A stretch of 64,000 nucleotides of DNA. It comes from Mesorhizobium sp. L2C084A000 (GTDB lineage Bacteria > Pseudomonadota > Alphaproteobacteria > Rhizobiales > Rhizobiaceae). The notes beneath the pieces are model-generated. The model was not told the DNA's origin. It searched no databases and saw nothing but the letters and a program-made list of their open reading frames with translations. The position numbers and the translations under genes were made by a program. Shown here one piece after another: positions 1 to 64,000 of this stretch (within the stretch, counting starts at the first letter, position 1; each line of letters opens with the position of its first letter). Location: the NCBI RefSeq assembly GCF_000502875.1, contig NZ_AYWX01000011.1, positions 90,695 to 154,694 of the forward strand, read 5' to 3'.

Positions 1-217
1 TCTCTTCATCAGTCCGTCCTTCAATCAAGGGCCGGACTCTAATCTCAGATGGAGGAAAAACTCAGTGGCAGGTCAGAGGCTGGCGCGACGGCGCCGCGCC
101 GTCCGCGTACGCCGCCCGCCAGTCGCACGGCTCTTGGAGTTTCCCCACTCAAAATCCGCCTTGGTCGCTTCAGCCTTTTGCCCGCTACCTGGATAGGCGC
201 CGTGGCGGGAGCGAGGC

Positions 218-454
218 CTAATGCAGCGCTTGGCCGTGCTCGACCATCCTGCGTATCACTGACGGCGCCAGCATCAGACCTCTTATGCAGGCCCAACGAT
301 GTGGCCGCTTTGCGCCCAAAATCGGCCGATAGGGCGTTCCGCGGATGTGGCCTTCGAGGGACTCGCGAACAGAGATGTCATCGTCGATGACATAGACCGT
401 TCGAGCGGTGTCAGGCCGGGGTACTCCTATGGCGAAGAGCGGGTGAGAGGTCAT
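218..454 (-). pseudogene. Truncated FixJ-like response regulator remnant
   Basis: The first 35 or so residues match the start of a FixJ/NarL-type receiver (VYVIDDDISVRESLE, with the acidic pocket), nearly the same as the intact regulator at 12865. After about residue 38 the similarity stops, and no phosphoacceptor Asp, Lys or LuxR helix-turn-helix follows. It lies 31 bp downstream of the single-domain receiver at 486-857, where an intact regulator would complete the module seen elsewhere in the window. No convincing ribosome binding site precedes the ATG. I read it as a 3'-truncated relic; the rest may have been lost by rearrangement. Confidence 0.55.
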
Positions 455-485
455 CGTCGCGTTGAATGGCTTTGCTGCAGAACCC

Positions 486-857
486 TCATCCCCTTCCTAG
501 CGCAGCTTCCACGGCCTTGACGATCGCCTCCTCCGTAAAAGGTTTGAGCAGAAAAGCCACCGCGCCGCGCTCGAGCACTTGCGCTTCCAACATTGCATCG
601 GCGTGGGCCGTTATGAAAACAATGCCTACGTCGATCTGTCGGTTCAGAAGCTGAATCTGCAGTTCGGGGCCTGTCATCCCCGGCATCGAGACGTCAAGAA
701 CCAGACACCCAGCCGACGTCAGTTCGTCGGAAGCGAGAAAAGCTTCCGCCGACTCGAAGGGGCACGTGACGAACCCGTAGGAGTTCAGGAGGCCAGGAAG
801 GGACTCACGAACGGATTCGTCGTCGTCCACCACGCAGACCAAATTACTGTGCATCAT
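486..857 (-). CDS. Single-domain response regulator (receiver only)
   Basis: A CheY-like receiver of about 123 residues without an output domain. It has the acidic pair in VCVVDDDESVRESL, the phosphoacceptor Asp in LVLDVSMPGMTG (about residue 56), the conserved Thr in FITAHAD and the Lys in LLKPF (about 106). The start ATG overlaps the stop of the upstream kinase (TAATG), so the two are translationally coupled and almost certainly cognate. With no DNA-binding domain it probably acts as a phosphate relay or sink, or through protein contact. A second ATG one codon later is equally possible as the start. Confidence 0.88.
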   Translation of the reverse strand: MMHSNLVCVVDDDESVRESLPGLLNSYGFVTCPFESAEAFLASDELTSAGCLVLDVSMPGMTGPELQIQLLNRQIDVGIVFITAHADAMLEAQVLERGAVAFLLKPFTEEAIVKAVEAALGRG

Positions 858-3800
858 TACGCTTGCCTTGAATTGAGACCTGCAACCTCTACGGCATTGC
901 ACGGCAGAGAGAATGTGAACGTCGCTCCGGGCTCGTTCCCATTGGGTACCGCCGTGAGGCTGCCACCGTGGGCCTGGATGATCGAGCGACTGATGGACAG
1001 CCCTATACCCATGCCGTCGGGTTTGGTCGTCCTGAACGCCTCGAACAGCTTTTCGGTCTCCTGTGGGTTGATACCGTGCCCGGAATCGCGGACTTCGAGC
1101 GAAATATGGCCATCGGGTTCGCACCGGGTCGCGATCCGAAGCATTCGGACACGGTCCGTGACCTCGCTCATGGCCTCAGCGGCATTCAGGACGAGGTTCA
1201 GAATAACCTGTTGGATCTGGACTCGGTCCGCGGCCGCGGGGGGCAGGTCTCCTGCAAAGGCCGTTCGCACGATCACACGGCGACGCTGTAGTTCGCTTGC
1301 GAGGAGGGCAAAGACTTCGCGAGCGATCTCCTGCAGGTCGATGGGTTCAAGGGTCGGGGCGCGACGAGCGTAGAGCGAGCGCAGGCGCTTGATCACTTCC
1401 GATGCGCGGTTGCCGTCACGGAGAGTGCGCTGGGTGGTCGCAAAGGCTCCCGCCACGTCAGGCGGCTCGGCCGCGAGCAGGCGCAGGCAGGTGCTTGAAT
1501 TGGTGATTATACCAGCCAGTGGTTGGCTGACCTCGTGGGCTATGGATGCCGTGAGCGTGCTAAGCGCCGTCACGCGCGCGACATGAGCCAAGTCCTCACG
1601 CGCCCGATTGAGGTCGTCTTCGGCGAGCTTCCTGGCGGTGATATCCTGCAGCGCGCCCATGAACACCGGGCGATCGGGAATCTGGTCGATCCGATGGCCG
1701 ACCACTTGAGCGTGGCGGATACCCCCATCGGTGTTGATAACACGGAATTCGAGCTCGAAGTTTTCGCCTATCTGCGCGCCGCCGATCAGGGCCTCGACCT
1801 GACCCAGGTCGTCCGGATGAATCGCCGTCATCATCATGTCCATCGTGACCTTGCAACCGGGCTCTAACCCGAACACTTTGTAAATGACCTCAGACCAATT
1901 GTGCTCATCAGCATGGACGTCCCAGGTAAAGCTCCCGGTCTGGCTCAAGCGTTGGGCCGCGGTGAGGTAAGTGTTGGTCCGTGCCAGTTCGTCTTCCGCC
2001 ACTTTGCTGATGGTGACGTCTTGCGTGCTGCCCAAGTAGAGGATGCGGTCGGTAATTTCCGGGATGCGCGTACTGACAGTATGAACATACTTGGTCTCGC
2101 CGGCTGGCGTGACGATCCGATAGAAGACGTCGAAGTCGGCCCCGAAACGCTTACCGTCGGCGATAACCTGCGCAACCCGGGGCAGGTCTTCGGGATGAAT
2201 GCCGTTTAAAATCGTGTCTATCGTGGGAGGCTGCTCCGGATCAACGCCCCAGATCCGATAGTTTTCGTCTGACCAGTCTATGTCATCGGACTCCAGATCC
2301 CACGTGAAGCTACCGATCTGGCTAAGCGACTGAGCGGTCTTCAGGTAGCGGTTGGCCCTCGCAAGCTTGGCCTCACTCGCCTTAAGGGCGGCTTCAGCGA
2401 GCCGGTCTTTCGTTACGTCCTGGTTGCTGCCGATATAAACGAGACGATCGGTGATCTCCGGAATCCGGGTGCTAACGGTGTGGATGTGCTTGACGCCTGC
2501 CGGCGTGACGATGCGGTAGGTGACATCGAAGTTCTCGCCAGACCCGCGCGCCCCATCGATGGTCTTCACGACCAAATCTAGATCATCCGGATGGATCGCG
2601 TTCAGGATGATGTCTACCGTCGGCGTGGCGGCCCGGTCGACTTCCCAGATCCGATAGTTCTCGTCTGACCAGTCAAGCTCGTTGGAATCGACATCCCAGG
2701 TGTAACTGCCCACCTGACTGAGGGTCTGCGCCGCCTTGAGGTAGCGGTTGGCTCGCCGCAGACCGGCCTCACTCGCCTTCAGCGCCTCTTCGGAAACTTT
2801 GGCTTCGGTGATGTCCTGAAGTGCACCGAAATAGGCCGGCCCATCCGTGGTTTCCGGCATGCGTGTGGCGACTGAGCGAATATGCTTGACCACACCCGCA
2901 GGGGTTACAATGCGGTGCACCATCTCGAAGTTTGCGCCTGCCTGCACCGCCTCGCTCATGCCCGCCGTGACCCGTTCCCGATCATCGGGGTGGATCCCGT
3001 TCAAAACCATCGACATTGCCGGAGGGAGCGACGGGTCGATGCCCCAGATCCGGTAGGACTCGGCTGACCAATCGAGGTGGCCCGTTTCAACACCCCAGGT
3101 AAAGCTGCCCGTCTTGCTGAGCCTTTGCGCCGCGGTCAAGTACATGTTGACCCGCATTAGATCCGCTTCGCCCGTTTTCAGAGCTGCCTCGGCCAGCTTG
3201 CTCTCGGTGATATCCTGCGAGCTGCCGAGATAAACCACCCGGTCGGATATCTCGGAAATGATCTCCATCACAGTATGCAGGTGCTTCACGCCCCCTACGG
3301 GCGTGACGATGCGATAGAAGACATCTAACCCTTCCTTGGCCTGCGTAGCAGCGGCGAAGACCTTCAGCATCTGCTGGCGATCCTCTGGGTGGATGGCGGC
3401 GGCCACCATCTCCATGGTCGGGGGCACGGCAGGGTCGAACTCCCAGATGCGATAATTCTCCTCCGACCACACCTGCTCGTGAGAATCCGTATCCAGCGAA
3501 AAACTGCCGGTCTTGCTGAGCCGCTGCCCCCCCACCAGGAAGTGATTGGCCCGGCGGAGGTTGGCCTCGCTGGCCTTCAGGGCGAGGTCGGATCTGGTGC
3601 GTTCGATGGCGATGCCGGCGATGCGCGCGAAGCGGTCCACCAGTTCTTCATCCTGGCAGGTGGGGCCTTGCGGCACATGCTTGTAGATCGCGAAAATCCC
3701 GAGCACGTTTCTATGACTGTCGAAGATCGGGGCAGACCAGCACGATGCCAAGCCGAAACCCGTGACGAGTTGCGGCCAGGGCGACGCTGCCCAACGAGGA

Positions 3801-4462
3801 TCTCTTGGCGGGTCGGCGGCGATAATGGTCGCGCGAGATACGACCGCCAGCGAGCAGGGGCCGTACTCCGGGTCGATCTTCAAGCCTTCGAGCGCGGCGT
3901 TGTAGTCTGCCGGAAGGTTTGGGCCCGCCGCAACCCGGAATCGCTGCCCGTCGTGGTCGACGTAGAGGATACTACACACGGAGCCAGACGAGAGATCCTC
4001 AACGAGAAGACAAAGCTCGTTAAGCACGCTAGGAAGCGGCAGACCACGTGCGACGAGCTCAAGCAGACGCTTTTCCGCCGCCAACTGAGCCTCGGCCCGC
4101 GTGCGGTCCTCGATATCGGTGTTCACGCCGCACCAACCGATCAGGTTTCCCGCCATGTCTCTGAGTGGACGGGTCTGCAGGTTGAAGCGCCTATAGACGC
4201 CATCGTGTCGGCGGAGCCGAGCCGCCACGTTGATTTCTTCAGGCGCCGTGACGCTAAGGGTTTCTTTCCACGCCGCCTCAACGACCGCCAAGTCATCCGG
4301 ATGGAAGAGCGAGATCCAGCCGGAAGCGTTCGCCAGCTCAACCGTAGTTCCCGTGTACTCGCGCCAAAGTCGGTTGACGAAGTCACAAGATCCGTCTGGC
4401 GTGGCAGTCCATACCATCCCTGGCAGTGCGTCCAGCAGGCGAGTCTGATCCGTCTCCATCAT
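857..4462 (-). CDS. Multi-PAS/GAF sensor histidine kinase with five tandem PAS repeats
   Basis: A 1201-residue histidine kinase with no obvious membrane segment, so probably cytoplasmic. Order: PAS (about 5-120), GAF (about 145-290), five consecutive PAS_3-type repeats of about 128 residues each (about 300-935; each starts near LRRAN.YL..AQ.LS and contains WSDENYRIW and HPDD), HisKA (about 945-1010, H-box SIAHEVSQPLAG) and HATPase_c (about 1060-1190, N-box LNLVLNAAEAM, G-boxes DSGHGI and GMGIGL). The repeats are also similar at the DNA level, which points to recent tandem amplification. The stop overlaps the start of the receiver gene. A variant of the window's shared promoter element lies 54 bp upstream. 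The ligand is unknown. Start is MM; either Met could be used. Confidence 0.93.
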   Translation of the reverse strand: MMETDQTRLLDALPGMVWTATPDGSCDFVNRLWREYTGTTVELANASGWISLFHPDDLAVVEAAWKETLSVTAPEEINVAARLRRHDGVYRRFNLQTRPLRDMAGNLIGWCGVNTDIEDRTRAEAQLAAEKRLLELVARGLPLPSVLNELCLLVEDLSSGSVCSILYVDHDGQRFRVAAGPNLPADYNAALEGLKIDPEYGPCSLAVVSRATIIAADPPRDPRWAASPWPQLVTGFGLASCWSAPIFDSHRNVLGIFAIYKHVPQGPTCQDEELVDRFARIAGIAIERTRSDLALKASEANLRRANHFLVGGQRLSKTGSFSLDTDSHEQVWSEENYRIWEFDPAVPPTMEMVAAAIHPEDRQQMLKVFAAATQAKEGLDVFYRIVTPVGGVKHLHTVMEIISEISDRVVYLGSSQDITESKLAEAALKTGEADLMRVNMYLTAAQRLSKTGSFTWGVETGHLDWSAESYRIWGIDPSLPPAMSMVLNGIHPDDRERVTAGMSEAVQAGANFEMVHRIVTPAGVVKHIRSVATRMPETTDGPAYFGALQDITEAKVSEEALKASEAGLRRANRYLKAAQTLSQVGSYTWDVDSNELDWSDENYRIWEVDRAATPTVDIILNAIHPDDLDLVVKTIDGARGSGENFDVTYRIVTPAGVKHIHTVSTRIPEITDRLVYIGSNQDVTKDRLAEAALKASEAKLARANRYLKTAQSLSQIGSFTWDLESDDIDWSDENYRIWGVDPEQPPTIDTILNGIHPEDLPRVAQVIADGKRFGADFDVFYRIVTPAGETKYVHTVSTRIPEITDRILYLGSTQDVTISKVAEDELARTNTYLTAAQRLSQTGSFTWDVHADEHNWSEVIYKVFGLEPGCKVTMDMMMTAIHPDDLGQVEALIGGAQIGENFELEFRVINTDGGIRHAQVVGHRIDQIPDRPVFMGALQDITARKLAEDDLNRAREDLAHVARVTALSTLTASIAHEVSQPLAGIITNSSTCLRLLAAEPPDVAGAFATTQRTLRDGNRASEVIKRLRSLYARRAPTLEPIDLQEIAREVFALLASELQRRRVIVRTAFAGDLPPAAADRVQIQQVILNLVLNAAEAMSEVTDRVRMLRIATRCEPDGHISLEVRDSGHGINPQETEKLFEAFRTTKPDGMGIGLSISRSIIQAHGGSLTAVPNGNEPGATFTFSLPCNAVEVAGLNSRQA

Positions 4463-4515
4463 TGACTTTCATGCCGTCCCCGGTTGACGAGAATGCAGAG
4501 CCGACCCGCACGCGT

Positions 4516-4543
4516 CCATAGGACCATGGTGTCGGTCGTCGCG
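4516..4543 (-). promoter_or_regulatory. Shared promoter element (variant) before the kinase at 857-4462
   Basis: Read on the minus strand it contains CCGACACCATGG followed by CCTATGGACG. This matches the right half and tail of the element found before many operons here and closely resembles the copy before the second kinase (9285-9310). It ends 54 bp before the start codon, inside the spacing range of the other copies. The left arm is poorly kept. Confidence 0.45.
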
Positions 4544-4778
4544 ATTCCTGTAGCCGCTCTCGTTGCGCCTGTCAGAGACGCCGCCTGAAGACCGCCACGC
4601 CGTAGGTGGCCGGGTGGCCGACGAAGCGCGACACGACGTTTGCATCCAGATCGACGCCCGGCGTTCGCCAGGTGATCATCAACTGTAGCTGAGGTATTCT
4701 CTCCGAAGCGATACCCTTCCAAGCACAATCTGTCGTGCCTCATTATAAGGCGTAAGACGCTGTTTCGTAGACCAACAC

Positions 4779-4808
4779 AAAAGTATTGCCGACACTATCG
4801 TGCAATGG
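4779..4808 (+). promoter_or_regulatory. Shared promoter element before a 48-residue membrane ORF
   Basis: Plus-strand copy: AAAGTATTGCCGACACTATC then GTGCAATGG. It continues into ATTTGCG exactly as the copy at 39843 does, giving 16 identical bases from GTGCAATGG onward. The ATG of the small ORF lies 55 bp downstream. Confidence 0.6.
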
Positions 4809-4862
4809 ATTTGCGGGGGGCCGTCAGTCGATCAATAGCGCATTCAACACAGGAGATGTGTC

Positions 4863-5009
4863 ATGCGCGATCAACGGCTGAGCAATTCTCGCGTCGCAGC
4901 AATCGTCAAAACGAAGAACGAAATCAGCGTCAACCAAGCGCGGTGGATCCTGGTTCCGCTGTTCGGATTATGGATCTTGGTTTCCGCCGCAGGCATGATC
5001 CTCGGATGA
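4863..5009 (+). CDS. Small single-pass membrane protein, unknown function
   Basis: A 48-residue reading frame starting MRDQRLSNSR. It has a basic N-terminal half (K16, K18, R27) and one hydrophobic segment (about residues 28-47: WILVPLFGLWILVSAAGMIL). An AGGAG ribosome binding site lies 9 bp before the ATG, and the shared promoter element lies 55 bp upstream, the same geometry as before the enzyme operons. I recognise no family. The combination of promoter element, SD and a coherent transmembrane helix makes it a likely real small gene, perhaps a membrane partner of the regulon. Confidence 0.5.
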   Translation: MRDQRLSNSRVAAIVKTKNEISVNQARWILVPLFGLWILVSAAGMILG

Positions 5010-5387
5010 AGAAACGCCCCGGCCGTGACCGCAGCCGCCAAACATTAGCCCTGTGCTTTCGCCCGATTTCCTCTCAGCTCCTTGACCTTCGCCGATCTGC
5101 ATCGGATGATCGCGAAGGTTGCCGTCAACCGCTACTCGTGGCCTTTATGGATGGGCATTTGCATCTATGCATGCGGCCTGCTTGGCGGCTATCGCGCCGA
5201 CGCGGCGGTGTTATGGATTTACTGCCGCGTTCAACGCCATCTTTCCCGATCGACCCGGCCAAGCCAAGATAGTCTCAAGGTGCTGTTGCCGCTTGTGGTC
5301 CTGGCGTCCGCAAACGGCGCGTTCCATTTCGAAGCGCACTAGCCAAGGCTCATCAGACATAAGAAGTCAGCAGAAGGCTCGGCATGA
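5010..5387. other. Intergenic region, no recognisable gene
   Basis: Short hydrophobic reading frames occur on the plus strand (around 5082-5342), but none has a convincing start, ribosome binding site or family resemblance. Possibly remnant DNA between the small membrane ORF and the convergent SDR operon. Confidence 0.4.
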
Positions 5388-6140
5388 CTACGAGACAAGT
5401 TGCTGACCGCCGTCGATGTCGTATGTCGCGCCCGTCAGCGCCTTGTTACTCATGATATGAACGGCGAGCGCTGCGACGTCGGCCGGCTCCACGACACGCC
5501 GGATAGGCAAAATTTGCCTCAGCTCTTCACGCCGCTTTTCAAGATTGTCGCCCAACAACGACGCCGAGAGTTGCGTATCGACGAAGCCGGCCGCGATTAG
5601 GTTCACGCGGGCGGGGGCCAGCTCGAGGGCCAGATTGGCAATGAGCGCAGGCAATGCAACCGTGACCGTCGAAACGATTGCAAGGCCCTGACGAGGACGA
5701 CGTGCGCCAGTGCCGCCCATGAATGTCAGCGATCCACCTGGCATTAGCTTGCCCACGGCGCATCGGGCCACATTAATCGCGAGCAGCAGATGCTCCGTGA
5801 GATCTTTGCGCCCCTCCTCAGGCGACACTTCAAGCGGTGGGCGATAGTGGGGCGCGCCGGCTGTGACCATGACGTGATCCACTAACATTGGAAGATTCCG
5901 GAAAAACGCCTCCAGCGCGTCGGCATCGTTGGCGTCGAAAGTAGCAATGTGTTTCGCGCCGGTCTCTTGCGCTGCCAGTTCGAGACGATTCTTGTCGCGG
6001 GCTGCCAAGATGAGGCTGGCGCCCTCCGAGCGGGCACGCCGGGCTGTCTCTAGCCCGATCCCGGCGCTGCCTCCAATGACAACAACAGTCTGGCCAAGCA
6101 GGTGGGGTTTGCACCTGCCGAAAAGGGGCGCGGTAGCCAT
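5388..6140 (-). CDS. SDR-family protein lacking the catalytic YxxxK
   Basis: A 250-residue short-chain dehydrogenase/reductase fold. It has the NAD(P)-binding motif GGSAGIGLETARRA near residue 23, acidic DANDAD at the end of a following strand, and the C-terminal signature GATYDIDGGQQL. In the active-site region (TFMGGTGARRPRQGLAIVST) the usual Tyr and Lys of YxxxK are absent, so ordinary SDR redox chemistry is doubtful. Some SDR relatives are similarly degenerate and serve as binding or regulatory proteins. It is the last gene of a four-gene minus-strand operon, 103 bp after the glyoxalase-fold gene. Substrate unknown. Confidence 0.85.
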   Translation of the reverse strand: MATAPLFGRCKPHLLGQTVVVIGGSAGIGLETARRARSEGASLILAARDKNRLELAAQETGAKHIATFDANDADALEAFFRNLPMLVDHVMVTAGAPHYRPPLEVSPEEGRKDLTEHLLLAINVARCAVGKLMPGGSLTFMGGTGARRPRQGLAIVSTVTVALPALIANLALELAPARVNLIAAGFVDTQLSASLLGDNLEKRREELRQILPIRRVVEPADVAALAVHIMSNKALTGATYDIDGGQQLVS

Positions 6141-6243
6141 TGATACTCCTTACGCGACTGGTCGGGATCACCGTCTTATGTCCCAAATCAAATTGCCTCG
6201 GCTTCAGAAGGCCGCCCGGCACCTTATCCACCCGCTCAGAAGG

Positions 6244-6894
6244 CTAAAGAGGCAGCGTTTTGCCCTTATATTCGGCAACGATGTATTCGGCGTACCAATC
6301 CGGCCAGTTCTCATCATGCCGGCCACCGTCCCGCTCTTCGTGTTTTCCATGTGCAGCAGCCGCGCGGCGCAGTGCGCCTGCGAGATCCGCCAAGGAGACA
6401 AAGCTTGTCGCATCGGCATCGACCCTACCGGGAAAACGATTGGTGATCTCTTGCATCAGCCATGTGTTGCGGTCAGGATCGTTGAATGTCGCGAATGAGA
6501 CGTAGCTACGTCCTTCGGGATCGCGCCCCTGGATAGGCGGTTGGCCTGGCCCGGCCCGGTGGAACACCTCACTGACCTCAACCCCCTTTGCCAAGAGCTC
6601 GGCGCGTGCGGTTTCGATGTCAGATACGACGAGATAGGTTGTACTTGCGGCGTCGGGTTTGGCAGATGTGAGCCCTATCCCGAAGTGCACCGACGCGGGG
6701 GAACCCGGGGGCGTGAATTGCACAACGCGGAACGACTCGTCTACCGCGAAATCGGCGTCGAGCCGCCACCCGATTCGGCCGTAAAAGGCCTTGGCGCGAT
6801 CTACATCCGACACCGGGATCACAACAACTTCGAGCTTCATATCGCTCGTCACGGTCGGTGCGGCATTGCCGCTAACAACTTCGGCAAGGGTCAT
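6244..6894 (-). CDS. VOC/glyoxalase-fold protein
   Basis: A 216-residue vicinal-oxygen-chelate protein. The N-terminal part (about residues 19-145) carries VVVIPVSDVDRAKAFYGRIG, WRLDADF, VQFTPPGSPASVHFG and the C-terminal DPDRNTWLMQE, typical of the glyoxalase/bleomycin-resistance superfamily. The C-terminal 60 residues are an extra polar tail. The strong AAAGGAG ribosome binding site decides for the first ATG. It sits third in the epoxide hydrolase operon, 51 bp after an SDR. It resembles the gene at 32030-32587. The metal ligands and substrate cannot be fixed from sequence alone. Confidence 0.88.
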   Translation of the reverse strand: MTLAEVVSGNAAPTVTSDMKLEVVVIPVSDVDRAKAFYGRIGWRLDADFAVDESFRVVQFTPPGSPASVHFGIGLTSAKPDAASTTYLVVSDIETARAELLAKGVEVSEVFHRAGPGQPPIQGRDPEGRSYVSFATFNDPDRNTWLMQEITNRFPGRVDADATSFVSLADLAGALRRAAAAHGKHEERDGGRHDENWPDWYAEYIVAEYKGKTLPL

Positions 6895-6945
6895 AGTATT
6901 CTCCTTTCGTCGATTCGAAGGCGCAGAAGGATCCCGGTTGCGCTG

Positions 6946-7752
6946 CTATGCGTCGACAGCAACCCTATAACGGGAGGCCGGCACTTTTCGGGACAGGTTC
7001 GGGATGAGCTTTTGGCGCGCCGCCTCGTAGCTATCCCAATCCGAACGGTCCGGGAGCGACGGAATCGTGACAAGCTCTCCCTGGTCAAAGCCGGCCAGTG
7101 CGGCGTCGACCAGGTCTTCTGCCTGCATCACCCGCTCGTCCGGGTAGTTGGAAAGATCACCGCCGGCCACATCCCAGAAGTTGGTCTGCACCGCGCCTGG
7201 GAGCACCGCCTGGACGGCGATATTCTTGTCCGCAAGCTCCTTGTGCAGTGAAAGGGTGAAGGCCGTGACATAAGCCTTCGTTGCGCCGTAGACACCGTTG
7301 AGCAGCTCCGGCCAGAGGCCCATAGCCGAACTGATGTTGATGATGGACCCGCCTCCCCGTGCCACAAAAGCCGGCGCCGCCGCATAGGTCAGGCGGGTCA
7401 CCGCTGTGACATTCAGTTCTATCATGTCATCCATGGCGTCGACATCGGTCTCGAGTATGGAGCTGACGGCTCCGAGACCTGCATTGTTGACAAGCATCGA
7501 GATCCCGTTTCCACCGCGAAGGAGCGCCTCAATCCTGCCGCGGTCAGCCTTGTCGTTAAGGTCGGCCGCAACCGTTCTTACGGCGCGGCCTGTTACGCCC
7601 GATATGTGGCGCGCCACGCCGTCAAGCTTTTTCTGGTTCCGCGCCACTAGAATGAGATCGTAGCCGCGGCGTGCGAGCCGGTCGGCATAGATGGCCCCGA
7701 TGCCCGAGGACGCGCCCGTTATCAATGCAGTTCCTTTTGCCGACGTATTCAT
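6946..7752 (-). CDS. Short-chain dehydrogenase/reductase
   Basis: A 268-residue classical SDR with TGASSGIGAIYADRLARRGYD for nucleotide binding, NNAGLG, the Ser in IINISSAMG and the catalytic YGATK, then VQAVLPGAVQT. It should be catalytically competent, unlike the other SDRs in the window. I chose the ATG at 7752 because GGAG lies just before it; an in-frame GTG four codons upstream is part of that ribosome binding site. Second gene of the operon, 100 bp after the epoxide hydrolase. Substrate unknown. Confidence 0.9.
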   Translation of the reverse strand: MNTSAKGTALITGASSGIGAIYADRLARRGYDLILVARNQKKLDGVARHISGVTGRAVRTVAADLNDKADRGRIEALLRGGNGISMLVNNAGLGAVSSILETDVDAMDDMIELNVTAVTRLTYAAAPAFVARGGGSIINISSAMGLWPELLNGVYGATKAYVTAFTLSLHKELADKNIAVQAVLPGAVQTNFWDVAGGDLSNYPDERVMQAEDLVDAALAGFDQGELVTIPSLPDRSDWDSYEAARQKLIPNLSRKVPASRYRVAVDA

Positions 7753-7852
7753 GGTGTTCTCCACTTGAAGGTGCAGCTTGACATTGGCGCGGCCGGGCCG
7801 GGGAACCCAGCCGCGCCCTTGCGAGGAGGCGTGGGAGGCGCCTGTGCTCGCG

Positions 7853-9154
7853 TTAGATAGATTCGCGTAGCGTCTTGAACGAAGCCCGAAGCTCGGCGCT
7901 AAAGGTCGCCGGCTGTTCCCAGGCGGCGAAATGACCGCCTTTAGGAAGCCGGTTATAGTGGATGAGCTTCGGATAAGCCTTCTCGGCCCAGCTCTGCGGA
8001 GCCTGGTAAATCTCGTCGGGAAACGCGCTGACGGCCACTGGGATCTGTATGCCCCGAGGATCGAAAAATCCTCCTGCAGGGAAGTGTGCGTTATCCCAGT
8101 AGAGACGGGCCGACGAAATCGCGGTGTTGGTCAGCCAATAAAGTGTGACGTTGTCCAGGATGTCATCACGTGTCAGACCCTCGGTTTGTCCGTCGAAGAC
8201 ACGCGCTATCATTTCATAGCTGCGAATGTCGTGATCAAGCATCCAAGCCGCGAGGCCGACCGGCGAGTCAGCAATGCCGTAGAGCGTCTGCGGACGATTG
8301 TTCATCTCAATCGCGTAGCCAAGCCCGTTTTTGTAGAAGTCGTCGAGCTGGTTCCAGGCACGCCTTTCGTCCGGAGTCAGACTTGCCGGCGGCGGCGTCC
8401 CAGCGGCAAGCGCCTTCGAAATTTCGGCTGGAACCGTGGCTGCCATGTTGGTGTGGATACCCAGCAGTCCGGGAGGCTGCTGCAGGGCCATCGTTTCAGT
8501 AACCGCATTGCCCCAATCGCCGCCCTGCGCCACGTATTTCGTGTACCCAAGCCCTTGCATAAGCTCCGCCCAGGCCCTCGCGATGCGCGTCGGCGTCCAG
8601 CCCGGCGCCGTTGGTTTGCCGGAGAAGCCATAGCCAGGTAGCGACGGTATGACCAGGTGGAAGGCGTCCGAAGCGCTGCCTCCGTGAGCTGTTGGATCCG
8701 TCAGTGGCTCGATGATCTTCAACTGCTCGATGATCGAACCCGGCCAGCCATGCGTGACAATCAGCGGCAGGGCATCTTTGTGCTTGGACCGGACATGGAT
8801 GAAGTGAATGTCCAACCCATCTATGCCCGTAATGAAGTGAGGCAGTGAGTCGAGCCGCGCCTGCATTGGGCTCCAGTCGTAGTCTGACGCCCAGTAAGCT
8901 GCCAGTTTCTGGATTGTGGCCAATTGAACGCCCTGCGTGTCGCCAGCGACAGTTTCCTTGTCAGGCCAACGCGTCGCTCTGACCCTGTTGCGCAGATCGT
9001 GAAGCTGGTGTTGCGGGAAATTGGGGGAAAATTTGCGGATTGAGGTGTCTGCCGCGGCCGTCTTCAAAGCGCTCGGAAGGACGGAAACCGCTCCCAAGGC
9101 AACTGTGGTGGCAATGACTTCGCGTCGGTTGGGCATTATCGATTTTGCTGGCAT
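7853..9154 (-). CDS. Tat-exported epoxide hydrolase family protein
   Basis: A 433-residue alpha/beta hydrolase. A Tat-type signal (NRREVIATTVALGAVSVLPS) is followed by the epoxide-hydrolase N-terminal lid domain (RKFSPNFPQHQLHDLRNRV, RATRWPDKE) and the catalytic domain, with HGWPGS (oxyanion) and GGDWGNAV (nucleophile Asp). A His near KGGHFAAWEQP completes the triad. Export to the periplasm is inferred. Start at 9154 is set by AGAGGAG. It is the first gene of the 9154-5388 operon and has the shared promoter element 67 bp upstream. About 430 residues is normal for the family. A paralogue lies at 18462-19748. Confidence 0.92.
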   Translation of the reverse strand: MPAKSIMPNRREVIATTVALGAVSVLPSALKTAAADTSIRKFSPNFPQHQLHDLRNRVRATRWPDKETVAGDTQGVQLATIQKLAAYWASDYDWSPMQARLDSLPHFITGIDGLDIHFIHVRSKHKDALPLIVTHGWPGSIIEQLKIIEPLTDPTAHGGSASDAFHLVIPSLPGYGFSGKPTAPGWTPTRIARAWAELMQGLGYTKYVAQGGDWGNAVTETMALQQPPGLLGIHTNMAATVPAEISKALAAGTPPPASLTPDERRAWNQLDDFYKNGLGYAIEMNNRPQTLYGIADSPVGLAAWMLDHDIRSYEMIARVFDGQTEGLTRDDILDNVTLYWLTNTAISSARLYWDNAHFPAGGFFDPRGIQIPVAVSAFPDEIYQAPQSWAEKAYPKLIHYNRLPKGGHFAAWEQPATFSAELRASFKTLRESI

Positions 9155-9220
9155 CGCGGTCTCCTCTGTTTCCCATTCAAGTCGATGGGTGAACATTTCG
9201 CTCGTCGTGAGCCGGAATGC

Positions 9221-9252
9221 GATTGCACCAACGTATTGGCGATACCTTTGTA
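9221..9252 (-). promoter_or_regulatory. Shared promoter element before the epoxide hydrolase operon
   Basis: Minus-strand copy: ACAAAGGTATCGCCAATACG then TTGGTGCAATC. One of the best-kept copies: left arm GGTATCG, right arm near CGATACC, full tail. It ends 67 bp before the start codon at 9154. Confidence 0.7.
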
Positions 9253-9284
9253 TTGCCTGCGTCTGGCGGCCCGAGTCCCGTGGC

Positions 9285-9310
9285 AAAACCAACACCAAGG
9301 CATAATGGAC
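9285..9310 (+). promoter_or_regulatory. Shared promoter element (variant) before the second kinase
   Basis: Plus-strand AACCAACACCAAGG then CATAATGGAC. It resembles the right half and tail of the shared element and is close to the copy before the first kinase (CACCATGG, CCTATGGACG). It ends 56 bp before the kinase ATG at 9366. Together with 9221-9252 it makes a back-to-back pair between divergent genes. Confidence 0.42.
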
Positions 9311-9365
9311 GTCAGAGCCCGCCTAGCGCAGAATCGGACCGCGCGACTTTCGCGAAGGAACGGCA

Positions 9366-12300
9366 ATGAAGATGGACCTAGGCCGCGTTCTGTATGCACT
9401 GCCCGGACTGGTCTGGACTGCATTGCGAGACGGCCGTATCGATTTCGTCAACCGACAATGGGCCGAATACACTGGTCTCGGCCTCGATGAGGCTCACGGC
9501 AGCGAATGGAAGTCGATCGTTCACCCCGACGATCTGCCCACGCTTATCGAATGGTGGCAATCGATGTCTGAGACGGCAGACCTGACCGAACTGGAGGTTC
9601 GCCTGCGCCGCTTCGACGGTGTCCACCGCAGGTTCCTCGTTAGGTGCAGTCGGCTATTTGATGATCAGGGGCAAGTCGAACGATGGTGCGGCCTTGGTAC
9701 GGAGTTGGAGACACTGCAGCCTCTAGCAGAAGGCCCCTTGGAGCAGGCGACTACTTTTCAGCACATCGTGGACAGCATCCCGATCCCAGTCGCTGTAACG
9801 TCGCCGACAGGCGCTGTCGAATGGCTGAACCAGCCAACCCTCGACTATTTCGGGAAGACTTTGGAAGATTTAAAGGGCTGGAAAGCGTCCGGCGTGGTGC
9901 ATCCAGACGATCTAGAGAGAACGATCGCCGCGCAGACCGATGCTCACCTCCAGGGAAATAGCTACGATGTTGAGAGCCGCCACCTACGCGCCGACGGTGT
10001 CTATCGGTGGCACAACGTCCTAGGATTGCCGTTACGAAATGCTCGCGGGGATATCCTGCGCTGGTTTCATCTGCTCATCGACATCGACGACCGAAAGCGG
10101 GCCGAGGAGTCACTGAGGAAAAGCGAAAACAACCTGCAGACTATTATCGATACGATACCCGCCCTTGTATGGTCTGCGAAGACTGACGGGACGGCCGAAT
10201 TTTTCAACCGACACTACCTGGAGTACGTCGGTCTCGGCCTTGAGAAGGTCCGAGACAGTGGATGGATAGCAGCTGTCCATCCGAATGACGTGGAGGCTTT
10301 GAGATCTGCCTGGGCCGCGACTATGGCTGCCGCTCGACGCGGTGAATGCGAAGCGCGGCTACAGCGCTTCGACGGGTCCTACAGATGGTTTCTGTGCCGC
10401 ATGGAGCCGTTGTTCGACGAATCGGGAAACATTGTTAAATGGTACGGGGTCAACACTGACATCGAGGCCCAAAAGCGTGCGGAGGCGGCATCGCGAGCGA
10501 ATGAAGTCGATGTTCGCAACATAATAGATTCGATCCCAGCCCTTGCATGGTCAGCCCAACCAGACGGTTGGGTGGATTTTGTGAATCAACATTCCCTGAA
10601 CTTCACGGGCCTGCCCCTGGAAGAGCTTCTCGGCTGGCGCTGGGTGGCCGCCGTCCATCCAGACGACATCGAAGGACTGGCCAAGGTATGGCGAGAAGGC
10701 ATCGATGCAGGGCTTCCTCAGGAAGCGGAGGGCCGCCTACGCCGCCATGACGGAACGTATCGATGGTTTCTGTTTCGGTCCAGTTCTGTTCGCGACAAGA
10801 ATTGGAACGTGGTCAAATTCTACGGTTTCATAACCGATATCGAGGACCGGAAGGGCATTGAGCAGGCTCTTGCCGCAAGCGAGGTGGAAGCGCGCCTCGC
10901 CGTGGATAGCATCGACGGTATGATCTGCCTCTTTACACCGGAGGGCGTACTAAACGGCGGCAACAGGAGACTTCTAGAGTACTTCAAACTGCCCCTCGAA
11001 GAAGTAATGAAATGGGCGACAAACGGGATCACCCATCCCGACGACCTACAGCATTGTAGCGAGAGTTTCATGGCATCTGTCGCTTCGGGAGAACCGTACG
11101 ACTTCGAAACCCGCTTTCGTCGTTTCGACGGCGTCTTTCGCTGGTTTCAGATACGCGGACTCCCGCTCTTCAATTCCCAGGGAGAGATCATTCGCTGGTA
11201 CGGCCTCCTCACCGACATCGACGATCGGAAACATGCGGAGGAGAAGTTAAAGCACAGCCAAATGCTATTAGCCGAAGGCCAGCGAATGAGCCTCTCAGGT
11301 ACTTTTTCATGGCTGCTCGAGTCGGACGAATTGACATTCTCCGAAGAACTTCACCGTATCTTCGGATTTGATGCGGGCGCGCGGGTTACATTCGAGGCTA
11401 TTCAAAGCCGTGTTCATCGAGAAGATCTCCCGCTACTTGCCGGAAAAATGGCGGAGGTGCGCTCCGGCGGCGACAATCCGGAGTACGAAATCAGACTATG
11501 TATGCCTGACGGCACCATCAAATATCTCAAGGTGATTGGTCGCTTGATTAAGAACGGTCGATCGGAATGTATCGGAGCTGTACAAGACGTTACACCTAAG
11601 CGGCTGGCTGAACAGGCCCGCGACGAGCTGCGGTCAGAACTTGCCCATGTCACCAGGGTTACAAGCCTTGGCGCAATGGCGGCTTCCATCGCGCATGAGG
11701 TCAACCAGCCGCTTTCAGGCATCGTCACGAACGCCAGCACGTCGCTCAGGATGCTGGCAGCAAATCCCCCCAACCTCGAGGGTGCCCGGGAAACCGCGCG
11801 TCGCACCATCCGCGACGGTAATCGTGCGGCAGATGTGATCACGCGTTTGCGCGCCTTATTCGACAGGCGTGTGCCCCAAGTCGAGCAGGTCGACCTCAAC
11901 GAAGCGGCGCGTGAGGTTGTCGCCCTTTGTTGGAACGATCTGCAGCGAGTCCGGGCAAGTCTGAGGACCGAATTGGCGGAAGGGCTTCCGCTCGTTTCAG
12001 GCGACCGTGTCCAACTCCAACAAGTGGTCATGAACCTGCTGCGCAATTCGGCTGACGCATTAGCAGGTATCGACAACGCGCCACGATACATCGTCCTGAC
12101 GACCACAGTTGGAGAAGAGGGCGCTGTTCGCCTTTCGGTATCCGACTCTGGCATCGGATTGCGCGACGTCGATCCGGATAGAGTATTCGATGCGTTCTAC
12201 TCTACTAAGGGCGACGGCATGGGCATCGGACTGTCAGTGAGCCGGGCGATAATCGAGAGCCACGGCGGGAAGCTCTGGGCTGAAGCAACCGGAGGACCGG

Positions 12301-12392
12301 GCGCGATCTTCACACTTTCCATCCCGACGATGATCGGCGATCTATCGATCCCGTTCGATGCCGCACGGCCAACAAGCAAGGCATTACGGTGA
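9366..12392 (+). CDS. Multi-PAS sensor histidine kinase (six PAS domains)
   Basis: A 1008-residue kinase without a clear membrane segment. Six PAS domains run at about 5-120, 130-255, 258-380, 383-505, 508-630 and 635-750; most contain IDSIPA or IDTIPA, HPDD and a C-terminal DIDDRK/DIEDRK motif. HisKA is at about 770-835 (SIAHEVNQPLSG) and HATPase_c at about 875-995 (NLLRNSADAL, DSGIGL, GMGIGLSVSR). It is followed 7 bp later by a single-domain receiver and then by a FixJ-type regulator, so the three form one signalling module. Divergent from the epoxide hydrolase operon. Signal unknown; the fold allows small ligands, haem or flavin, but none can be assigned. Confidence 0.93.
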   Translation: MKMDLGRVLYALPGLVWTALRDGRIDFVNRQWAEYTGLGLDEAHGSEWKSIVHPDDLPTLIEWWQSMSETADLTELEVRLRRFDGVHRRFLVRCSRLFDDQGQVERWCGLGTELETLQPLAEGPLEQATTFQHIVDSIPIPVAVTSPTGAVEWLNQPTLDYFGKTLEDLKGWKASGVVHPDDLERTIAAQTDAHLQGNSYDVESRHLRADGVYRWHNVLGLPLRNARGDILRWFHLLIDIDDRKRAEESLRKSENNLQTIIDTIPALVWSAKTDGTAEFFNRHYLEYVGLGLEKVRDSGWIAAVHPNDVEALRSAWAATMAAARRGECEARLQRFDGSYRWFLCRMEPLFDESGNIVKWYGVNTDIEAQKRAEAASRANEVDVRNIIDSIPALAWSAQPDGWVDFVNQHSLNFTGLPLEELLGWRWVAAVHPDDIEGLAKVWREGIDAGLPQEAEGRLRRHDGTYRWFLFRSSSVRDKNWNVVKFYGFITDIEDRKGIEQALAASEVEARLAVDSIDGMICLFTPEGVLNGGNRRLLEYFKLPLEEVMKWATNGITHPDDLQHCSESFMASVASGEPYDFETRFRRFDGVFRWFQIRGLPLFNSQGEIIRWYGLLTDIDDRKHAEEKLKHSQMLLAEGQRMSLSGTFSWLLESDELTFSEELHRIFGFDAGARVTFEAIQSRVHREDLPLLAGKMAEVRSGGDNPEYEIRLCMPDGTIKYLKVIGRLIKNGRSECIGAVQDVTPKRLAEQARDELRSELAHVTRVTSLGAMAASIAHEVNQPLSGIVTNASTSLRMLAANPPNLEGARETARRTIRDGNRAADVITRLRALFDRRVPQVEQVDLNEAAREVVALCWNDLQRVRASLRTELAEGLPLVSGDRVQLQQVVMNLLRNSADALAGIDNAPRYIVLTTTVGEEGAVRLSVSDSGIGLRDVDPDRVFDAFYSTKGDGMGIGLSVSRAIIESHGGKLWAEATGGPGAIFTLSIPTMIGDLSIPFDAARPTSKALR

Positions 12393-12399
12393 GGTCTTG

Positions 12400-12774
12400 A
12401 TGAACATAAATAGTCCCCTCGTGTCGATCGTCGACGACGACGACTCCGTACGCGAGTCCTTGCCTGACCTTCTGAGGGAGTTGGGCTATGGTGTCGAGGC
12501 GTTCTCGTCGGCCGAAAGCTTTCTAGCGTCAGGTAGCGAGATCCGGACGAATTGCTTGATACTGGATGTTGCAATGCCGGGCATGACTGGACCCGAGTTG
12601 CTGCGCAATTTGTACAACAAGGGTGAAAAGATACCAGCTATTTTCATCACCGCACATCGCGATGAAAACGTCAGGCGGCGACTAATGACCGATGGCGCCG
12701 TAGCCTGCCTTTACAAGCCGTTCAGCGACGCTGCGTTGCAAATGGCCCTAGCAAAGGCAATTCCATCCGTCTGA
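12400..12774 (+). CDS. Single-domain response regulator (receiver only)
   Basis: A 124-residue receiver: acidic cluster in VSIVDDDDSVRESL, phosphoacceptor Asp in LILDVAMPGMTG (about residue 57), Thr in FITAHRD and Lys in LYKPF. No output domain. The ATG at 12400 has GAGG five bases before it, and the gene starts 8 bp after the kinase stop. It closely resembles the receiver at 486-857, which sits in the same place relative to its kinase. Probably the direct phosphorylation partner of the kinase. Confidence 0.88.
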   Translation: MNINSPLVSIVDDDDSVRESLPDLLRELGYGVEAFSSAESFLASGSEIRTNCLILDVAMPGMTGPELLRNLYNKGEKIPAIFITAHRDENVRRRLMTDGAVACLYKPFSDAALQMALAKAIPSV

Positions 12775-12864
12775 GCAATTCGATCGAGTATGAGATTTGT
12801 TGACTGGAGCTGCGCAATGCTTAGGGATTTAGGTTACACACCGAACCATATCGGATCACCAGCC

Positions 12865-13482
12865 ATGCCGAATGAGACGCCTGTGGTGTTCGTCGTCGAC
12901 GACGACATTTCAATCCGCGAATCCCTCGAACTGCTCATTGGATCCGCCGGCTGGCAGCCGGGGATATTCGAATCTGCCACGGAGTTTCTTGCTCAACCCC
13001 GGATGGCAGTGCCAAATTGTCTTATCCTTGACGTCAATCTTCCCGAGTTGAATGGGCTTGATCTGCAGCAACTCATCGCTGCCGAGCGTACCGAGACCCC
13101 CATAATCTTTGTAACCGGCTACGGCGACATACCCACCAGCGTCAAGGCGATAAAGGCTGGTGCCGCCGAATTCCTGACAAAGCCGTTCCGTGAGGATGTA
13201 ATGCTGTCGGCCATTGAGCACGCCCTCAACCGCAGTAGGGCCGCGCTCTCATCGCAATCTGATCTGGAGGTGCTCAGGCAAAGATACGCTTCGCTCAGTC
13301 GGCGTGAACAGCAGGTTCTGTCGTTTGTCGTATCCGGTCTGATGAACAAACAGATCGCTTTTGAACTCGGCATCAGCGAGATTACAGTCAAGGCGCATCG
13401 GGGGCAGATGACGCGTAAGATGCACGCCAAGTCGCTGCCGGATCTCGTCACCATGGCCGCTACACTTGGTATCAACCATTGA
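12865..13482 (+). CDS. FixJ/NarL-type response regulator with LuxR DNA-binding domain
   Basis: About 205 residues: receiver (VFVVDDDISIRESLELL, phosphoacceptor in LILDVNLPELNG, Lys in LTKPF) joined to a LuxR-type helix-turn-helix (about 140-200: LSRREQQVLSFVVSGLMNKQ, then IAFELGISEITVKAHRGQMT). A transcription factor activated by phosphorylation, presumably by the kinase at 9366. Start is uncertain: the ATG at 12865 (MPNETP) gives the usual family N-terminus but has a poor SD, while an in-frame ATG at 12817 has GGAG upstream. It is one of two intact candidates to bind the repeated promoter element. Confidence 0.9.
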   Translation: MPNETPVVFVVDDDISIRESLELLIGSAGWQPGIFESATEFLAQPRMAVPNCLILDVNLPELNGLDLQQLIAAERTETPIIFVTGYGDIPTSVKAIKAGAAEFLTKPFREDVMLSAIEHALNRSRAALSSQSDLEVLRQRYASLSRREQQVLSFVVSGLMNKQIAFELGISEITVKAHRGQMTRKMHAKSLPDLVTMAATLGINH

Positions 13483-13504
13483 CCATGCATGCCGGGACCG
13501 ATCC

Positions 13505-13535
13505 AATTGTATTGATGACACCTTGGGACAATAGG
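13505..13535 (+). promoter_or_regulatory. Shared promoter element before the cupin gene
   Basis: Plus-strand CAATTGTATTGATGACACC then TTGGGACAATAG. It keeps GTAT, GACACC, TTGG and CAAT at the standard spacing. It ends 125 bp before the cupin start at 13660. Confidence 0.55.
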
Positions 13536-13659
13536 TCAAGAGTTCGCCTCTGCGCTACCCTGATCGCGGCATCGCAGCAGTAGTGGGTTAGGAAGTCCGC
13601 GCCCCTGATTTCCATGCGACTTCAGCATTCCCATCCGACCACATCGAGTGAGGTTTTCC

Positions 13660-14115
13660 ATGTCCATAGCATCTAATGTCCCGCCAGGGTCGCCTCGTCC
13701 CTATCAGCCTGGCCAAGAGCACTTCTTGGCCATCCGACCAGAGGAAATCGTTTGGGAATCATTCCCCGGATACCCGAACGCCGCCCGCGTAGCGACCCTG
13801 GTGGGAGACCCTACCCGGTCAGGGCCCTACGCCGTCCGAGTCAGGTTGTCTGCGGGGACTCGGATGGCGCCGCACCGCCATCCTGAAGACCGTCTCTACA
13901 CCGTGATTTCCGGCGTCTTCTATATAGGCCGCGGGGAAGTCTTCGATGAGGATAAGCTGGAGGCTTTTGCGCCGGGAACCTTGATCTTCCTTCCGGGTGG
14001 CCAACCACATTTCCATTGGGCCAAATCGGGAGACTATGTGACACAGGTAATTGCGATCGGCCCATTGGGGCTGGATTATGTGGATCTGAAAGACGACCCT
14101 CGCACGGAACAATGA
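13660..14115 (+). CDS. Cupin-domain protein
   Basis: A 151-residue single-domain cupin. The metal-binding core shows APHRHPEDRLYTVISG followed by FAPGTLIFLPGGQPHFHW, with His residues where cupins place their ligands (HRH; HFH). Family members include small dioxygenases, isomerases and sensors, so the reaction is not predictable. Start at ATG 13660 (MSIASNVPPG), preceded by GAGG. It stands alone after the FixJ-type regulator and has its own copy of the shared element. Confidence 0.82.
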   Translation: MSIASNVPPGSPRPYQPGQEHFLAIRPEEIVWESFPGYPNAARVATLVGDPTRSGPYAVRVRLSAGTRMAPHRHPEDRLYTVISGVFYIGRGEVFDEDKLEAFAPGTLIFLPGGQPHFHWAKSGDYVTQVIAIGPLGLDYVDLKDDPRTEQ

Positions 14116-14291
14116 ACCGAGCCCCGCGCCCCTTGTGATCAACTAGTCAAAAGACTGCGAAGGCCTGGTCGAACGCGCCCAGGCTCCAACGACCCCATGC
14201 GCAAGATCAAGGTCGACCGTGACAGAAGATTTTGTGCCTACGTCGTCCAAGGATGGATATCGAAATAAGGCCGAGGCTGACAAAAGGATGT

Positions 14292-15279
14292 TCAAGTTTC
14301 CGAGGACATCCGCGGCCCGAGACTTCTCGCACGCGTTGCCGAGGGGCTCTCGGCGAAGCGTCGGCGGTAGGGCTGAGCAAATCGCCCGAGTTCGAAAAAA
14401 CCCAGACCTGTCGCAATCGACGTGACGGTTGCCTCGTGCGTGGCAACGAGCAGCTGTTGCCGAGCTTCATCAAGGCGTCGATTGATAATGAATTCCTGCG
14501 GCGGACATCCATGGACACGATTGAAGCTCAACTGCAGGGAACGAACCCCCACGCCTGTAGCCGATGAGACTTCGTCCACTCCGATTACTTCGCTCAAATT
14601 CGCGTTGATCCAATCTTCGGCACGTCGGACCTGTGCGAGACTGAGGTCCTGCACTAGCTCCGATTCAGACGGGGAAGCCTCAGATAGGCACTCGACGATC
14701 AAGCTCAAGAGAAGACGTTGCGCAAATAGGCGGGGTTTGCCTGGCGTAGCCACCGGTGAACCCACGCGATCCGCCTCGGAGGCAATCCATCTTGCCGTAG
14801 ATTGCAGCGTCGCTAGTCGTGGGCTTTCCGGCAATAAGCCTACCCATTCTCGGAAAGGCGCCAGCTTTCGGAACCGTTGGCGCATCGCCTTCCTGATGCC
14901 GGCCCCGTCAACTGTCATAAGGAGGAGTCCGAACGGGTTGATGCCGAGACGCAAGTCAGTGTCTGGCGCATGCATCACGCGGGTTGCGTGAATGGGATTC
15001 AAATGCCTTGCCGTCAACGGTGTAATTGATCGATCCATACTCGTGGAAGAATAGGCGAAAATGGTCGGATAACGGTCCCTGGGCCGTAAGATCCACGGCG
15101 CAATCATGCTCGACGTCAGAGAACCCGATTTTTTCCATGTCAAACTGGTTCCACCGGATGCCATATCGGCGACGATCGGTCTTTATACTTCGATTGCGCT
15201 CCCAAACCTGGCCAGCAAAGCTCGCGCCCTCCTCGAGATCACCGCTTGAGAACACATGATGGGAGGACAAGAATTCCAT
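14292..15279 (-). pseudogene. AraC-family regulator, frameshifted
   Basis: The N-terminal half (MEFLSSHHVFSSGDLEEGAS to VDGKAFES, 15279 to about 14995) resembles the ligand-binding part of AraC regulators. The rest continues in another frame (from VMHAPDTDLRLGINPFG to the C-terminal helix-turn-helix: VDEVSSATGVGVRSLQLSFN, HGCPPQEF, VTSIATGLGFFELGRFAQPY). A single-base shift near 14985-15005 joins them into a protein of about 325 residues, the usual family length. Either a real inactivation or a sequencing error. If repaired it would be a transcription factor for a neighbouring enzyme gene. Confidence 0.8.
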
Positions 15280-15590
15280 GAGCAAGCTCCAGAGCAAACC
15301 GCAGGTCAAACCTATGCCTGCATGCTATGTTGAATACGTGATTTCATCAACGTGAGATGACGTGAGATCATCCACTCCGCGCCTGCACGCGGATAAACGC
15401 CGACTGCCTGGGAGTCGGCTATGCAGAAACGAAACCCCTTGAGTTTCGCAAAGTGCATAGCGACAACGCCTGTTACTTGCTCTCTTCCGTATGGCTTCAC
15501 GTGGAGAGAGAGCATGTCTTCGTTTCCGGCTATCGGACCTGTTCACACATCTATTGCCTCCCGCTCACCGGGGACGAGGCTGGACCATCG
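15280..15590. other. Intergenic region, no gene recognised
   Basis: Between the divergent AraC relic and the SRPBCC-like relic. Short overlapping reading frames only. I do not see the shared promoter element here. Confidence 0.4.
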
Positions 15591-16120
15591 GGAGCTAACG
15601 ATCAAAGTTTCACGGCGATGGTCAACGCGCCTATCCAGGCAATTGATATTCCTAACCTGGTGCTTTTCCCTTCCCGAAGACGAGTATCGCGCATGCTCGC
15701 CCGACCACATCGCCGCCGTGCTTCACGACAGCTTTAGATGGCCGGCGAATGTCAATTCATGTCGCAGCTGCCGGGAAAACCCTTCTTGTCCACCACTATG
15801 TTGAGACAGTTCACCGCAGCGATCGTCTCATATTGAAGTCCGTCTCCGAAATGTTCACGCCTTCGGGCCGTACTACGATCGACACCGAGTGGGACCTCAG
15901 CGTCAATGCAGTCGACAACCGCCGATGCGCGTTTACAAACCGCCTGCGTTCCCGCGCAACAGACGACTTCCTCTCTTATCTCGGGCGCGAAGGTATTTCG
16001 TTCGATCAGATACGGTCACAACAGCAACTTTGGTGTACGACTCATAATACTGCACGAACACCTTCACTCGCGGCAAGCATCGAGCGCGTCGCTCTGATCA
16101 ATGGCATTCTAAACAGATGA
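15591..16120 (+). pseudogene. Degenerate paralogue of the SRPBCC-like protein at 22890-23438
   Basis: Read across three frames it follows the intact protein at 22890-23438 along its length: FTAMVNAPIQAIDIPNLV, then LPEDEYRACSPDHIAAV, then MSIHVAAAGKTLLVHHYVET, DRLILKSVSEMFTPSGRTTI, CAFTNRLRSRATDDFLSYLG and LAASIERVALINGIL. At least two frameshifts near 15660 and 15735 prevent translation. The last 123 residues (from 15749) are open and might still be made as a fragment. Clearly a duplicated and decayed gene. Confidence 0.75.
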
Positions 16121-16349
16121 CTCCAATGCCGGTGAATATGGCCTTCTGCCGCTCACTGCGGCGCGGGATGGGAATGAGAGACGTCTGGGCCATAAGCGCA
16201 GGTTTGAGCTTAGGCAACCATGCATCTCACTTCGCGCAACGCGGCGGGTACCTGGTCGATTCGCTGCCCGGCCGAACACTGCCTCGTGCACGACATAGGC
16301 CACGGGGCATTCCCGAAAGCAACGTCGCGGATGCCAGTTCAGCCTGGAG

Positions 16350-16544
16350 TTAGATGTCGCGAAGCTTGGAACGATCCGGAAATACTAGCTCGACGCTGCA
16401 ATGCGTTACCTCGGCCAAGCCGCGCCATGACTCGGGAGGCCGTGACGAATGGAGGCGGGTGTAGGTCGCGGCGAGGAGAGCACCGTCCTCCGCCTGTCGG
16501 AAGATTCTCGCTTCGCGGGTCAAATGCACGGTAACGAATTGCAT
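16350..16544 (-). pseudogene. Possible tautomerase-like remnant
   Basis: The start MQFVTVHLTREARIFRQAED resembles the 4-oxalocrotonate-tautomerase-like protein at 34343 (MPIVTVQVTREG), and RPPES further on matches its KPLES. The N-terminal Pro needed for catalysis is replaced by Gln, and the middle does not align in one frame. I call it a remnant with low confidence. Nothing else is recognisable in 16121-16928 around it. Confidence 0.3.
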
Positions 16545-16928
16545 GATCTGGTTCTCGCGACATACGTCGGATTGGACCGGCACTCGCGATAGATCGCAGA
16601 ACCGGACATGAATTTCCGGGATGCCAGTTGCTCGCTTAAGCTAACGATCACGGCAATAAACCATGTTTCTTGTTCCGATGGGCTACGAGGGCGTCGATAC
16701 TCCCAACAGCTATCGTCGTCGAAAAAATGGCGGGCGGTTATTTCCCGCCCGCGAAGACCTCGTCAAGCGGCCTTGGATGGACCTTGAGACTTTCGGGACC
16801 TCGCATCCACGGCTTTTGCGAGCAATGCACCAAGGTGTCCGCTATGCCTTTGAAGAGAATTGGGCGTATTTCGTCGAGACGAACGGCTTGGGCTGCCGTA
16901 CGTTTGCACAAGCAGAGGGACTGCCCTG

Positions 16929-17861
16929 ATGGATCGTATCGACGCAATGAAGGTCTTCGTCACGGCCGTCGAGGAAGGAAGCCTCGCGGCAGCGGCCCGC
17001 AGACTGAAGCGATCCCCAACTGCAATCAGTCGCGCACTGGGACTGCTGGAGCGACATGTCGGCGTGGAACTTCTTCATCGTACGACGCGTAGCCTGAAAC
17101 TAAGCGAGGCTGGTCAGCGCTACGTCGAAGCATGCCGGAGGGTGCTGGTCGACCTTGAGGAGGCGGACCTGGTAGCGGGTTCGGAACGATCCTCTCCTCG
17201 GGGAACGTTGACCATCTCCGCACCTCCCATATTGGGGGAGGAAGTGCTGCGGCCCATTCTTGACAGCTTTCTGCGCGAGAATCCGAGCGTCTCGGTTCGG
17301 CTTCTGATGCTTGATCGGCTCGTAAATTTGGTCGACGAAGGCGTGGACGCGGCGCTTCGGATCGGCAACCTCACAGACTCAACACACATCGCCACGCGCA
17401 TCGGAGGCGATGTCCGGCGCGTGGTTGTAGCCGCCCCGAAATACCTCGAAAGCCACCCCGACATCAACGAGCTTCCCGATCTGGCCAAACACGACCTCAT
17501 CGCCTTCTCGAATTTCGGTCTCGAATCCTGGAGCTTCGCACCGCCCCAGGATTCGTCCATCCCGAGAACCGTGCACTTCGCTCCTCGGTATCTCGTCAAC
17601 AGCGTTAGGGCGGCCGCCGCGTCGGCTGCGGAGGGAATGGGTGTGACACGGCTTTATTCCTATCACGTCGCTGAGTACGTCCGCGACGGCCGCCTCAAGA
17701 TCATTCTTCCGCACGCCGAGCCGCCGGCTCTGCCCGTTCATATATTGACCCCTCAAGGCCGTGCAGCCGTTCCGAAAGTCCGAACGTTCATTGACTTCGC
17801 TGTTCCGCGTCTTCGATCAGAAATTGGACGCATCGCGGCGGAATCCGGTAGCCTTGGGTGA
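16929..17861 (+). CDS. LysR-family transcriptional regulator
   Basis: A 310-residue LysR protein with an N-terminal winged helix-turn-helix (MKVFVTAVEEGSLAAAARRL, then PTAISRALGLLERHVGVELL, HRTTRSLKLSEAGQRY) and a substrate-binding domain (about 90-300; GTLTISAPPILGEEVLRPIL). Start is ATG 16929, with GAGGGA 9 bp upstream. It is flanked by decayed genes on both sides and transcribed towards the epoxide hydrolase operon at 18462, from which remnants of a glyoxalase gene separate it. It could control that operon, but no LysR box could be identified with confidence. Confidence 0.92.
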   Translation: MDRIDAMKVFVTAVEEGSLAAAARRLKRSPTAISRALGLLERHVGVELLHRTTRSLKLSEAGQRYVEACRRVLVDLEEADLVAGSERSSPRGTLTISAPPILGEEVLRPILDSFLRENPSVSVRLLMLDRLVNLVDEGVDAALRIGNLTDSTHIATRIGGDVRRVVVAAPKYLESHPDINELPDLAKHDLIAFSNFGLESWSFAPPQDSSIPRTVHFAPRYLVNSVRAAAASAAEGMGVTRLYSYHVAEYVRDGRLKIILPHAEPPALPVHILTPQGRAAVPKVRTFIDFAVPRLRSEIGRIAAESGSLG

Positions 17862-18038
17862 TTTGAGTTGCGGCGGGCGTCTTTAGGCAAGTGACAATTC
17901 TGAAGAACAGCGGACGCGTGTAACTCCCTAACCAACATGGCGAGCTTGATGTCAGCTTAGCGCCTGACGTGAATGGCGGACACAAGCGCTGTCGCAGGTA
18001 GCCAGCGGGGAACACGCGGTCCGATCGGATCGACCCTT

Positions 18039-18202
18039 TCACGCGCCGCACAGGCGGGGAGGGCGCCTGCGGCGCAGCCCTTCGGAGACGCCGAAACCGT
18101 CCTTTCCGGAGACGTCGGCATCGAGGCCGCCAGCGCAAGCCCGTGTAGAAGGAATTGGCGCGATCGACGTCGGACAATGCGAATGACGGCGTTGAACTTC
18201 AT
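18039..18202 (-). pseudogene. Glyoxalase-fold (VOC) gene remnant
   Basis: Fragments in three frames follow the N-terminus of the VOC protein at 6244-6894: MKFNAVIRI, SDVDRANSFYTGL, LDADVSGKDGFGV. Frameshifts near 18165 and 18130 break it and the rest is unrecognisable. It lies just upstream of the epoxide hydrolase operon. In the related 9154-5388 operon a VOC gene also accompanies the epoxide hydrolase, so this may be a lost member. Confidence 0.42.
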
Positions 18203-18360
18203 GTCGATGTGGTCGGCGTGCACGGACGTCGGTGAGCTTGGTTCTGGGACCATTCCGTCGCACGGGGCAGTTACACCAGATCCGAGAACGATCTGCGATT
18301 GCCAAGGTCAGCGTCCATTGTTCGAAGGTGTCGACCCGCCGCTCACCCCGACAACCGGTG

Positions 18361-18390
18361 CTTAGGTATCGGCGATACCTAGGCACAATA
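18361..18390 (+). promoter_or_regulatory. Shared promoter element before the second epoxide hydrolase operon
   Basis: Plus-strand CTTAGGTATCGGCGATACC then TAGGCACAATA. It contains the perfect inverted repeat GGTATCG-G-CGATACC, extended to almost 11 bp per arm. It ends 72 bp before the ATG at 18462. The most symmetrical copy in the window. Confidence 0.72.
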
Positions 18391-18461
18391 TCTTCGGCAG
18401 CCCTGCTGCCAGACGATCCTTGGACCACATCACAACCACTTCGATCCAGATGGAGGACGTC

Positions 18462-19748
18462 ATGTCAGCAGAAGTCGAGACCAAGACCGTACTGTCGCCG
18501 ACGAGGCGCGAAGTACTCGCCGCGACAGCCGCAACCGCCGCCCTCAGCGCTCTCCCGAGACCTGCCCGCGCGGCAGCGGGAGGCGACGCAGTGCGTCAGT
18601 TCAAGTGCGAGATTCCGCAGCAGGACGTCGACGAGCTCCGTCGCCGCGTTCGCGCCACCCGCTGGCCCGGCAAGGAGACGGTCTCCGATCGCACGCAAGG
18701 CGCTCAGCTTCAAAGGTTGAAGCCGCTCATCGAATACTGGGGGACAGATTACGACTGGCGCCAGTGCGAAAAGAAGCTGAACACGCATGCGCAGTTCATG
18801 ACCAGGATCGACGGCCTGGACATCCACTTCATTCACGTCAAGTCCAGGCATGAGAAAGCGCTGCCGCTGATCATGACGCATGGCTGGCCGGGATCTGTCC
18901 TTGAACTTGTCAAGACGATCGGACCGCTCACCGATCCGACCGCGTACGGCGGTGCCGCCGAGGACGCCTTCGATGTGGTCATACCTTCTATGCCAGGATA
19001 CGGCTTCTCCGAGGTTCCGACCGAGACTGGGTGGGGACCGGACCGCATCGCACGTGCCTGGCACGCGCTCATGAAGCGGTTGGGCTATGACCGCTATGTC
19101 TCGCAGGGCGGCGACTGGGGCGCAGTCGTTTCCGACAAGATGGCCGCCCAAGCGCCGGAAGGCCTGCTCGGCATCCACACTAACATGCCGGCCACGGTCC
19201 CTCCGGAGATCGCGAAGGCTCTTGCCGATGGCGAGCCCGCTCCCGACGGTCTCTCCGCAGACGAAAAAGTCGCATACGAGCAGATGAGCGCTCTTTACAC
19301 GAAGGGAGCGGGTTACGCCCTGATGATGGTCACCCGGCCGCAAACCTTGGGCTATGCGTTGACGGATTCACCGGTCGGTCTTGCCGCCTGGTACTACGAC
19401 AAGTTCGCAGACTGGACGTACAGCGGAGGTGATCCGGAGAAGTCGCTGACTAAAGACGAGATGCTGGACGACATCTCGCTCTATTGGTTCACCGGGACGG
19501 CAACCTCGGGCGCGCGTCTGTACTGGGAAAACAACGCCAACAACTTCAACGCTGTCGACATCAATATCCCCGCGGCAATCACCGTGTTTCCCGGCGAGAT
19601 CTACCAAGCGCCCAAGAGTTGGGCCGACAAGGCCTACCACGACCTCATCTACTACAACAAAGTCGATAAGGGCGGCCATTTCGCCGCGTGGGAACAGCCT
19701 GAACTCTTCACATATGAACTACGTGCGGCGTTCAAAACCCTGCGTTGA
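18462..19748 (+). CDS. Tat-exported epoxide hydrolase family protein
   Basis: A 428-residue paralogue of the protein at 7853-9154. Tat signal TRREVLAATAATAALSALPR; epoxide-hydrolase N-terminal domain (FKCEIPQQDVDELRRRVRAT, RWPGKE); HGWPGS oxyanion motif; nucleophile Asp in GGDWGAVV; C-terminal His in KGGHFAAWEQP. Start 18462 follows GGAGG. Probably hydrolyses an epoxide or a related ester in the periplasm. First of three plus-strand genes (51 bp to the next), with the shared element 72 bp upstream. Confidence 0.92.
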   Translation: MSAEVETKTVLSPTRREVLAATAATAALSALPRPARAAAGGDAVRQFKCEIPQQDVDELRRRVRATRWPGKETVSDRTQGAQLQRLKPLIEYWGTDYDWRQCEKKLNTHAQFMTRIDGLDIHFIHVKSRHEKALPLIMTHGWPGSVLELVKTIGPLTDPTAYGGAAEDAFDVVIPSMPGYGFSEVPTETGWGPDRIARAWHALMKRLGYDRYVSQGGDWGAVVSDKMAAQAPEGLLGIHTNMPATVPPEIAKALADGEPAPDGLSADEKVAYEQMSALYTKGAGYALMMVTRPQTLGYALTDSPVGLAAWYYDKFADWTYSGGDPEKSLTKDEMLDDISLYWFTGTATSGARLYWENNANNFNAVDINIPAAITVFPGEIYQAPKSWADKAYHDLIYYNKVDKGGHFAAWEQPELFTYELRAAFKTLR

Positions 19749-19799
19749 AGCGTCGAACGCTGCTCTCACGAACCTTGATTACGAACTGCGAGGCGAGCA

Positions 19800-20828
19800 A
19801 TGCCCGATAGCGATCTAGTGAACCGGTTTCCGCGCGTACGTCTCATGAATGGACCAACGCCGATCCAGCAGCTCAGTCATCTGGAGAAGGTTCTTGGCGA
19901 AAGACGCAAAGGCGTCTCGATCTGGGTGAAGCGTGACGATCTGATGGAACTCGGCGGGGGCGGTAATAAGCTCCGCAAGCTCGAGTTTCTCCTCGGGGAG
20001 GCGATGGCGGAAGGCTGCGATACCGTGGTCGTGACCGGCGGAATTCAGTCCAACTTCGCCCGATTAGCCGCCGCCGCCTGCGCCAGAACCGGTCTGGCAT
20101 GCGAAGTCGTTCTGGCTCAAATGGTGCCCCGCGAGACCGAGATCTATCAGGCCAACGGCAACGTCGTATTGGACCGACTGTTCGGTGCGCACGTCCATAT
20201 TCTGGAACTGGGAGACGATGCGGGCGGGTTCGCTTTGCGCCGGGCGGCGGAGATAGCGGCGTCTGGGGGGAAGGCTTTCGTGGGCACGCTCGGCGGTTCG
20301 ACTCCGGTCGGGGCTCTGGGCTACGTCGGCTGCGCATTCGAAATCGAATCGCAGTCGACTGAAATCGGCACTCCGTTCGACCAGGTCGTCATCCCGAACG
20401 GCAGCGGCGGCATGCACGCAGGCCTTGTGGCGGGAGCAGCTATCTCGGGAAGAGATCCTTTCCAAATAAGGGCACATACCGTCCTGTCGCCAGCGGACGC
20501 ATGCGTCGCCGCGACGGCCGGCAAAGTCAACGCTGTCTTTGAGCTTTTCGGGAGCAAAGCCCGTATTCAAGCGGAAGATCTGAACATAAACGGCACGCAG
20601 CTCGGTGGTGGCTACGGCATACCGACCTCCGAAATGGTTGGAGCGGTCAAGCTCGTCGGCCGCTCGGAAGGCTTGCTCCTTGATCCCGTTTACGGAGGCA
20701 AGGCCTTTGCGGGTCTGCTCTCCGATATTGAAACCGAAGTCATCGCCCCTGGATCGAACGTCCTGTTCATCATGACGGGAGGTTCCCCCGGGCTTTTTGC
20801 TTACGCAGACGCCCTGAACAGCAACTGA
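19800..20828 (+). CDS. PLP-dependent D-cysteine desulfhydrase / ACC-deaminase family enzyme
   Basis: 342 residues of the fold-type II PLP family that holds D-cysteine desulfhydrase, ACC deaminase and L-cysteate sulfo-lyase. The PLP lysine is in GGGGNKLRKLEFLLGEA. TGGIQSNFARLAAAACAR is the substrate-binding loop (QSN), NGSGGMHAGL the phosphate-binding loop, and LLLDPVYGGKAFAGL with MTGGSPGLFAY closes the C-terminus. These motifs do not separate the subfamilies safely; D-cysteine or cysteate lyase seems likeliest. Start has GAGG at 6 bp. Middle gene of the epoxide hydrolase operon, which mixes hydrolysis, sulfur/nitrogen lyase and redox functions. Confidence 0.88.
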   Translation: MPDSDLVNRFPRVRLMNGPTPIQQLSHLEKVLGERRKGVSIWVKRDDLMELGGGGNKLRKLEFLLGEAMAEGCDTVVVTGGIQSNFARLAAAACARTGLACEVVLAQMVPRETEIYQANGNVVLDRLFGAHVHILELGDDAGGFALRRAAEIAASGGKAFVGTLGGSTPVGALGYVGCAFEIESQSTEIGTPFDQVVIPNGSGGMHAGLVAGAAISGRDPFQIRAHTVLSPADACVAATAGKVNAVFELFGSKARIQAEDLNINGTQLGGGYGIPTSEMVGAVKLVGRSEGLLLDPVYGGKAFAGLLSDIETEVIAPGSNVLFIMTGGSPGLFAYADALNSN

Positions 20829-20875
20829 TCCTCTTCAAGAGGTAATCATTTTCAACTCAAAAAATTAGGAATACT

Positions 20876-21469
20876 ATGGCTATGAAACCAAAAATCGCCA
20901 TCATCATCGGCTCCACGCGGCCTACTCGTTTCGCCGACAAGCCGGCGCAGTGGATCCTGGAGCAGGCGCGGGGCCGCAACGACATCGACGTTGAAGTGGT
21001 TGATCTGCGCGACCATCCCTTGCCGTTTTTCGACGAGGTGGCATCCAATGCCTATGCTCCCAGCCAGAACGCGGAAGCGGTCCGATGGCAGCAGACTGTG
21101 GGTCGCTACGACGGCTACATATTCGTCGTCGCGGAATACAACCGCTCCATCACCGGCGTACTGAAAAATGCCCTCGACCAGTCCTACACGGAATGGGCTC
21201 GCAAGCCGTTTACCGCGATCGCATACGGCACTGCAGGCGGTTCACGCGCGCTCGAACATCTGCGTGGGATCGGGGTCGAGCTGCAGATGGTCTCTACCCA
21301 TGCGGCTGTTCATATCGGCGGCAGCGATTTCTTCACAGTCTCCTCAATGGGCGCCAACAAGCCGATCGAGGAGATCGAAGCCAACCTCCTGCCGTCGGCG
21401 AAGACTGCGCTCGACGAACTTGTCTGGTGGGCGGGGGCAACGATGGCCGCCAAGACTGCAGGCGCCTGA
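20876..21469 (+). CDS. NADPH-dependent FMN reductase (flavodoxin-like)
   Basis: 197 residues. The N-terminus IAIIIGSTRPTRFADKPAQW carries the FMN-phosphate loop GSTRP. VVAEYNRSITGVLKNALDQS is the flavin-ring contact typical of the YieF/chromate-reductase-type NAD(P)H:quinone reductases, followed by YGTAGGSRALEHLR. Predicted cytoplasmic two-electron reductase of quinones or other electrophiles. Start has AGGA at 6 bp; 47 bp after the PLP gene. Last gene before a strong hairpin terminator. Confidence 0.9.
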   Translation: MAMKPKIAIIIGSTRPTRFADKPAQWILEQARGRNDIDVEVVDLRDHPLPFFDEVASNAYAPSQNAEAVRWQQTVGRYDGYIFVVAEYNRSITGVLKNALDQSYTEWARKPFTAIAYGTAGGSRALEHLRGIGVELQMVSTHAAVHIGGSDFFTVSSMGANKPIEEIEANLLPSAKTALDELVWWAGATMAAKTAGA

Positions 21470-21486
21470 CGTGGGATTCGGATGTC

Positions 21487-21509
21487 GCGGGGGCATGAGC
21501 CGCCCCCGC
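21487..21509 (+). terminator. Hairpin terminator after the FMN reductase gene
   Basis: Perfect 8-bp GC stem GCGGGGGC / GCCCCCGC with a 7-base loop, 17 bp after the stop codon. The T-rich tract follows only after about 20 bases (TCTTTCTT), so it may be a weak intrinsic or processed terminator. Confidence 0.6.
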
Positions 21510-21546
21510 CATTGATATCGTCTTTCTTGGCGCGGGGACGGCCCGC

Positions 21547-21666
21547 CTAGCTGTGGAACCTCAACAGGTTGTCCAGGGTTAGATCGAGGCGACTGATGGG
21601 TAGTTTGGAATTTAGGCTGCCGTGTGGGCGATGCCAATTGTATCTGTGCAGCCAGAAAGGCAGTTC
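21547..21666 (-). mobile_element. IS481-family transposase, C-terminal remnant
   Basis: The last 39 codons before a stop read FWLHRYNWHRPHGSLNSKLP then ISRLDLTLDNLLRFHS. This is the characteristic end of IS481-type DDE transposases (YN..RPH.SL...PI.RL). Nothing upstream continues the transposase: the sequence switches abruptly at about 21667 to an aldehyde dehydrogenase fragment in the same open frame. Only the tail of the element remains. No terminal inverted repeats were recognised. Confidence 0.75.
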
Positions 21667-21956
21667 GGCGACGAGGGTCTGGCCAACCTCGAATCCGGCA
21701 CCGACAAAAGCGCAAAAGTCCCCGATTGGAGCCGCAACCCCGCGACCGGCGCGGGCGGCGGCTTTGCCGACCAGCGCGGAGGTTTCGTGAAGGGCGGTGC
21801 AAGTCTTGAAGATGATCGGACAGCCGGCGGCGAGGGCAGACGCGGTTTTACCGCCGACGACCGAAGACGCCAGTGGAAACTTCGACGCTCGAACACCGCG
21901 ATTTCCTGCAAACTGCCGTCGCGGACCCCTTTCGCGAAGAGGCGAAGCCGTCCCAC
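21667..21956 (-). pseudogene. Aldehyde dehydrogenase fragment
   Basis: Two frames together match an internal piece of an alpha-ketoglutarate-semialdehyde-type aldehyde dehydrogenase: GRLRLFAKGVRDGSLQE, then FPLASSVVGGKTASALAAGC, PIIFKTCTALHETSALVGKA and FVGAGFEVGQTLVA. The catalytic Glu/Cys half is missing. The piece ends at the IS481 tail, so an insertion and later deletion probably removed the rest. The upstream DNA (21957-22234) has no recognisable dehydrogenase start. Confidence 0.68.
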
Positions 21957-22234
21957 GGACTAGCGCGCTCACTTTGATGCGTCCACGTGCAGCGCTTACA
22001 GAACGAGAACATCGCCCAGTGCAATAAGCCGACCTTCGACGGAACCGCACTTCGCCGGCGCGATTGCGGTAAATCGCAGCCACGCCGCGCAGGCCTCGAC
22101 GCATGGCTTCCGAACCCAAGTAAGCATCGAAAAGGCATCCCAACACTCGACCCGCATAATACTTGTTCCGGGCAAAAAAAATCCGGCGTGCGCGTAGACG
22201 CCTGCCGGATTGTGGAGACGGCGCTACCGCGAGA

Positions 22235-22870
22235 CTACGCCGCCTGCGTGAGGGCGATCGCCGCGATGGTTTCCTTAGTGTCGACAATCGCGCTGGCATA
22301 GCTTGGGAGATTGACCTCCAGTGCCGCATGCATCATCTCTGGCGAGTAGTCGGCAACCGCGTCCTTTACGACCGTAACGTCGTAGCCGAGCTCCGCGGCG
22401 TATCGTACCGTGGCCTCTATGCAGGTGTGAGCGACGAGCCCGATCACGATGACCCTCTGGATTCCATGCCGCTTCAGTTCCAGATCGAGGTCGGTGTTGG
22501 CAAAGCCACTCGAGCACCAGTGCTCGGAGGCGACGACCTCGCCAGCCATCGGCACGAATTCGGCGCGGAATTCACCGCCCCACGTTCCGAATTCGAAACT
22601 CTTGCGGTGCCAGGCCGCCCGCTGGATGGGCGCCACAAACTTCCAGTTCTCATAGTCGCCGGCACGATAGCGATGATGCATCGCGAAGAAGACCCGGAAC
22701 TTGGCCTTGCGTGCGGCCGTCAACACCTCAAGCATGTGCGGAATGCAGTTATTCGCCTCCGCGACCTCCTGGATCCGAGGCCAGATCTTGCCGCCCTCGG
22801 AGATGAAATCGTTGTATGGGTCCACCACCACCAAGCCAGTGTTGCTCCGGTCGAACGACAGTTCTGTCAT
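22235..22870 (-). CDS. Isochorismatase-family cysteine hydrolase
   Basis: 211 residues. Catalytic Asp in GLVVVDPYNDFISEGG, Lys in the AARKAKFRVFF region and nucleophile Cys in VIGLVAHTCIEATVRYAAEL, with a following cis-peptide-type loop. Members hydrolyse amides, nicotinamide, N-carbamoyl compounds or isochorismate, and this sequence does not decide which. A very strong AAGGAGGT fixes the start. Last gene of a minus-strand set running from 25233; it begins 19 bp after the SRPBCC-like gene, so the two are probably co-transcribed. Confidence 0.9.
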   Translation of the reverse strand: MTELSFDRSNTGLVVVDPYNDFISEGGKIWPRIQEVAEANNCIPHMLEVLTAARKAKFRVFFAMHHRYRAGDYENWKFVAPIQRAAWHRKSFEFGTWGGEFRAEFVPMAGEVVASEHWCSSGFANTDLDLELKRHGIQRVIVIGLVAHTCIEATVRYAAELGYDVTVVKDAVADYSPEMMHAALEVNLPSYASAIVDTKETIAAIALTQAA

Positions 22871-22889
22871 GGGATACCTCCTTCGGCGC

Positions 22890-23438
22890 TCAGGCTGCCT
22901 TCGTGGACGTGTTCTGAAGTGCAGCCCGCTCGATGCTTGCCGCAAACAGAGGTGTCTCCCCCTTATTGTGCGCGATCGACATCGGCTGCCGCTGAGAGCG
23001 GAAGATATCGAACGGAATCCCCTGGCTCCCGAGGTAGGCAATCATTTCGTCGGTCGCGTAGGATCTAACGCGATTCGTAAACTCGCAGCGGACGGCATCG
23101 ACCTTCTTCACGCTCAGTTCCCAGGTGACGTGGATGGTCACTCGGCCGTTCGACGTGAAGACGTCGGAATCGGAGTCGAGGATCAGACGATTCTTTTCAC
23201 CCAAGGTCTCGTGATAATGCTGGACCATCAGGCTCCCGCCGATAGTTTCGACGTTGATCGACATCCGGGTGCCGTCCGCCGCAGTCGTGAAACCTGCTGC
23301 GATGTGCGCGGGGGAGCATCCCTGGTATTCTTTTTCCGGAAGATTGAAGCACCACTTCGGAATGTCGATCTTCTCGATCGGAGCGTTGATAATCGCCGAG
23401 AAGCTTGAATCGACGATCTGGTTTTCGATGCTGTGCAT
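22890..23438 (-). CDS. Conserved SRPBCC-like protein, function unknown
   Basis: 182 residues with an alternating beta-rich pattern: FSAIINAPIEKIDIPKWCF, MSINVETIGGSLMVQHYHET, DVFTSNGRVTIHVTWELSV, then CEFTNRVRSYATDEMIAYLG. The pattern (strand after NAP, ligand-cavity-like strands, C-terminal helix) recalls START/SRPBCC ligand-binding proteins; this is a fold guess. Start 23438 (MHSIENQ) follows GGAGAG; an earlier ATG at 23450 lies inside that ribosome binding site. A decayed duplicate lies at 15591-16120. Lies between the exported hydratase-like gene and the isochorismatase. Confidence 0.75.
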   Translation of the reverse strand: MHSIENQIVDSSFSAIINAPIEKIDIPKWCFNLPEKEYQGCSPAHIAAGFTTAADGTRMSINVETIGGSLMVQHYHETLGEKNRLILDSDSDVFTSNGRVTIHVTWELSVKKVDAVRCEFTNRVRSYATDEMIAYLGSQGIPFDIFRSQRQPMSIAHNKGETPLFAASIERAALQNTSTKAA

Positions 23439-23578
23439 GTGTCTCTCCATGGTTTAACGGGGTTTTTACGGGTTGCGATTATCGCGTTATCGCAAGGCGA
23501 AGTGCGACTTCGCGACTGGGTTTGGCAGTTCAAATTGGTGCCCGCGCGACCTGCCGTCACTGGCGGGCTCCGCCATAG

Positions 23579-24568
23579 CTATTTGTCGGCAAGAGACTGC
23601 GTGTAATGTCCCAGTCTTGCTTCGACGTCCGGGTCTTTCTGCAGGCCCATATCGATGAGACGGCCGATGTTCTTCTGCGCGACCGGGCGCTGGATCGATG
23701 TTATGAAGGCGTCCCATCCTGCCGCGATCTCGGGATCGCTCGGAAGGCTCGCGAAATCGACGAGGCGTTTGGTGTCAGCGATCGCTTGGCGGTCGAACCC
23801 GGAGATCCGGGTTGCCAGCCCGTCGACGAACGGATCGAGCTTGTCGTCATCGAAGGACCGATTGACGTAGCCGTACTCCTCGGCGAGATCGCCGTTGATG
23901 TCGTCGGATCCAAGAAGGACTTCGAGGGCGCGGCCACGCCCCATCAGTCTGGGAAGCCGTGCCATCGGGCCGCCACCAGGGACGAGGCCCGCGCCGACTT
24001 CCCATTGCGACAGAATCGCCTTCTGGCGGCTGGCGAACCGCATGTCGCTAGCCAGCGCAAGCTCGCTCCCGACCCCCGTCGCGCGGCCGCGGATCAGGGC
24101 GATGGAAACCACGGGCGCCTTGCTGATGCGGACCAGCATGTCGGGGAGTGGGTGCAGTCCGGTCGGTCCAGAGGGGAGGCCGGTGGATTCAGCAAGGGGT
24201 GGCGTAAAGTTATAATGGGTCAGAAAGAAGCCGGGCACCGCGCTATCGAACACGATGACGCGGAGATCGGGATCCTTCTCTATCTGAGAAACGACCTTTT
24301 CCATCTGCGGGATTGTTTCCGGCCCGAAAATGTTGAACGGCGGATTGTCGAAGGTGACGCGCCAATAGGCAGCCGTCCGCTTCTCAAGCTTGATCAGCGC
24401 CTTCTCCTGACCGGCCACGGCTCTGACGTCCAGAGATCGATAGATCTTCTCGGGCGCCTTCATCTCCCCCGCGAGGGCAAGCGCCGGAATCAGCAGCACG
24501 GCAGTAGCAGTGAGCAATTTTGACGACATGGCGATGGAGCTTGTCGTAGTAGGGGGTCTGATCTTCAT
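23579..24568 (-). CDS. Enoyl-CoA hydratase/isomerase-fold protein with a signal peptide
   Basis: 329 residues. The N-terminus carries a Sec-type signal (SSKLLTATAVLLIPALALAG). The crotonase fold follows: WRVTFDNPPFNIFG, VIVFDSAVPGFFLTHYNFTP, the oxyanion region RGRATGVGSELALASDMRFA and WEVGAGLVPGGGPMARLPRL. The usual second catalytic Glu pattern is not clear. The signal implies export, which is odd for a CoA-dependent family. GGAGG supports the start at 24568; the inner ATG at 24529 would also keep the signal. A paralogue without a signal is at 41097-41936. Confidence 0.85.
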   Translation of the reverse strand: MKIRPPTTTSSIAMSSKLLTATAVLLIPALALAGEMKAPEKIYRSLDVRAVAGQEKALIKLEKRTAAYWRVTFDNPPFNIFGPETIPQMEKVVSQIEKDPDLRVIVFDSAVPGFFLTHYNFTPPLAESTGLPSGPTGLHPLPDMLVRISKAPVVSIALIRGRATGVGSELALASDMRFASRQKAILSQWEVGAGLVPGGGPMARLPRLMGRGRALEVLLGSDDINGDLAEEYGYVNRSFDDDKLDPFVDGLATRISGFDRQAIADTKRLVDFASLPSDPEIAAGWDAFITSIQRPVAQKNIGRLIDMGLQKDPDVEARLGHYTQSLADK

Positions 24569-24604
24569 GACTGCCTCCGTTTCGGGTTAGAGCAAGTTGC
24601 CTCG

Positions 24605-25075
24605 CTAAGATTCGATCTCGAAGACGAGTTCGATCTCCACGGGCATTCCAAGCGGTATGCTAGAAACGCCAAGCACGATCCGGGGCGGAAGCCGGGCGGC
24701 ACCAAAAACCTCGAGCAACAGCTCTGAGGCGCCGTCGGCTACCTTTGGATGCTCGTGAAATTCCGCCGGGCAGGCGATGTAAACGCCCAGTTTGGCAACT
24801 GAACGAATCCTATCCAGCGATCCTATATGAGACCGCGCAGCAGCAAGACCGCTGAGGCACGCGGTTCGCGCGGCGTCATAGCCCTCGGCGACCGATAAGT
24901 CCTTGCCGACAAGACCAGTGTAACGGGGGACGTGGTCGACCACCGGAAGCATGCCACTCAAGAACAGCAGGGAGCCGGCCCGCGCTGACTGGACGTAAGC
25001 GCCGAACGGGGTGGGTGCCGCCGGTACGAGCAGATCGAGTTCCTTCAAACGCGCTTCCGCGCTCGCGACTACCAT
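24605..25075 (-). CDS. RidA/YjgF-family protein
   Basis: 156 residues with a RidA-type fold: PFGAYVQSARAGSLLFLSGM, then LSGLAAARSHIGSLDRIRSV, LGVYIACPAEFHEHPKVADG and the C-terminal LGVSSIPLGMPVEIELVFEI. The Arg of the classical deaminase active site (R105-type) may be in LPPRIVLGVSS. Known members hydrolyse reactive enamines/imines or have related roles. The start ATG overlaps the stop of the SDR remnant (ATGGTAG), indicating translational coupling; no separate SD. The exported hydratase-like gene follows 36 bp later. Confidence 0.85.
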   Translation of the reverse strand: MVVASAEARLKELDLLVPAAPTPFGAYVQSARAGSLLFLSGMLPVVDHVPRYTGLVGKDLSVAEGYDAARTACLSGLAAARSHIGSLDRIRSVAKLGVYIACPAEFHEHPKVADGASELLLEVFGAARLPPRIVLGVSSIPLGMPVEIELVFEIES

Positions 25076-25233
25076 TTGACGTGATGTGCGCAGTTGTCGA
25101 CGTGCAGCACCTCCCCGGAAATGCTTGACGATTTTGTCAGATAGACCACGCCATCGACGTCGCCTGTCTTCACCAGGCCTGCTCCGATCCCTTGTGACGT
25201 GCCGGTGCCGATCACAGTCTTATGCACGCTCAT
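25069..25233 (-). pseudogene. SDR remnant with a large in-frame internal deletion
   Basis: A 54-codon frame with a good ribosome binding site (GGAGGTAGGC). It starts with an SDR nucleotide-binding motif (KTVIGTGTSQGIGAGLVKTG) and jumps directly to the SDR C-terminus (VDGVVYLTKSSSISGEVLHV). Compared with the SDR at 32896 about 180 middle residues are missing, including the active site. It stays in frame and coupled to the RidA gene, so it may persist as a leader that keeps downstream genes translated. Confidence 0.7.
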
Positions 25234-25392
25234 GCCTACCTCCGTTCTGGCGACGCGGGTACCCTCGGCCGCCAGGTGGCGGTCGGTCGCTCTGGTGTTG
25301 AGTGTTCGTTGGACGGCCACGAGCCGGGAGTGTTCCGACGGTCGTGCCGTCTTCCCCTCTGTCAAAAACCATCGCGCATTAAATCCAGACCC

Positions 25393-25425
25393 GATATTGT
25401 ACCAAGGTGTCTCCGATACCTTGGG
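25393..25425 (-). promoter_or_regulatory. Shared promoter element before the RidA/hydratase operon
   Basis: Minus-strand CCCAAGGTATCGGAGACACC then TTGGTACAATATC. Both arms and the tail are kept. It is the only copy found upstream of the minus-strand set 25233-22235 and ends about 160 bp before the remnant's ATG, a longer spacing than usual. Confidence 0.62.
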
Positions 25426-25810
25426 ATCGGAAGTTTCGTCAGCACACCAAGGTCTAGTGGACGTGCAGGGGGTCCGGAGCTATCAGCGTGGAACGTCACG
25501 CTCGGTAGGGAGTCCCCATGACCCGCTGGCCGGATCGCCTATTTCTCGACCTGTTCGGAAGTCGAGCTTTCCATCATCCAGGCGCCGATGGCTGGCGCAA
25601 CGACGGTCGACATGGTCGTCGCCGCTGACAAGGCCGGCGCTCTCGGTTCCCTTCCAAGCCCACAGGTAAACGTTGAGGGACTTCGGCAGGCCTTGACCGA
25701 AATTAGGACGGCGACAACGGCTGCGGTCAACGTCAACTTCAGCCGAAGGTAAGGCCGCACCGATGCGATGAGAGCTTTGCTTGCGCCCTAAGCGCACGTT
25801 CGTCCCTCAG

Positions 25811-25837
25811 AAAACCGACGACACCATCGTACAATGG
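25811..25837 (+). promoter_or_regulatory. Shared promoter element before the NTF2-like gene
   Basis: Plus-strand AAACCGACGACACC then ATCGTACAATGG. The right arm and tail are well kept, the left arm is lost. It ends 95 bp before the ATG at 25932, or 125 bp before the alternative GTG. Nothing else is recognisable in 25426-25931. Confidence 0.5.
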
Positions 25838-25931
25838 AATCGGCGATGTCCATCGAGCATTGCTTCCAGAGCGGACGAAGGGCGCGATACGAGGTTCGGC
25901 CCGCCCGTCTGTCTGACCGAAATATGGCTGC

Positions 25932-26450
25932 ATGCCCATGCGAACGAATGAGGATACCGCCGTGGACTTAGATGCGATGACGATGCCGATGAACCCGAAT
26001 CTTACAGAAGTCGACGGCGGCGAGACGAAGCCGGGCGAAGGCAGTCCCTTGGATGCGCTGATCGAATTCTACCGAGCCTTCAATGATGGCGATCTCACCG
26101 GGCTCGAAGCCGTGTGGCTCGGCGGTTCGGAGCCCAGCATGGACAACCCTATCGGTGGTATCCGCCGTGGATGGCAGGAGATCGCAGACGGGTATTCGAA
26201 GGTCTTCAGAGGTCAGGCGAAGGTTCACGTGACCTTCCATGACTTCACCAGCCAGGGCGCCGACGACTGGCATCTGTTCGTCGGTCGCGAGCGTGGAGCA
26301 TGCAGCACGGCGAAGGAAAAGCTCGACGTCGCCTTCCGGACGACCCGGTGGTTCGTACGCAGGGACGGGGCCTGGCGGCAGCTACACCATCACGGGTCGG
26401 TCGAGGATCCGAAAATGCTGGCCAATTACCAGAGATTGATTTTCGGATAA
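25932..26450 (+). CDS. NTF2/SnoaL-like protein
   Basis: About 172 residues. After a variable N-terminus (about 35 residues) comes a cone-shaped NTF2-like domain: LDALIEFYRAFNDGDLTGLE, NPIGGIRRGWQEIADGYSKV, VHVTFHDFTSQG and RTTRWFVRRDGAWRQLHHHG. This pattern is typical of DUF4440/SnoaL-3 proteins, which are mostly of unknown role (some are isomerases or hydrolases). The ATG at 25932 has no SD, whereas the in-frame GTG at 25962 follows GAGGA, so the true start may be there. Confidence 0.8.
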   Translation: MPMRTNEDTAVDLDAMTMPMNPNLTEVDGGETKPGEGSPLDALIEFYRAFNDGDLTGLEAVWLGGSEPSMDNPIGGIRRGWQEIADGYSKVFRGQAKVHVTFHDFTSQGADDWHLFVGRERGACSTAKEKLDVAFRTTRWFVRRDGAWRQLHHHGSVEDPKMLANYQRLIFG

Positions 26451-26467
26451 AAGATCGGAGAAAGAGG

Positions 26468-26491
26468 GGGCGCCTCCCGATGTCGGCGCCC
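26468..26491. terminator. Bidirectional hairpin between convergent genes
   Basis: Stem GGGCGCC / GGCGCCC (7 bp) with a 10-base loop in the 59-bp gap between the NTF2-like gene and the convergent luciferase-like gene. No long T-run on either strand. Confidence 0.5.
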
Positions 26492-26509
26492 GCCGTAGAA
26501 GCGCTCTTG

Positions 26510-27547
26510 CTAGTCGTCAAGTTGTCCTCTCACCAAAGGCGCAACGTGGGTTCCCAGCAGTTCGATCGAACGACGCATCGCTTTCGCCTCAAGGGCGGCA
26601 GTGCTCATCTGGAAGGTGATTCGAGCGATCCCTCCCAACGTCCCGTTAACATGCAATATCTTCGCAGCAACAGTTTGCGGGCTGCCGACCAGAAACGCGC
26701 CACCTGGCCCGCACATATGCTGGAACTGAGCTTGTGTTGGCGGCGGCCAGCCGCGCTCCCTTCCCGCCTCCGTGAACATCTGGAACCACCCGGGGAAGAA
26801 CGCTTCCCTGGCAGCGACATCAGTCTCCCCGACGAAGCCCAGAGCGTGGATGCCGATCTTCTGGTTCTTTGGAGGACGGCCGGCGGCCAGCCATGCGCGA
26901 CGATAGAGTTCGACGAGGGGCAGGAAACGCTCGAAACTTCCGCCGATGATAGCGACCATCAGCGGCAGACCGAGCGTTCCGGCACGGACGAACGATTCGG
27001 GCGTCCCGCCGACGCCCAGCCAAATGGGCAAGGCTGGCTGGTGCGGGCGAGGAAAAACACCTTCGCCATTGATCGCAGGGCGAAAACGGCCCGTCCACGT
27101 AATGTTGGGCTGCTCCCTAATCTTCAGCAACAGGTCCAGTTTCTCCGCAAAGAGCGCATCATAGTTACGCAGGTCGAGTCCGAACAAAGGGTAAGCCTCC
27201 ACGGAGGAGCCGCGACCGACCACCATTTCCGCTCGTCCGCGGGATATGAGATCCAGTGTGGCGAACTCCTGGAAAAGCCGCACGGGGTCGGCGGCGCTCA
27301 AAACGGCGACGGCGCTTGTAAGCCTGATCGACGTCGTGCGTGCGGCAGCCGCGGCAAGGATCACCGCAGGTGCTGAATCGAGCGCGTTCTCCCGGTGATG
27401 TTCGCCCATTCCGAAGACATCGAGTCCGACTTGATCTGCGAGCTCGACTTCTGCGAGCACGCTCGCCATCCGTTCGATGGCTGACTGCAACTGACCTGTA
27501 GCGGGGTCGGTCAGCAGCATTGCGAAACTGTCGATTCCGATTTCCAA
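26510..27547 (-). CDS. Luciferase-like flavin-dependent monooxygenase
   Basis: 345 residues of the bacterial-luciferase-like TIM barrel: DVFGMGEHHRENALDSAPAV, TSIRLTSAVAVLSAADPVRL, ISRGRAEMVVGRGSSVEAYP, PIWLGVGGTPESFVRAGTLG, and a C-terminal SPQTVAAKILH. Such proteins use reduced FMN to oxygenate alkyl or carbonyl substrates and need a flavin reductase, which the enzyme at 20876 could be in principle. Start is a TTG at 27547 with AAAGGA upstream; no in-frame ATG fits. Lies 167 bp after the hydrolase at 27715-28752 on the same strand. Confidence 0.88.
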   Translation of the reverse strand: MEIGIDSFAMLLTDPATGQLQSAIERMASVLAEVELADQVGLDVFGMGEHHRENALDSAPAVILAAAAARTTSIRLTSAVAVLSAADPVRLFQEFATLDLISRGRAEMVVGRGSSVEAYPLFGLDLRNYDALFAEKLDLLLKIREQPNITWTGRFRPAINGEGVFPRPHQPALPIWLGVGGTPESFVRAGTLGLPLMVAIIGGSFERFLPLVELYRRAWLAAGRPPKNQKIGIHALGFVGETDVAAREAFFPGWFQMFTEAGRERGWPPPTQAQFQHMCGPGGAFLVGSPQTVAAKILHVNGTLGGIARITFQMSTAALEAKAMRRSIELLGTHVAPLVRGQLDD

Positions 27548-27620
27548 TTCATAAATCCTTTGGGGACGACGAGGCGCTTAAGTAGTTGAGCGACGCGGAT
27601 GAACACGCAAGCTAGCACAC

Positions 27621-27650
27621 GGCTGGCGAGCCTCGCGCCAGCCTGTTTTT
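27621..27650 (+). terminator. Hairpin with T-run between two minus-strand genes
   Basis: Stem GGCTGGCG / CGCCAGCC, 7-base loop, followed on the plus strand by TGTTTTT. It is oriented to stop plus-strand transcription although both neighbours are on the minus strand; on the minus strand it could still act as a weak terminator for the hydrolase gene. Confidence 0.45.
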
Positions 27651-27714
27651 ATAATGGGTATCACTGGATAACCAATCCGTGGGACAGGGCGCAGGTTGAA
27701 CCCTTCGTGATCGG

Positions 27715-28752
27715 TCACGCCCAGGAATCGACATCCCGGACCGCCTTGGCGAAGGCCTCGGGGGCCTCCTGCGGGAGGTTGTGGCCAACCCCGCCAGTTA
27801 TCAGACGGTGTTCGTACTTCCCTTTGAATTTCCCGGCGTAGGATTTAGGATCCGGATGGGGGGCTCCGTTAGCGTCGCCCTCCATCGTGATCGTGGGAAT
27901 GTGGATTTCGGGAGCGGAAGCGAGCTTGGTTTCGAACTCCTCGAACCGCTTCTCGCCTTTCGTCAGACCAAGCCGCCAGCGATAGTTATGAACAACGATC
28001 GCGACGTGGTCCGGATTAGCAAACGCCTTGGCGCTTCGCTCGAACGTCGGGTCGTCGAACTTCCAATGCGGGGAGGCGAGTTGCCAGATCAGTTTAGCGA
28101 ACTCGCTCGTGTATTTTTCATACCCGTCTCGGCCACGATCCGTCGCAAAATAGAACTGGTACCACCACTGGAGTTCGGCAGCGGGTGGGAGGGGGGACTT
28201 TCCGGCGGTCTGGTTCCCGATCAGGTAACCGCTGACGGAAACCAGGCCTTTGCATCGTTCCGGCCAGAGCGCGGCTACGATGTCGGCTGTCCGCGCACCC
28301 CAGTCGAACCCGCCCAACGTCGCCTTGCCGATCTTAAGTGCGTTCATCAGCTCTATGGCGTCTACGGCAAGGGCCGACGGCTGGCCATTGCGCATCCTGT
28401 CGTCGGAACGAAACCTCGTGCTGCCGTATCCGCGCAGATGTGGCACGATCACACGATGCCCCCTCTCTGCGAGCACCGGGGCCACCTCGGCAAAGGCGTT
28501 GATGTCATACGGCCAACCGTGAAAAAGGATCACGGGCGAGCCGTCGGCAGGGCCCAGTTCGGCGTATCCGATATTGAGGTCTCCGGCGTCTATACGCTTG
28601 TCGGCAACCAGTTCATGGCTATTCTTACGAACGGCCTTCTTTCCCTGGTCCGCACCCGCGGCGCGTCCGGGGAGGATACCCGCCGCCGTCAGTCCTAGTG
28701 CGACCCCGCCGAAAGACCGACGTGTGAGGTTCTCAAATTCAAGATTGCGCAT
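27715..28752 (-). CDS. Tat-exported alpha/beta hydrolase (epoxide hydrolase/dehalogenase-like)
   Basis: 345 residues. Tat-type signal LTRRSFGGVALGLTAAGILP, then an alpha/beta hydrolase core: VILFHGWPYDINAFAEVAPV (oxyanion), VIVPHLRGYGSTRF and nucleophile Asp in LGGFDWGARTADIVAALWPE. The Asp nucleophile in GxDWG is typical of epoxide hydrolases and haloacetate dehalogenases. The His is likely in GGVGHNLPQEAP. Start at 28752 is set by AGAGG and the signal peptide. A weak copy of the shared element lies 100 bp upstream. Different subfamily from the two larger epoxide hydrolases. Confidence 0.88.
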   Translation of the reverse strand: MRNLEFENLTRRSFGGVALGLTAAGILPGRAAGADQGKKAVRKNSHELVADKRIDAGDLNIGYAELGPADGSPVILFHGWPYDINAFAEVAPVLAERGHRVIVPHLRGYGSTRFRSDDRMRNGQPSALAVDAIELMNALKIGKATLGGFDWGARTADIVAALWPERCKGLVSVSGYLIGNQTAGKSPLPPAAELQWWYQFYFATDRGRDGYEKYTSEFAKLIWQLASPHWKFDDPTFERSAKAFANPDHVAIVVHNYRWRLGLTKGEKRFEEFETKLASAPEIHIPTITMEGDANGAPHPDPKSYAGKFKGKYEHRLITGGVGHNLPQEAPEAFAKAVRDVDSWA

Positions 28753-28851
28753 GATTGCCTCTCTGATGATGGACGATGAATGGCTGCCGCTCAAAATTCT
28801 ATCGCAGCGCGGCGGTTGACCAGCGAAGTTTGAGACTGACGGGTCAAAACC

Positions 28852-28876
28852 GCTAGTAGACGAAGGTGTCGGGAGT
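28852..28876 (-). promoter_or_regulatory. Weak copy of the shared promoter element
   Basis: Minus-strand CTCCCGACACC then TTCGTCTACTAG. It resembles the right half of the element (CGACACC, TTCGT), as in the copy at 32660, but the tail is poor. It ends 100 bp before the hydrolase start. Listed with low confidence. Confidence 0.25.
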
Positions 28877-28962
28877 GACTGACGGTGACGGCCTCGTCGC
28901 CTTCTCTTGCCGAACTGATTGTTTGGAGGCGCACGACACGACGGAGACGATTTCTTTTGCGA

Positions 28963-31257
28963 TCAGGATGAAGCTAGTGATACTCGAACCGGAACGCCTT
29001 TGTAGGATGGCGTGCCTGACAATCGATCGTAGTGATTGAGCGACATGACCACGTTCATCTCCGGATAGTAGCCCGCCATCGAACCTCTGGGAATGTCATA
29101 GGCGACAACCGTGAATCCGCGCACGAGATGCTTGTCGTCTGCCCCTTCGGTCATCCCCTGGACGTCGACACGATCTCCGTCTTTCAGTCCTCGGCCGGCG
29201 AGATCCTCGCCATTCATGAAGACCACGTCGCGCCGCCCGAACACACCGCGATAACGATCGTCCAATCCATAGATGGTCGTGTTGTACTGGTCGTGGCTAC
29301 GGATCGTGGTCAGCATTAGTGAGTCATGACCGTCGGGTAGAGGATCTTCCCAAAGGCCTGGAGATGTCAGAAAATTTGCCTTGCCCCCAGGGGTGTCCCA
29401 CCGGCGAAACGACGCCGCGATGTCCAGCCTGAACCCGCCTGGCTTGCGCACGCGCTTGTTAAACTCACAGAAGTCGGGAAAGACCTCCTCGATCTTGTCG
29501 CGGATAACGTCATAGTCTGCGATCATGCCGTCCCAGTTGATGCCATGCCGATCGCCAAGCGTGGCTTTGGCGATCCCTGCGATGATTGCCGGCTCGGATC
29601 GGACGAGATCGCTCGGTGGGTACAGGAAGCCTCGCGACGCGTGAACCATGGACATCGAATCTTCGACGGTAACCAACTGTGGTCCCGATGACTGCATATC
29701 GAGGTCGGTGCGACCGAGGCACGGCAGCACGAGGGTAGTCTTCGCGGTTAGCAGATGGGAGCGGTTGAGCTTCGTTGCGATATGCACCGAAAGGTCGAGT
29801 TTGCGCATGCCTTGAAACGTGGCCTCTGGATCAGACATTGCGACAGCGAGATTGCCGCCGAGGCAGATCAGCGCCTTGGCGCGGCCATCGATAGCGGCTT
29901 CCACGGCGTCGACCGCGTTGTGGCCTTTCCCGCTTGGCGGTCGAAATCCAAACGCACGTTCCATGCCGTCGAGAAGTGTCTTGCTCGGAATCTCGGTTAT
30001 GCCGACTGTCCGGTCGCCCTGAACGTTCGAGTGACCCCGGATAGGCGCGATGCCTGCGCCCTCGCGGCCGATGTTTCCTCGCAGCATCAAAAAGTTTGCA
30101 ATCTGCTGGACGTTGTAGGTGCCCCGCGCATGCTGCGTGATCCCCATGCCGTAGCAGACGATGACCCTTTCTGCCTTCGCGTAGACGCCCGCAGTGCTCT
30201 CGATGGCCTGCTTCGTCAAGCCGCTGGCCTCGAAGATCTCGTTCCAACGGGTGGCTTCGACGTCGGCGCGAAGTGCATCAATACCGGAGGTATGCTCGCC
30301 GATAAACTGCCTGTCGAGGACTCCGCCGCGGCCTGCGGCAAGACTTGCTGCGTCGAGCTCGAAAACCGCCTTCATGAGTCCCTTTAGAGCGGCCATATCG
30401 CCGCCCACGCGGATCTGGTGATAGGCCGAGGCGATCGGCGTCGAGGACATCGTGACCATCTCGACGGGGTCTTGGGGCGCCGCGAACCGTTCGAGCGCGC
30501 GCTCCTTAAGGGGATTGAAGACTATGATTGGAACGCCGCGGCGCGCCGCCTGATGAAGAGTCGTCATCATTCGCGGGTGGTTGGTACCCGGATTGTGTCC
30601 GAAGCTGAAGATCGCGTCGGCGTGATTGAAGTCTTCGAGCGTCACTGTCCCCTTGCCGACGCCGATGGATTTTGGAAGGCCAACGCTGGTGGCTTCATGA
30701 CACATGTTGGAGCAGTCCGGGAGATTGTTGGTGCCGTAGGCGCGAACGAAAAGCTGATATAGAAACGCAGCTTCGTTGGAAGCCCGTCCAGACGTGTAGA
30801 ATTCCGCCTGATCTGGCGAGACGAGAGTATTCAGTTCGCTGCCGATCAACTTGAATGCCGCTTCCCAATCGATTGGTTCAAAGCGGTCGCTGGAGGCGTC
30901 GTAGCGTAGTGGGAGCGTGATACGCCCGGCATCTTCCAACTGGTGATCCTTCAAGGTCCAGAGTTTTGACACGGTGTGTTCCGCGAAGAAGCTCGCATCG
31001 GTCCTCTTCGCGGTGGACTCCCATGTGATCGCCTTGGCGCCGTTCTCGCAGAACTCGAACGACGAGGTGTGCTTGGGGTCTGGCCACGCGCATCCGGGAC
31101 AGTCGAATCCTTCCGGCTGGTTCGCCCTCAGCAAGGTTCTGCTGCCCTGCACGGCAATCTGCTGGCGGGCCAGCGTCTTGGCAACCGCCTTCAACGCATC
31201 CCAGCCACCTGCCGGATGGTCGTAGCGCAAAATACCCGGGGGGCGGGTCTTCTTCAT
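28963..31257 (-). CDS. Molybdopterin oxidoreductase, FdhF/YdeP family
   Basis: A 764-residue molybdopterin-dependent oxidoreductase. FDCPGCAWPDP holds only a CxxC near the N-terminus, without a full 4Fe-4S motif, as in YdeP-type proteins. The catalytic domain has EFYTSGRASNEAAFLYQLFV, SNMCHEATSVGLPKSIGVGK, FGHNPGTNHPRMM and GNIGREGAGIAPIRGHSNVQ. The C-terminal dinucleotide-binding part includes TTIRSHDQYNTTIYGLDDRY. No Tat signal, so cytoplasmic. Start follows AAGGA. The family is linked to formate dehydrogenase-like chemistry and acid resistance, but the substrate is not settled. A 10-bp hairpin lies in its leader. Confidence 0.9.
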   Translation of the reverse strand: MKKTRPPGILRYDHPAGGWDALKAVAKTLARQQIAVQGSRTLLRANQPEGFDCPGCAWPDPKHTSSFEFCENGAKAITWESTAKRTDASFFAEHTVSKLWTLKDHQLEDAGRITLPLRYDASSDRFEPIDWEAAFKLIGSELNTLVSPDQAEFYTSGRASNEAAFLYQLFVRAYGTNNLPDCSNMCHEATSVGLPKSIGVGKGTVTLEDFNHADAIFSFGHNPGTNHPRMMTTLHQAARRGVPIIVFNPLKERALERFAAPQDPVEMVTMSSTPIASAYHQIRVGGDMAALKGLMKAVFELDAASLAAGRGGVLDRQFIGEHTSGIDALRADVEATRWNEIFEASGLTKQAIESTAGVYAKAERVIVCYGMGITQHARGTYNVQQIANFLMLRGNIGREGAGIAPIRGHSNVQGDRTVGITEIPSKTLLDGMERAFGFRPPSGKGHNAVDAVEAAIDGRAKALICLGGNLAVAMSDPEATFQGMRKLDLSVHIATKLNRSHLLTAKTTLVLPCLGRTDLDMQSSGPQLVTVEDSMSMVHASRGFLYPPSDLVRSEPAIIAGIAKATLGDRHGINWDGMIADYDVIRDKIEEVFPDFCEFNKRVRKPGGFRLDIAASFRRWDTPGGKANFLTSPGLWEDPLPDGHDSLMLTTIRSHDQYNTTIYGLDDRYRGVFGRRDVVFMNGEDLAGRGLKDGDRVDVQGMTEGADDKHLVRGFTVVAYDIPRGSMAGYYPEMNVVMSLNHYDRLSGTPSYKGVPVRVSLASS

Positions 31258-31337
31258 TTTATTTTCCTTGAACGGTTTATTCGACCTAAAGCGGCGTCCG
31301 CTGCCATTGCATGTCACTGGGCGGGGCGTTTGAAAGA

Positions 31338-31365
31338 GGCCGTCTCCCGGCGGAAGGAGACGGCC
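31338..31365 (-). terminator. Strong leader hairpin upstream of the YdeP-family gene
   Basis: Perfect 10-bp stem GGCCGTCTCC / GGAGACGGCC with an 8-base loop, 81 bp before the start codon. On the gene strand it is followed by TCTTTC, only a weak U-tract. It lies between the shared element at 31497 and the gene, so it could attenuate transcription or end a leader transcript. Confidence 0.4.
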
Positions 31366-31496
31366 CCAAGGCGGATCTTGGCTAAATCCGCGCGCTCCGG
31401 CGGAGGGGAGGACGCAGGAGCGTTTCGCTGCTTGCAGCGGATCGCCTTGTCGAAGACGGAGGCGATGTCTAGACGCTATCCCTGACGCCGCCCCTG

Positions 31497-31524
31497 CATA
31501 AGTGCACTTTGGTATCGCCCGTCG
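31497..31524 (-). promoter_or_regulatory. Shared promoter element upstream of the YdeP-family gene
   Basis: Minus-strand ACGACGGGCGATACC then AAAGTGCACTTATG. The right arm CGATACC and GTGCA are kept. About 240 bp before the start codon, with the strong hairpin in between. The remaining intergenic DNA (31525-32029) shows nothing recognisable. Confidence 0.45.
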
Positions 31525-32029
31525 TGATTTTGCCTTGCTGTCGGAGGGCCCGCCGCTGGACGCTGCACCATGTTTGATGAACAAATGGATCTTGTAGCGG
31601 CCGTCGCGGTCTGCCTCTGCGACGTGCGTTCGCATTTAGCGGCGGTGCAGGGAACGACCGTGTTTGTAAAGCGAACGGAACCTGCGTCCGCCGGTCAGGG
31701 CTCAATGCGCCCAAAATTCCCCGCCTTGTCTTCGACGATGCGACTTGCAAGATCGCCGTTCTGCTTCAAAGCGTTTCGAGCCAGGGTCACTCCAAGGTGA
31801 GTCGAGCGGACGCCCTCAGGCGGGGATGCGCCGGCCTTCGTGATTTATCGAAACGTTTAGCGCCAGTGTTAAGTCGAGCAAACCGTCACCACGTCCTGCG
31901 TTTCCTTGAAGCGCAATGAAAACCACGCAATGCATTCAGTCAGATCGCACGAGATTTGATTGCAATAGGCGTGGGACGTGGTGACGTAGTCGAGCCCTGC
32001 GCGAGCCGAACCTGAATCAACAAATTCGC

Positions 32030-32587
32030 TTACCGCTCAGATCCCCAGACGGCTTCGTGAAGCTGCGTCGTGAAGCTGGTGTCGGTAGGAGCTCCAGGTA
32101 GACGCGCCGTCACCTCCTGCAAGGTCCATCCGTTGCCGTCGGGATCCTCGAACGTCAAATAAGAGGCATAGCTCTTCCTATCGGGATTCGGCCCCTTGGC
32201 AATTCCCTTGCCGTTAGAGTGATGGAAGATTCCGCCGACGTCGTGGAAAAGGTCGCTGACTTTTACGCCGCGTCGTACGAGGTCGTCGCGCGCGGCAAGG
32301 ATGTCGGGCACGACTAGATGCATGCCCTGGGCAGAGCCGGGCGCCGCCGTGGTGATGTTCTGGCCGAACATCACGGAGCCTCCTGAGCCGACTGGGGTTA
32401 ACTGGACAATGCGGTAATCGTCGCCCTTGCCGTGGTCGATGTCCAGCCGCCAGCCCAGGTTTTTGTAGAACGTTAAAGCACGATCCACGTCGGATACCGG
32501 GATTACAACGAGTTCAAGATTCATGCTGGGCGGACTGGTGTCTAATGTCTTAGCCGGTGGTTTCGCTTGCAGCGTCGGGTCGGTCAT
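32030..32587 (-). CDS. VOC/glyoxalase-fold protein
   Basis: 185 residues. MNLELVVIPVSDVDRALTFY, LGWRLDID, VQLTPVGSGGSVMFGQNITT and FEDPDGNGWTLQEVTARLPG show one glyoxalase/bleomycin-resistance module pair. It is a paralogue of the protein at 6244-6894 without the C-terminal tail. Start 32587 (MTDPTLQ) is decided by AGGAG. It stands alone, divergent from the SDR gene at 32896, with the shared element 73 bp upstream. Confidence 0.88.
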   Translation of the reverse strand: MTDPTLQAKPPAKTLDTSPPSMNLELVVIPVSDVDRALTFYKNLGWRLDIDHGKGDDYRIVQLTPVGSGGSVMFGQNITTAAPGSAQGMHLVVPDILAARDDLVRRGVKVSDLFHDVGGIFHHSNGKGIAKGPNPDRKSYASYLTFEDPDGNGWTLQEVTARLPGAPTDTSFTTQLHEAVWGSER

Positions 32588-32659
32588 GTCGGCTCCTATT
32601 GTTAGCCCGCCGCAGGGTCTTTTCGCGGTGACGTCAGGTAAACAAGGTGGATTCTGACC

Positions 32660-32694
32660 GGTATTGTCCGAAGGTGTGCCCGACACTTTGGTAT
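32660..32694 (-). promoter_or_regulatory. Shared promoter element before the VOC gene
   Basis: Minus-strand ACCAAAGTGTCGGGCACACC then TTCGGACAATACC. It keeps the arms as GTGTCG/CACACC and the CAAT tail. It ends 73 bp before the start codon at 32587. Confidence 0.6.
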
Positions 32695-32723
32695 TGGCTG
32701 CGGCCCACTCGTTACGCCTGAAT

Positions 32724-32754
32724 CGCGAAGCGCCGATAAACTACGCGCAATAGA
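32724..32754 (+). promoter_or_regulatory. Shared promoter element before the SDR gene (divergent pair)
   Basis: Plus-strand CGCGAAGCGCCGATAAAC then TACGCGCAATAGAC. Comparable with the copy at 38031 (CGCCGATACCAACGTGCAATAG). It ends 142 bp before the SDR ATG at 32896 and lies back-to-back with the minus-strand copy at 32660. Confidence 0.45.
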
Positions 32755-32895
32755 CATTCTGCCGAAAAGCGGTGAAGTGAATGCCGCTGCTCAGCAATTC
32801 TCCCGATGATTGTGAGCCCTTAAATCAATCGCACCAACGCCGAGGGCGCCGGGCGGCTCGAGCAAGGGCCGCAGCAATTGAAAAGGATATATATT

Positions 32896-33606
32896 ATGAG
32901 CAATCAGCAGAAGGTCGCTATAATCACTGGTGCATCACAGGGCATCGGCGAAGGTCTTGTCCGCGCCTATCGCCAGCGGAACTACCGCGTGGTCGCCACC
33001 TCGCGTTCGATCAAGCCGGGTTCCGATGACGGCGTGCATGCCGTAGCGGGCGACATTTCCAATCCAGAGACCGCCGAGCGCGTCGTCCGCGAGGCGATCC
33101 AACGCTTCGGTCGGATCGACACGTTGGTCAACAACGCAGGCGTCTTCACTGCAAAGCCTTTCGTCGACTTTACGCAGGAAGACTACGACCTGAACTTCGG
33201 CGTGAACGTTTCGGGCTTCTTCCATATCACGCAGCGGGCTGCGAGGGAGATGCTCAAGCAGGGTTCCGGCCACATCGTCAGCATCACGACGAGCCTTGTG
33301 AACCAGCCGGTGTCGAGCGTTCCCACGGCTCTCGCTTCGCTCACAAAGGGCGGATTGAACGCTGTGACGAAGGAACTGGCGATCGAATTCGCCAAGACTG
33401 GGGTCCGGGTGAACGCCGTATCTCCCGGCATCATCAAGACTCCGATGCACGCGCCTGAAACTCACGAGTTCCTATCCGCTCTCCACCCGGTCGGCCACAT
33501 GGGCGAGATCAGCGACATCGTCGACGCCGTGATTTACCTCGAGAACGCAAATTTCGTCACGGGAGAGATCCTACACGTCGACGGTGGCCAGAACGCTGGC
33601 CGCTAG
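32896..33606 (+). CDS. SDR-family oxidoreductase with a degenerate active site
   Basis: 236 residues. It has a good nucleotide-binding motif (VAIITGASQGIGEGLVRAYR), NNAGVFT, and a C-terminal ENANFVTGEILHVDGGQNAG. At the active site, SSVPTALASLTKGGLNAVTK keeps the Lys but has Ala where the catalytic Tyr is expected (YxxxK becomes AxxxK). Either another residue substitutes or the protein has lost normal activity. Start follows AAGGA. First of a plus-strand set with the broken DsbA-like gene and the tautomerase. Confidence 0.88.
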   Translation: MSNQQKVAIITGASQGIGEGLVRAYRQRNYRVVATSRSIKPGSDDGVHAVAGDISNPETAERVVREAIQRFGRIDTLVNNAGVFTAKPFVDFTQEDYDLNFGVNVSGFFHITQRAAREMLKQGSGHIVSITTSLVNQPVSSVPTALASLTKGGLNAVTKELAIEFAKTGVRVNAVSPGIIKTPMHAPETHEFLSALHPVGHMGEISDIVDAVIYLENANFVTGEILHVDGGQNAGR

Positions 33607-33677
33607 TAGGTTCACCAGGAAGCGGGTCACGTGGCGTGGTTACGCCGCGGGCCCTGCCGACAAACTAAAGGAAAAAA

Positions 33678-34297
33678 ATGGAACTCGTGCTGGCCGCCGA
33701 TCCGATGTGCTCTTGGTGTTATGGATTTGCCAAGCAAATGGAACTTCGGATGCATCGGCGTCGGGACGTCTCATTGACGATCATCCTCGGTGGACTGCGC
33801 GCCGGAGCGACCGAGACGCGGGCAAGCAGTTCAGACTGCACCATTGGCGAAGGTGGAGGAGGCCAGCGAGGTGCCGTTCAACCGTGAAGGCCTGCTTGCA
33901 AGGACTGGGTTCGTCTACGACACCGAGCCTGTATGCCGCGCGGTCGTTACCGCCCGGATCCTTCGCCCGCAGGCGGATCTTCTCAAGGTTTTCCGTGCAT
34001 TCCAGCACGCGTTTTACGTCGATGCGCTTAACACCACGAACGGCTTCGTACTGGCGGAGGTGGGATCCCGCGCTTTCAAGGACTTAGTCACCCGTCAACC
34101 CCGATGAATTCCTCGAGGCCTACAGGAAGCGGAGTACCATCGAAGAGGTCGCGACAGACTTCGCGACGGCTCGTGCCATAGGCGTTTCTAGCTTTCCCAC
34201 GCTGTTCCTCAAGAAGGGTGGAACTCTGCGAAGGGTCGGCGCTGGCTATGCGCATGTCGATGAACTGGAGAAGCATCTTGCGGCAATGGCCGCCTAG
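33678..34297 (+). pseudogene. DsbA/FrnE-type thioredoxin-fold gene, multiply frameshifted
   Basis: The start is intact (MELVLAADPMCSWCYGFAKQ, with the CxxC active site MCSWCYGF). The protein then continues in other frames: VEEASEVPFNREGLLARTGF, VYDTEPVCRAVVTARILRPQ, FRAFQHAFYVDALNTTNG, and finally NPDEFLEAYRKRSTIEEVAT with IGVSSFPTLFLKKGGT to a stop at 34295. At least three frameshifts lie between about 33740 and 34100. It would have been about 205 residues. Sits between the SDR and the tautomerase in one transcription unit. Confidence 0.78.
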
Positions 34298-34342
34298 AAA
34301 CCTAGAAAAACGATTCGAAATCTTGAACGAGGATATTACGAA

Positions 34343-34579
34343 ATGCCCATAGTCACTGTACAGGTAACGCGTGAGGGCTCGGCTCCTGATCGCAACTCGG
34401 TCACGGCCGAAGAAAAGGCCGCCATCATCGCGGGCGTCAGCCAAGTCATGCTCGACGTCCTCAATAAGCCGCTCGAATCAACCTACGTGGTCATCGAAGA
34501 GTTCGAGCTCGACAACTGGGGCTGGGGAGGTCTTCCAACCGTCCAGTATCGGAAGACTAAGGCCGAAGGGAAAGCCTGA
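34343..34579 (+). CDS. Tautomerase (4-oxalocrotonate tautomerase-like)
   Basis: 78 residues. After Met removal the protein begins with Pro (PIVTVQVTREG), the catalytic N-terminal base of the family. The core EEKAAIIAGVSQVMLDVLNK then PLESTYVVIEE and the C-terminal DNWGWGG are typical of small tautomerases acting on enol/keto acids. GAGGA lies 9 bp upstream. Third gene after the SDR; probably acts on the same pathway intermediate. Confidence 0.88.
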   Translation: MPIVTVQVTREGSAPDRNSVTAEEKAAIIAGVSQVMLDVLNKPLESTYVVIEEFELDNWGWGGLPTVQYRKTKAEGKA

Positions 34580-34937
34580 CATCGAGTTGATCTCGTGAAG
34601 CTAACATGACGCCGCCGGCGGCCCGGCGGCATTTGGTTCCGCCGCGCGGAGCGCCAAAGGATGCGAAGCTCTTGCGTTCGAGTAGTTCTTCAACAGAACG
34701 CTCCGGGCATCGGGCATACCATCGTGCAGTAGCGTTCGCTTCTGTCTGTAGGATCCTGCTGCAGATGGAGCGTTTCGGCAAAGGCGGAGACCAGTTCCTG
34801 GCAGCGAGATCGGGAATGATTGCTGACTGGCCGTGTGGATTGGGGTCCCGTTCTCGAAATTTGAAGCCCATGAAAGTCTGAGCGACATTGTTGCGGCTCA
34901 AGACCATCTGCTTCGGACCACGCTGTTGCTCAACCGA
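34580..34937. other. Intergenic region, no gene recognised
   Basis: Short GC-rich reading frames without a credible start or family resemblance. Lies between the tautomerase stop and the promoter element of the PfpI gene. Confidence 0.35.
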
Positions 34938-34969
34938 TACCAAGGTGCTGGCGATACCAATGTGCAGAT
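34938..34969 (+). promoter_or_regulatory. Shared promoter element before the DJ-1/PfpI gene
   Basis: Plus-strand ACCAAGGTGCTGGCGATACC then AATGTGCAGATG. Both arms recognisable (GGTGCTG / CGATACC). It ends 78 bp before the ATG at 35047. Confidence 0.6.
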
Positions 34970-35046
34970 GCAAAGCAGGATGATCCCAGACAACATTCCA
35001 TTCGTACGGCCACCCGCTGTGAAACAGAAATGGAAGGAACTTACAC

Positions 35047-35748
35047 ATGAAGATTCTCATGGTATTCACCTCGCATGACATACTTGGAAACACCGGGCGA
35101 AAGACGGGCTTCTGGCTCGAGGAGGGCGCTGCACCCTACTATGTCTTCCGCGATGCGGGATTCGATCTGACGCTCGCGTCACCCAAGGGTGGGCAACCCC
35201 CGGTCGATCCGAAGAGCGATCTGCCAGAGAACCAGACGCCTGCCATGACGAGGTTCAAGCAGGACGAGGCCGCGCAAAAAGTGTTCGCCACCACGAAGAA
35301 ATTGAGCGAAGTCCGTTCCGATGATTTCGACGCCATCTTCTATCCAGGCGGCCATGGTCCAATGTGGGACCTCGTGGACAATCCCGACTCCATCAAGCTC
35401 ATCGAGTCCTTCTACAATGCCGGCAAGCCAGTGGCTGCCGTCTGCCACGCGCCCGCTGTCCTGCATCGCGTGACCTATCAAGGTGCTCCGATCGTCAAGG
35501 GGAAGCGGGTGACGGGCTTCACCAACGGTGAAGAAGAAGAAGTGCAACTGACGAAGGTCGTGCCGTTCCTCGTCGAAGACGAACTCAAGCGGCTCGGCGG
35601 TCTCTATGAAAAAAAGGGGAACTGGGAAATTTTCGCAATTACCGACGGCAGGTTGATTACCGGACAGAACCCGGCATCTTCCACCGCAGGAGCGCAGGCG
35701 CTCGTAAAGCTTCTGAACAGCGCGGCGGCCAGTGCTACCGCCGCATAG
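35047..35748 (+). CDS. DJ-1/PfpI-family protein (Hsp31-like)
   Basis: 233 residues. The nucleophile elbow is in KPVAAVCHAPAVLHRVTYQG (Cys followed by His), with the partner acid in DAIFYPGGHGPMWDL. The N-terminal MKILMVFTSHDILGNTGRKT and GFWLEE match the Hsp31/type-1 glutamine-amidotransferase-like group, members of which act as glutathione-independent glyoxalases or deglycases of carbonyl damage. AAGGA precedes the start. Single gene with its own shared element; consistent with a reactive-carbonyl detoxification role. Confidence 0.9.
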   Translation: MKILMVFTSHDILGNTGRKTGFWLEEGAAPYYVFRDAGFDLTLASPKGGQPPVDPKSDLPENQTPAMTRFKQDEAAQKVFATTKKLSEVRSDDFDAIFYPGGHGPMWDLVDNPDSIKLIESFYNAGKPVAAVCHAPAVLHRVTYQGAPIVKGKRVTGFTNGEEEEVQLTKVVPFLVEDELKRLGGLYEKKGNWEIFAITDGRLITGQNPASSTAGAQALVKLLNSAAASATAA

Positions 35749-36070
35749 CCCTAACCGTGAGGCGAAAAGAGAGAGGTCGCGGGACCAGTGTCGCGCGGCC
35801 TTGCGACTTAGTGGTGGAAAAAATTGGCGCGCTCCAGGAGGCGATTCTGGCAAGGACCTTAGCCGGCGATATATTTGCACGGAGGACGTCGGCGGACTTC
35901 CTCTATGCCGCGAGTTACCTATGCCGCAAGTCACCGTTCCAGTAGTGGTGCAGGTTTTTTTGTGCGTGGCTCCTCGAGAGACTCACAAATCTCTCGGCAG
36001 TACCAACCGCTCAAAGCCGAAGTCCTGCGATGAATGGAGACGAAAGAGAGCCAGCGGCGTCGCAAGGAAA
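35749..36070. other. Intergenic region, nothing recognised
   Basis: Between the PfpI-family gene and the convergent HbpS-like relic. No promoter element, hairpin or protein family was seen. Confidence 0.4.
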
Positions 36071-36501
36071 CTAGGTCACCACGGCTGGGGCGAGAGTCTC
36101 CGGGTCAGCGTTCCTGAGAAGCTTAAGCGCTGCCTCCAGTATCCCAACATCCTGGGCAACAGTGCCGCCGCTTATACCGACGCCGCCGACGACTACGCCG
36201 TTTTGCACGAGAGGTGCGCCACCACCCATCGCGCAAAAGCGTTCTTGTGACATCAAATGAAAGAGTCTTTACCGGGCTGCACGAGATCGAATAATGCTGA
36301 TGTTCGTAGTTGCGTGAGCGCGGAGGTGTAAACCTTGCGCTCTGAAATCAGCATCGAAAAGGCGAGGGCGCCGTTCATCCTATGCTGGAGCACAGTGTTC
36401 CCGTGAACATCGATCACGCTGACGCCCATCGGAACTTGGGCACGCAGAGATTCCGTCTTCACATGACCGGCGATGTCCTTCGCCAGAGCAAGCATGTCCA
36501 T
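36071..36501 (-). pseudogene. HbpS/GlcG-like haem-binding protein, frameshifted
   Basis: MDMLALAKDIAGHVKTESLR, VSVIDVHGNTVLQHRMNGAL, VYTSALTQLRTSALFDLVQP and GKDSF lead to a stop at 36253. The rest of the family follows in the next frame: MSQERFCAMGGGAPLVQNGV then VGGVGISGGTVAQDVGILEA. One missing base at about 36255 splits a protein of about 143 residues. HbpS/GlcG proteins bind haem or help in glycolate and other catabolic gene sets. The start at 36501 is 70 bp from the shared promoter element. Real mutation or sequencing error. Confidence 0.8.
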
Positions 36502-36570
36502 GTCACTGTTCCCCTGTTGAGTTGTGTCAGGTTGGAATGACTGGGAGTTTGCGGCGGCAGCAGCCATATC

Positions 36571-36606
36571 GCTACTGAACCTTGGTATCGCCGAGACAAA
36601 GTATTC
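36571..36606 (-). promoter_or_regulatory. Shared promoter element before the HbpS-like gene
   Basis: Minus-strand CTTTGTCTCGGCGATACC then AAGGTTCAGTAGC. The right arm CGGCGATACC is perfect. It ends 70 bp before the start codon at 36501. Confidence 0.58.
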
Positions 36607-36883
36607 GGCTGCGTCACCTTCTCGGAGCGGATCCGATCAAGGAAGCTGAGGGCAGGCTCCAGCGAGGAGCATCGGCGAGTGCGCAGGACGTGCGGTTCGG
36701 ACTGGGCCTCGGCATCATCAATGCCGAGCAGTGAAGTCCACCTAGGCGACGCCGACGTCTTTTAGGAGTTGGCAGGCGACATGGATGAGTGACGCCAGCT
36801 TTCGAATGCGCAGAGCGTGTGACGCTTCCCGCCAGGGATTCTCACGAGGGCACCGTCACACCGGCAAGATATAGCCACCTACT

Positions 36884-36911
36884 CCGGTCGGCGATACGAT
36901 CGTATTATAGA
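36884..36911 (+). promoter_or_regulatory. Shared promoter element before the peroxiredoxin-like gene
   Basis: Plus-strand CCGGTCGGCGATACG then ATCGTATTATAG. CGGCGATAC is kept, the tail is weak. It ends about 119 bp before the ATG at 37030. The rest of 36607-37029 shows no gene. Confidence 0.45.
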
Positions 36912-37029
36912 TTGCCAATGGCTTTGTTCGCTATTTTCACTGAGACGGTCCGGGTGGACTGCGACGGCGGATACGGGCTACCTGCCCTCGCAGGGCTGGC
37001 TCGCGAATGCCAACCCGTAGGGAAACAAT

Positions 37030-37626
37030 ATGAGATCGGACATCGTGCCGGGCGCGCCATTTCCAGACTATGAATTGAGCGATCACACGGGAAAGCGACG
37101 TAGGCTGTCTGAACTCCAAGATTGGAATCCGATGGTGATTGTCCTTAGCCGTGGCAGCTTCTGCCCCAAGGACAGATGCCAAGCGGAACGCCTGCTTCAG
37201 CTTCATCGTGAGATGGAGGTAGGATACTGTAAGATGGTCACCATCAGCACTGACACCGTCGCGGAAACCCACGAGTTTCGGAGCGGCGTAGGGGCGCATT
37301 GGCCTTTCCTGTCAGACCCGCGACGTACCATCCAAAAGGATTTAGATATCGCGGAGTACACGGATCCGGCGCACAACCCAATGATACCACACGTCGTTGT
37401 TCTCGAGCCCGGACTGATCGTTTACAGTGTGTATAACGGCTACTGGTACTTCGGCCGCCCCACAATCGAGGAGCTGCGGCAAGACCTCCGGGCCGTTGGG
37501 CGGAAGTGTTTCCCGGACTGGGACATTACGCAACCAGAGCTTCGAACCGCTTGGAAACAAGGCCGCAAGGAACAATTCTATCCGTACGGTAGGTCCTTTT
37601 CCCAAACTCTTGCCGACGAACCGTAA
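37030..37626 (+). CDS. AhpC/TSA-type peroxiredoxin-like protein
   Basis: 198 residues with a thioredoxin-like fold: GAPFPDYELSDHTGKRRRLS, then VIVLSRGSFCPKDRCQAERL carrying a CxxxxxC at the peroxidatic position, STDTVAETHEFRSGVGAHWP, and FLSDPRRTIQKDLDIAEYTD. Resembles redoxin-domain proteins that reduce peroxides; the resolving cysteine assignment is inferred. AGGGA precedes the start. Single gene; fits the stress-type enzymes around it. Confidence 0.85.
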   Translation: MRSDIVPGAPFPDYELSDHTGKRRRLSELQDWNPMVIVLSRGSFCPKDRCQAERLLQLHREMEVGYCKMVTISTDTVAETHEFRSGVGAHWPFLSDPRRTIQKDLDIAEYTDPAHNPMIPHVVVLEPGLIVYSVYNGYWYFGRPTIEELRQDLRAVGRKCFPDWDITQPELRTAWKQGRKEQFYPYGRSFSQTLADEP

Positions 37627-37810
37627 GGGACTGGTAGAAGGCAGTGGGAAGGGCGAGTGCCAGCCAGCTTGTTCCGTCCCATCTCGGGTCCGCAGCGACA
37701 TCCGAAGCGTAACCTGGATATTCTCACGGACTGCCAGCCCCCACGGACCAGCATTCGGACTGACTGCCTTGCCTTCACCGGCACTACTGTAGGTATTTGG
37801 ACAGGAGCGC

Positions 37811-38023
37811 TTGAGAAAGTCCAATCCGAACTTGTACGCACTATCATGAGCCTGTGCTGCTCTGACAGCATCGATTGCGCACGAGGTAGACCAGCCGCTT
37901 TCAGGCATTATCACCAATGCCGGCGCCTGCCTCCGGGCACTGGCGGCCGATCCACAAAACGTGGATGGAGCGCTGGAAATTGCGCGGCGTTCCATTCGGG
38001 ACGGCAATCGGGCGGCCGATGTG
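37811..38023 (+). pseudogene. Histidine kinase fragment (HisKA H-box region)
   Basis: Reads EKVQSELVRTIMS, then after a one-base shift CAALTASIAHEVDQPLSGII, TNAGACLRALAADPQNVDGA and LEIARRSIRDGNRAADV. This is the dimerisation/phosphoacceptor helix of the same kinase family as those at 857, 9366 and 50225, with the His intact. No PAS or ATPase part is present on either side; the shared promoter element begins 8 bp after its end. A small displaced piece of a kinase gene. Confidence 0.8.
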
Positions 38024-38030
38024 GGTGTCG

Positions 38031-38064
38031 GTACAAAAGTATCGCCGATACCAACGTGCAATAG
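38031..38064 (+). promoter_or_regulatory. Shared promoter element before the small exported protein
   Basis: Plus-strand ACAAAAGTATCGCCGATACC then AACGTGCAATAGC. Near-perfect inverted repeat GTATCG-C-CGATAC plus the CAAT tail. It ends about 114 bp before the ATG at 38178. Confidence 0.65.
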
Positions 38065-38177
38065 CATCCAATAGATCGCTTAGGTCATCTGCATATCACT
38101 TCTGACCCTCGTCAGATGTACCTTTGGACGCCCATCGTCATTGGGACGATGGCGAAAACCCAAGAGAGGTCTACACC

Positions 38178-38453
38178 ATGAACATCAAAGCGATTGGTCT
38201 CGGTGCATTTGCACTTTTTTGTGTCGGCAGCACAGCCCTCGCCGGCGCACTCGATGTCGTCGACAACATCGGGCCATTCTACACCGATGCCTCGATGAAG
38301 ACCCTGAAGCCTATGCCTGAGTTCAAGGCGGTCTTCATGGCCAAGCCGAAGCCCATGCGCGAAATGATCATGCGCGAATGCAACGACGCAGCGATGAGCA
38401 AGCCCTATGCCGAGTTCTGCGCCAACGTGAATGCCCTCGGCGGGATGAAATAG
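38178..38453 (+). CDS. Small secreted protein of unknown function
   Basis: 91 residues. Signal peptide MNIKAIGLGAFALFCVGSTA with a likely cut after LAG (ALAG-ALDVV). The mature part contains two Cys (ECND and EFCAN) that could form a disulfide or bind a metal, plus a Met-rich stretch (MKTLKPMPEF, MAKPKPMREMIMRE). I do not recognise the family. It precedes a thioredoxin-like gene, which could act on its cysteines. An in-frame ATG at 38124 would destroy the signal peptide, so 38178 is chosen. Confidence 0.72.
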   Translation: MNIKAIGLGAFALFCVGSTALAGALDVVDNIGPFYTDASMKTLKPMPEFKAVFMAKPKPMREMIMRECNDAAMSKPYAEFCANVNALGGMK

Positions 38454-38489
38454 TCCCCCGTCATTGCCCCCGCGAACGGCGCCTAAAAT

Positions 38490-38517
38490 GGTGGCGGGCA
38501 AGCCCGCCATCAATTTT
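38490..38517 (+). terminator. Hairpin between the small secreted protein and the thioredoxin-like gene
   Basis: Inverted repeat TGGCGGGC / GCCCGCCA with a two-base centre (effective loop GCAAGC), followed by CAATTTT. Terminator-like; it may reduce read-through into the gene at 38560. Confidence 0.5.
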
Positions 38518-38559
38518 CCGCGTCGAAGACCACAATCAAACCATGGAGGGAGTTCGCGC

Positions 38560-39675
38560 ATGAAGACGAATCTCTTGTTGGCCTCGTTCCTACTCATCAC
38601 TTCGATTGGGCTGCCGAATGGCAGTTTTGGGGCCGACGCTATGGGTCTATCGATGAGTTCCAAAGGATCACACGGCTTATCCGTCCAGGGCTCGATTTTC
38701 GGCTGGTTTGCCGGCCAATCGGAGTTGGCGTCAATCACGCAAGCCGACGAGTGGCTCAATTCGCCACCACTGACGCCGACGGCACTCCGTGGAAAAGTCG
38801 TCCTTGTGAGTTTCTGGACTTACACCTGCATCAACTGGATGCGCGCACAACCCTATCTCCGCGCTTGGTCGAAAAAATACCAAAGCCAGGGGCTGGTCGT
38901 AATTGGCGTCCACTCCCCGGAGTTCCGGTTTGAGAAGAACGTCGAGAACGTCCGCCGCGAGGTGAAAGCGCTGGGGGTCGACTATCCCGTCGCCATCGAC
39001 AGTAAGGGAGCGATCTGGAGCGCTTTCAACAACAATTTCTGGCCGGCATTCTATTTCATCGATGCTCAAGGGCGAGTGCGTGATCAGCATTTCGGTGAAG
39101 GTTCATACGACGAGTCCGAGAAGATCGTTCAGCGATTGCTCGCAGAAAGTGGCAACGAGGTCGTAGGCAGTGATCTGGTGTCGGTCGATGCGCGCGGCCT
39201 CGAAGCCGCTGCGGACAAAGCCAACCTGAAGTCTCGGGAAAATTATGTCGGCTATGAACGCACCCAAGGCTTTGTTTCCCTGGGCGGAGTAATTCGCAAC
39301 AAGTCGCATCTCTTTGAAGCGCCGGCACAGTTGCGCCTGAACGAATGGGCGCTTTCGGGCGACTGGATCATGGCAAGCGACGGCGTGTCGGTGAAAAGGA
39401 CCAACGGCCGCATAACGTACCGATTTCACGCCCGCGATCTGCATCTGGTGATGGGGCCGGCATCGCCGGGAACGTCCGTGAAATTCCGCGTCCTTATCGA
39501 TGGTCATCCACCAGGCGGATCTCACGGACTTGACGTCGATGAACACGGCAACGGAACGGTAAGCGAACAACGCCTGTACCAGCTTATCCGGCAACTAGGG
39601 CCCATCGTAGACCGCCAATTCGATATCGAATTTTTTGGCCCTGGCGTCGAGGCATTCTGCTTCACTTTTGGCTGA
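38560..39675 (+). CDS. Exported thioredoxin-like protein (DipZ/TlpA type)
   Basis: 371 residues. Signal peptide KTNLLLASFLLITSIGLPNG. The thioredoxin-like domain (about 85-230: LRGKVVLVSFWTYTCINWMR, YLRAWSKKYQSQGLVVIGVH, DSKGAIWSAFNNNFWPAFYF) has a single Cys in TYTCINW instead of CxxC. The C-terminal domain (about 260-370) matches the extra module of DipZ-like proteins. Lacking the second Cys, it is unlikely to be an ordinary disulfide oxidase. GGAGGGA lies upstream of the chosen ATG. Confidence 0.85.
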   Translation: MKTNLLLASFLLITSIGLPNGSFGADAMGLSMSSKGSHGLSVQGSIFGWFAGQSELASITQADEWLNSPPLTPTALRGKVVLVSFWTYTCINWMRAQPYLRAWSKKYQSQGLVVIGVHSPEFRFEKNVENVRREVKALGVDYPVAIDSKGAIWSAFNNNFWPAFYFIDAQGRVRDQHFGEGSYDESEKIVQRLLAESGNEVVGSDLVSVDARGLEAAADKANLKSRENYVGYERTQGFVSLGGVIRNKSHLFEAPAQLRLNEWALSGDWIMASDGVSVKRTNGRITYRFHARDLHLVMGPASPGTSVKFRVLIDGHPPGGSHGLDVDEHGNGTVSEQRLYQLIRQLGPIVDRQFDIEFFGPGVEAFCFTFG

Positions 39676-39842
39676 TTACGAAGCTGTCGCCCATCCCCGT
39701 GCCCCTTTGATCGAGCCGAGCAAAAGCGGGATTAGCAAGTGGAGGGATCAAAGCTGTCGATTTTTGGGTTCGGCGACTACGGCGCGTTGGTTGGTGTGCA
39801 GGCTACCCAATCGATGCTTTGCTATCTCTGGTGCGGCGAGTT

Positions 39843-39881
39843 CCGAAGGTATCGGCAACACGTTGGTGCAATGGATTTGCG
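39843..39881 (+). promoter_or_regulatory. Shared promoter element before a short ORF
   Basis: Plus-strand CGAAGGTATCGGCAACACG then TTGGTGCAATGG. From GTGCAATGG onward it is identical for 16 bases to the copy at 4779. Well-kept arms. The ATG of a 50-codon frame lies 67 bp after the CAATGG. Confidence 0.62.
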
Positions 39882-39941
39882 CATCAGGTCGTCAATTTGT
39901 CCTGCACTTTCCGAATGGTTGGGAAGAATACGAGGGGCGCC

Positions 39942-40094
39942 ATGATTGAGTTCTTTCTAGCGGTTTCGTCCGCTGCCGGTTCCGCCAGGTTGGTCCACGG
40001 ATCGTCGTGCGGGACGCCAACGCCCTGGGAACTGCTCGTAGGCCTCGCGCTGGCTTTTTGGAGAAGACTATCAACCTCGACGTCACGGCGTTAA
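39942..40094 (+). pseudogene. Short ORF, possibly an SDR remnant
   Basis: A 50-codon frame (MIEFFLAVSSAAGSARLVHG...) with GAGGGG upstream at the normal distance from the shared element. Its product resembles nothing. In another frame the same DNA reads EKTINLDVTALTAPPF, recalling the central helix of SDR enzymes (compare IELNVTAVTRL in the SDR at 6946). Most likely a decayed SDR whose promoter survived. Confidence 0.3.
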
Positions 40095-40705
40095 CCGCGC
40101 CGCCCTTCCGGCTAAGTCGGCCAAGCGTGGGTGAAGCACGCTGATCGACATTCCTGAGAGTGCCTCGAACGTTCGTTACGTCATATCGCTTTTTCCACAC
40201 CCCAACTGCGTTCCTCGCGCCGGCTGCGGTGGATCCCCAAGCCGTCGACTTTCATGGACCCTCGATGGTATGCCATCCTGACATCGGCAAGACGCTCTCA
40301 AGGTGCCGGCAAAGCCGTATTTTGCATCGCACTTCTTGTTCGTCCTCCAGGCCCACCAAAATTCACTTATAACATTTTGATTTTAGTGCTGCTTTGTGCC
40401 GCGGCCCACAAAGTGGACTCAACCCCCCTCGATAGAAGTCAGCTTGGGACAAACTGCCGTCTAATAGGCACGAGAGTTCGCCCGCTTGAGCGATTGAGAG
40501 CATGTATGAAAGACAAATAGACAGTGCTGGAACAGAACCAGTGTTCGAAGTTGCCGCGATGTGGCGCGCGATCACGATCATGCGACTGCTGGACCTTCTG
40601 GCCAGAAACCGCGTCGCGTGCTGGCCGTGCTGGAGCGGCCCTACATTGCTTTTTTGGTTGTTCGTCTGCGGCTGACTGCGTGGGCGTCCTCTTCGATAGC
40701 AGCGG
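40095..40705. other. Intergenic region without recognisable genes
   Basis: Only short overlapping frames. A very weak promoter-like stretch, CAAGGTGCCGGCAAAGCC then GTATTTTGCATC near 40301, recalls the shared element but is too degenerate to call. Looks like decayed DNA. Confidence 0.35.
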
Positions 40706-41051
40706 CTATGCAGGATCTCGGTAGATGCATGCCGCATGGCCCACGAGCGGCCAAGGCCCAAAGGACGACAGCATCATACCACCGAAGGCCATTTTCCGTG
40801 AGCCGCCACCTAGAAGCGATTGGCCTGGCTGGACGAGCGGCAGGATGTCCGCCGTGCGCAGGCGCACGAGGGCAGAAGTATACGCCTTTGCTCGGAAATC
40901 TCGAGCGCGAAGATAGGCGCGCCGTTCATCCGGTGTTGGAGTACCAGATTGCCGTGAACGTCGATGATGCATACTGCGACTGGACGTCGGCCTTTGTCGC
41001 TTCCGCTTCCACACGTTCGGCAACCAACTTCGCTTTCTTGGGCAGATCCAT
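40706..41051 (-). pseudogene. Second HbpS/GlcG-like gene, degenerate
   Basis: Starts MDLPKKAKLVAERVEAEATK, changes frame to RRPVAVCIIDVHGNLVLQHR and MNGAPIFALEISEQ, and changes again to AKAYTSALVRLRTADILPLV QPGQSLLGG. This parallels the protein at 36071-36501 (VIDVHGNTVLQHRMNGAL, VYTSALTQLRT). Two frameshifts, near 40990 and 40880, and a diverged C-terminus show it is dead. It lies just upstream of the enoyl-CoA-hydratase-like gene's stop. Confidence 0.72.
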
Positions 41052-41096
41052 GGGATTAGCCTCTGTTTGAGAGGACGCCGTTGCCATCGACAGCGG

Positions 41097-41936
41097 TTAT
41101 CGCGGCGGCAACTCGCCTAGGTGAAAAGCCAGCCGATTCTCGACATCTCCGGGCGCCTGGAAGCCCTTAGCGGTAAGCGTTCTGATCCCTTCCTGAGCGG
41201 CGGGTCGGCTCAGCGAGGCGATGCAGGCTTCCCAGCCCGCGCCCAGCTCGACATCTGGTGGAAGGCTGGCGTTGACCAAGCGCTTGGTCTGCGCGATCGC
41301 CCATTTATCGAACCTGGAAATGCGCGTGGCGAGCGCATCAACGTACGCGTCAAGATCTGCGTCAGGCAGCGCCTTATTCACGTACCCATACGCCTCGGCC
41401 TGATCTCCGAGGATGTCCTCGGAGGCCAAAAGGACCTCCATAGCCCGATTGCGACCGATCAGGTGAGGCAGACGGGCCATCGGCCCGCCGCCGGCGACCA
41501 TACCCACGCCAACCTCCCACTGGGAGATGATGGCCTTTTCCTTACTAGCGAAAGCCATATCGCAGGCAAGGGTGATTTCGCTCCCGTTACCCGTCGCGCG
41601 ACCTCGGATTAGAGCGATCGAGGCCACAGGCGCGCGCGTCAGTCGCACAAGAAAATCCGGCCAGGGCGGCAGCCCTGTAGACCCAGGCGGCAGCGCGAGC
41701 ATATCCTCGATCCGTGCCTTGAAGTCTGAATGGTTGAGGAAGTATCCGTCGACGCTACTGTCGAATACCACAACTCGAACGTCTTCGTCAGCCTCAATGG
41801 CGTCAATCAGATGTGTGAATTCTTGTACCATCTGCGGACCCATGACATTGAGCGGAGCATTGTCGAACGTAACTCGCCAATAGGCGGGCGTTCGGCGTGT
41901 CAGGCGAATCTGCGAGGTGATTGTCTTGGCGTCCAC
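41097..41936 (-). CDS. Enoyl-CoA hydratase/isomerase-fold protein
   Basis: 279 residues from the GTG at 41936, chosen because AGGAGG stands five bases before it. Upstream ATGs lack a ribosome binding site. WRVTFDNAPLNVMGPQMVQE, VVVFDSSVDGYFLNHSDFKA, RGRATGNGSEITLACDMAFA and WEVGVGMVAGGGPMARLPHL show the crotonase fold. Paralogue of the exported protein at 23579-24568, but without a signal peptide, so cytoplasmic. The shared element ends 65 bp upstream, which also supports the GTG. Confidence 0.88.
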   Translation of the reverse strand: MDAKTITSQIRLTRRTPAYWRVTFDNAPLNVMGPQMVQEFTHLIDAIEADEDVRVVVFDSSVDGYFLNHSDFKARIEDMLALPPGSTGLPPWPDFLVRLTRAPVASIALIRGRATGNGSEITLACDMAFASKEKAIISQWEVGVGMVAGGGPMARLPHLIGRNRAMEVLLASEDILGDQAEAYGYVNKALPDADLDAYVDALATRISRFDKWAIAQTKRLVNASLPPDVELGAGWEACIASLSRPAAQEGIRTLTAKGFQAPGDVENRLAFHLGELPPR

Positions 41937-42000
41937 TTGACCCTCCTTCGGTGTTTGCATCCTGGATCTGTTCAACATGAGGCACTGGCTTCCGGCACGC

Positions 42001-42037
42001 GATTGGACCAACGTATCGTCAAGACCATAGTGTCGGT
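42001..42037 (-). promoter_or_regulatory. Shared promoter element before the hydratase-like gene
   Basis: Minus-strand CACTATGGTCTTGACGATACG then TTGGTCCAATC. Right arm and tail well kept. It ends 65 bp before the GTG at 41936. The rest of 42038-42334 shows nothing certain. Confidence 0.58.
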
Positions 42038-42334
42038 CCCGCAGAGCAGGGCCGACGGTGATTCAAGCGGGCTTCTGCGCCGTCCCAAGCCGCGCCGTGC
42101 CGTCTTGCCTTGTTTCGGGCAGCCCGATTTCTCACGCTCGAACGCAACAACGCGCTCCATCCTGCCGATAGTTGGCAAAGGCCATGTCGGCATCAGCCAC
42201 CATCTGCGCTGCCCGGCTAGCAAAACGTCCCTAAACGCGTCAGATTGTTGCTTATTAGCTGCCGTATCGGCGTGCCTCAGGCAACTCAATGGAAGGTGCC
42301 CGCGGCCGATCCGGTGTGGCCCGGAGTCTGACGA

Positions 42335-43999
42335 ATGGAGCCGCCACCGATCGGCCAAGACTATTCACGCAACAACTCTCAGATTTTGTGGGAGGACGGG
42401 GAGCGCATATTCCGTCGCGGCCTGCGATCGACCGACAGTGGTGAACACCGTGCTATCCTCATGGTGGAGCTTGCCGCGAGGCGCCCATCACGCGCAAGCG
42501 TCGACCGCCTCATCCATGAATACGAGCTTCGGGATAAGCTCGACGAGGTATGGGCGGCGCGACCTCTGGATTTCGTACGCGAAGGTGGTCGAACCACACT
42601 GATACTCGACGATGAGAGGGGCGAGCCACTCGACCGGTTGTTAACGGGGCCTATGGAAGTAGGTCACTTTCTGCGCTTGGCCATCGGAATTGCAGAGGCT
42701 GTTGAGAGGCTGCACCGCAGCGGGTTGATCCACAAAGACATCAAACCCGCCCATATCCTGGTTAACGCTGCGACTGATCAAGTGCGGCTGACGGGTTTCG
42801 GTATCGCATCGCCGTTACCGCGGGAGCGCCAGCCAGTCCACCCTGCTGACATGATCGCCGGTACGTTCGCCTATATGTCGCCAGAACAGACCGGGCGAAT
42901 GAACCGGTCGATCGACTCCCGCAGTGACCTCTACGCTCTCGGCATTACCTTCTATCAAATGCTCGCCGGAACTTTGCCGTTCACGGCCGAAGACCCAATG
43001 GAATGGGTACACTGCCACCTCGCTAGGTGGCCCGTCGCGCCTGCTGAACGGTTGGGCGATATCCCCGACATCGTTTCGGCCTTAGTAATGAAGTTGCTCG
43101 CGAAGACGGCTGAAGACCGCTACCAAACCGCGTCCGGCCTTGTGAGCGACCTTCGCCGCTGCGCGCACGATTGGAGGGCGCAGCGCCGGATTGACGACTT
43201 TTCGCTTGGCAAACATGATACGCCGGATCGCCTTTTGATTCCGGAAAAACTGTACGGTCGGCAGAGAGACATCGGGACTTTGCTTGCCGCGTTCGACCGG
43301 GCTGTGAAAGGTGGCGCGCCCGAATTGGTGCTGGTTTCCGGCTATTCCGGCATCGGCAAATCCTCGCTTATCAACGAGCTTCAGCCGGTACTCGTTCCTC
43401 CGCGGGGGCTTTTTGCCGCTGGCAAGTTTGATCAGCACAAACTCGACGTTCCCTACTCAACGCTTGCACAAGCCTTCGAAAGCCTGATCCGGCCGCTACT
43501 CGGCAAAAGCGAGGTCGAACTTGCTCCCTGGCGCGATGCCTTCCGCGAAGCATTGGGCCAAAACGCAGCACTAATTGTCGACCTCGTTCCCGAAATAAAG
43601 CTCATTATCGGAGTGCAGCCTCCGGCGGTTGAGCTGCCGCCTCAGGACACGCAACGGCGTTTCCATCTGGTGCTTCGGCAGTTCATTGGCGTATTTGCGC
43701 GGCCTGAGCATCCCCTGGCCCTCTTCTTCGATGATTTGCAGTGGCTCGACGCCGCAACTCTCGACTTCCTTGAGGATCTGTTATGCCGGTCCAACCTGCA
43801 CAATCTCCTTCTCATCGGTGCGTACCGCGACAATGAAGTCACGGCGGCTCACCCCCTCATGCGCCGCCCGCTCGACTTCGCAATGGAACGAGGCAGCAAC
43901 AAGTTCCCCCAGATCCGGTACGGCCAGCGGGTTGAGCTTAATTTCCTCAATCCTGCCGAGGGGACGCATCATGTCCAACTTGCGGCCTTCGTCGGCTAA
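42335..43999 (+). CDS. Ser/Thr-kinase/AAA ATPase part of a disrupted giant signalling protein
   Basis: N-terminal part of a protein that would continue at 44070-48239. Residues 1-285 form a protein-kinase-like domain (LHRSGLIHKDIKPAHILVNA with catalytic Asp about 135; LTGFGIAS in place of DFG; GTFAYMSPEQTGRMNRSIDS). The ATP-anchoring Lys of the second strand seems replaced (HRAILMVELAARR), so activity is doubtful. From about 305 comes an AAA/STAND ATPase: Walker A VSGYSGIGKSSLINEL, Walker B LALFFDDLQWLDAATLDFLE. After HPLM at 43861 the frame enters inverted sequence and soon stops. Upstream GGAG at 8 bp. Confidence 0.85.
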   Translation: MEPPPIGQDYSRNNSQILWEDGERIFRRGLRSTDSGEHRAILMVELAARRPSRASVDRLIHEYELRDKLDEVWAARPLDFVREGGRTTLILDDERGEPLDRLLTGPMEVGHFLRLAIGIAEAVERLHRSGLIHKDIKPAHILVNAATDQVRLTGFGIASPLPRERQPVHPADMIAGTFAYMSPEQTGRMNRSIDSRSDLYALGITFYQMLAGTLPFTAEDPMEWVHCHLARWPVAPAERLGDIPDIVSALVMKLLAKTAEDRYQTASGLVSDLRRCAHDWRAQRRIDDFSLGKHDTPDRLLIPEKLYGRQRDIGTLLAAFDRAVKGGAPELVLVSGYSGIGKSSLINELQPVLVPPRGLFAAGKFDQHKLDVPYSTLAQAFESLIRPLLGKSEVELAPWRDAFREALGQNAALIVDLVPEIKLIIGVQPPAVELPPQDTQRRFHLVLRQFIGVFARPEHPLALFFDDLQWLDAATLDFLEDLLCRSNLHNLLLIGAYRDNEVTAAHPLMRRPLDFAMERGSNKFPQIRYGQRVELNFLNPAEGTHHVQLAAFVG

Positions 44000-44069
44000 T
44001 ACGTGCAGGAACTGGACCGCAAAGAAAGGATTGCCGTTCGTCTTGGCATGAACCAGCTGGGCCAGGGAG
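43862..44069. other. Two adjacent in-place inversions inside the kinase/ATPase gene
   Basis: The minus strand of 43984-43862 reads RKLDMMRPLGRIEEIKLNPL then AVPDLGELVAASFHCEVERA A. The minus strand of 44069-43985 reads SLAQLVHAKTNGNPFFAVQF then LHVLADEG. In relatives these two blocks follow HPLM in this order and precede DVLLTFDHEQRQW, which resumes on the plus strand at 44070. Each block is therefore inverted where it stands. Restoring both gives the full domain, apart from a single-base offset between the blocks. Confidence 0.8.
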
Positions 44070-44156
44070 GACGTCCTCCTAACCTTCGATCACGAGCAGA
44101 GGCAGTGGACCTGGGACCTTACTAGTATCAGCGCAAAGCAATATACCGACAATGTC

Positions 44157-47100
44157 GTGGAGTTTCTCGCCCCGAAGCTGGCGCGATTACCGCCCGACAC
44201 GCAGGACGCGTTACGGCAGCTCGCCTGCCTCGGTAACTTTGCCGAAGTGGCGACGCTCTCGATGATTCTGGAGATGCCCGAGGAACAGATGCATGGCGTC
44301 CTCTGGGGGGCGCTGCGCGATCAGCTGATCTACCGCCTTGATCGCAGTTACAGGTTCGCTCACGACCGCGTGCAGGAAGCCGCTTATGCGATGATCCCGA
44401 GAAGGTCGCGAGCCAGCGCACATTTGAAAATCGGTCGACTGCTCGCATCCGGTATCCCACCGGAAGAGAGAGGCGAGGTGATCTTCAACATAGTCAACCA
44501 GTTTGATCGAGCCGCGAGACTGATCACCACCGAGCCGGAACGCGAACAAGTCGCTGAACTAAACCTGATTGCGGGGAAAAGGGCAAAAGCGGCAGGCGCC
44601 TCAATGGCGGCGCTGAGATATCTCTCGGCCGGCCGTTCTCTGCTTGGGAAAGCAGCATGGGCACGGAACGGCAGGCTCGTCTTCGAAATGGAGCTCCAAT
44701 TGGGCGAGTGCCAGTATCTGGTTGGGCGACTGGCGGAAGCGGAACGGCGCCTCTCAGCGCTGTCGAAGCGCGCTCAAAACCCGGTCGATGCCGGCGCTGT
44801 CGTCTCTCTGCGCGTCAACCTCTACATGGTAATGGATCGAAGCGACGATGCCGTCGCCTTGGGTCACGCCTATCTGCGTCGGCATCAACCTCGATGGCGG
44901 CTGAACCCGACAGCAGAAGATGTCAGGAAGGAATGCGGTCGATTGTGGCGGCAGATCGAGACCTTATCCATCGAGTCGCTGCTTGATCTGCCAGCGATGA
45001 GCGATCCGAACCAGCAGGCAACGATGAACGTACTAACGGCGGTGATTGGAGCAGCGCAGTTCACCGACGTGAATCTTTTTCACCTCATCATCATCCATAT
45101 GGCTGCTCTCAGCCTTGAATACGGAAACACCGAAGGCTCGTGTCTTGCGTACGCAGTCTTAGGCAGCGTGCCAAGTCCGTATCCGGACCAAGCTCAGGCT
45201 GGATACCGGGTGGGTAAAATTGCCTTGGAATTAGTCGAGAAGCGCGGATTCCATCGCAGCAGGGGTATCACCCACTATGGATTTACACTTTTCATCGCGC
45301 ATTGGATACAGCCCCTGGCCACCTGTCAGGAACTGTTCCAACGCGCCTTCGAGTCCGCTCGGGCTGTCGGCGATCTGACCATTGCGTCCTTCGCTCGGGT
45401 CGACCTGGTTACAAATCTTTTGGCAACGGGACACCCACTTGAGGAGGTCGAGGACGAGGCCAACAGCGCTCTCGCTTTTGTGCAAAGCGTGGGCTTCGGG
45501 CAGATCGGCGACGTCATCGTAGCGCAAATCAGGTTGATCCGGGCGCTCCGAGGACAAACAAATGATCTGAATTCGTTCGAGGATGATGAATTCCGCGAAA
45601 GATCTTTCGAGCAGCGTCTTGAAGGCGATGCTCGCCTGGCTATCGCCGCGTCGCGATATTGGATTCGAAAACTGCAGGCCAAGGTCCACGCCGACGACTA
45701 TGTTGGTGCGGTGGAGGCCGCATCGAAATCGGAGTCGCTTCTTTGGACGCTACCGTCCCAGCAAGAGCTGCCTGAATACCACTTCTATACAGCGCTCGCC
45801 TGGGCTGGACATTGCGAAGCCGCTATTCCCGAGGGCCGGCATCATGCTCTGCAGGAATTGCGCTCTCATCACGACCGGATCGCTCATTGGGCCGAGAGCG
45901 GGCCCGAGAATTTCGCCAATCGCGCAGCACTCCTCGGCGCTGAACTGGCCAGGCTTGAAGGACGAGAAAATGATGCAATGCAGCTTTACGAACGGGCAAT
46001 TCGCCTGGCTCGCGAGCAAGGCTTCTTACATAATGAAGGGCTGGCTAACGAGTTGTCCGCGCGATTCTGGGCTGCCCGCGGCTTCGAGACGATTGCGAAC
46101 GCGTATTTTCGAAATGCCCGCGACTGCTATCTCCGCTGGGGAGCCGATGGAAAGGTGAGGCAACTCGATCGGTTGCTTCCTGGGCTCAGGCCTGAGCACC
46201 CGATCGCCGGTCCGACCTCCACGATCACGACGCCGGTCGAGCATCTCGATCTCGCGACGATCATCCGAGTCTCGCAAGCGCTATCGGGCGAGATGGTACT
46301 GGAAACGCTAATCGACAGGCTCATGCGATCGGCTATCGAGCACGCAGGCGCCGAGCGGGGGCTTCTGATTTCTCCCGAGAGTGGAGAATTGCGGATAGAC
46401 GCAGAAGCGACCGCGCGTGGCGAGGTCGTCGTCGTGCGAGTACCAGAACAGCGGGCGCCCAGCACGGCCCAGATGCCAGAGACGCTAATTCGCTACGCAA
46501 TACGAACGGGAGAGACCGTGATCCTCGGCGATGCAGCGGCCCGAAACCCATTTTCTGGCGATGTTCACATCGTTCAAGGCCATGTTCATTCCGTCCTCTG
46601 TCTCCCGTTGGTCAACCAGGGTAAGCTGATCGCCGTTCTCTATCTTGAAAACAATTTGATCCGAGATGTGTTCACGCCGGAACGAGTCACCGTCCTGAAG
46701 ATGCTTGCGTCGCAAGCTGCAATTTTGCTCGAGAATACGCGCCTTTATCGCGATCTGGCGGATCGAGAGGGAAAGATCCGGCGCCTCGTTGACGCCAACA
46801 TCCTGGGCATCTGCATTTGGAGTGACGAGGACACCATCGTTGAAGCCAACGAAGCTTTTCTGCGTATCCTTCATTACGAGCGTAAGGATGTCGTGTCCGG
46901 CCGGTTGCGTTGGAAGGACCTGACCCCAGCGGAGTGGCGCGAACGGGATGAACGTGCCATGGCAGAGCTCCGAGCAAACGGTACCTTTCAAGCATTCGAG
47001 AAAGAGTTTTTTCGTAAGGATGGTGGTCGAACGCCTGTGTTGCTTGGCGGCACTCGATTTGAAGAAGGGCGTAACGGAGGCGTCGCCTTCGTACTCGATC

Positions 47101-48239
47101 TGACGGAACGCAAGCGCGCCGAAGAGGCACTCCGAGAAAGTGAACGAAACTTACGGTCTGCAATTGATGGGATACCCGGCCTCGTTGCGATCTTGGCTCC
47201 CAACGGTGAAGTCGAAGCCGTGAATCGCCAAATCGTCTACTATTGTGGCCGGCATTTGGATGAACTGAGGAGCTCGGGCCTAGGCGGAATTGTACATCAT
47301 GACGACCTGTCGCGCCTTCTAGAGATTTTCACCAAGTCTATCGCCTCGGGCGTTCCCTATTCGATCGAGGCGCGCTTGCGACGATTCGATGGCGAATTCA
47401 GGTGGTTCGACATCCGCGGCATTCCAGTCCGCGACGCATCGGAGCGCATTACCCGCTGGTACGTTTTGCTGACCGATGTCGAGGATCGCACGCAAGCGTT
47501 GGTCCGATTGCAGCAGATGCAGTCGGATTTCGCTCACATCAATCGCGTGAGCACGATGGGAGAGCTGGCTGCTTCGCTATCTCACGAAATCCTGCATCCC
47601 ATTGCCACGGCGCGTAACAACGCGCGCGCGGGAATGCGTTTTCTGGAGATGGATCCGCCAAATCTGGATGAAGCCAGGGAGGCGATCGGCTGTGTCGTCA
47701 GAGACGCCGATCGGGCTCGGGACATTGTCGGCCGTGTACGCGATCACATCAAAAAAGCGCCTCCGCGTAAGGAACCCTTCGATCTCAACGAGGCGGTCCG
47801 CGAGGCTCTTGCCATGGTACACAGCGCATTTGCGAAAAATAAAATCGCGGTCACTGCTCGATTGCCGGAAGAACAGGTTCCTGTTCAAGGGGATCGCGTT
47901 CAGCTGCAACAAGTAATTGTAAACTTGGTTCTCAACGCGGTGGACGCGATGGGTTCGGGTAACGAACGAGTAAATGAGCTAACGATCAGAATTGAACAAG
48001 GCGAAGCCGACGGAGTGGTGCTCGTCAAAGTCGCGGACACAGGGCCAGGCATTAGTCCGCAAAATCTTGAGCGTATGTTCGAACCCTTCTACACCACCAA
48101 GGACAGCGGAGTAGGGATGGGACTGTCGATCTGCCAATCCATTATCAAAAGCCATGGTGGCCAGCTATGGGCGGAGCCGAACAAGCCTTTCGGCGCCCTA
48201 TTTCAGTTTACGCTGCCACCTCCGCGGGACGACTCATGA
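44157..48239 (+). CDS. Sensor histidine kinase part of the disrupted giant signalling protein
   Basis: Coding sequence of the same protein resumes at 44070 (DVLLTFDHEQRQW); the first possible start in frame is 44157. About 1360 residues: helical repeat region of the STAND/ATPase module (to about 680), GAF domain (about 700-860: LIDRLMRSAIEHAGAERGLL, VLCLPLVNQGKLIAVLYLEN), two PAS domains (about 870-995 and 1000-1115), HisKA (about 1125-1190, ASLSHEILHPIATARNNARA) and HATPase_c (about 1240-1355, VNLVLNAVDAMG, DTGPGI, GVGMGLSICQ). Without repair it could only be made by internal initiation, and no good SD is visible at 44157. Its stop overlaps the convergent receiver gene's stop. Confidence 0.85.
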   Translation: MEFLAPKLARLPPDTQDALRQLACLGNFAEVATLSMILEMPEEQMHGVLWGALRDQLIYRLDRSYRFAHDRVQEAAYAMIPRRSRASAHLKIGRLLASGIPPEERGEVIFNIVNQFDRAARLITTEPEREQVAELNLIAGKRAKAAGASMAALRYLSAGRSLLGKAAWARNGRLVFEMELQLGECQYLVGRLAEAERRLSALSKRAQNPVDAGAVVSLRVNLYMVMDRSDDAVALGHAYLRRHQPRWRLNPTAEDVRKECGRLWRQIETLSIESLLDLPAMSDPNQQATMNVLTAVIGAAQFTDVNLFHLIIIHMAALSLEYGNTEGSCLAYAVLGSVPSPYPDQAQAGYRVGKIALELVEKRGFHRSRGITHYGFTLFIAHWIQPLATCQELFQRAFESARAVGDLTIASFARVDLVTNLLATGHPLEEVEDEANSALAFVQSVGFGQIGDVIVAQIRLIRALRGQTNDLNSFEDDEFRERSFEQRLEGDARLAIAASRYWIRKLQAKVHADDYVGAVEAASKSESLLWTLPSQQELPEYHFYTALAWAGHCEAAIPEGRHHALQELRSHHDRIAHWAESGPENFANRAALLGAELARLEGRENDAMQLYERAIRLAREQGFLHNEGLANELSARFWAARGFETIANAYFRNARDCYLRWGADGKVRQLDRLLPGLRPEHPIAGPTSTITTPVEHLDLATIIRVSQALSGEMVLETLIDRLMRSAIEHAGAERGLLISPESGELRIDAEATARGEVVVVRVPEQRAPSTAQMPETLIRYAIRTGETVILGDAAARNPFSGDVHIVQGHVHSVLCLPLVNQGKLIAVLYLENNLIRDVFTPERVTVLKMLASQAAILLENTRLYRDLADREGKIRRLVDANILGICIWSDEDTIVEANEAFLRILHYERKDVVSGRLRWKDLTPAEWRERDERAMAELRANGTFQAFEKEFFRKDGGRTPVLLGGTRFEEGRNGGVAFVLDLTERKRAEEALRESERNLRSAIDGIPGLVAILAPNGEVEAVNRQIVYYCGRHLDELRSSGLGGIVHHDDLSRLLEIFTKSIASGVPYSIEARLRRFDGEFRWFDIRGIPVRDASERITRWYVLLTDVEDRTQALVRLQQMQSDFAHINRVSTMGELAASLSHEILHPIATARNNARAGMRFLEMDPPNLDEAREAIGCVVRDADRARDIVGRVRDHIKKAPPRKEPFDLNEAVREALAMVHSAFAKNKIAVTARLPEEQVPVQGDRVQLQQVIVNLVLNAVDAMGSGNERVNELTIRIEQGEADGVVLVKVADTGPGISPQNLERMFEPFYTTKDSGVGMGLSICQSIIKSHGGQLWAEPNKPFGALFQFTLPPPRDDS

Positions 48240-48638
48240 ATATTCTCCGAATGGCTTGGCGCTTAAGGCCAAGCTAAGGCAGTGCTCAAGCTCGCCATCG
48301 TCCATCGGCTTCCCAAGGTAACAAACCACGCCGTCTTTCATCGCCTGTTTTTTCGCTGCTTCATCGGGGTATGCCGTCACCAAGATGGTTGGGAGGGCGC
48401 ACCTCACCTTGACTAGATGTCGATAGAGCTCAATGCCAGTCATGCCGGGCATGTGAATGTCGGCGACCAGGCAAGCGGTCTCAGCCAAGACACGAGAGGC
48501 CAAAAAATCGGCAGCTGATGGAAAGGCCTCTACATTGTAGCCCAATAGTGTGATCAGTCTCCGCATCGAGTCGCGAAATAGCTGATCGTCGTCAACAATC
48601 GATATCAGCGCTGGCTTTGATATGGCGGGATCAGGCAT
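48234..48638 (-). CDS. Single-domain response regulator (receiver only)
   Basis: 134 residues: acidic pocket ISIVDDDQLFRDSMRRL, phosphoacceptor Asp in CLVADIHMPGMTGIEL, Thr in ILVTAYPDEA and Lys in LGKPMDDGELEHCL. No output domain. Start ATG 48638 follows GAGG. It is convergent with the giant kinase gene; the stops overlap within the palindrome TCATGA. Like the receivers at 486 and 12400 it accompanies a large PAS kinase, but on the opposite strand. Confidence 0.88.
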   Translation of the reverse strand: MPDPAISKPALISIVDDDQLFRDSMRRLITLLGYNVEAFPSAADFLASRVLAETACLVADIHMPGMTGIELYRHLVKVRCALPTILVTAYPDEAAKKQAMKDGVVCYLGKPMDDGELEHCLSLALSAKPFGEYS

Positions 48639-48854
48639 CTTAGCCTCGCTTCGACGGCGCTCCTCGATCTCGCGCCTGCGTACACCGCTAGTGTCAACCG
48701 CAGTTCCTTGTGATGCAATGCCGCGATCCCTAAGCGATGGCTTAGATCGCTCAGCCGTTCGCTTAGATGAGAGGTGCTGTTCGACTTCGGCGACTGCCTG
48801 TAGGATGAAGCTGATATCGTCGGAAGATGCACTCCGCTTAAAGGCAAGTACCGG

Positions 48855-49490
48855 ATGGGTGACGCAAATCCCAGTGTCCTGATCATTGATGACGATCCTG
48901 AGTTTCGTGACTCGGTTGCGCGCCTGTTGCGGACGGTCGGCTTAGAGACACGGCAATTTTCGTCCGTTTCCGAATTTCTCAAGGCTAATCCCACGGACGG
49001 CCCCACCTGCCTGGTTCTGGATGTGAGGCTGCCGGGGCAGAGTGGTCTCGAGTTTCAGCGAGAGCTAATTGCAGCCAATCGACAACTGCCCATCATCTTT
49101 ATGACGGCGCATGCTGACGTAACGATGAGCGTGCAAGCGATGAAGGGCGGTGCGCTGGAATTTCTCACCAAGCCTTTCCGCGATCAGGATCTACTTGATG
49201 CCGTTGAGGCCGGCCTTGCTCGCGATCGGGCCCACAAGGATCGCGACAAGATGCTGCGTGCGCTTCGCGAGCGTTTCGGCTCGCTTAGTTCCCGGGAGCG
49301 TGAGATCTTCGTCGAAGTCGTTGCCGGCCGCCTGAACAAGCAGATTGCCAGCGATCTCGGGATCTCCGAATCCACCGTCAAGGTACATCGGACAAATCTG
49401 ATGCGGAAAATGAGGGCGCAGTCGCTTCCCGAACTCAGCCGAATGGCGGGTGCGCTGAACTTGGTTTCGGACGAGCCTAGGCATCAGTAA
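48855..49490 (+). CDS. FixJ/NarL-type response regulator with LuxR DNA-binding domain
   Basis: 211 residues. Receiver VLIIDDDPEFRDSVARLL, phosphoacceptor in LVLDVRLPGQSG, Thr in FMTAHAD, Lys in LTKPFRDQD; LuxR-type helix-turn-helix at about 140-200 (LSSREREIFVEVVAGRLNKQ, IASDLGISESTVKVHRTNLM). A paralogue of the regulator at 12865. Divergent from the receiver at 48638 and upstream of the kinase at 50225, its likely partner together with the giant kinase. Candidate binder of the repeated promoter element. Confidence 0.9.
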   Translation: MGDANPSVLIIDDDPEFRDSVARLLRTVGLETRQFSSVSEFLKANPTDGPTCLVLDVRLPGQSGLEFQRELIAANRQLPIIFMTAHADVTMSVQAMKGGALEFLTKPFRDQDLLDAVEAGLARDRAHKDRDKMLRALRERFGSLSSREREIFVEVVAGRLNKQIASDLGISESTVKVHRTNLMRKMRAQSLPELSRMAGALNLVSDEPRHQ

Positions 49491-50224
49491 TCGGGCAATT
49501 GGCGTCATCGACGCCAGCTTTACATGGACACTTGCCCCATGTGATCGGTGCTTTGGCACGGTGAATTCAGAACGCGTCGGAAGAGACGCATGCCCTCCTC
49601 CTAAACGATAGCTTATCCCAGTCGACTACAAGAGAACTATCGAGTCCCAGCGGCCAATAGCGCACGGCCGATTAATCGTCATTTTAGTCACCAAATGAGA
49701 GCCCTTCAGAGCTCGCGAAAACGACTACGGCTTAGTCAGGATAGACCAGAACCACGATCGCTCGCCCTGGACCAAGATGACAACCTGGAACCACTATGAT
49801 CTCGAACCGCAGCCTAGCACCAGACTGCGGGCAAAGGAGCCGGCTCTGGATCGCCGGATCGGCTGGCATCGTGCCGAGGGGTTGATCATGCTTTCTTGGG
49901 CTGTTCACAAAGAAACTACTTTCGGAATCCAGCCAACCAAAGCCGTTGCACCGTGGTGCCTGGAAATGGTGATCGGACTAGGTGCGATCACCGGCGAAAC
50001 TGACGTCTAGGCTACAAGACGGTTCGACGATGCGAATGCCCTCACGCACCACCCCTGGCGGCGAGATCAACCGAACAGAGAGGGTCGCACGAACAAAGCC
50101 AAAGAGGCATCCGATCGAGCCTGCCGAGCACTTGGCGACAGGCGCGGTGGGGCGCTGGCGCGATAGAAGGCAAACGCAAGAACGGCTTGCGGAGTCTCGT
50201 GGCAGTTTCAAGAGGACTGCAGCA
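49491..50224. other. Intergenic region upstream of the third PAS kinase
   Basis: An open frame at 49777-50010 (77 codons) has no recognisable product or ribosome binding site. I did not find a convincing copy of the shared element here, in contrast to the first two kinases. Confidence 0.35.
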
Positions 50225-52801
50225 ATGGAGATTGATCAGAGCGAGATATTGAATGCGCTTCCGGTCATGGCGTGGACAACATTGCTGGACGGATCTGTAG
50301 ATTTCATCAATCGACTCTGGTGGGAGTACACGGGCTTTCGAATGGGCCAAAGCGGTGGCTGGGAATGGCAGGCTGCGGCCGAGCCGAGTGATCTGCCACA
50401 ACTGCGTGAAGAGTGGCAAGTGATCCTGAAATCCGGGAAGCCAGGTGAGATGGAAGCGCGCTTGCGGCGCTTGGACGGGAGGTATCGCAGGTTTCTTATG
50501 CAGTTCAACCCGTTGCAGGACAAGGCCGGACGAGTCGTCAAATGGTTGGGGGTAGCGACCGACGTCGAGGATGTTCGGCGCGCAGAGCAAAAGCTGCGGC
50601 GAGGCGAGCTCGACCTGCAGTTGAGTATCGACAGCATCTCTGTACCCACGGAGGTGACGACGGCCACAGGCGAAGTCGAGGGCGTCAATCGACCTGCTCT
50701 GGAATTTTTTGGCAAGACATTGAACGACCTGAAGGAACGGAAAGCCTCCGAAGTCGTCCATCCAGATGATCTCGAACAATCGATTGCTGTCCAATTGGAG
50801 GCGCACCGGTCAAGGAGCGCATACAACATGGAGAGCCGGCTTCGCCGAGCCGACGGGGTGTACCGCTGGAACAACGTCCTCGGCATGCCTTTGCCGGACC
50901 AGCCAGGTAACATCCTACGTTGGCTCGATTTGCTCATGGACATCGATCAAAGGAAGCGGGCCGAAGACGCGCTGGCCGCAAGCGAGCGCAATCTGCGGCT
51001 GACCATCGATACTATCCCGGCCCTGGCATGGTCGGCGCGACCGGACGGTGCGGCCGAGTTTTTGAGTAAGCATTATCTCGACTACATTGGAGTGTCGGCA
51101 GAAAAAGCCCAAGGCTGGGGTTGGTCGTCAGCTGTCCACCCTGACGACCTGGCTGCGCTTACCGCAATCTGGAAGTCTTTGCTCGCCTCGGGATTGCCGG
51201 GCGAGGCCGAAGCGCGGCTTCGTCGCTTTGATGGCGAGTATCGATGGTTCATCTTCCGCGTAAGTCCGTTGCACGACGACAGTGGGAACATTGTCAAATG
51301 GTATGGTGTCAATACTGACATTGAAGACCGGAAGCACAGTGAGGAAAGCTTCCGCGCAATCGTCGAAACGACGCCCGAATCCGTGAAGGTGATTGCACGC
51401 GAGGGCACCGTGCTGCGTGTAAATTCCGCCGGCGCGGTCATGGCTGGCGTTTCGTCGGCCGACGTGCTGGTCGGCCAGAACTTCTTTGACTTTGTCGCTC
51501 CCGAGCACCGCGAAAAGTATAGGGCATTCCACGACAGTATCTGCGCCGGGCAAAAAGCCTTCATCGAGTTCGACCTGATTAATGCGCTTGGCGTTCGCCG
51601 TCACGTGGAGACCCACGCGGCTCCCTTGCGCAACGGAGACCGATCAGTCGCGCAACTGGGAATCACACGCGACATAACCGAGCGAAAGCAGATGGAAGAA
51701 AGGTTGCGGCGCAGCGAGGCATTTCTGGCAGAAGGACAGGATCTGGCTCGAATGGGGAACCTTTCCTGGCGTGTGGCGAGTGGCGACATCGTCTGGTCCG
51801 AACAACTCTACCGGATCTTCGAGTTCGAGCAGGGGACTAGGGTAACGCTCGATCGGATTGCCAGCCGGATCCATCCTGAAGATGAGCCGCAGTTGCAGGA
51901 TATGGTGGCGCGGGCCAAGCGCGGTGAGAGCGATTTCGAATACCAGCCTCGAATCGTGCTGCCTGACGGCTCCATCAAGTACCTACGTTTGATAGCCCAC
52001 CGTGCTCGCGATGATGAAGATCAGGTCGAGTATATCGGGGCAGTGCTCGACATTACGCAACGCCGGCGCTCTGAGGAAGCGGTGGAGAAGCTGCGATCGG
52101 AGCTTGCCCAGGTCACTCGCGTAATGAGCCTTGGCGCATTGACAGCCTCGATAGCTCACGAGGTCAACCAGCCGCTCGCGGGAATACTCACCAATGCCAG
52201 CACCTGCCTTCGCATGCTCGCAAGCGATCCACCCAATATCGAAGTCGCCCGAGAGACAGCGCGACGTGCGATACGTGACAGTAATCGTGCCACGGATGTG
52301 ATCGCGCGATTACGTGCGCTCTTTAGCAAGCGCGAGGTGACCAATGAGCCCGTCGATCTCAACGAGGCCGCGCGAGAAGTCATTGCACTGTCGTCGAGCG
52401 ATTTGCAGCGCAACCGCGTGATGCTCCGTGCCGAACTGGCTGACGACTTACCGCCGGTCGCCGGCGATCGCGTGCAACTGCAGCAGGTGATCATGAACCT
52501 TCTGCGCAACGCCTCGGACGCTATGAGCGTCATCGACGATCGTCCGCGGCTGCTATCCGTCTGCACAAGCCGCGATGCAGATGGCCAAGTTCGCTTTTCT
52601 GTACGCGATGCTGGCATTGGGTTCGGGACGGAGGGCACGGAACGGCTTTTTGAGGCGTTCTATACTACGAAGAGCGAAGGCATGGGAATCGGACTGTCCG
52701 TCAGCCGATCGATCGTCGAGAGGCACAACGGTCGGCTTTGGGCGCAAGCCAATGACGGTCCCGGGGCGACATTCTCGTTCTCGATACCAGATTGTGGCTG
52801 A
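50225..52801 (+). CDS. Multi-PAS sensor histidine kinase (five PAS domains)
   Basis: 858 residues from ATG 50225 (MEIDQSEILNALPVMAWTTL), preceded by AGAGGA; the start matches the beginnings of the kinases at 857 and 9366. Five PAS domains (about 5-120, 125-250, 255-375, 380-500, 505-625), HisKA (about 635-700, SIAHEVNQPLAGILTNASTC) and HATPase_c (about 745-855, NLLRNASDAM, DAGIGF, GMGIGLSVSR). Cytoplasmic by appearance. Closest in the window to the kinase at 9366, with which it shares PAS order. Partners are probably the regulator at 48855 and the receiver at 48234-48638. Confidence 0.92.
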   Translation: MEIDQSEILNALPVMAWTTLLDGSVDFINRLWWEYTGFRMGQSGGWEWQAAAEPSDLPQLREEWQVILKSGKPGEMEARLRRLDGRYRRFLMQFNPLQDKAGRVVKWLGVATDVEDVRRAEQKLRRGELDLQLSIDSISVPTEVTTATGEVEGVNRPALEFFGKTLNDLKERKASEVVHPDDLEQSIAVQLEAHRSRSAYNMESRLRRADGVYRWNNVLGMPLPDQPGNILRWLDLLMDIDQRKRAEDALAASERNLRLTIDTIPALAWSARPDGAAEFLSKHYLDYIGVSAEKAQGWGWSSAVHPDDLAALTAIWKSLLASGLPGEAEARLRRFDGEYRWFIFRVSPLHDDSGNIVKWYGVNTDIEDRKHSEESFRAIVETTPESVKVIAREGTVLRVNSAGAVMAGVSSADVLVGQNFFDFVAPEHREKYRAFHDSICAGQKAFIEFDLINALGVRRHVETHAAPLRNGDRSVAQLGITRDITERKQMEERLRRSEAFLAEGQDLARMGNLSWRVASGDIVWSEQLYRIFEFEQGTRVTLDRIASRIHPEDEPQLQDMVARAKRGESDFEYQPRIVLPDGSIKYLRLIAHRARDDEDQVEYIGAVLDITQRRRSEEAVEKLRSELAQVTRVMSLGALTASIAHEVNQPLAGILTNASTCLRMLASDPPNIEVARETARRAIRDSNRATDVIARLRALFSKREVTNEPVDLNEAAREVIALSSSDLQRNRVMLRAELADDLPPVAGDRVQLQQVIMNLLRNASDAMSVIDDRPRLLSVCTSRDADGQVRFSVRDAGIGFGTEGTERLFEAFYTTKSEGMGIGLSVSRSIVERHNGRLWAQANDGPGATFSFSIPDCG

Positions 52802-53089
52802 AATACTCTCCCTCATGCAGAGCCATGGAGCGGCAGGCATCCGATCGGGCTATCGTCGTACCATCAATTGACGTGCGATGCGAAGCTCAAGCCCTCCTGC
52901 AATGCCCCGTGAAGGCTTGAAAGCCGCGGCATCATCTTTGCAGTCGACACAAAGTCCTCGTGATCGCTTGACGCCGGCGCACAAATTCGCTCGCGAATCC
53001 GGTTCGTCATGCCGAGCGTGGCAACATGCAGCATAAGTACCCGGTCGGTCGAGGCTATTCAAATGCGACCAACATTCAAAGGGGACGTC

Positions 53090-53392
53090 CTACTTTAAGA
53101 CGCCCTGGATGAAGAGCAGGTCCTCATCCCGCGGAAAATCACATATCCCTATGGCGCTCGCCGCATCCTGGATCAGCGCGGCCACCTCATGGGGGTGGGA
53201 GACCATTACTAGGTGCGAAGCGTCCGGGACGACCACGACCTCCCGAGCATGGGCGCGGGTGGCCATGAAAGCCATAGCAGGGGGCGGAATGTTGCGGTCT
53301 GCGGCGCCGTAAATTGACCAGGACGGGATCGTTTTCCACGCCGCCCGAACCGTTCGGTCGGACAGGGCGGCTCGATTCACAGGACGCTGGGC
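53090..53392 (-). pseudogene. Alpha/beta hydrolase C-terminal remnant
   Basis: RPVNRAALSDRTVRAAWKTI, PSWSIYGAADRNIPPPAMAF and VVVVPDASHLVMVSHPHEVA match the C-terminal third of small alpha/beta hydrolases, including the catalytic acid strand (YGAADRNIP) and the His (ASHLVMVSHP). The N-terminal two thirds with the nucleophile are missing; upstream DNA is unrelated. A truncated gene. Confidence 0.65.
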
Positions 53393-53501
53393 GGCGCCAA
53401 TCAGCCGCGCGTCGGCATCGTCTTGACCGCGGCGAAGCTGACGGCCTTTATTATCGCTCCGCTTTTTCGTTGCGGCGGTCAAGCCGACAGCATGCCTGCG
53501 C

Positions 53502-53660
53502 GCTGGGATCGTCACCCTTCTGCTGGCATCTGCCGCAATGACATTGTCGGTGGATCTCACCTGGATCAGCGTCTGCCGTATGGTCCAGGGGCTGGCCGGC
53601 GGCACAATCCTCGTCGCCGGTCAGACACTGCTGCTCTTTCGTTTCCGGAGTCGAAGCCAC
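53502..53660 (+). pseudogene. MFS transporter fragment
   Basis: About 50 residues, IVTLLLASAAMTLSVDLTWI then SVCRMVQGLAGGTILVAGQT LLLFRF. They resemble the third and fourth transmembrane segments and the R-x-x-QG-x-x-GG motif of drug:proton antiporters of the EmrB/DHA2 type. Neither end continues in frame. Overlaps the hydrolase remnant's neighbourhood in a stretch of debris (53393-53960) with nothing else recognisable. Confidence 0.45.
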
Positions 53661-53960
53661 GCGGAGACGAGCCCTCCAGTCATTCAGGAGCTAGCTCAAG
53701 AGGGTCAGCGCGACAGGGTTGTAGTGCGATCGGATCGCCGGGGCTTAAAGGGCGACGGGTGATTGGGAACACCCGATGGACCACTCTCAATCAAGCATCG
53801 CAGCGCTCCTCTTCGCAGGGAATTGAGCCGTTTCTTCCTCAAGGGTGTGTGCCGAAGTTTGAAGGTCTGCGAAATTCGCCGTACTAGGCCGTGAACTCAT
53901 AAATGCGGTATGACTGAGATGGGTGTGGAAAGAGGACATCCGCTTCTATAGGGATGGAGG

Positions 53961-54104
53961 ATGGTAGACCCACTACTTCTCACCTTCGTTGCACCAATAG
54001 TCGTGATCGTTGCCTCCGCTATTGGCTTGCGGTTCGGTTTCCCCTTTTGGCTCGCCATTCCATTTGATGCCGTTGTTTTCGTGGTGGCCGGGTATTCTTC
54101 ATGA
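53961..54104 (+). CDS. Possible small hydrophobic membrane protein
   Basis: 47 residues with two hydrophobic segments (PLLLTFVAPIVVIVASAIGL and FPFWLAIPFDAVVFVVAG). GGAGG is present but very close to the ATG, so initiation is uncertain. A further hydrophobic stretch follows in another frame to about 54290, which suggests that a longer membrane protein has been broken. Family unknown. Confidence 0.3.
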   Translation: MVDPLLLTFVAPIVVIVASAIGLRFGFPFWLAIPFDAVVFVVAGYSS

Positions 54105-54590
54105 GGGCGTTCAGCAGAGCTGCCTCATTGCTGAAAGCGAATGCATTGGCGCAACAGCCACTGTCTACATCGTCTCCGGCTTCTGGTTCATGGCCGTTGT
54201 GACCCTGATCGCCAGCGCTGCCCTCGAGCATCTCGCCGGAGGCTTTTACGTCGACCAGATAGGCGCGGATAAGGCAAATGCTGCCGTGGTCAGAACAAGC
54301 CCACGCTCATCTTCGTCCCGAAGCAGGCTGGCGAGACGGTTCAAACCGTCGTGAAAGTTTGGGGCTCTGACTTTGTGGGGTCCACGGCGCAGTTCTCCTA
54401 CCGCGTTGTCTTAACAGCCTTCTCACTTCTTCCAAGTGGGTATGCCTTGGGAAAATGCGCGCCCCTTGTACCCGGAACCCGACACCGCGGGTGGCCATGC
54501 TGGTTGAGCTAGCTTCACAATTACTAGTTTGCGCTGTACTCATGTGAATGGGGAAATATTAGACATGGGTGCAGCAAAGGGGCGAATATC

Positions 54591-55625
54591 GTGGCAGAGC
54601 TTACCGGGGCGGGTGCCATAGAAATCATCCCGATCCACTTCGACGTACCCGAACACCACCTTGAACTGAAAACCTTCATTGAGACTGCCGCACAGACAGA
54701 GCTGATTATAGCAGGTCTCAATGAGTACCTGTTTGAAGGAAGGCTTGAATATCAAGTTCTAGTACTACCGCCAGAAATCGGAACATTCAAAACCAGATTG
54801 GCAATAGCTGCTGCAACCGCTGCGACAATATCATGGGGTGCTGTCGAAAGCGACATTGGAGCGGCATTCATCAAGGGGCTCACCGGGCATGAACCAGTCT
54901 ATTGGTCGGAACTCGCTGGTGGTTATGTAGGCGAGTTGCTCGCCGACGAGATGAAAGTACCGCCTTCCGCCACTGACGCCCGAATAGAATGCCGTACGGG
55001 CGCACTAATCCTAAGCGAGAGTACAAAATCATTCTTGCAAAAAGACGTTTCAGAACTCAACAAGATCGGTATTCGTCCGATGCAATTCCGAGAAGGTATG
55101 AGGCTCGCAACAAATTCTATGAAGCATGTGCTGCAGATACTAAAATACAGGGAGTTGGGTTCACTGATGCCGATGAATTTCCAATCAGGCGCGGTGACTT
55201 CGGGCGGTTGCATGTGGCGCTTCCGCCGAAGGAAAAGGATCTCGATGACCGGCCATGGCATGTTGCAATTGATACCGTCAAAGTGACGTCGCCCAATTGG
55301 GAGCGCGGCGACAAGCAGCGACAATGGAAGGGCAGAGACAGTTCAGGCCATGAGCGGCTTTTCAGGATCGAAGACGAGCAGTTCTGGCACCTTGTCACAA
55401 ATCAAAAGCTGAATCCGCACATCTTCGATACCATAAAGGTGCAGTGGGGCTTTCCGTTCAGAAATGGGCAAATTGAAGGACACCCGCGTTCTGCGGGTCC
55501 TAGAATATAATGAAAATACCCTAGCGCCGCCGCTTGATGGCAACGCATTGGATGCACTCCTCGGCCAGTATGGAGATATGGTTGGCAGCGCAGCCGGTTC
55601 GGGAGGCTTATTCGACCGACTCTGA
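54591..55625 (+). pseudogene. Hypothetical protein gene with two frameshifts
   Basis: The first 175 codons (MAELTGAGAIEIIPIHFDVP...) continue after a shift near 55100-55125 as ARNKFYEACAADTKIQGVGF and HVAIDTVKVTSPNWERGDKQ, and after a second near 55480 as RVLRVLEYNENTLAPPLDGN to a stop at 55623-55625. The joined protein would be about 345 residues. The middle (PNWERGDKQRQWKG, FWHLVTNQKLNPHIFDTIKV) looks like a conserved but uncharacterised family. I cannot name it. Codon use in the first part is less GC-rich than in its neighbours, so it may be foreign. Confidence 0.55.
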
Positions 55626-56088
55626 TGACTCGGCGACGCTCGGTTCATCACGAAGTGAATAGGATCCAAAGGCTGGGAGCCTTTTCTTTGGAAAACCATA
55701 CGGATCGGCGGGTCATTCTTAGTCTGGATCGTTTCGCTGCCTGATCGGCCCGTTGCGGTAGGTAGGTAGGTGGGCTTTCTCAGATGAGGTATCCGGCGAC
55801 AATGCTCACGCCGACCGTAATGTTCGCTCCTAAAGATTGCAGCCAGAAGCCGTCTGTTCGCTTCGGCCCCAAGGCTGCCGGTCAGCAATGCGCCTCAATG
55901 TGTCATTCCCACGACGCCGTCCATCCACCAAAGCGGACATCACACATTTGCAGGCCACAGGCAAGTTGTGCGCCCGACATCCATCTCGAACGACTGGGGT
56001 CGGTCCTACGCGGACCATCCGAACAATGGCTCGGAGCTATCTTCCTTTGGCTCGGCAGTAGTGCCAGAGTGGACGGAGGGAGCACGAC
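55626..56088. other. Intergenic region, no gene recognised
   Basis: Upstream region of the cyclase gene. Short reading frames only; no copy of the shared element and no clear hairpin. Confidence 0.4.
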
Positions 56089-57855
56089 ATGAGTGAGACC
56101 CGCAAAATAGCAGCGATCCTGGTCTCGGATGTAGTCGGCTACAGTCGGCTAGCCGGCGCGGATGAAGACCGCATCTTGGCACGGCTGCGCGCGCTGCGTA
56201 GCGACCTCATCGACCCCACCATCTCCATTCATCGTGGTCGCGTCGTCAAGCGCACTGGCGACGGGAGCCTCATCGAGTTCAGCAGCGTTGTAGAAGCAGT
56301 GCGCTGCGCGATCGAAGTGCAGAATGCCATGGTTGAGCGCAATGCCGGGGTGCCGGATGACCGCCGCATCGAGTTCCGGATCGGCATTCACCTGGGCGAC
56401 GTCGTGCAAGAACGCGATGGCGACCTTATGGGCGATGGGGTCAATATCGCCGCGCGCCTGGAAGGAATCTGCGAACCTGGCAATATCTGTCTTTCCGAAC
56501 AAGCCTATTGGCAGGTTAAGTCAAGGCTCGATATCGCGATCAACGATCGCGGTGAGGTGCAACTCAAGAACATTGCCTATCCGATCCGGGTTTATTCGCT
56601 GCAGGTCGGCGTCCCAACTAAGGCAAAGCCTGCGGCACCAACTGCGCCTCTTGTTCTAGAGAAGCTTTCGCAGCCGCTCGCACCGCCCGACAAGCCTTCA
56701 ATTGCTGTGCTGCCCTTCATCAACATGAGTGGCGATTCCGAACAGGAATTTTTCACCGACGGGCTGACGGAGGACATCATCACCGATCTGTCGAATGTGT
56801 CCGGCTTCTTCGTGATCGCCCGCAACTCCACCTTTGCCTATAAAGGCAAGCCCACCGACGTCCGTCAGATCGCTCGCGATCTGGGCGTCAAATATGTTCT
56901 CGAGGGCAGCGCCCGCCGATCCAACCACCGGTTGCGCGTCAATGTTCAGCTTATCAATGCGGCAGAAGGCGGCGATCACGTGTGGGCCGAGCGCTTCGAC
57001 CGCGAAATCGCCGACATATTCGACGTTCAGGACGAAGTCACGCGACGCGTTGTTGAAGCGATTTCTGGCAAGCTTGGTGAAAAGAAACTTGTTGCCCGTT
57101 CCCGACCGTCAAATCTCGAAGCCTATGATCTTTGTGTTAGGTCGCGAGGCAAGTGCAACAATTCCAGTTCAGACAATCGTGAGGCGTGTGCTGACCTGGA
57201 GCGTGCCGTTCAGATCGATCCAAACTACTGCGAGGGGCACAGCAATCTTGCCATCTCACTGCTATTTGGCTGGATTATCTGGGGTGAGCCACAGGAACCC
57301 AGCCGCGCAAAGGCTCTGATGCACGCGAAACGGGCCGTGAAAATCGATCCCGACGATTCCCACGCTCGCAGAATCCTAGGCTGCGTTCAGCTTTATGAGC
57401 GCAACTGGGATGAAGCAAAATCCCAATTCGATGCTGCCGTTCAGCTTAATCCCAACAATGCAGATGCGGTTGCGTGGATGGGTGAGCTGCAAATCTACTT
57501 AGGCGATCCGCAAGCGGCGCTGATAGCTTGTGGCGCAGCGCTCCGTATAAATCCTCGTCCACCCGGTTGGTATTTCTGGATCATGGGCATGGCGCAGATT
57601 TCCGCCGGTCACTACGAAGAAGCAGTTGCGTCCTTGAGCCGAGAGGAAACGTACGGGACGGGTTCGAGGGAGCACCTGGTTCCCGCGCTTGCCCTTGCCG
57701 GTCGCGTTCCTGAGGCACAGCAGGAAGCCCGCCTATTTCTGGCGGGCAATCCAAATTGGAAGGTCGGTGATTTGGTGGCGAACTCACCCTTCAAGAGCCC
57801 GAGTGATGCGCAGCCGTTAGTTGATGGCTGGCGTCTGGTGGGGTTGCGGGAATAG
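56089..57855 (+). CDS. Class III adenylate/guanylate cyclase with TolB-like and TPR domains
   Basis: 588 residues. Cyclase catalytic domain (about 1-170): metal Asp in AAILVSDVVGYSRLAG and second Asp in VKRTGDGSLIEF; FRIGIHLGDVV and GDGVNIAARLEGICEPG complete it. A TolB-like N-terminal domain follows (about 200-330: SIAVLPFINMSGDSEQEFFT, DGLTEDIITDLSNVSGFFVI), then TPR repeats (about 360-560: AVQIDPNYCEGHSNLAISLL, AVKIDPDDSHARRILG). A common rhizobial architecture thought to make cAMP; no membrane helix is seen. GGAGG start. Convergent with the EF-hand gene. Confidence 0.92.
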   Translation: MSETRKIAAILVSDVVGYSRLAGADEDRILARLRALRSDLIDPTISIHRGRVVKRTGDGSLIEFSSVVEAVRCAIEVQNAMVERNAGVPDDRRIEFRIGIHLGDVVQERDGDLMGDGVNIAARLEGICEPGNICLSEQAYWQVKSRLDIAINDRGEVQLKNIAYPIRVYSLQVGVPTKAKPAAPTAPLVLEKLSQPLAPPDKPSIAVLPFINMSGDSEQEFFTDGLTEDIITDLSNVSGFFVIARNSTFAYKGKPTDVRQIARDLGVKYVLEGSARRSNHRLRVNVQLINAAEGGDHVWAERFDREIADIFDVQDEVTRRVVEAISGKLGEKKLVARSRPSNLEAYDLCVRSRGKCNNSSSDNREACADLERAVQIDPNYCEGHSNLAISLLFGWIIWGEPQEPSRAKALMHAKRAVKIDPDDSHARRILGCVQLYERNWDEAKSQFDAAVQLNPNNADAVAWMGELQIYLGDPQAALIACGAALRINPRPPGWYFWIMGMAQISAGHYEEAVASLSREETYGTGSREHLVPALALAGRVPEAQQEARLFLAGNPNWKVGDLVANSPFKSPSDAQPLVDGWRLVGLRE

Positions 57856-57887
57856 CGCGTTGGCAGCAAGACTGGAAAGGGGTGCTG

Positions 57888-57910
57888 GTTAGGGCCGCCG
57901 GGCGCCTAAC
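57888..57910. terminator. Hairpin between convergent cyclase and EF-hand genes
   Basis: Stem GTTAGG / CCTAAC around a GC-rich loop (GCCGCCGGGCG) in the 82-bp gap between the two convergent stops. No T-run; may serve both directions. Confidence 0.4.
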
Positions 57911-57937
57911 AGCCAAGAGACGTCCCCTTCGCGCGAC

Positions 57938-58544
57938 CTACGGCGTGTCTTCGCTATTAGTGCCATTTATGCTGGAGCCACGGATGAAGGACTGGATTTC
58001 GTCCAGATCGATCTTGCCATCACCATTCTCGTCGACGCTGCTGAATATCCTGCCAACCGCGCGATGAACCTCGTCCTCGGACAGCGATCCGTCGCCATCC
58101 GTGTCCAACAGCCCGAACGTCAGCCGCATGCCGGCGCCGCATCATTTGATGGTCCCGGTGTCCAGCCATTCTATGTCCTCGGCCCCAGTCACCATGATTC
58201 CGCCTGCGGTCGCCATGACGGCTAGCTTCGTCGTGGCGGCCAGCATCCTCGTTGCGATCGCCTTGGTAGGCTCGGCTATCTTCCTCTCGGAAACGTTCTT
58301 CAGAATCGCGATCCTGCTGCATCCTATCCCGAACCGCTTGCTCAACCATCTGGCGGATCATTTCGCGTATTTTTCCATCCGCTTGTCCGGTCACATCCGG
58401 CAACTGCCCGGCGCCCGGCGGTTCGGTCGCCGGAGCGGGTGCAGGTGTCGAGGGTGCTGGTGTTCCGCTCGTCTGGGCGAGAGCCGGGGAGGCCAAGGCT
58501 ATGAAAGCGGCGGCCGCGGCCGTCGTGCTGTGTGGAAATCTCAT
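57938..58544 (-). pseudogene. Exported EF-hand calcium-binding protein, frameshifted
   Basis: Signal peptide MRFPHSTTAAAAAFIALASP ALAQ, a Pro/Ala/Thr-rich linker, then a charged His/Arg/Asp-rich stretch. After a one-base shift near 58135-58145 come two EF-hands (DTDGDGSLSEDEV and DENGDGKIDLDEI), each with canonical calcium ligands. Together about 200 residues, a periplasmic calcium-binding protein. Start 58544 follows GGAGC. The shift lies in a GC-rich run and may be a sequencing error. Confidence 0.72.
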
Positions 58545-58954
58545 GGCATGCTCCATCGGTCGTGTCTGCTTGGACGGCCAAACTGGAACTCGATCTGATT
58601 GTTCCCCGAAGGGCATCAGGTCACGGCGAATTTAACGGGGCATGTCCCCGTCCGGGCCTCGATCACGGCCTTCGCCAGGAAATACAACCCTCCTTGCTGA
58701 GGCACAGAAGGGAAGCCCGCCTATTTCTTGCGGGCCTGAGCGCTGCCATTCCGCTTCCCGCCCAAAATTGCCGGACAGCTTTGCACCTATCTTGGTCATC
58801 GCGTCATCCCAGCCGCCCACCAAAAGCGGCCCCATGAGCATATCTCCATAATGATCTCAGCATCGGCTTTTTCCTGCCTGACCACCGATCAAGTGTTTTG
58901 TGAACAGCATCGTGCTAATATTGCCGTCACTGCGCTCGGCGAGGAAATCGCAGC
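58545..58954. other. Intergenic region upstream of the second cyclase
   Basis: A minus-strand frame (58841-58632, starting MLMGPLLVGGWDDAMTKIGA) has no recognised family and no good SD. No clear precursor-peptide gene for the YcaO/TfuA pair downstream was seen here. Confidence 0.35.
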
Positions 58955-61900
58955 ATGTCGGAAAAGGGTCCGGTCGCGTTGCCGGCGGCCTCGATGGCAA
59001 CAGGTTTTCTGGGTGGCAACGGCAACAATGCGTCCGAAGCCCGGTACGAGCGCCGGATCCTGACCGCGCTCTGCTACGACCTGGTCGGATCGACCGACCT
59101 TCTTGCCATCCTGGACATCGAAGAGTTCGAGGAACTGATATCAGCCTTCCAGCGGGCCGCGAGACAGGCGGTCGCGTCGTGTTCGGGAGCCGTCCAGGTC
59201 GAGGTCGGCGATGGCGGCGTTGCTTTGTTTCGTGCCGAAATAGACGCCAAGGACGCAGCATCGCTGGCGATCCGGGCCGGGCTCGAAATCATCGACGCCT
59301 GCAGGCGCGTCGGTTCGGACAAAGGCCGCGCCGATTTGCATGTCCGGGTCGGAATCGCGACATCGATGACGCTGATCCACAAGGGTGACGCCGACACCGG
59401 TCAGGATAATGTCACCGGCCCTGCCTTCGCGATGGCCGCACGGCTCCAGGCCATCGCGCAACCAGATACGGTGTTGGTCTCGGACGCGACGCGCAACCTG
59501 GCGCGACGGTCGCATGTGTTCAGCTTCAGGGGCCCCCATGCGATCAAGGGATTTGCCGAGCCGGAGCTGGTCTGGCGCGCGCTCAGTCACAAGCGCGAGG
59601 TCGACCGCTTCTTCGCATTCGGGCAGCTGAGCAGTCCGCTCGTAGATCGCGAGGCCGAGCTCGCCAGCATCGCCGAAACATGGGCTAGTGCCGTTGCAGG
59701 AAAGGGCGGCGTGGTGGTGATCGAGGGCGAGGCGGGGATCGGCAAGTCGCGCATTCTTCACGAAGTGCGCCGGCGCACGCGCCAACAGCGCACGAAACTG
59801 CTGCTCTTCCAGTGCACGCCCGGCGGGTTGCGCTCGGCGCTGCATCCGCTGCTGCAGAACGTACGCGGCCATCTCGCCGGCAACGAAGGACAGCTGAGCG
59901 CTGCCGCCGTGGCGGAAGTATTCCGCGATCATGACGTCCACGATCCCGAAATCATCGACATCTTCTCGTTCCTGCTCGGCGCTCCGGGAGCCGATCCGAT
60001 GCTCAGGGAAATCGACGCTGAGGCAATGCGCGCGAAAGCCAATTGGGCGGTTCGCCACTCGCTCGAAGCCCTGTGCGCCAGCGGACCGATCGTCCTGGTG
60101 GTCGAGGACATCCATTGGATCGACCTAACGTCGAGACAATTGTTGGCTGAGCTTGCACAGTCAGCCCGTCACTTCCCGGCGCTTGTCATCGCGACCACGC
60201 GCCCTGAATCCGGGAGCTGGCTGGCAGCATCGAATCCAAGGCATATCTCGCTAAAGCCGCTCAACAGCGAGCAAACCCGGCTGGCGATCGCGGCCATGTG
60301 GCCGCAAGGCAAGCCCTCAACTTCCCCGGAATTGCTCGACATGGTGGAACGCGTGACCGGCGGCGTCCCGCTGTTCATCGAAGAGATCTGCCAGTGGATG
60401 ACGGAGAACGCGGCGTCGGCAACGGATCGGCTGGCGCAGACCGCAATGCGCAGTCATGCCTCGGTGTTCGAAAGCGTGATCGAGGCCAGGCTCGAAACGC
60501 TGGGGCCGGCCCGCGAAGTCGCGCGCGCCGCAGCCGTCGCGGGCAATCGTTTCAATCAGGAATTGCTGCGCGCCCTGTTGCCGGAGCTCGATGACGAAAT
60601 CATCGCAAACGCGCTGGATTCGCTGAGCGAGGCCGGGTTCCTGATGCGCGTGCGGCCTTCCGGCGTTCCGGTCTATGGCGTGCGCCATGCGCTTATCCAG
60701 GAGACGATCTACAACGCAACGCTGCGCAAGAGACGGCAGACCTTGCATCGCCGCCTGTTTGCCGCGGTGAGCCGCAACCGAAACCTGGCCGGGTGGCTGG
60801 GCACCGCCGAGGTTGCCGAGCACGCCGAGCGCGCAGGCCTTCTGGAGGACGCGATCGCTCAGTTCGTGATCGCAGGCACGGAAAGCTCGTCCCGCTCGGC
60901 AATGGCGGAAGCGAGGCAGATACTCGAGCATGCTTTGGCGCTCTGCGAGCGCGTTGCGGCAGCCGACATGCGAGACGCGCTGCGGCTATCGGCAATGATC
61001 GTGCTCGGTCCCATCCTGACCGGTGTCGAAGGTCCGAACTCGGCGCCCGCCCGCAAATTGTACGAGGACGGCGTGGTGATCGCCCGGCGTCGGCCGGTGG
61101 CCGAGCGGGCCAAGTGGTTCCCGATCTACTGGGGCTGGTGGTTCACGGATACTGTCGTGGACGGCGAGCGCGCGGAAGTCGTGCTCAGCGATCTCAGGGA
61201 TGTCGAAGATGCTGAAGTGCAACTCCAGGCCAGGCATTGCGTGTGGGCAATCGACTTCAATCTTGGCCGCCACGACCGCTGCATCGCGGCCGTCGACGCC
61301 GGACTGTCGCTCTATGAGCACGGCCAGGGCAAAGCCAATGCTGCGTTGTTCGGCGGGCATGACGCGAGGGTCTGCGGGCTCGCCCACCGCGCCTTGTCGC
61401 TTTGGTTCGTCGGAAAGCCGGCAAGCGCGATCCATTCGATGTCGGAAGCTAGGAGATGGGCTCAGCAAACCGGACATGCCGGCAGCATCGCGCATGCCTA
61501 TCTCAACGAGGCGATGCTGCATTGCTATCGCCGCGATTTTTCGATGCTGCGAAGCGTGATAGCGGATCTGCGCCACTTGACGGAGCGCCATTATATGCCC
61601 GCTCTCGCCGCCGCAGCGCAAATCTTCGAAGGCTGGTGCGACGGCAACGCCGGCCAGGTCGAGAGCGGCAGGGCAAAAATGCGGCAAGGCCTTGGCCTCC
61701 ATGGCGAGTTCCAGACGCCTGAGGACGAACCGGTCTATTGCGGCATGCTGGCAGAGCTTTTGACACGAACTGCCGAGGTCGATGAGGCGCTCGCACTGCT
61801 GGGCTCGGCTGTGGCGCAGGCCGAGGCCGGCGGCAGCCGCTTCTGGCTGGCAGAGCTCTACAGGCGAAGGGCGGAGCTACTTCTTCTCCAGGGCGATGCG

Positions 61901-62116
61901 GAGGCGGACGTAATCGCTGCCCTCGAAAAGAGCATCGCCATAGCCGCGGAGCAAAGCGCCGTGCCTTTCCTCGTCAGTACATACGAGACCCTTCAATCAT
62001 CAGGCCTGTCGCCTGAACTGTCGTCGCGCTATCGCGATCGGGTCGAACGTGCGAAATCCGCTCTCGAGCCGGGCGCCGCGCTGATCGTCAATCCCGAATC
62101 GGCCGTTCGCCACTAG
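58955..62116 (+). CDS. Class III cyclase / AAA ATPase / helical-repeat regulatory protein
   Basis: 1053 residues. Residues 30-200: cyclase homology domain (LTALCYDLVGSTDLLAILD, QVEVGDGGVALF, VRVGIATSMTLIHKG, GPAFAMAARLQAIAQPDTVL) with the metal Asp in CYDLVGST. Residues 225-500: AAA/STAND ATPase, Walker A VIEGEAGIGKSRILHEV, Walker B VLVVEDIHWIDLTSRQLLAE. The remainder is helical repeats of TPR type. A large signal-responsive protein that may make cAMP or act as a transcription-independent switch. Followed 22 bp later by the YcaO gene, so likely co-transcribed with it. Confidence 0.9.
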   Translation: MSEKGPVALPAASMATGFLGGNGNNASEARYERRILTALCYDLVGSTDLLAILDIEEFEELISAFQRAARQAVASCSGAVQVEVGDGGVALFRAEIDAKDAASLAIRAGLEIIDACRRVGSDKGRADLHVRVGIATSMTLIHKGDADTGQDNVTGPAFAMAARLQAIAQPDTVLVSDATRNLARRSHVFSFRGPHAIKGFAEPELVWRALSHKREVDRFFAFGQLSSPLVDREAELASIAETWASAVAGKGGVVVIEGEAGIGKSRILHEVRRRTRQQRTKLLLFQCTPGGLRSALHPLLQNVRGHLAGNEGQLSAAAVAEVFRDHDVHDPEIIDIFSFLLGAPGADPMLREIDAEAMRAKANWAVRHSLEALCASGPIVLVVEDIHWIDLTSRQLLAELAQSARHFPALVIATTRPESGSWLAASNPRHISLKPLNSEQTRLAIAAMWPQGKPSTSPELLDMVERVTGGVPLFIEEICQWMTENAASATDRLAQTAMRSHASVFESVIEARLETLGPAREVARAAAVAGNRFNQELLRALLPELDDEIIANALDSLSEAGFLMRVRPSGVPVYGVRHALIQETIYNATLRKRRQTLHRRLFAAVSRNRNLAGWLGTAEVAEHAERAGLLEDAIAQFVIAGTESSSRSAMAEARQILEHALALCERVAAADMRDALRLSAMIVLGPILTGVEGPNSAPARKLYEDGVVIARRRPVAERAKWFPIYWGWWFTDTVVDGERAEVVLSDLRDVEDAEVQLQARHCVWAIDFNLGRHDRCIAAVDAGLSLYEHGQGKANAALFGGHDARVCGLAHRALSLWFVGKPASAIHSMSEARRWAQQTGHAGSIAHAYLNEAMLHCYRRDFSMLRSVIADLRHLTERHYMPALAAAAQIFEGWCDGNAGQVESGRAKMRQGLGLHGEFQTPEDEPVYCGMLAELLTRTAEVDEALALLGSAVAQAEAGGSRFWLAELYRRRAELLLLQGDAEADVIAALEKSIAIAAEQSAVPFLVSTYETLQSSGLSPELSSRYRDRVERAKSALEPGAALIVNPESAVRH

Positions 62117-62138
62117 CCGCCCTGCAAGAGCAACCGCG

Positions 62139-63293
62139 ATGCTGGAGCGATACAAACGCCTTGGTCCGCCGCCCGACGAGGGGCTGGCGAGCCTGATGAA
62201 GATGCGCGAAGGCCTGGGCATCACGCGGATCGCCGACATTACGGGGCTCGACCAGCTCGGCATCCCGGTCGTGCAGGTGACAAGACCTTTCTCGCTCTCC
62301 AACGCGGTCGCGCAAGGCAAGGGCGCCATCCTAGCGCAAGCCGCGATATCGGCCATGCTGGAATCGGCCGAGAGCTTCTTTGCAGAGCAGGTAGCGAATT
62401 TCAAACCAGTCGTCGGCTGCGCCGATCACTTGGGCATCCCGCCAGATCGTTTCGAACGGCATCTCCAGGGGGGCACGGCGCCCGGATGGCGTGGCAGGGA
62501 GACGGCGTGGGTAGCCGCAGACAATCTTCTTACCGGCAGCCGCGACCTGGTCCCGTTCGAGCTCGTGCACACCGCCTATGTGATTCCGTCGCTGCCCCAT
62601 GACGGCATTTTCGCGGCATCGACGAGCGGTTTGGCTGCAGGCTTCGAGGAGCCGGATGCTATCGTTCATGGCATGCTTGAATGCATCGAACGCGACGCGA
62701 TCGCCACGGCATATCGGACTCACGGGTTTTTCCACCGTCAACGCATCGATCCCGAGACGATCGATGATCCGTCGCTCCGCGATATCCTGGAAACTTTGGC
62801 GGCCAAGAACGTGCTGGTCGGCCTCTGGCAAGCTTTGTCGCCGTTGGGCATACCGGTGGTGTGGTGCCATCTGCTGGAAGACGAACCGACGGAAACGGTT
62901 CTTTTGGATCACCCGGCTGATGGCTCGGCCGCCGGTTTCAGTCCTGCCGGCGCGGCGGCGCACGCCATCTACGAAGCGGCCCAGGCCCGTCTGGCGGCGA
63001 TCTCGGGCGCGCGCGATGACCTGACGCGCGCGTCCTATCCGAAATACCCCGATCGGCAGATGATTGCAGCGCATCGCCGGCTCCTCCGCGATGGCCCGCG
63101 CAGCGTGGATTTCCGCGCGCTCGCCGAGCAGAAGTTCAACACGGCGTCGGATGGGCTGTCGGTCCTCTTGGCAATTCTCGAAGAGAGAGGGTTCGATGCG
63201 GTTCACCTAATCCGGCTGGGAACGAAACCGCTCGACGCACTGTCGGTTGTCAGGATTGTCATCCCTGCCTTGCAGCCGCTCTTGCAGGGGTAG
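62139..63293 (+). CDS. YcaO-domain protein (TfuA-associated)
   Basis: 384 residues of the YcaO family, ATP-dependent enzymes that activate peptide backbone amides. The conserved core is visible: TRPFSLSNAVAQGKGAILAQ AAISAMLESAE, then GLAAGFEEPDAIVHGMLECI ERDAIATA with the metal/ATP-contact Glu residues. The C-terminus (IPALQPLLQG) lacks the PxPxP of azoline-forming YcaOs. The next gene, 4 bp downstream, encodes a TfuA-like protein; such pairs make thioamides in known cases (methyl-coenzyme M reductase, thioamidated RiPPs), and trifolitoxin of Rhizobium also uses them. Substrate peptide not visible in the window. Confidence 0.9.
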   Translation: MLERYKRLGPPPDEGLASLMKMREGLGITRIADITGLDQLGIPVVQVTRPFSLSNAVAQGKGAILAQAAISAMLESAESFFAEQVANFKPVVGCADHLGIPPDRFERHLQGGTAPGWRGRETAWVAADNLLTGSRDLVPFELVHTAYVIPSLPHDGIFAASTSGLAAGFEEPDAIVHGMLECIERDAIATAYRTHGFFHRQRIDPETIDDPSLRDILETLAAKNVLVGLWQALSPLGIPVVWCHLLEDEPTETVLLDHPADGSAAGFSPAGAAAHAIYEAAQARLAAISGARDDLTRASYPKYPDRQMIAAHRRLLRDGPRSVDFRALAEQKFNTASDGLSVLLAILEERGFDAVHLIRLGTKPLDALSVVRIVIPALQPLLQG

Positions 63294-63297
63294 GATT

Positions 63298-64000
63298 ATG
63301 CGCCCGAAACTCGTCTTCACCGGCCCTACCGTGTCCCATTCCGACGCATTGAACGTCGTCGATGCGGTATGCCTTCCCCCGGCCGTGCAAGGCTCGATCG
63401 TTTCGGCCGTGCAGCATTTCGACCCGAGTGCGATCCTTCTCATAGATGGCGGTTTTCAGACCGAGCCGGCGGTTCGGCACAAGGAAATCCTGTGGGCCCT
63501 CAGCCGCCGCATTCACGTCGTCGGCGCGGCCAGCATGGGTGCCCTTCGAGCAGCCGAGCTGTTCCCCCATATGCAAGGCGTCGGGCTTATCTACCGATGG
63601 TATCGCCGCTTCGCCTTTGCACCCGACGACGCAGTAGCGGTATTGCATGGACCGGCCGAAGTGAATTTCGCTCAATTGACGCATGCGCTGATTGACCTGC
63701 GCCGAACCCTTCGCGCTGCTTGCCGGCGCGGCGTGATTTCACCCGAACAGCAGGCGAGGCTCGAGGGTGCGGCAAAGGCCGTCAACTTTCGCGAGCGCAC
63801 CCTGGCACGGATGGTTCGGGATGCGCACGACGGCAAGGGCGACGTCGAGAAATTGTGCAGGGAGCTCGGCGCGGCTTTCGTCCAGCAAAAAAAGCAAGAT
63901 GCCCTGCGGGCACTCGAACTTTTGCGGGAGCAAGCATTTGAAAAAGCACACCCCATGCCGGAATTACAGCTAACCTCGGCCTTCTCCAAGGATATGGATG
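63298..64000 (+). CDS. TfuA-like protein, cut by the window end
   Basis: At least 234 residues, open to the right edge. MRPKLVFTGPTVSHSDALNV, IDGGFQTEPAVRHKEILWAL SRRIHVVGAASMGALRAAEL and VLHGPAEVNFAQLTHALIDL are typical of the TfuA core family, which works with YcaO proteins, probably by delivering sulfur or guiding the substrate. Start is 4 bp after the YcaO stop, with an AGGGGTAGG Shine-Dalgarno overlapping it, so the two are translationally coupled. The C-terminal helical part (QKKQDALRALELLREQAFEK) continues past the edge. Confidence 0.88.
   Translation, partial: MRPKLVFTGPTVSHSDALNVVDAVCLPPAVQGSIVSAVQHFDPSAILLIDGGFQTEPAVRHKEILWALSRRIHVVGAASMGALRAAELFPHMQGVGLIYRWYRRFAFAPDDAVAVLHGPAEVNFAQLTHALIDLRRTLRAACRRGVISPEQQARLEGAAKAVNFRERTLARMVRDAHDGKGDVEKLCRELGAAFVQQKKQDALRALELLREQAFEKAHPMPELQLTSAFSKDMD

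Follow-up and report, generated by a model that had tools for sequence, protein, structure and literature searches.

How can two adjacent pieces of a gene come to lie reversed, each at its own place and without a change in their order? The question is raised by a 5.9-kb gene at 42335-48239 of the window, by which we mean the whole 64,000-nucleotide stretch of Mesorhizobium sp. L2C084A000 DNA that was analyzed. The window is part of a 313-kb contig (C11) in a 6.65-Mb draft assembly of 77 contigs. The gene encodes a fusion of a Ser/Thr kinase, an ATPase, and a histidine kinase, and the copy found here is broken. An earlier note on this DNA had read the break as two separate in-place flips and had named template switching, a reversible switch, or an assembly artefact as possible causes. 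Here, two in-place micro-inversions that disrupt a single regulatory gene are confirmed at the level of the assembled sequence. Its best explanation, to which we give a probability of about one in two, is a one-off accident of breakage and rejoining by end joining that left a recent null allele.

Structure of the broken gene

The Pfam domain order of the broken fusion is Pkinase, AAA_16, GAF, PAS, HisKA, and HATPase_c, and the gene is collinear with Ser/Thr kinase-ATPase-sensor histidine kinase fusions in its relatives in Bradyrhizobium and Paraburkholderia. The 5' part (42335-43861, plus strand), with matches to Pkinase (1.4e-25) and AAA_16 (2e-41), is intact up to the residues HPLM and collinear with the five relatives that were compared as whole proteins. 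It is followed by block A (43862-43984, 123 bp), which is reverse-complemented in place and encodes, on the minus strand, the 41 codons that come next, as seen with four of the five relatives. Block B (43985-44068, 84 bp) abuts block A, is likewise reverse-complemented in place, and carries the following 28 codons on the minus strand, including the GNPFF motif. Seven extra bases (44069-44075), absent from the relatives compared, stand between block B and the 3' part (44076-48239, plus strand). The latter starts at the residues LLTF, comprises the rest of the ATPase/helical region and the GAF, PAS, HisKA, and HATPase_c domains, stays open to its stop codon, and is collinear with the relatives. 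Among the NCBIfam matches listed (25 of 82 for the 3' part), no model of the whole fusion scored over its cut-off, and the match of the 5' part to the TOMM kinase/cyclase model was partial and far below the cut-off.

Neither block contains a stop codon on the minus strand, and their 69 codons together are the residues that relatives carry between HPLM and LLTF, which bears out the claim that the blocks encode the missing residues on the opposite strand. The extent given earlier for block A was correct; block B had been put at 85 bp and is one base shorter, its supposed last base being the first of the seven extra ones. The gene is also disrupted, as had been stated. On the plus strand, the frame of the 5' part (ORF 42335-43999) ends at a premature stop codon inside block B (43997-43999), and the downstream 3' part is open in a different frame.

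Orientation of the blocks in related loci

When the whole proteins of the five relatives were searched against the window, four of them gave main pieces on the plus, minus (block A), minus (block B), and plus strands, in that order. With the fifth (L041), block B was flipped and block A had no separate match. Besides the main pieces, this search returned a few weak or repeat-domain matches. Had the whole segment been inverted at once, the two blocks would have changed places, a point of the earlier note that we accept; three breakpoints and two flips are thus needed.

A comparison with orthologous genes, which the earlier note had proposed, was made at 93 related loci, namely 112 places less 5 that were the gene itself or duplicates and 14 without the preceding stretch. 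Some genomes contributed two loci, and block matches were accepted up to E = 1 at the expected place. The best nearby match to block A was on the gene strand at 77 of the 93 loci and was not found at the other 16; for block B, the counts were 92 and 1. Neither block was flipped at any of these loci, which, together with the order of the pieces, bears out two separate in-place flips. When 146 genomes from the genus, the own one included, were searched at the DNA level, the B stretch lay on the strand opposite to a neighboring flank in three genomes, opposite to the upstream flank in G021 and G133 and to the downstream flank in G014.

Tiling and junctions

The spacing of conserved motifs was compared with that in 29 chosen relatives. 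The distance between M and the GNP[FL]F motif is 52 codons, which the 3 nearest relatives share; the remaining 26 have 53. From GNP[FL]F to YTDN there are 39 codons once the seven bases are removed, as in all 29 relatives. As far as codon counts can tell, nothing appears to have been lost or duplicated apart from the seven extra bases.

The left join has 3 bases in common with the alternative source, the middle join has 1 base, and the right join has the 7-base filler, which completes a perfect 14-base palindrome (44066-44079). A search of about 1 kb on either side gave no template of more than 7 bases for the filler. The inverted repeats flanking block A consist of a 3-base run (chance 0.06), with 4 of 12 matches within 6 bases of the ends (chance 0.37); those flanking block B consist of a 1-base run (chance 0.44), with 6 of 12 matches within the same distance (chance 0.07). 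A recombination site common to the three junctions was not found, and none of 15 inverted pairs in the sequence stood at both ends of either block. The longest words across the left and middle joins that recur in the 64-kb window measure 10 and 11 bases, respectively, and the 14-base word that recurs at the right join reflects the palindrome's match to itself.

Copy number, divergence, and age

Protein and DNA searches found no second copy in the own 6.65-Mb draft. Besides this locus, they returned one kinase match of 30% identity, obtained with the 5' part of the gene as query, and three short chance matches, and an intact second copy or alternative allele was therefore rejected. The same allele elsewhere was likewise rejected, as searches of same-genus DNA and of a plasmid collection gave no close relative carrying it. 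The best long same-genus DNA match to the gene was 75% identical, and the one match of the gene in the plasmid collection, from Paraburkholderia, was 72% identical over 17% of the query. Among the matches listed for a wider query of that collection, none improved on this over the gene. Neither a conspecific genome nor an independent assembly of the strain was found.

For the age of the break, the mean identity of the own copy to 12 chosen relatives was set against the range among those relatives. Block A was 46% identical on average (43-57% among the relatives), block B 69% (64-73%), and the unflipped upstream part 71% (63-77%). The unflipped downstream part, at 52%, lay slightly under the 53-63% seen among the relatives. 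The flipped blocks are without excess decay, which makes a recent break probable, unless the break is not real at all. We therefore infer a recent loss-of-function allele. The lower downstream identity may mean that the gene was loosening beforehand or that the break is older than this.

Break and rejoining as the most probable cause

In the reading we prefer, three breaks within about 207 bp would release or loosen two short pieces, and each of these would be ligated back at its original place, reversed, by end joining with Ku and LigD. Seven bases would be added at the right-hand join. The outcome would be a 5' frame that ends at 43999 and a 3' part without the gene's own start. A single event is probable because no base separates the two flips, and independent events would seldom end up so placed. 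The exact tiling also favors cutting and flipping because this retains every base automatically, and rejoining for that reason fits better than copying. End joining as the agent is consistent with the traits of the joins, 3- and 1-base homology at two of them and added bases at the third. The own genome carries genes for it, with 4 Ku and 2 LigD_N matches over the cut-off; on contigs C14 and C15, the two kinds lie near each other. The lack of excess divergence in the blocks and of another coding case in about 0.6 Mb compared with relatives also counts in favor of this reading. The reading takes the assembly to be correct, as it probably is.

By simple arithmetic, three breaks re-ligated at random have 8 outcomes, 1 of which is unchanged, and the observed arrangement is one of the 7 altered outcomes. 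The earlier note had called such a double flip unusual; the word is fair, but the case is less striking in view of these odds and of a megabase-scale tandem inversion described for an irradiated rhizobium (PMC11434629).

Several points weigh against breakage and rejoining. The event is known from one assembly, with no second isolate or close relative having the same allele, and three breaks in 207 bp with both fragments kept would be rare in themselves. Simple blunt joining leaves the 14-base palindrome unexplained, which a snap-back synthesis step would explain. In Rhizobium etli, nonhomologous end joining (NHEJ) can generate deletions or insertions according to a study whose title gives homologous recombination the prevalent role (PMC10932983), and the end-joining reading is tempered by this. 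More tentatively, rhizobia with several Ku/LigD sets might undergo very local shattering, with clustered breaks a few hundred base pairs apart at most, in which all fragments are kept and re-ligated in place in random orientation; we hold this wider proposal to be possible, with the odds against it. If it is true, the locus would be a fossil, at single-base resolution, of one local shattering event at gene scale.

Template switching

Second in rank, though rather unlikely, is copying at a fork that stalled or broke, by serial template switching or microhomology-mediated break-induced replication. In this course of events, the polymerase would jump to the opposite strand, copy A backwards, jump again, copy B backwards, and return. 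The short homology at the junctions (3 and 1 bases) would suit such jumps, and the palindromic filler resembles the product of snap-back copying. Both models are also discussed in a study of primate micro-inversions (PMC8755829). For 8 of these, the flanking inverted repeats are no longer than 3 nt; the authors can hardly picture two jumps inside repeats of 3-4 nt and favor microhomology-mediated break-induced replication (PMC8755829). At the kinase locus, the inverted repeats that would guide the polymerase are weak, with the runs of 3 bases for block A and 1 base for block B given above. Moreover, every jump would have to land exactly on an earlier edge for the blocks to tile without loss or duplication. 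Template switching, as put forward in the earlier note, is thus a possible cause, but one that the exact tiling fits less well than it fits breakage and rejoining.

Assembly artefact and scans for further cases

The gene may also be intact in the bacterium, with two short pieces mis-oriented in the draft through an assembly or library artefact, which we consider improbable though a serious candidate. The draft has 77 contigs and scattered single N bases, 57 of which were listed in 80 stretches (3 of them counted twice through overlaps), and no independent assembly of the strain was found with which to compare it. The SSU rRNA was not found in the draft, although this says little, as the same search was positive in just 9 of 14 control genomes. 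On the other hand, the left and middle joins are not bridged by any long repeat, their recurring words in the 64-kb window reaching 10 and 11 bases, and no N occurs in the window. Mis-turned unitigs would normally duplicate or lose overlap bases, yet the tiling is exact. Nor did a second coding case appear in about 0.6 Mb compared with relatives, in stretches chosen to match contig C1 rather than the gene's own contig, or in 1.66 Mb covered by a weaker scan of coding signal. The artefact that the earlier note had allowed for is therefore not positively supported by the joins or by any recurrence.

In the comparison with relatives, 601,700 own bases (overlaps counted twice) were aligned to stretches of two genomes, G009 and G029, chosen to match contig C1, and no further coding micro-inversion was found in them. 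The procedure recovered 34 of 35 implanted flips and made one extra call, in L135, that was absent from the native scan. Its sole native call, in L132, was rejected as two short G+C-rich palindromic repeats that match both strands. These paired intergenic repeats (L132:7304-7478, corresponding to G000:C1:216304-216478) match the relative on both strands and so mimic in-place flips. They are probably a rhizobial palindromic intergenic element.

The scan of coding signal covered 1,655,457 own bases (the window plus 80 stretches, 1-kb overlaps included) and was the only one to cover the gene's own contig, in chosen stretches. It was weak: of 127 implants of each kind, it recovered 53 double flips and 12 single ones, and its first settings missed the target, so that penalties were lowered until the target was found. 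Seven calls were made, the target locus and six others. Four of the six were rejected as pairs of different Pfam families, and the call in L180 as a pair of transport permeases that both have an N-terminal domain of their own by Pfam. A second pair in L185 was set aside solely on a stop codon 8 bases past the boundary. Two of the stretches have denser N bases than the others, with 6 per 20 kb in L113 (G000:C11:1-20000) and 7 per 20 kb in L192 (G000:C2:247001-267000); these clusters are perhaps collapsed repeats or ambiguity codes.

Reversible switch

A reversible intragenic switch of the inverton or shufflon kind, turning the kinase gene off and on, is very unlikely: two adjacent in-place flips do have the topology of a multi-segment shufflon, in which adjacent segments are flipped in place, but the junctions have no common inverted site (the block ends match over runs of 3 bases and 1 base), flipped A or B occurs at none of the 93 related loci, the assembly holds no alternative copy or other state, and no recombinase or invertase was seen among 30 ORFs of the window scanned with Pfam. 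Four of these 30 ORFs had no match at all, and the window lists 91 ORFs of at least 150 aa, many of them overlapping. As a cause, the switch proposed earlier is contradicted by these results.

Other features of the window

When positions 30000-54000 of the window were compared with the plasmid collection, 61 of 75 matching records were from Rhizobium, and the matches listed were chiefly to 30000-36000. A short ORF at 53090-53605 (minus strand) matches the end of an alpha/beta-hydrolase profile (129-216 of 217) and is possibly a gene remnant. In the region 56089-63293, a cyclase-TPR protein (56089-57855, plus strand) lies upstream of a 1053-aa AAA_16 ATPase protein (58955-62116, plus strand), which is followed directly by a YcaO-domain protein (62139-63293). 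Two genes with an epoxide-hydrolase N-terminal (EHN) domain stand on opposite strands about 10 kb apart (7853-9298, minus; 18420-19748, plus).

Comparison with known systems

For the bacterium itself, the break would be ordinary gene loss. For annotation, the locus is a warning, since the gene looks like two fragments and a gap although none of its codons is missing; they alternate between the strands. Provided that it is real, the locus offers a clean, base-resolved natural case of local rearrangement through several breaks in a bacterial gene. Among the matches listed in a full-text literature search, which covered titles and the openings of abstracts and few subscription papers, none reports two adjacent in-place micro-inversions in a gene of a bacterium.

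The locus resembles invertons and shufflons in its in-place flips and in that several adjacent segments may be flipped in such systems. It differs from them in that it has no repeated recombination sites, no recombinase among the ORFs scanned, and no second state seen. In the human-chimpanzee micro-inversions, too, a short segment is replaced in place by a precise copy of its reverse complement, sometimes between repeats of 3 nt. The primate segments measure less than 33 bp, have inverted repeats on their flanks in every case, and mostly come with no further changes, whereas the kinase locus has two adjacent blocks of 123 and 84 bp, weak or no repeats, and seven extra bases (PMC8755829).

A further parallel comes from a rhizobium. 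In the carbon-ion mutant M13 of Bradyrhizobium diazoefficiens USDA110, a "tandem inversion" of 1.47-Mb and 0.6-Mb regions has been reported, the abutment and order of which we take from the word "tandem" in the portion of the paper available (PMC11434629). The same portion ascribes the structural alterations of the USDA110 mutants to mis-rejoined broken ends and suggests NHEJ; three of the five alterations show 3-13 bp of microhomology, which is named there for the inversion of M14 and the deletions of M13, not for the tandem inversion (PMC11434629). The scale and origin differ, the regions of M13 being of megabase size in an irradiated strain and those of the kinase locus 123 and 84 bp (PMC11434629). 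In its type, the mutation found here is a small-scale variant of the reported tandem inversions.
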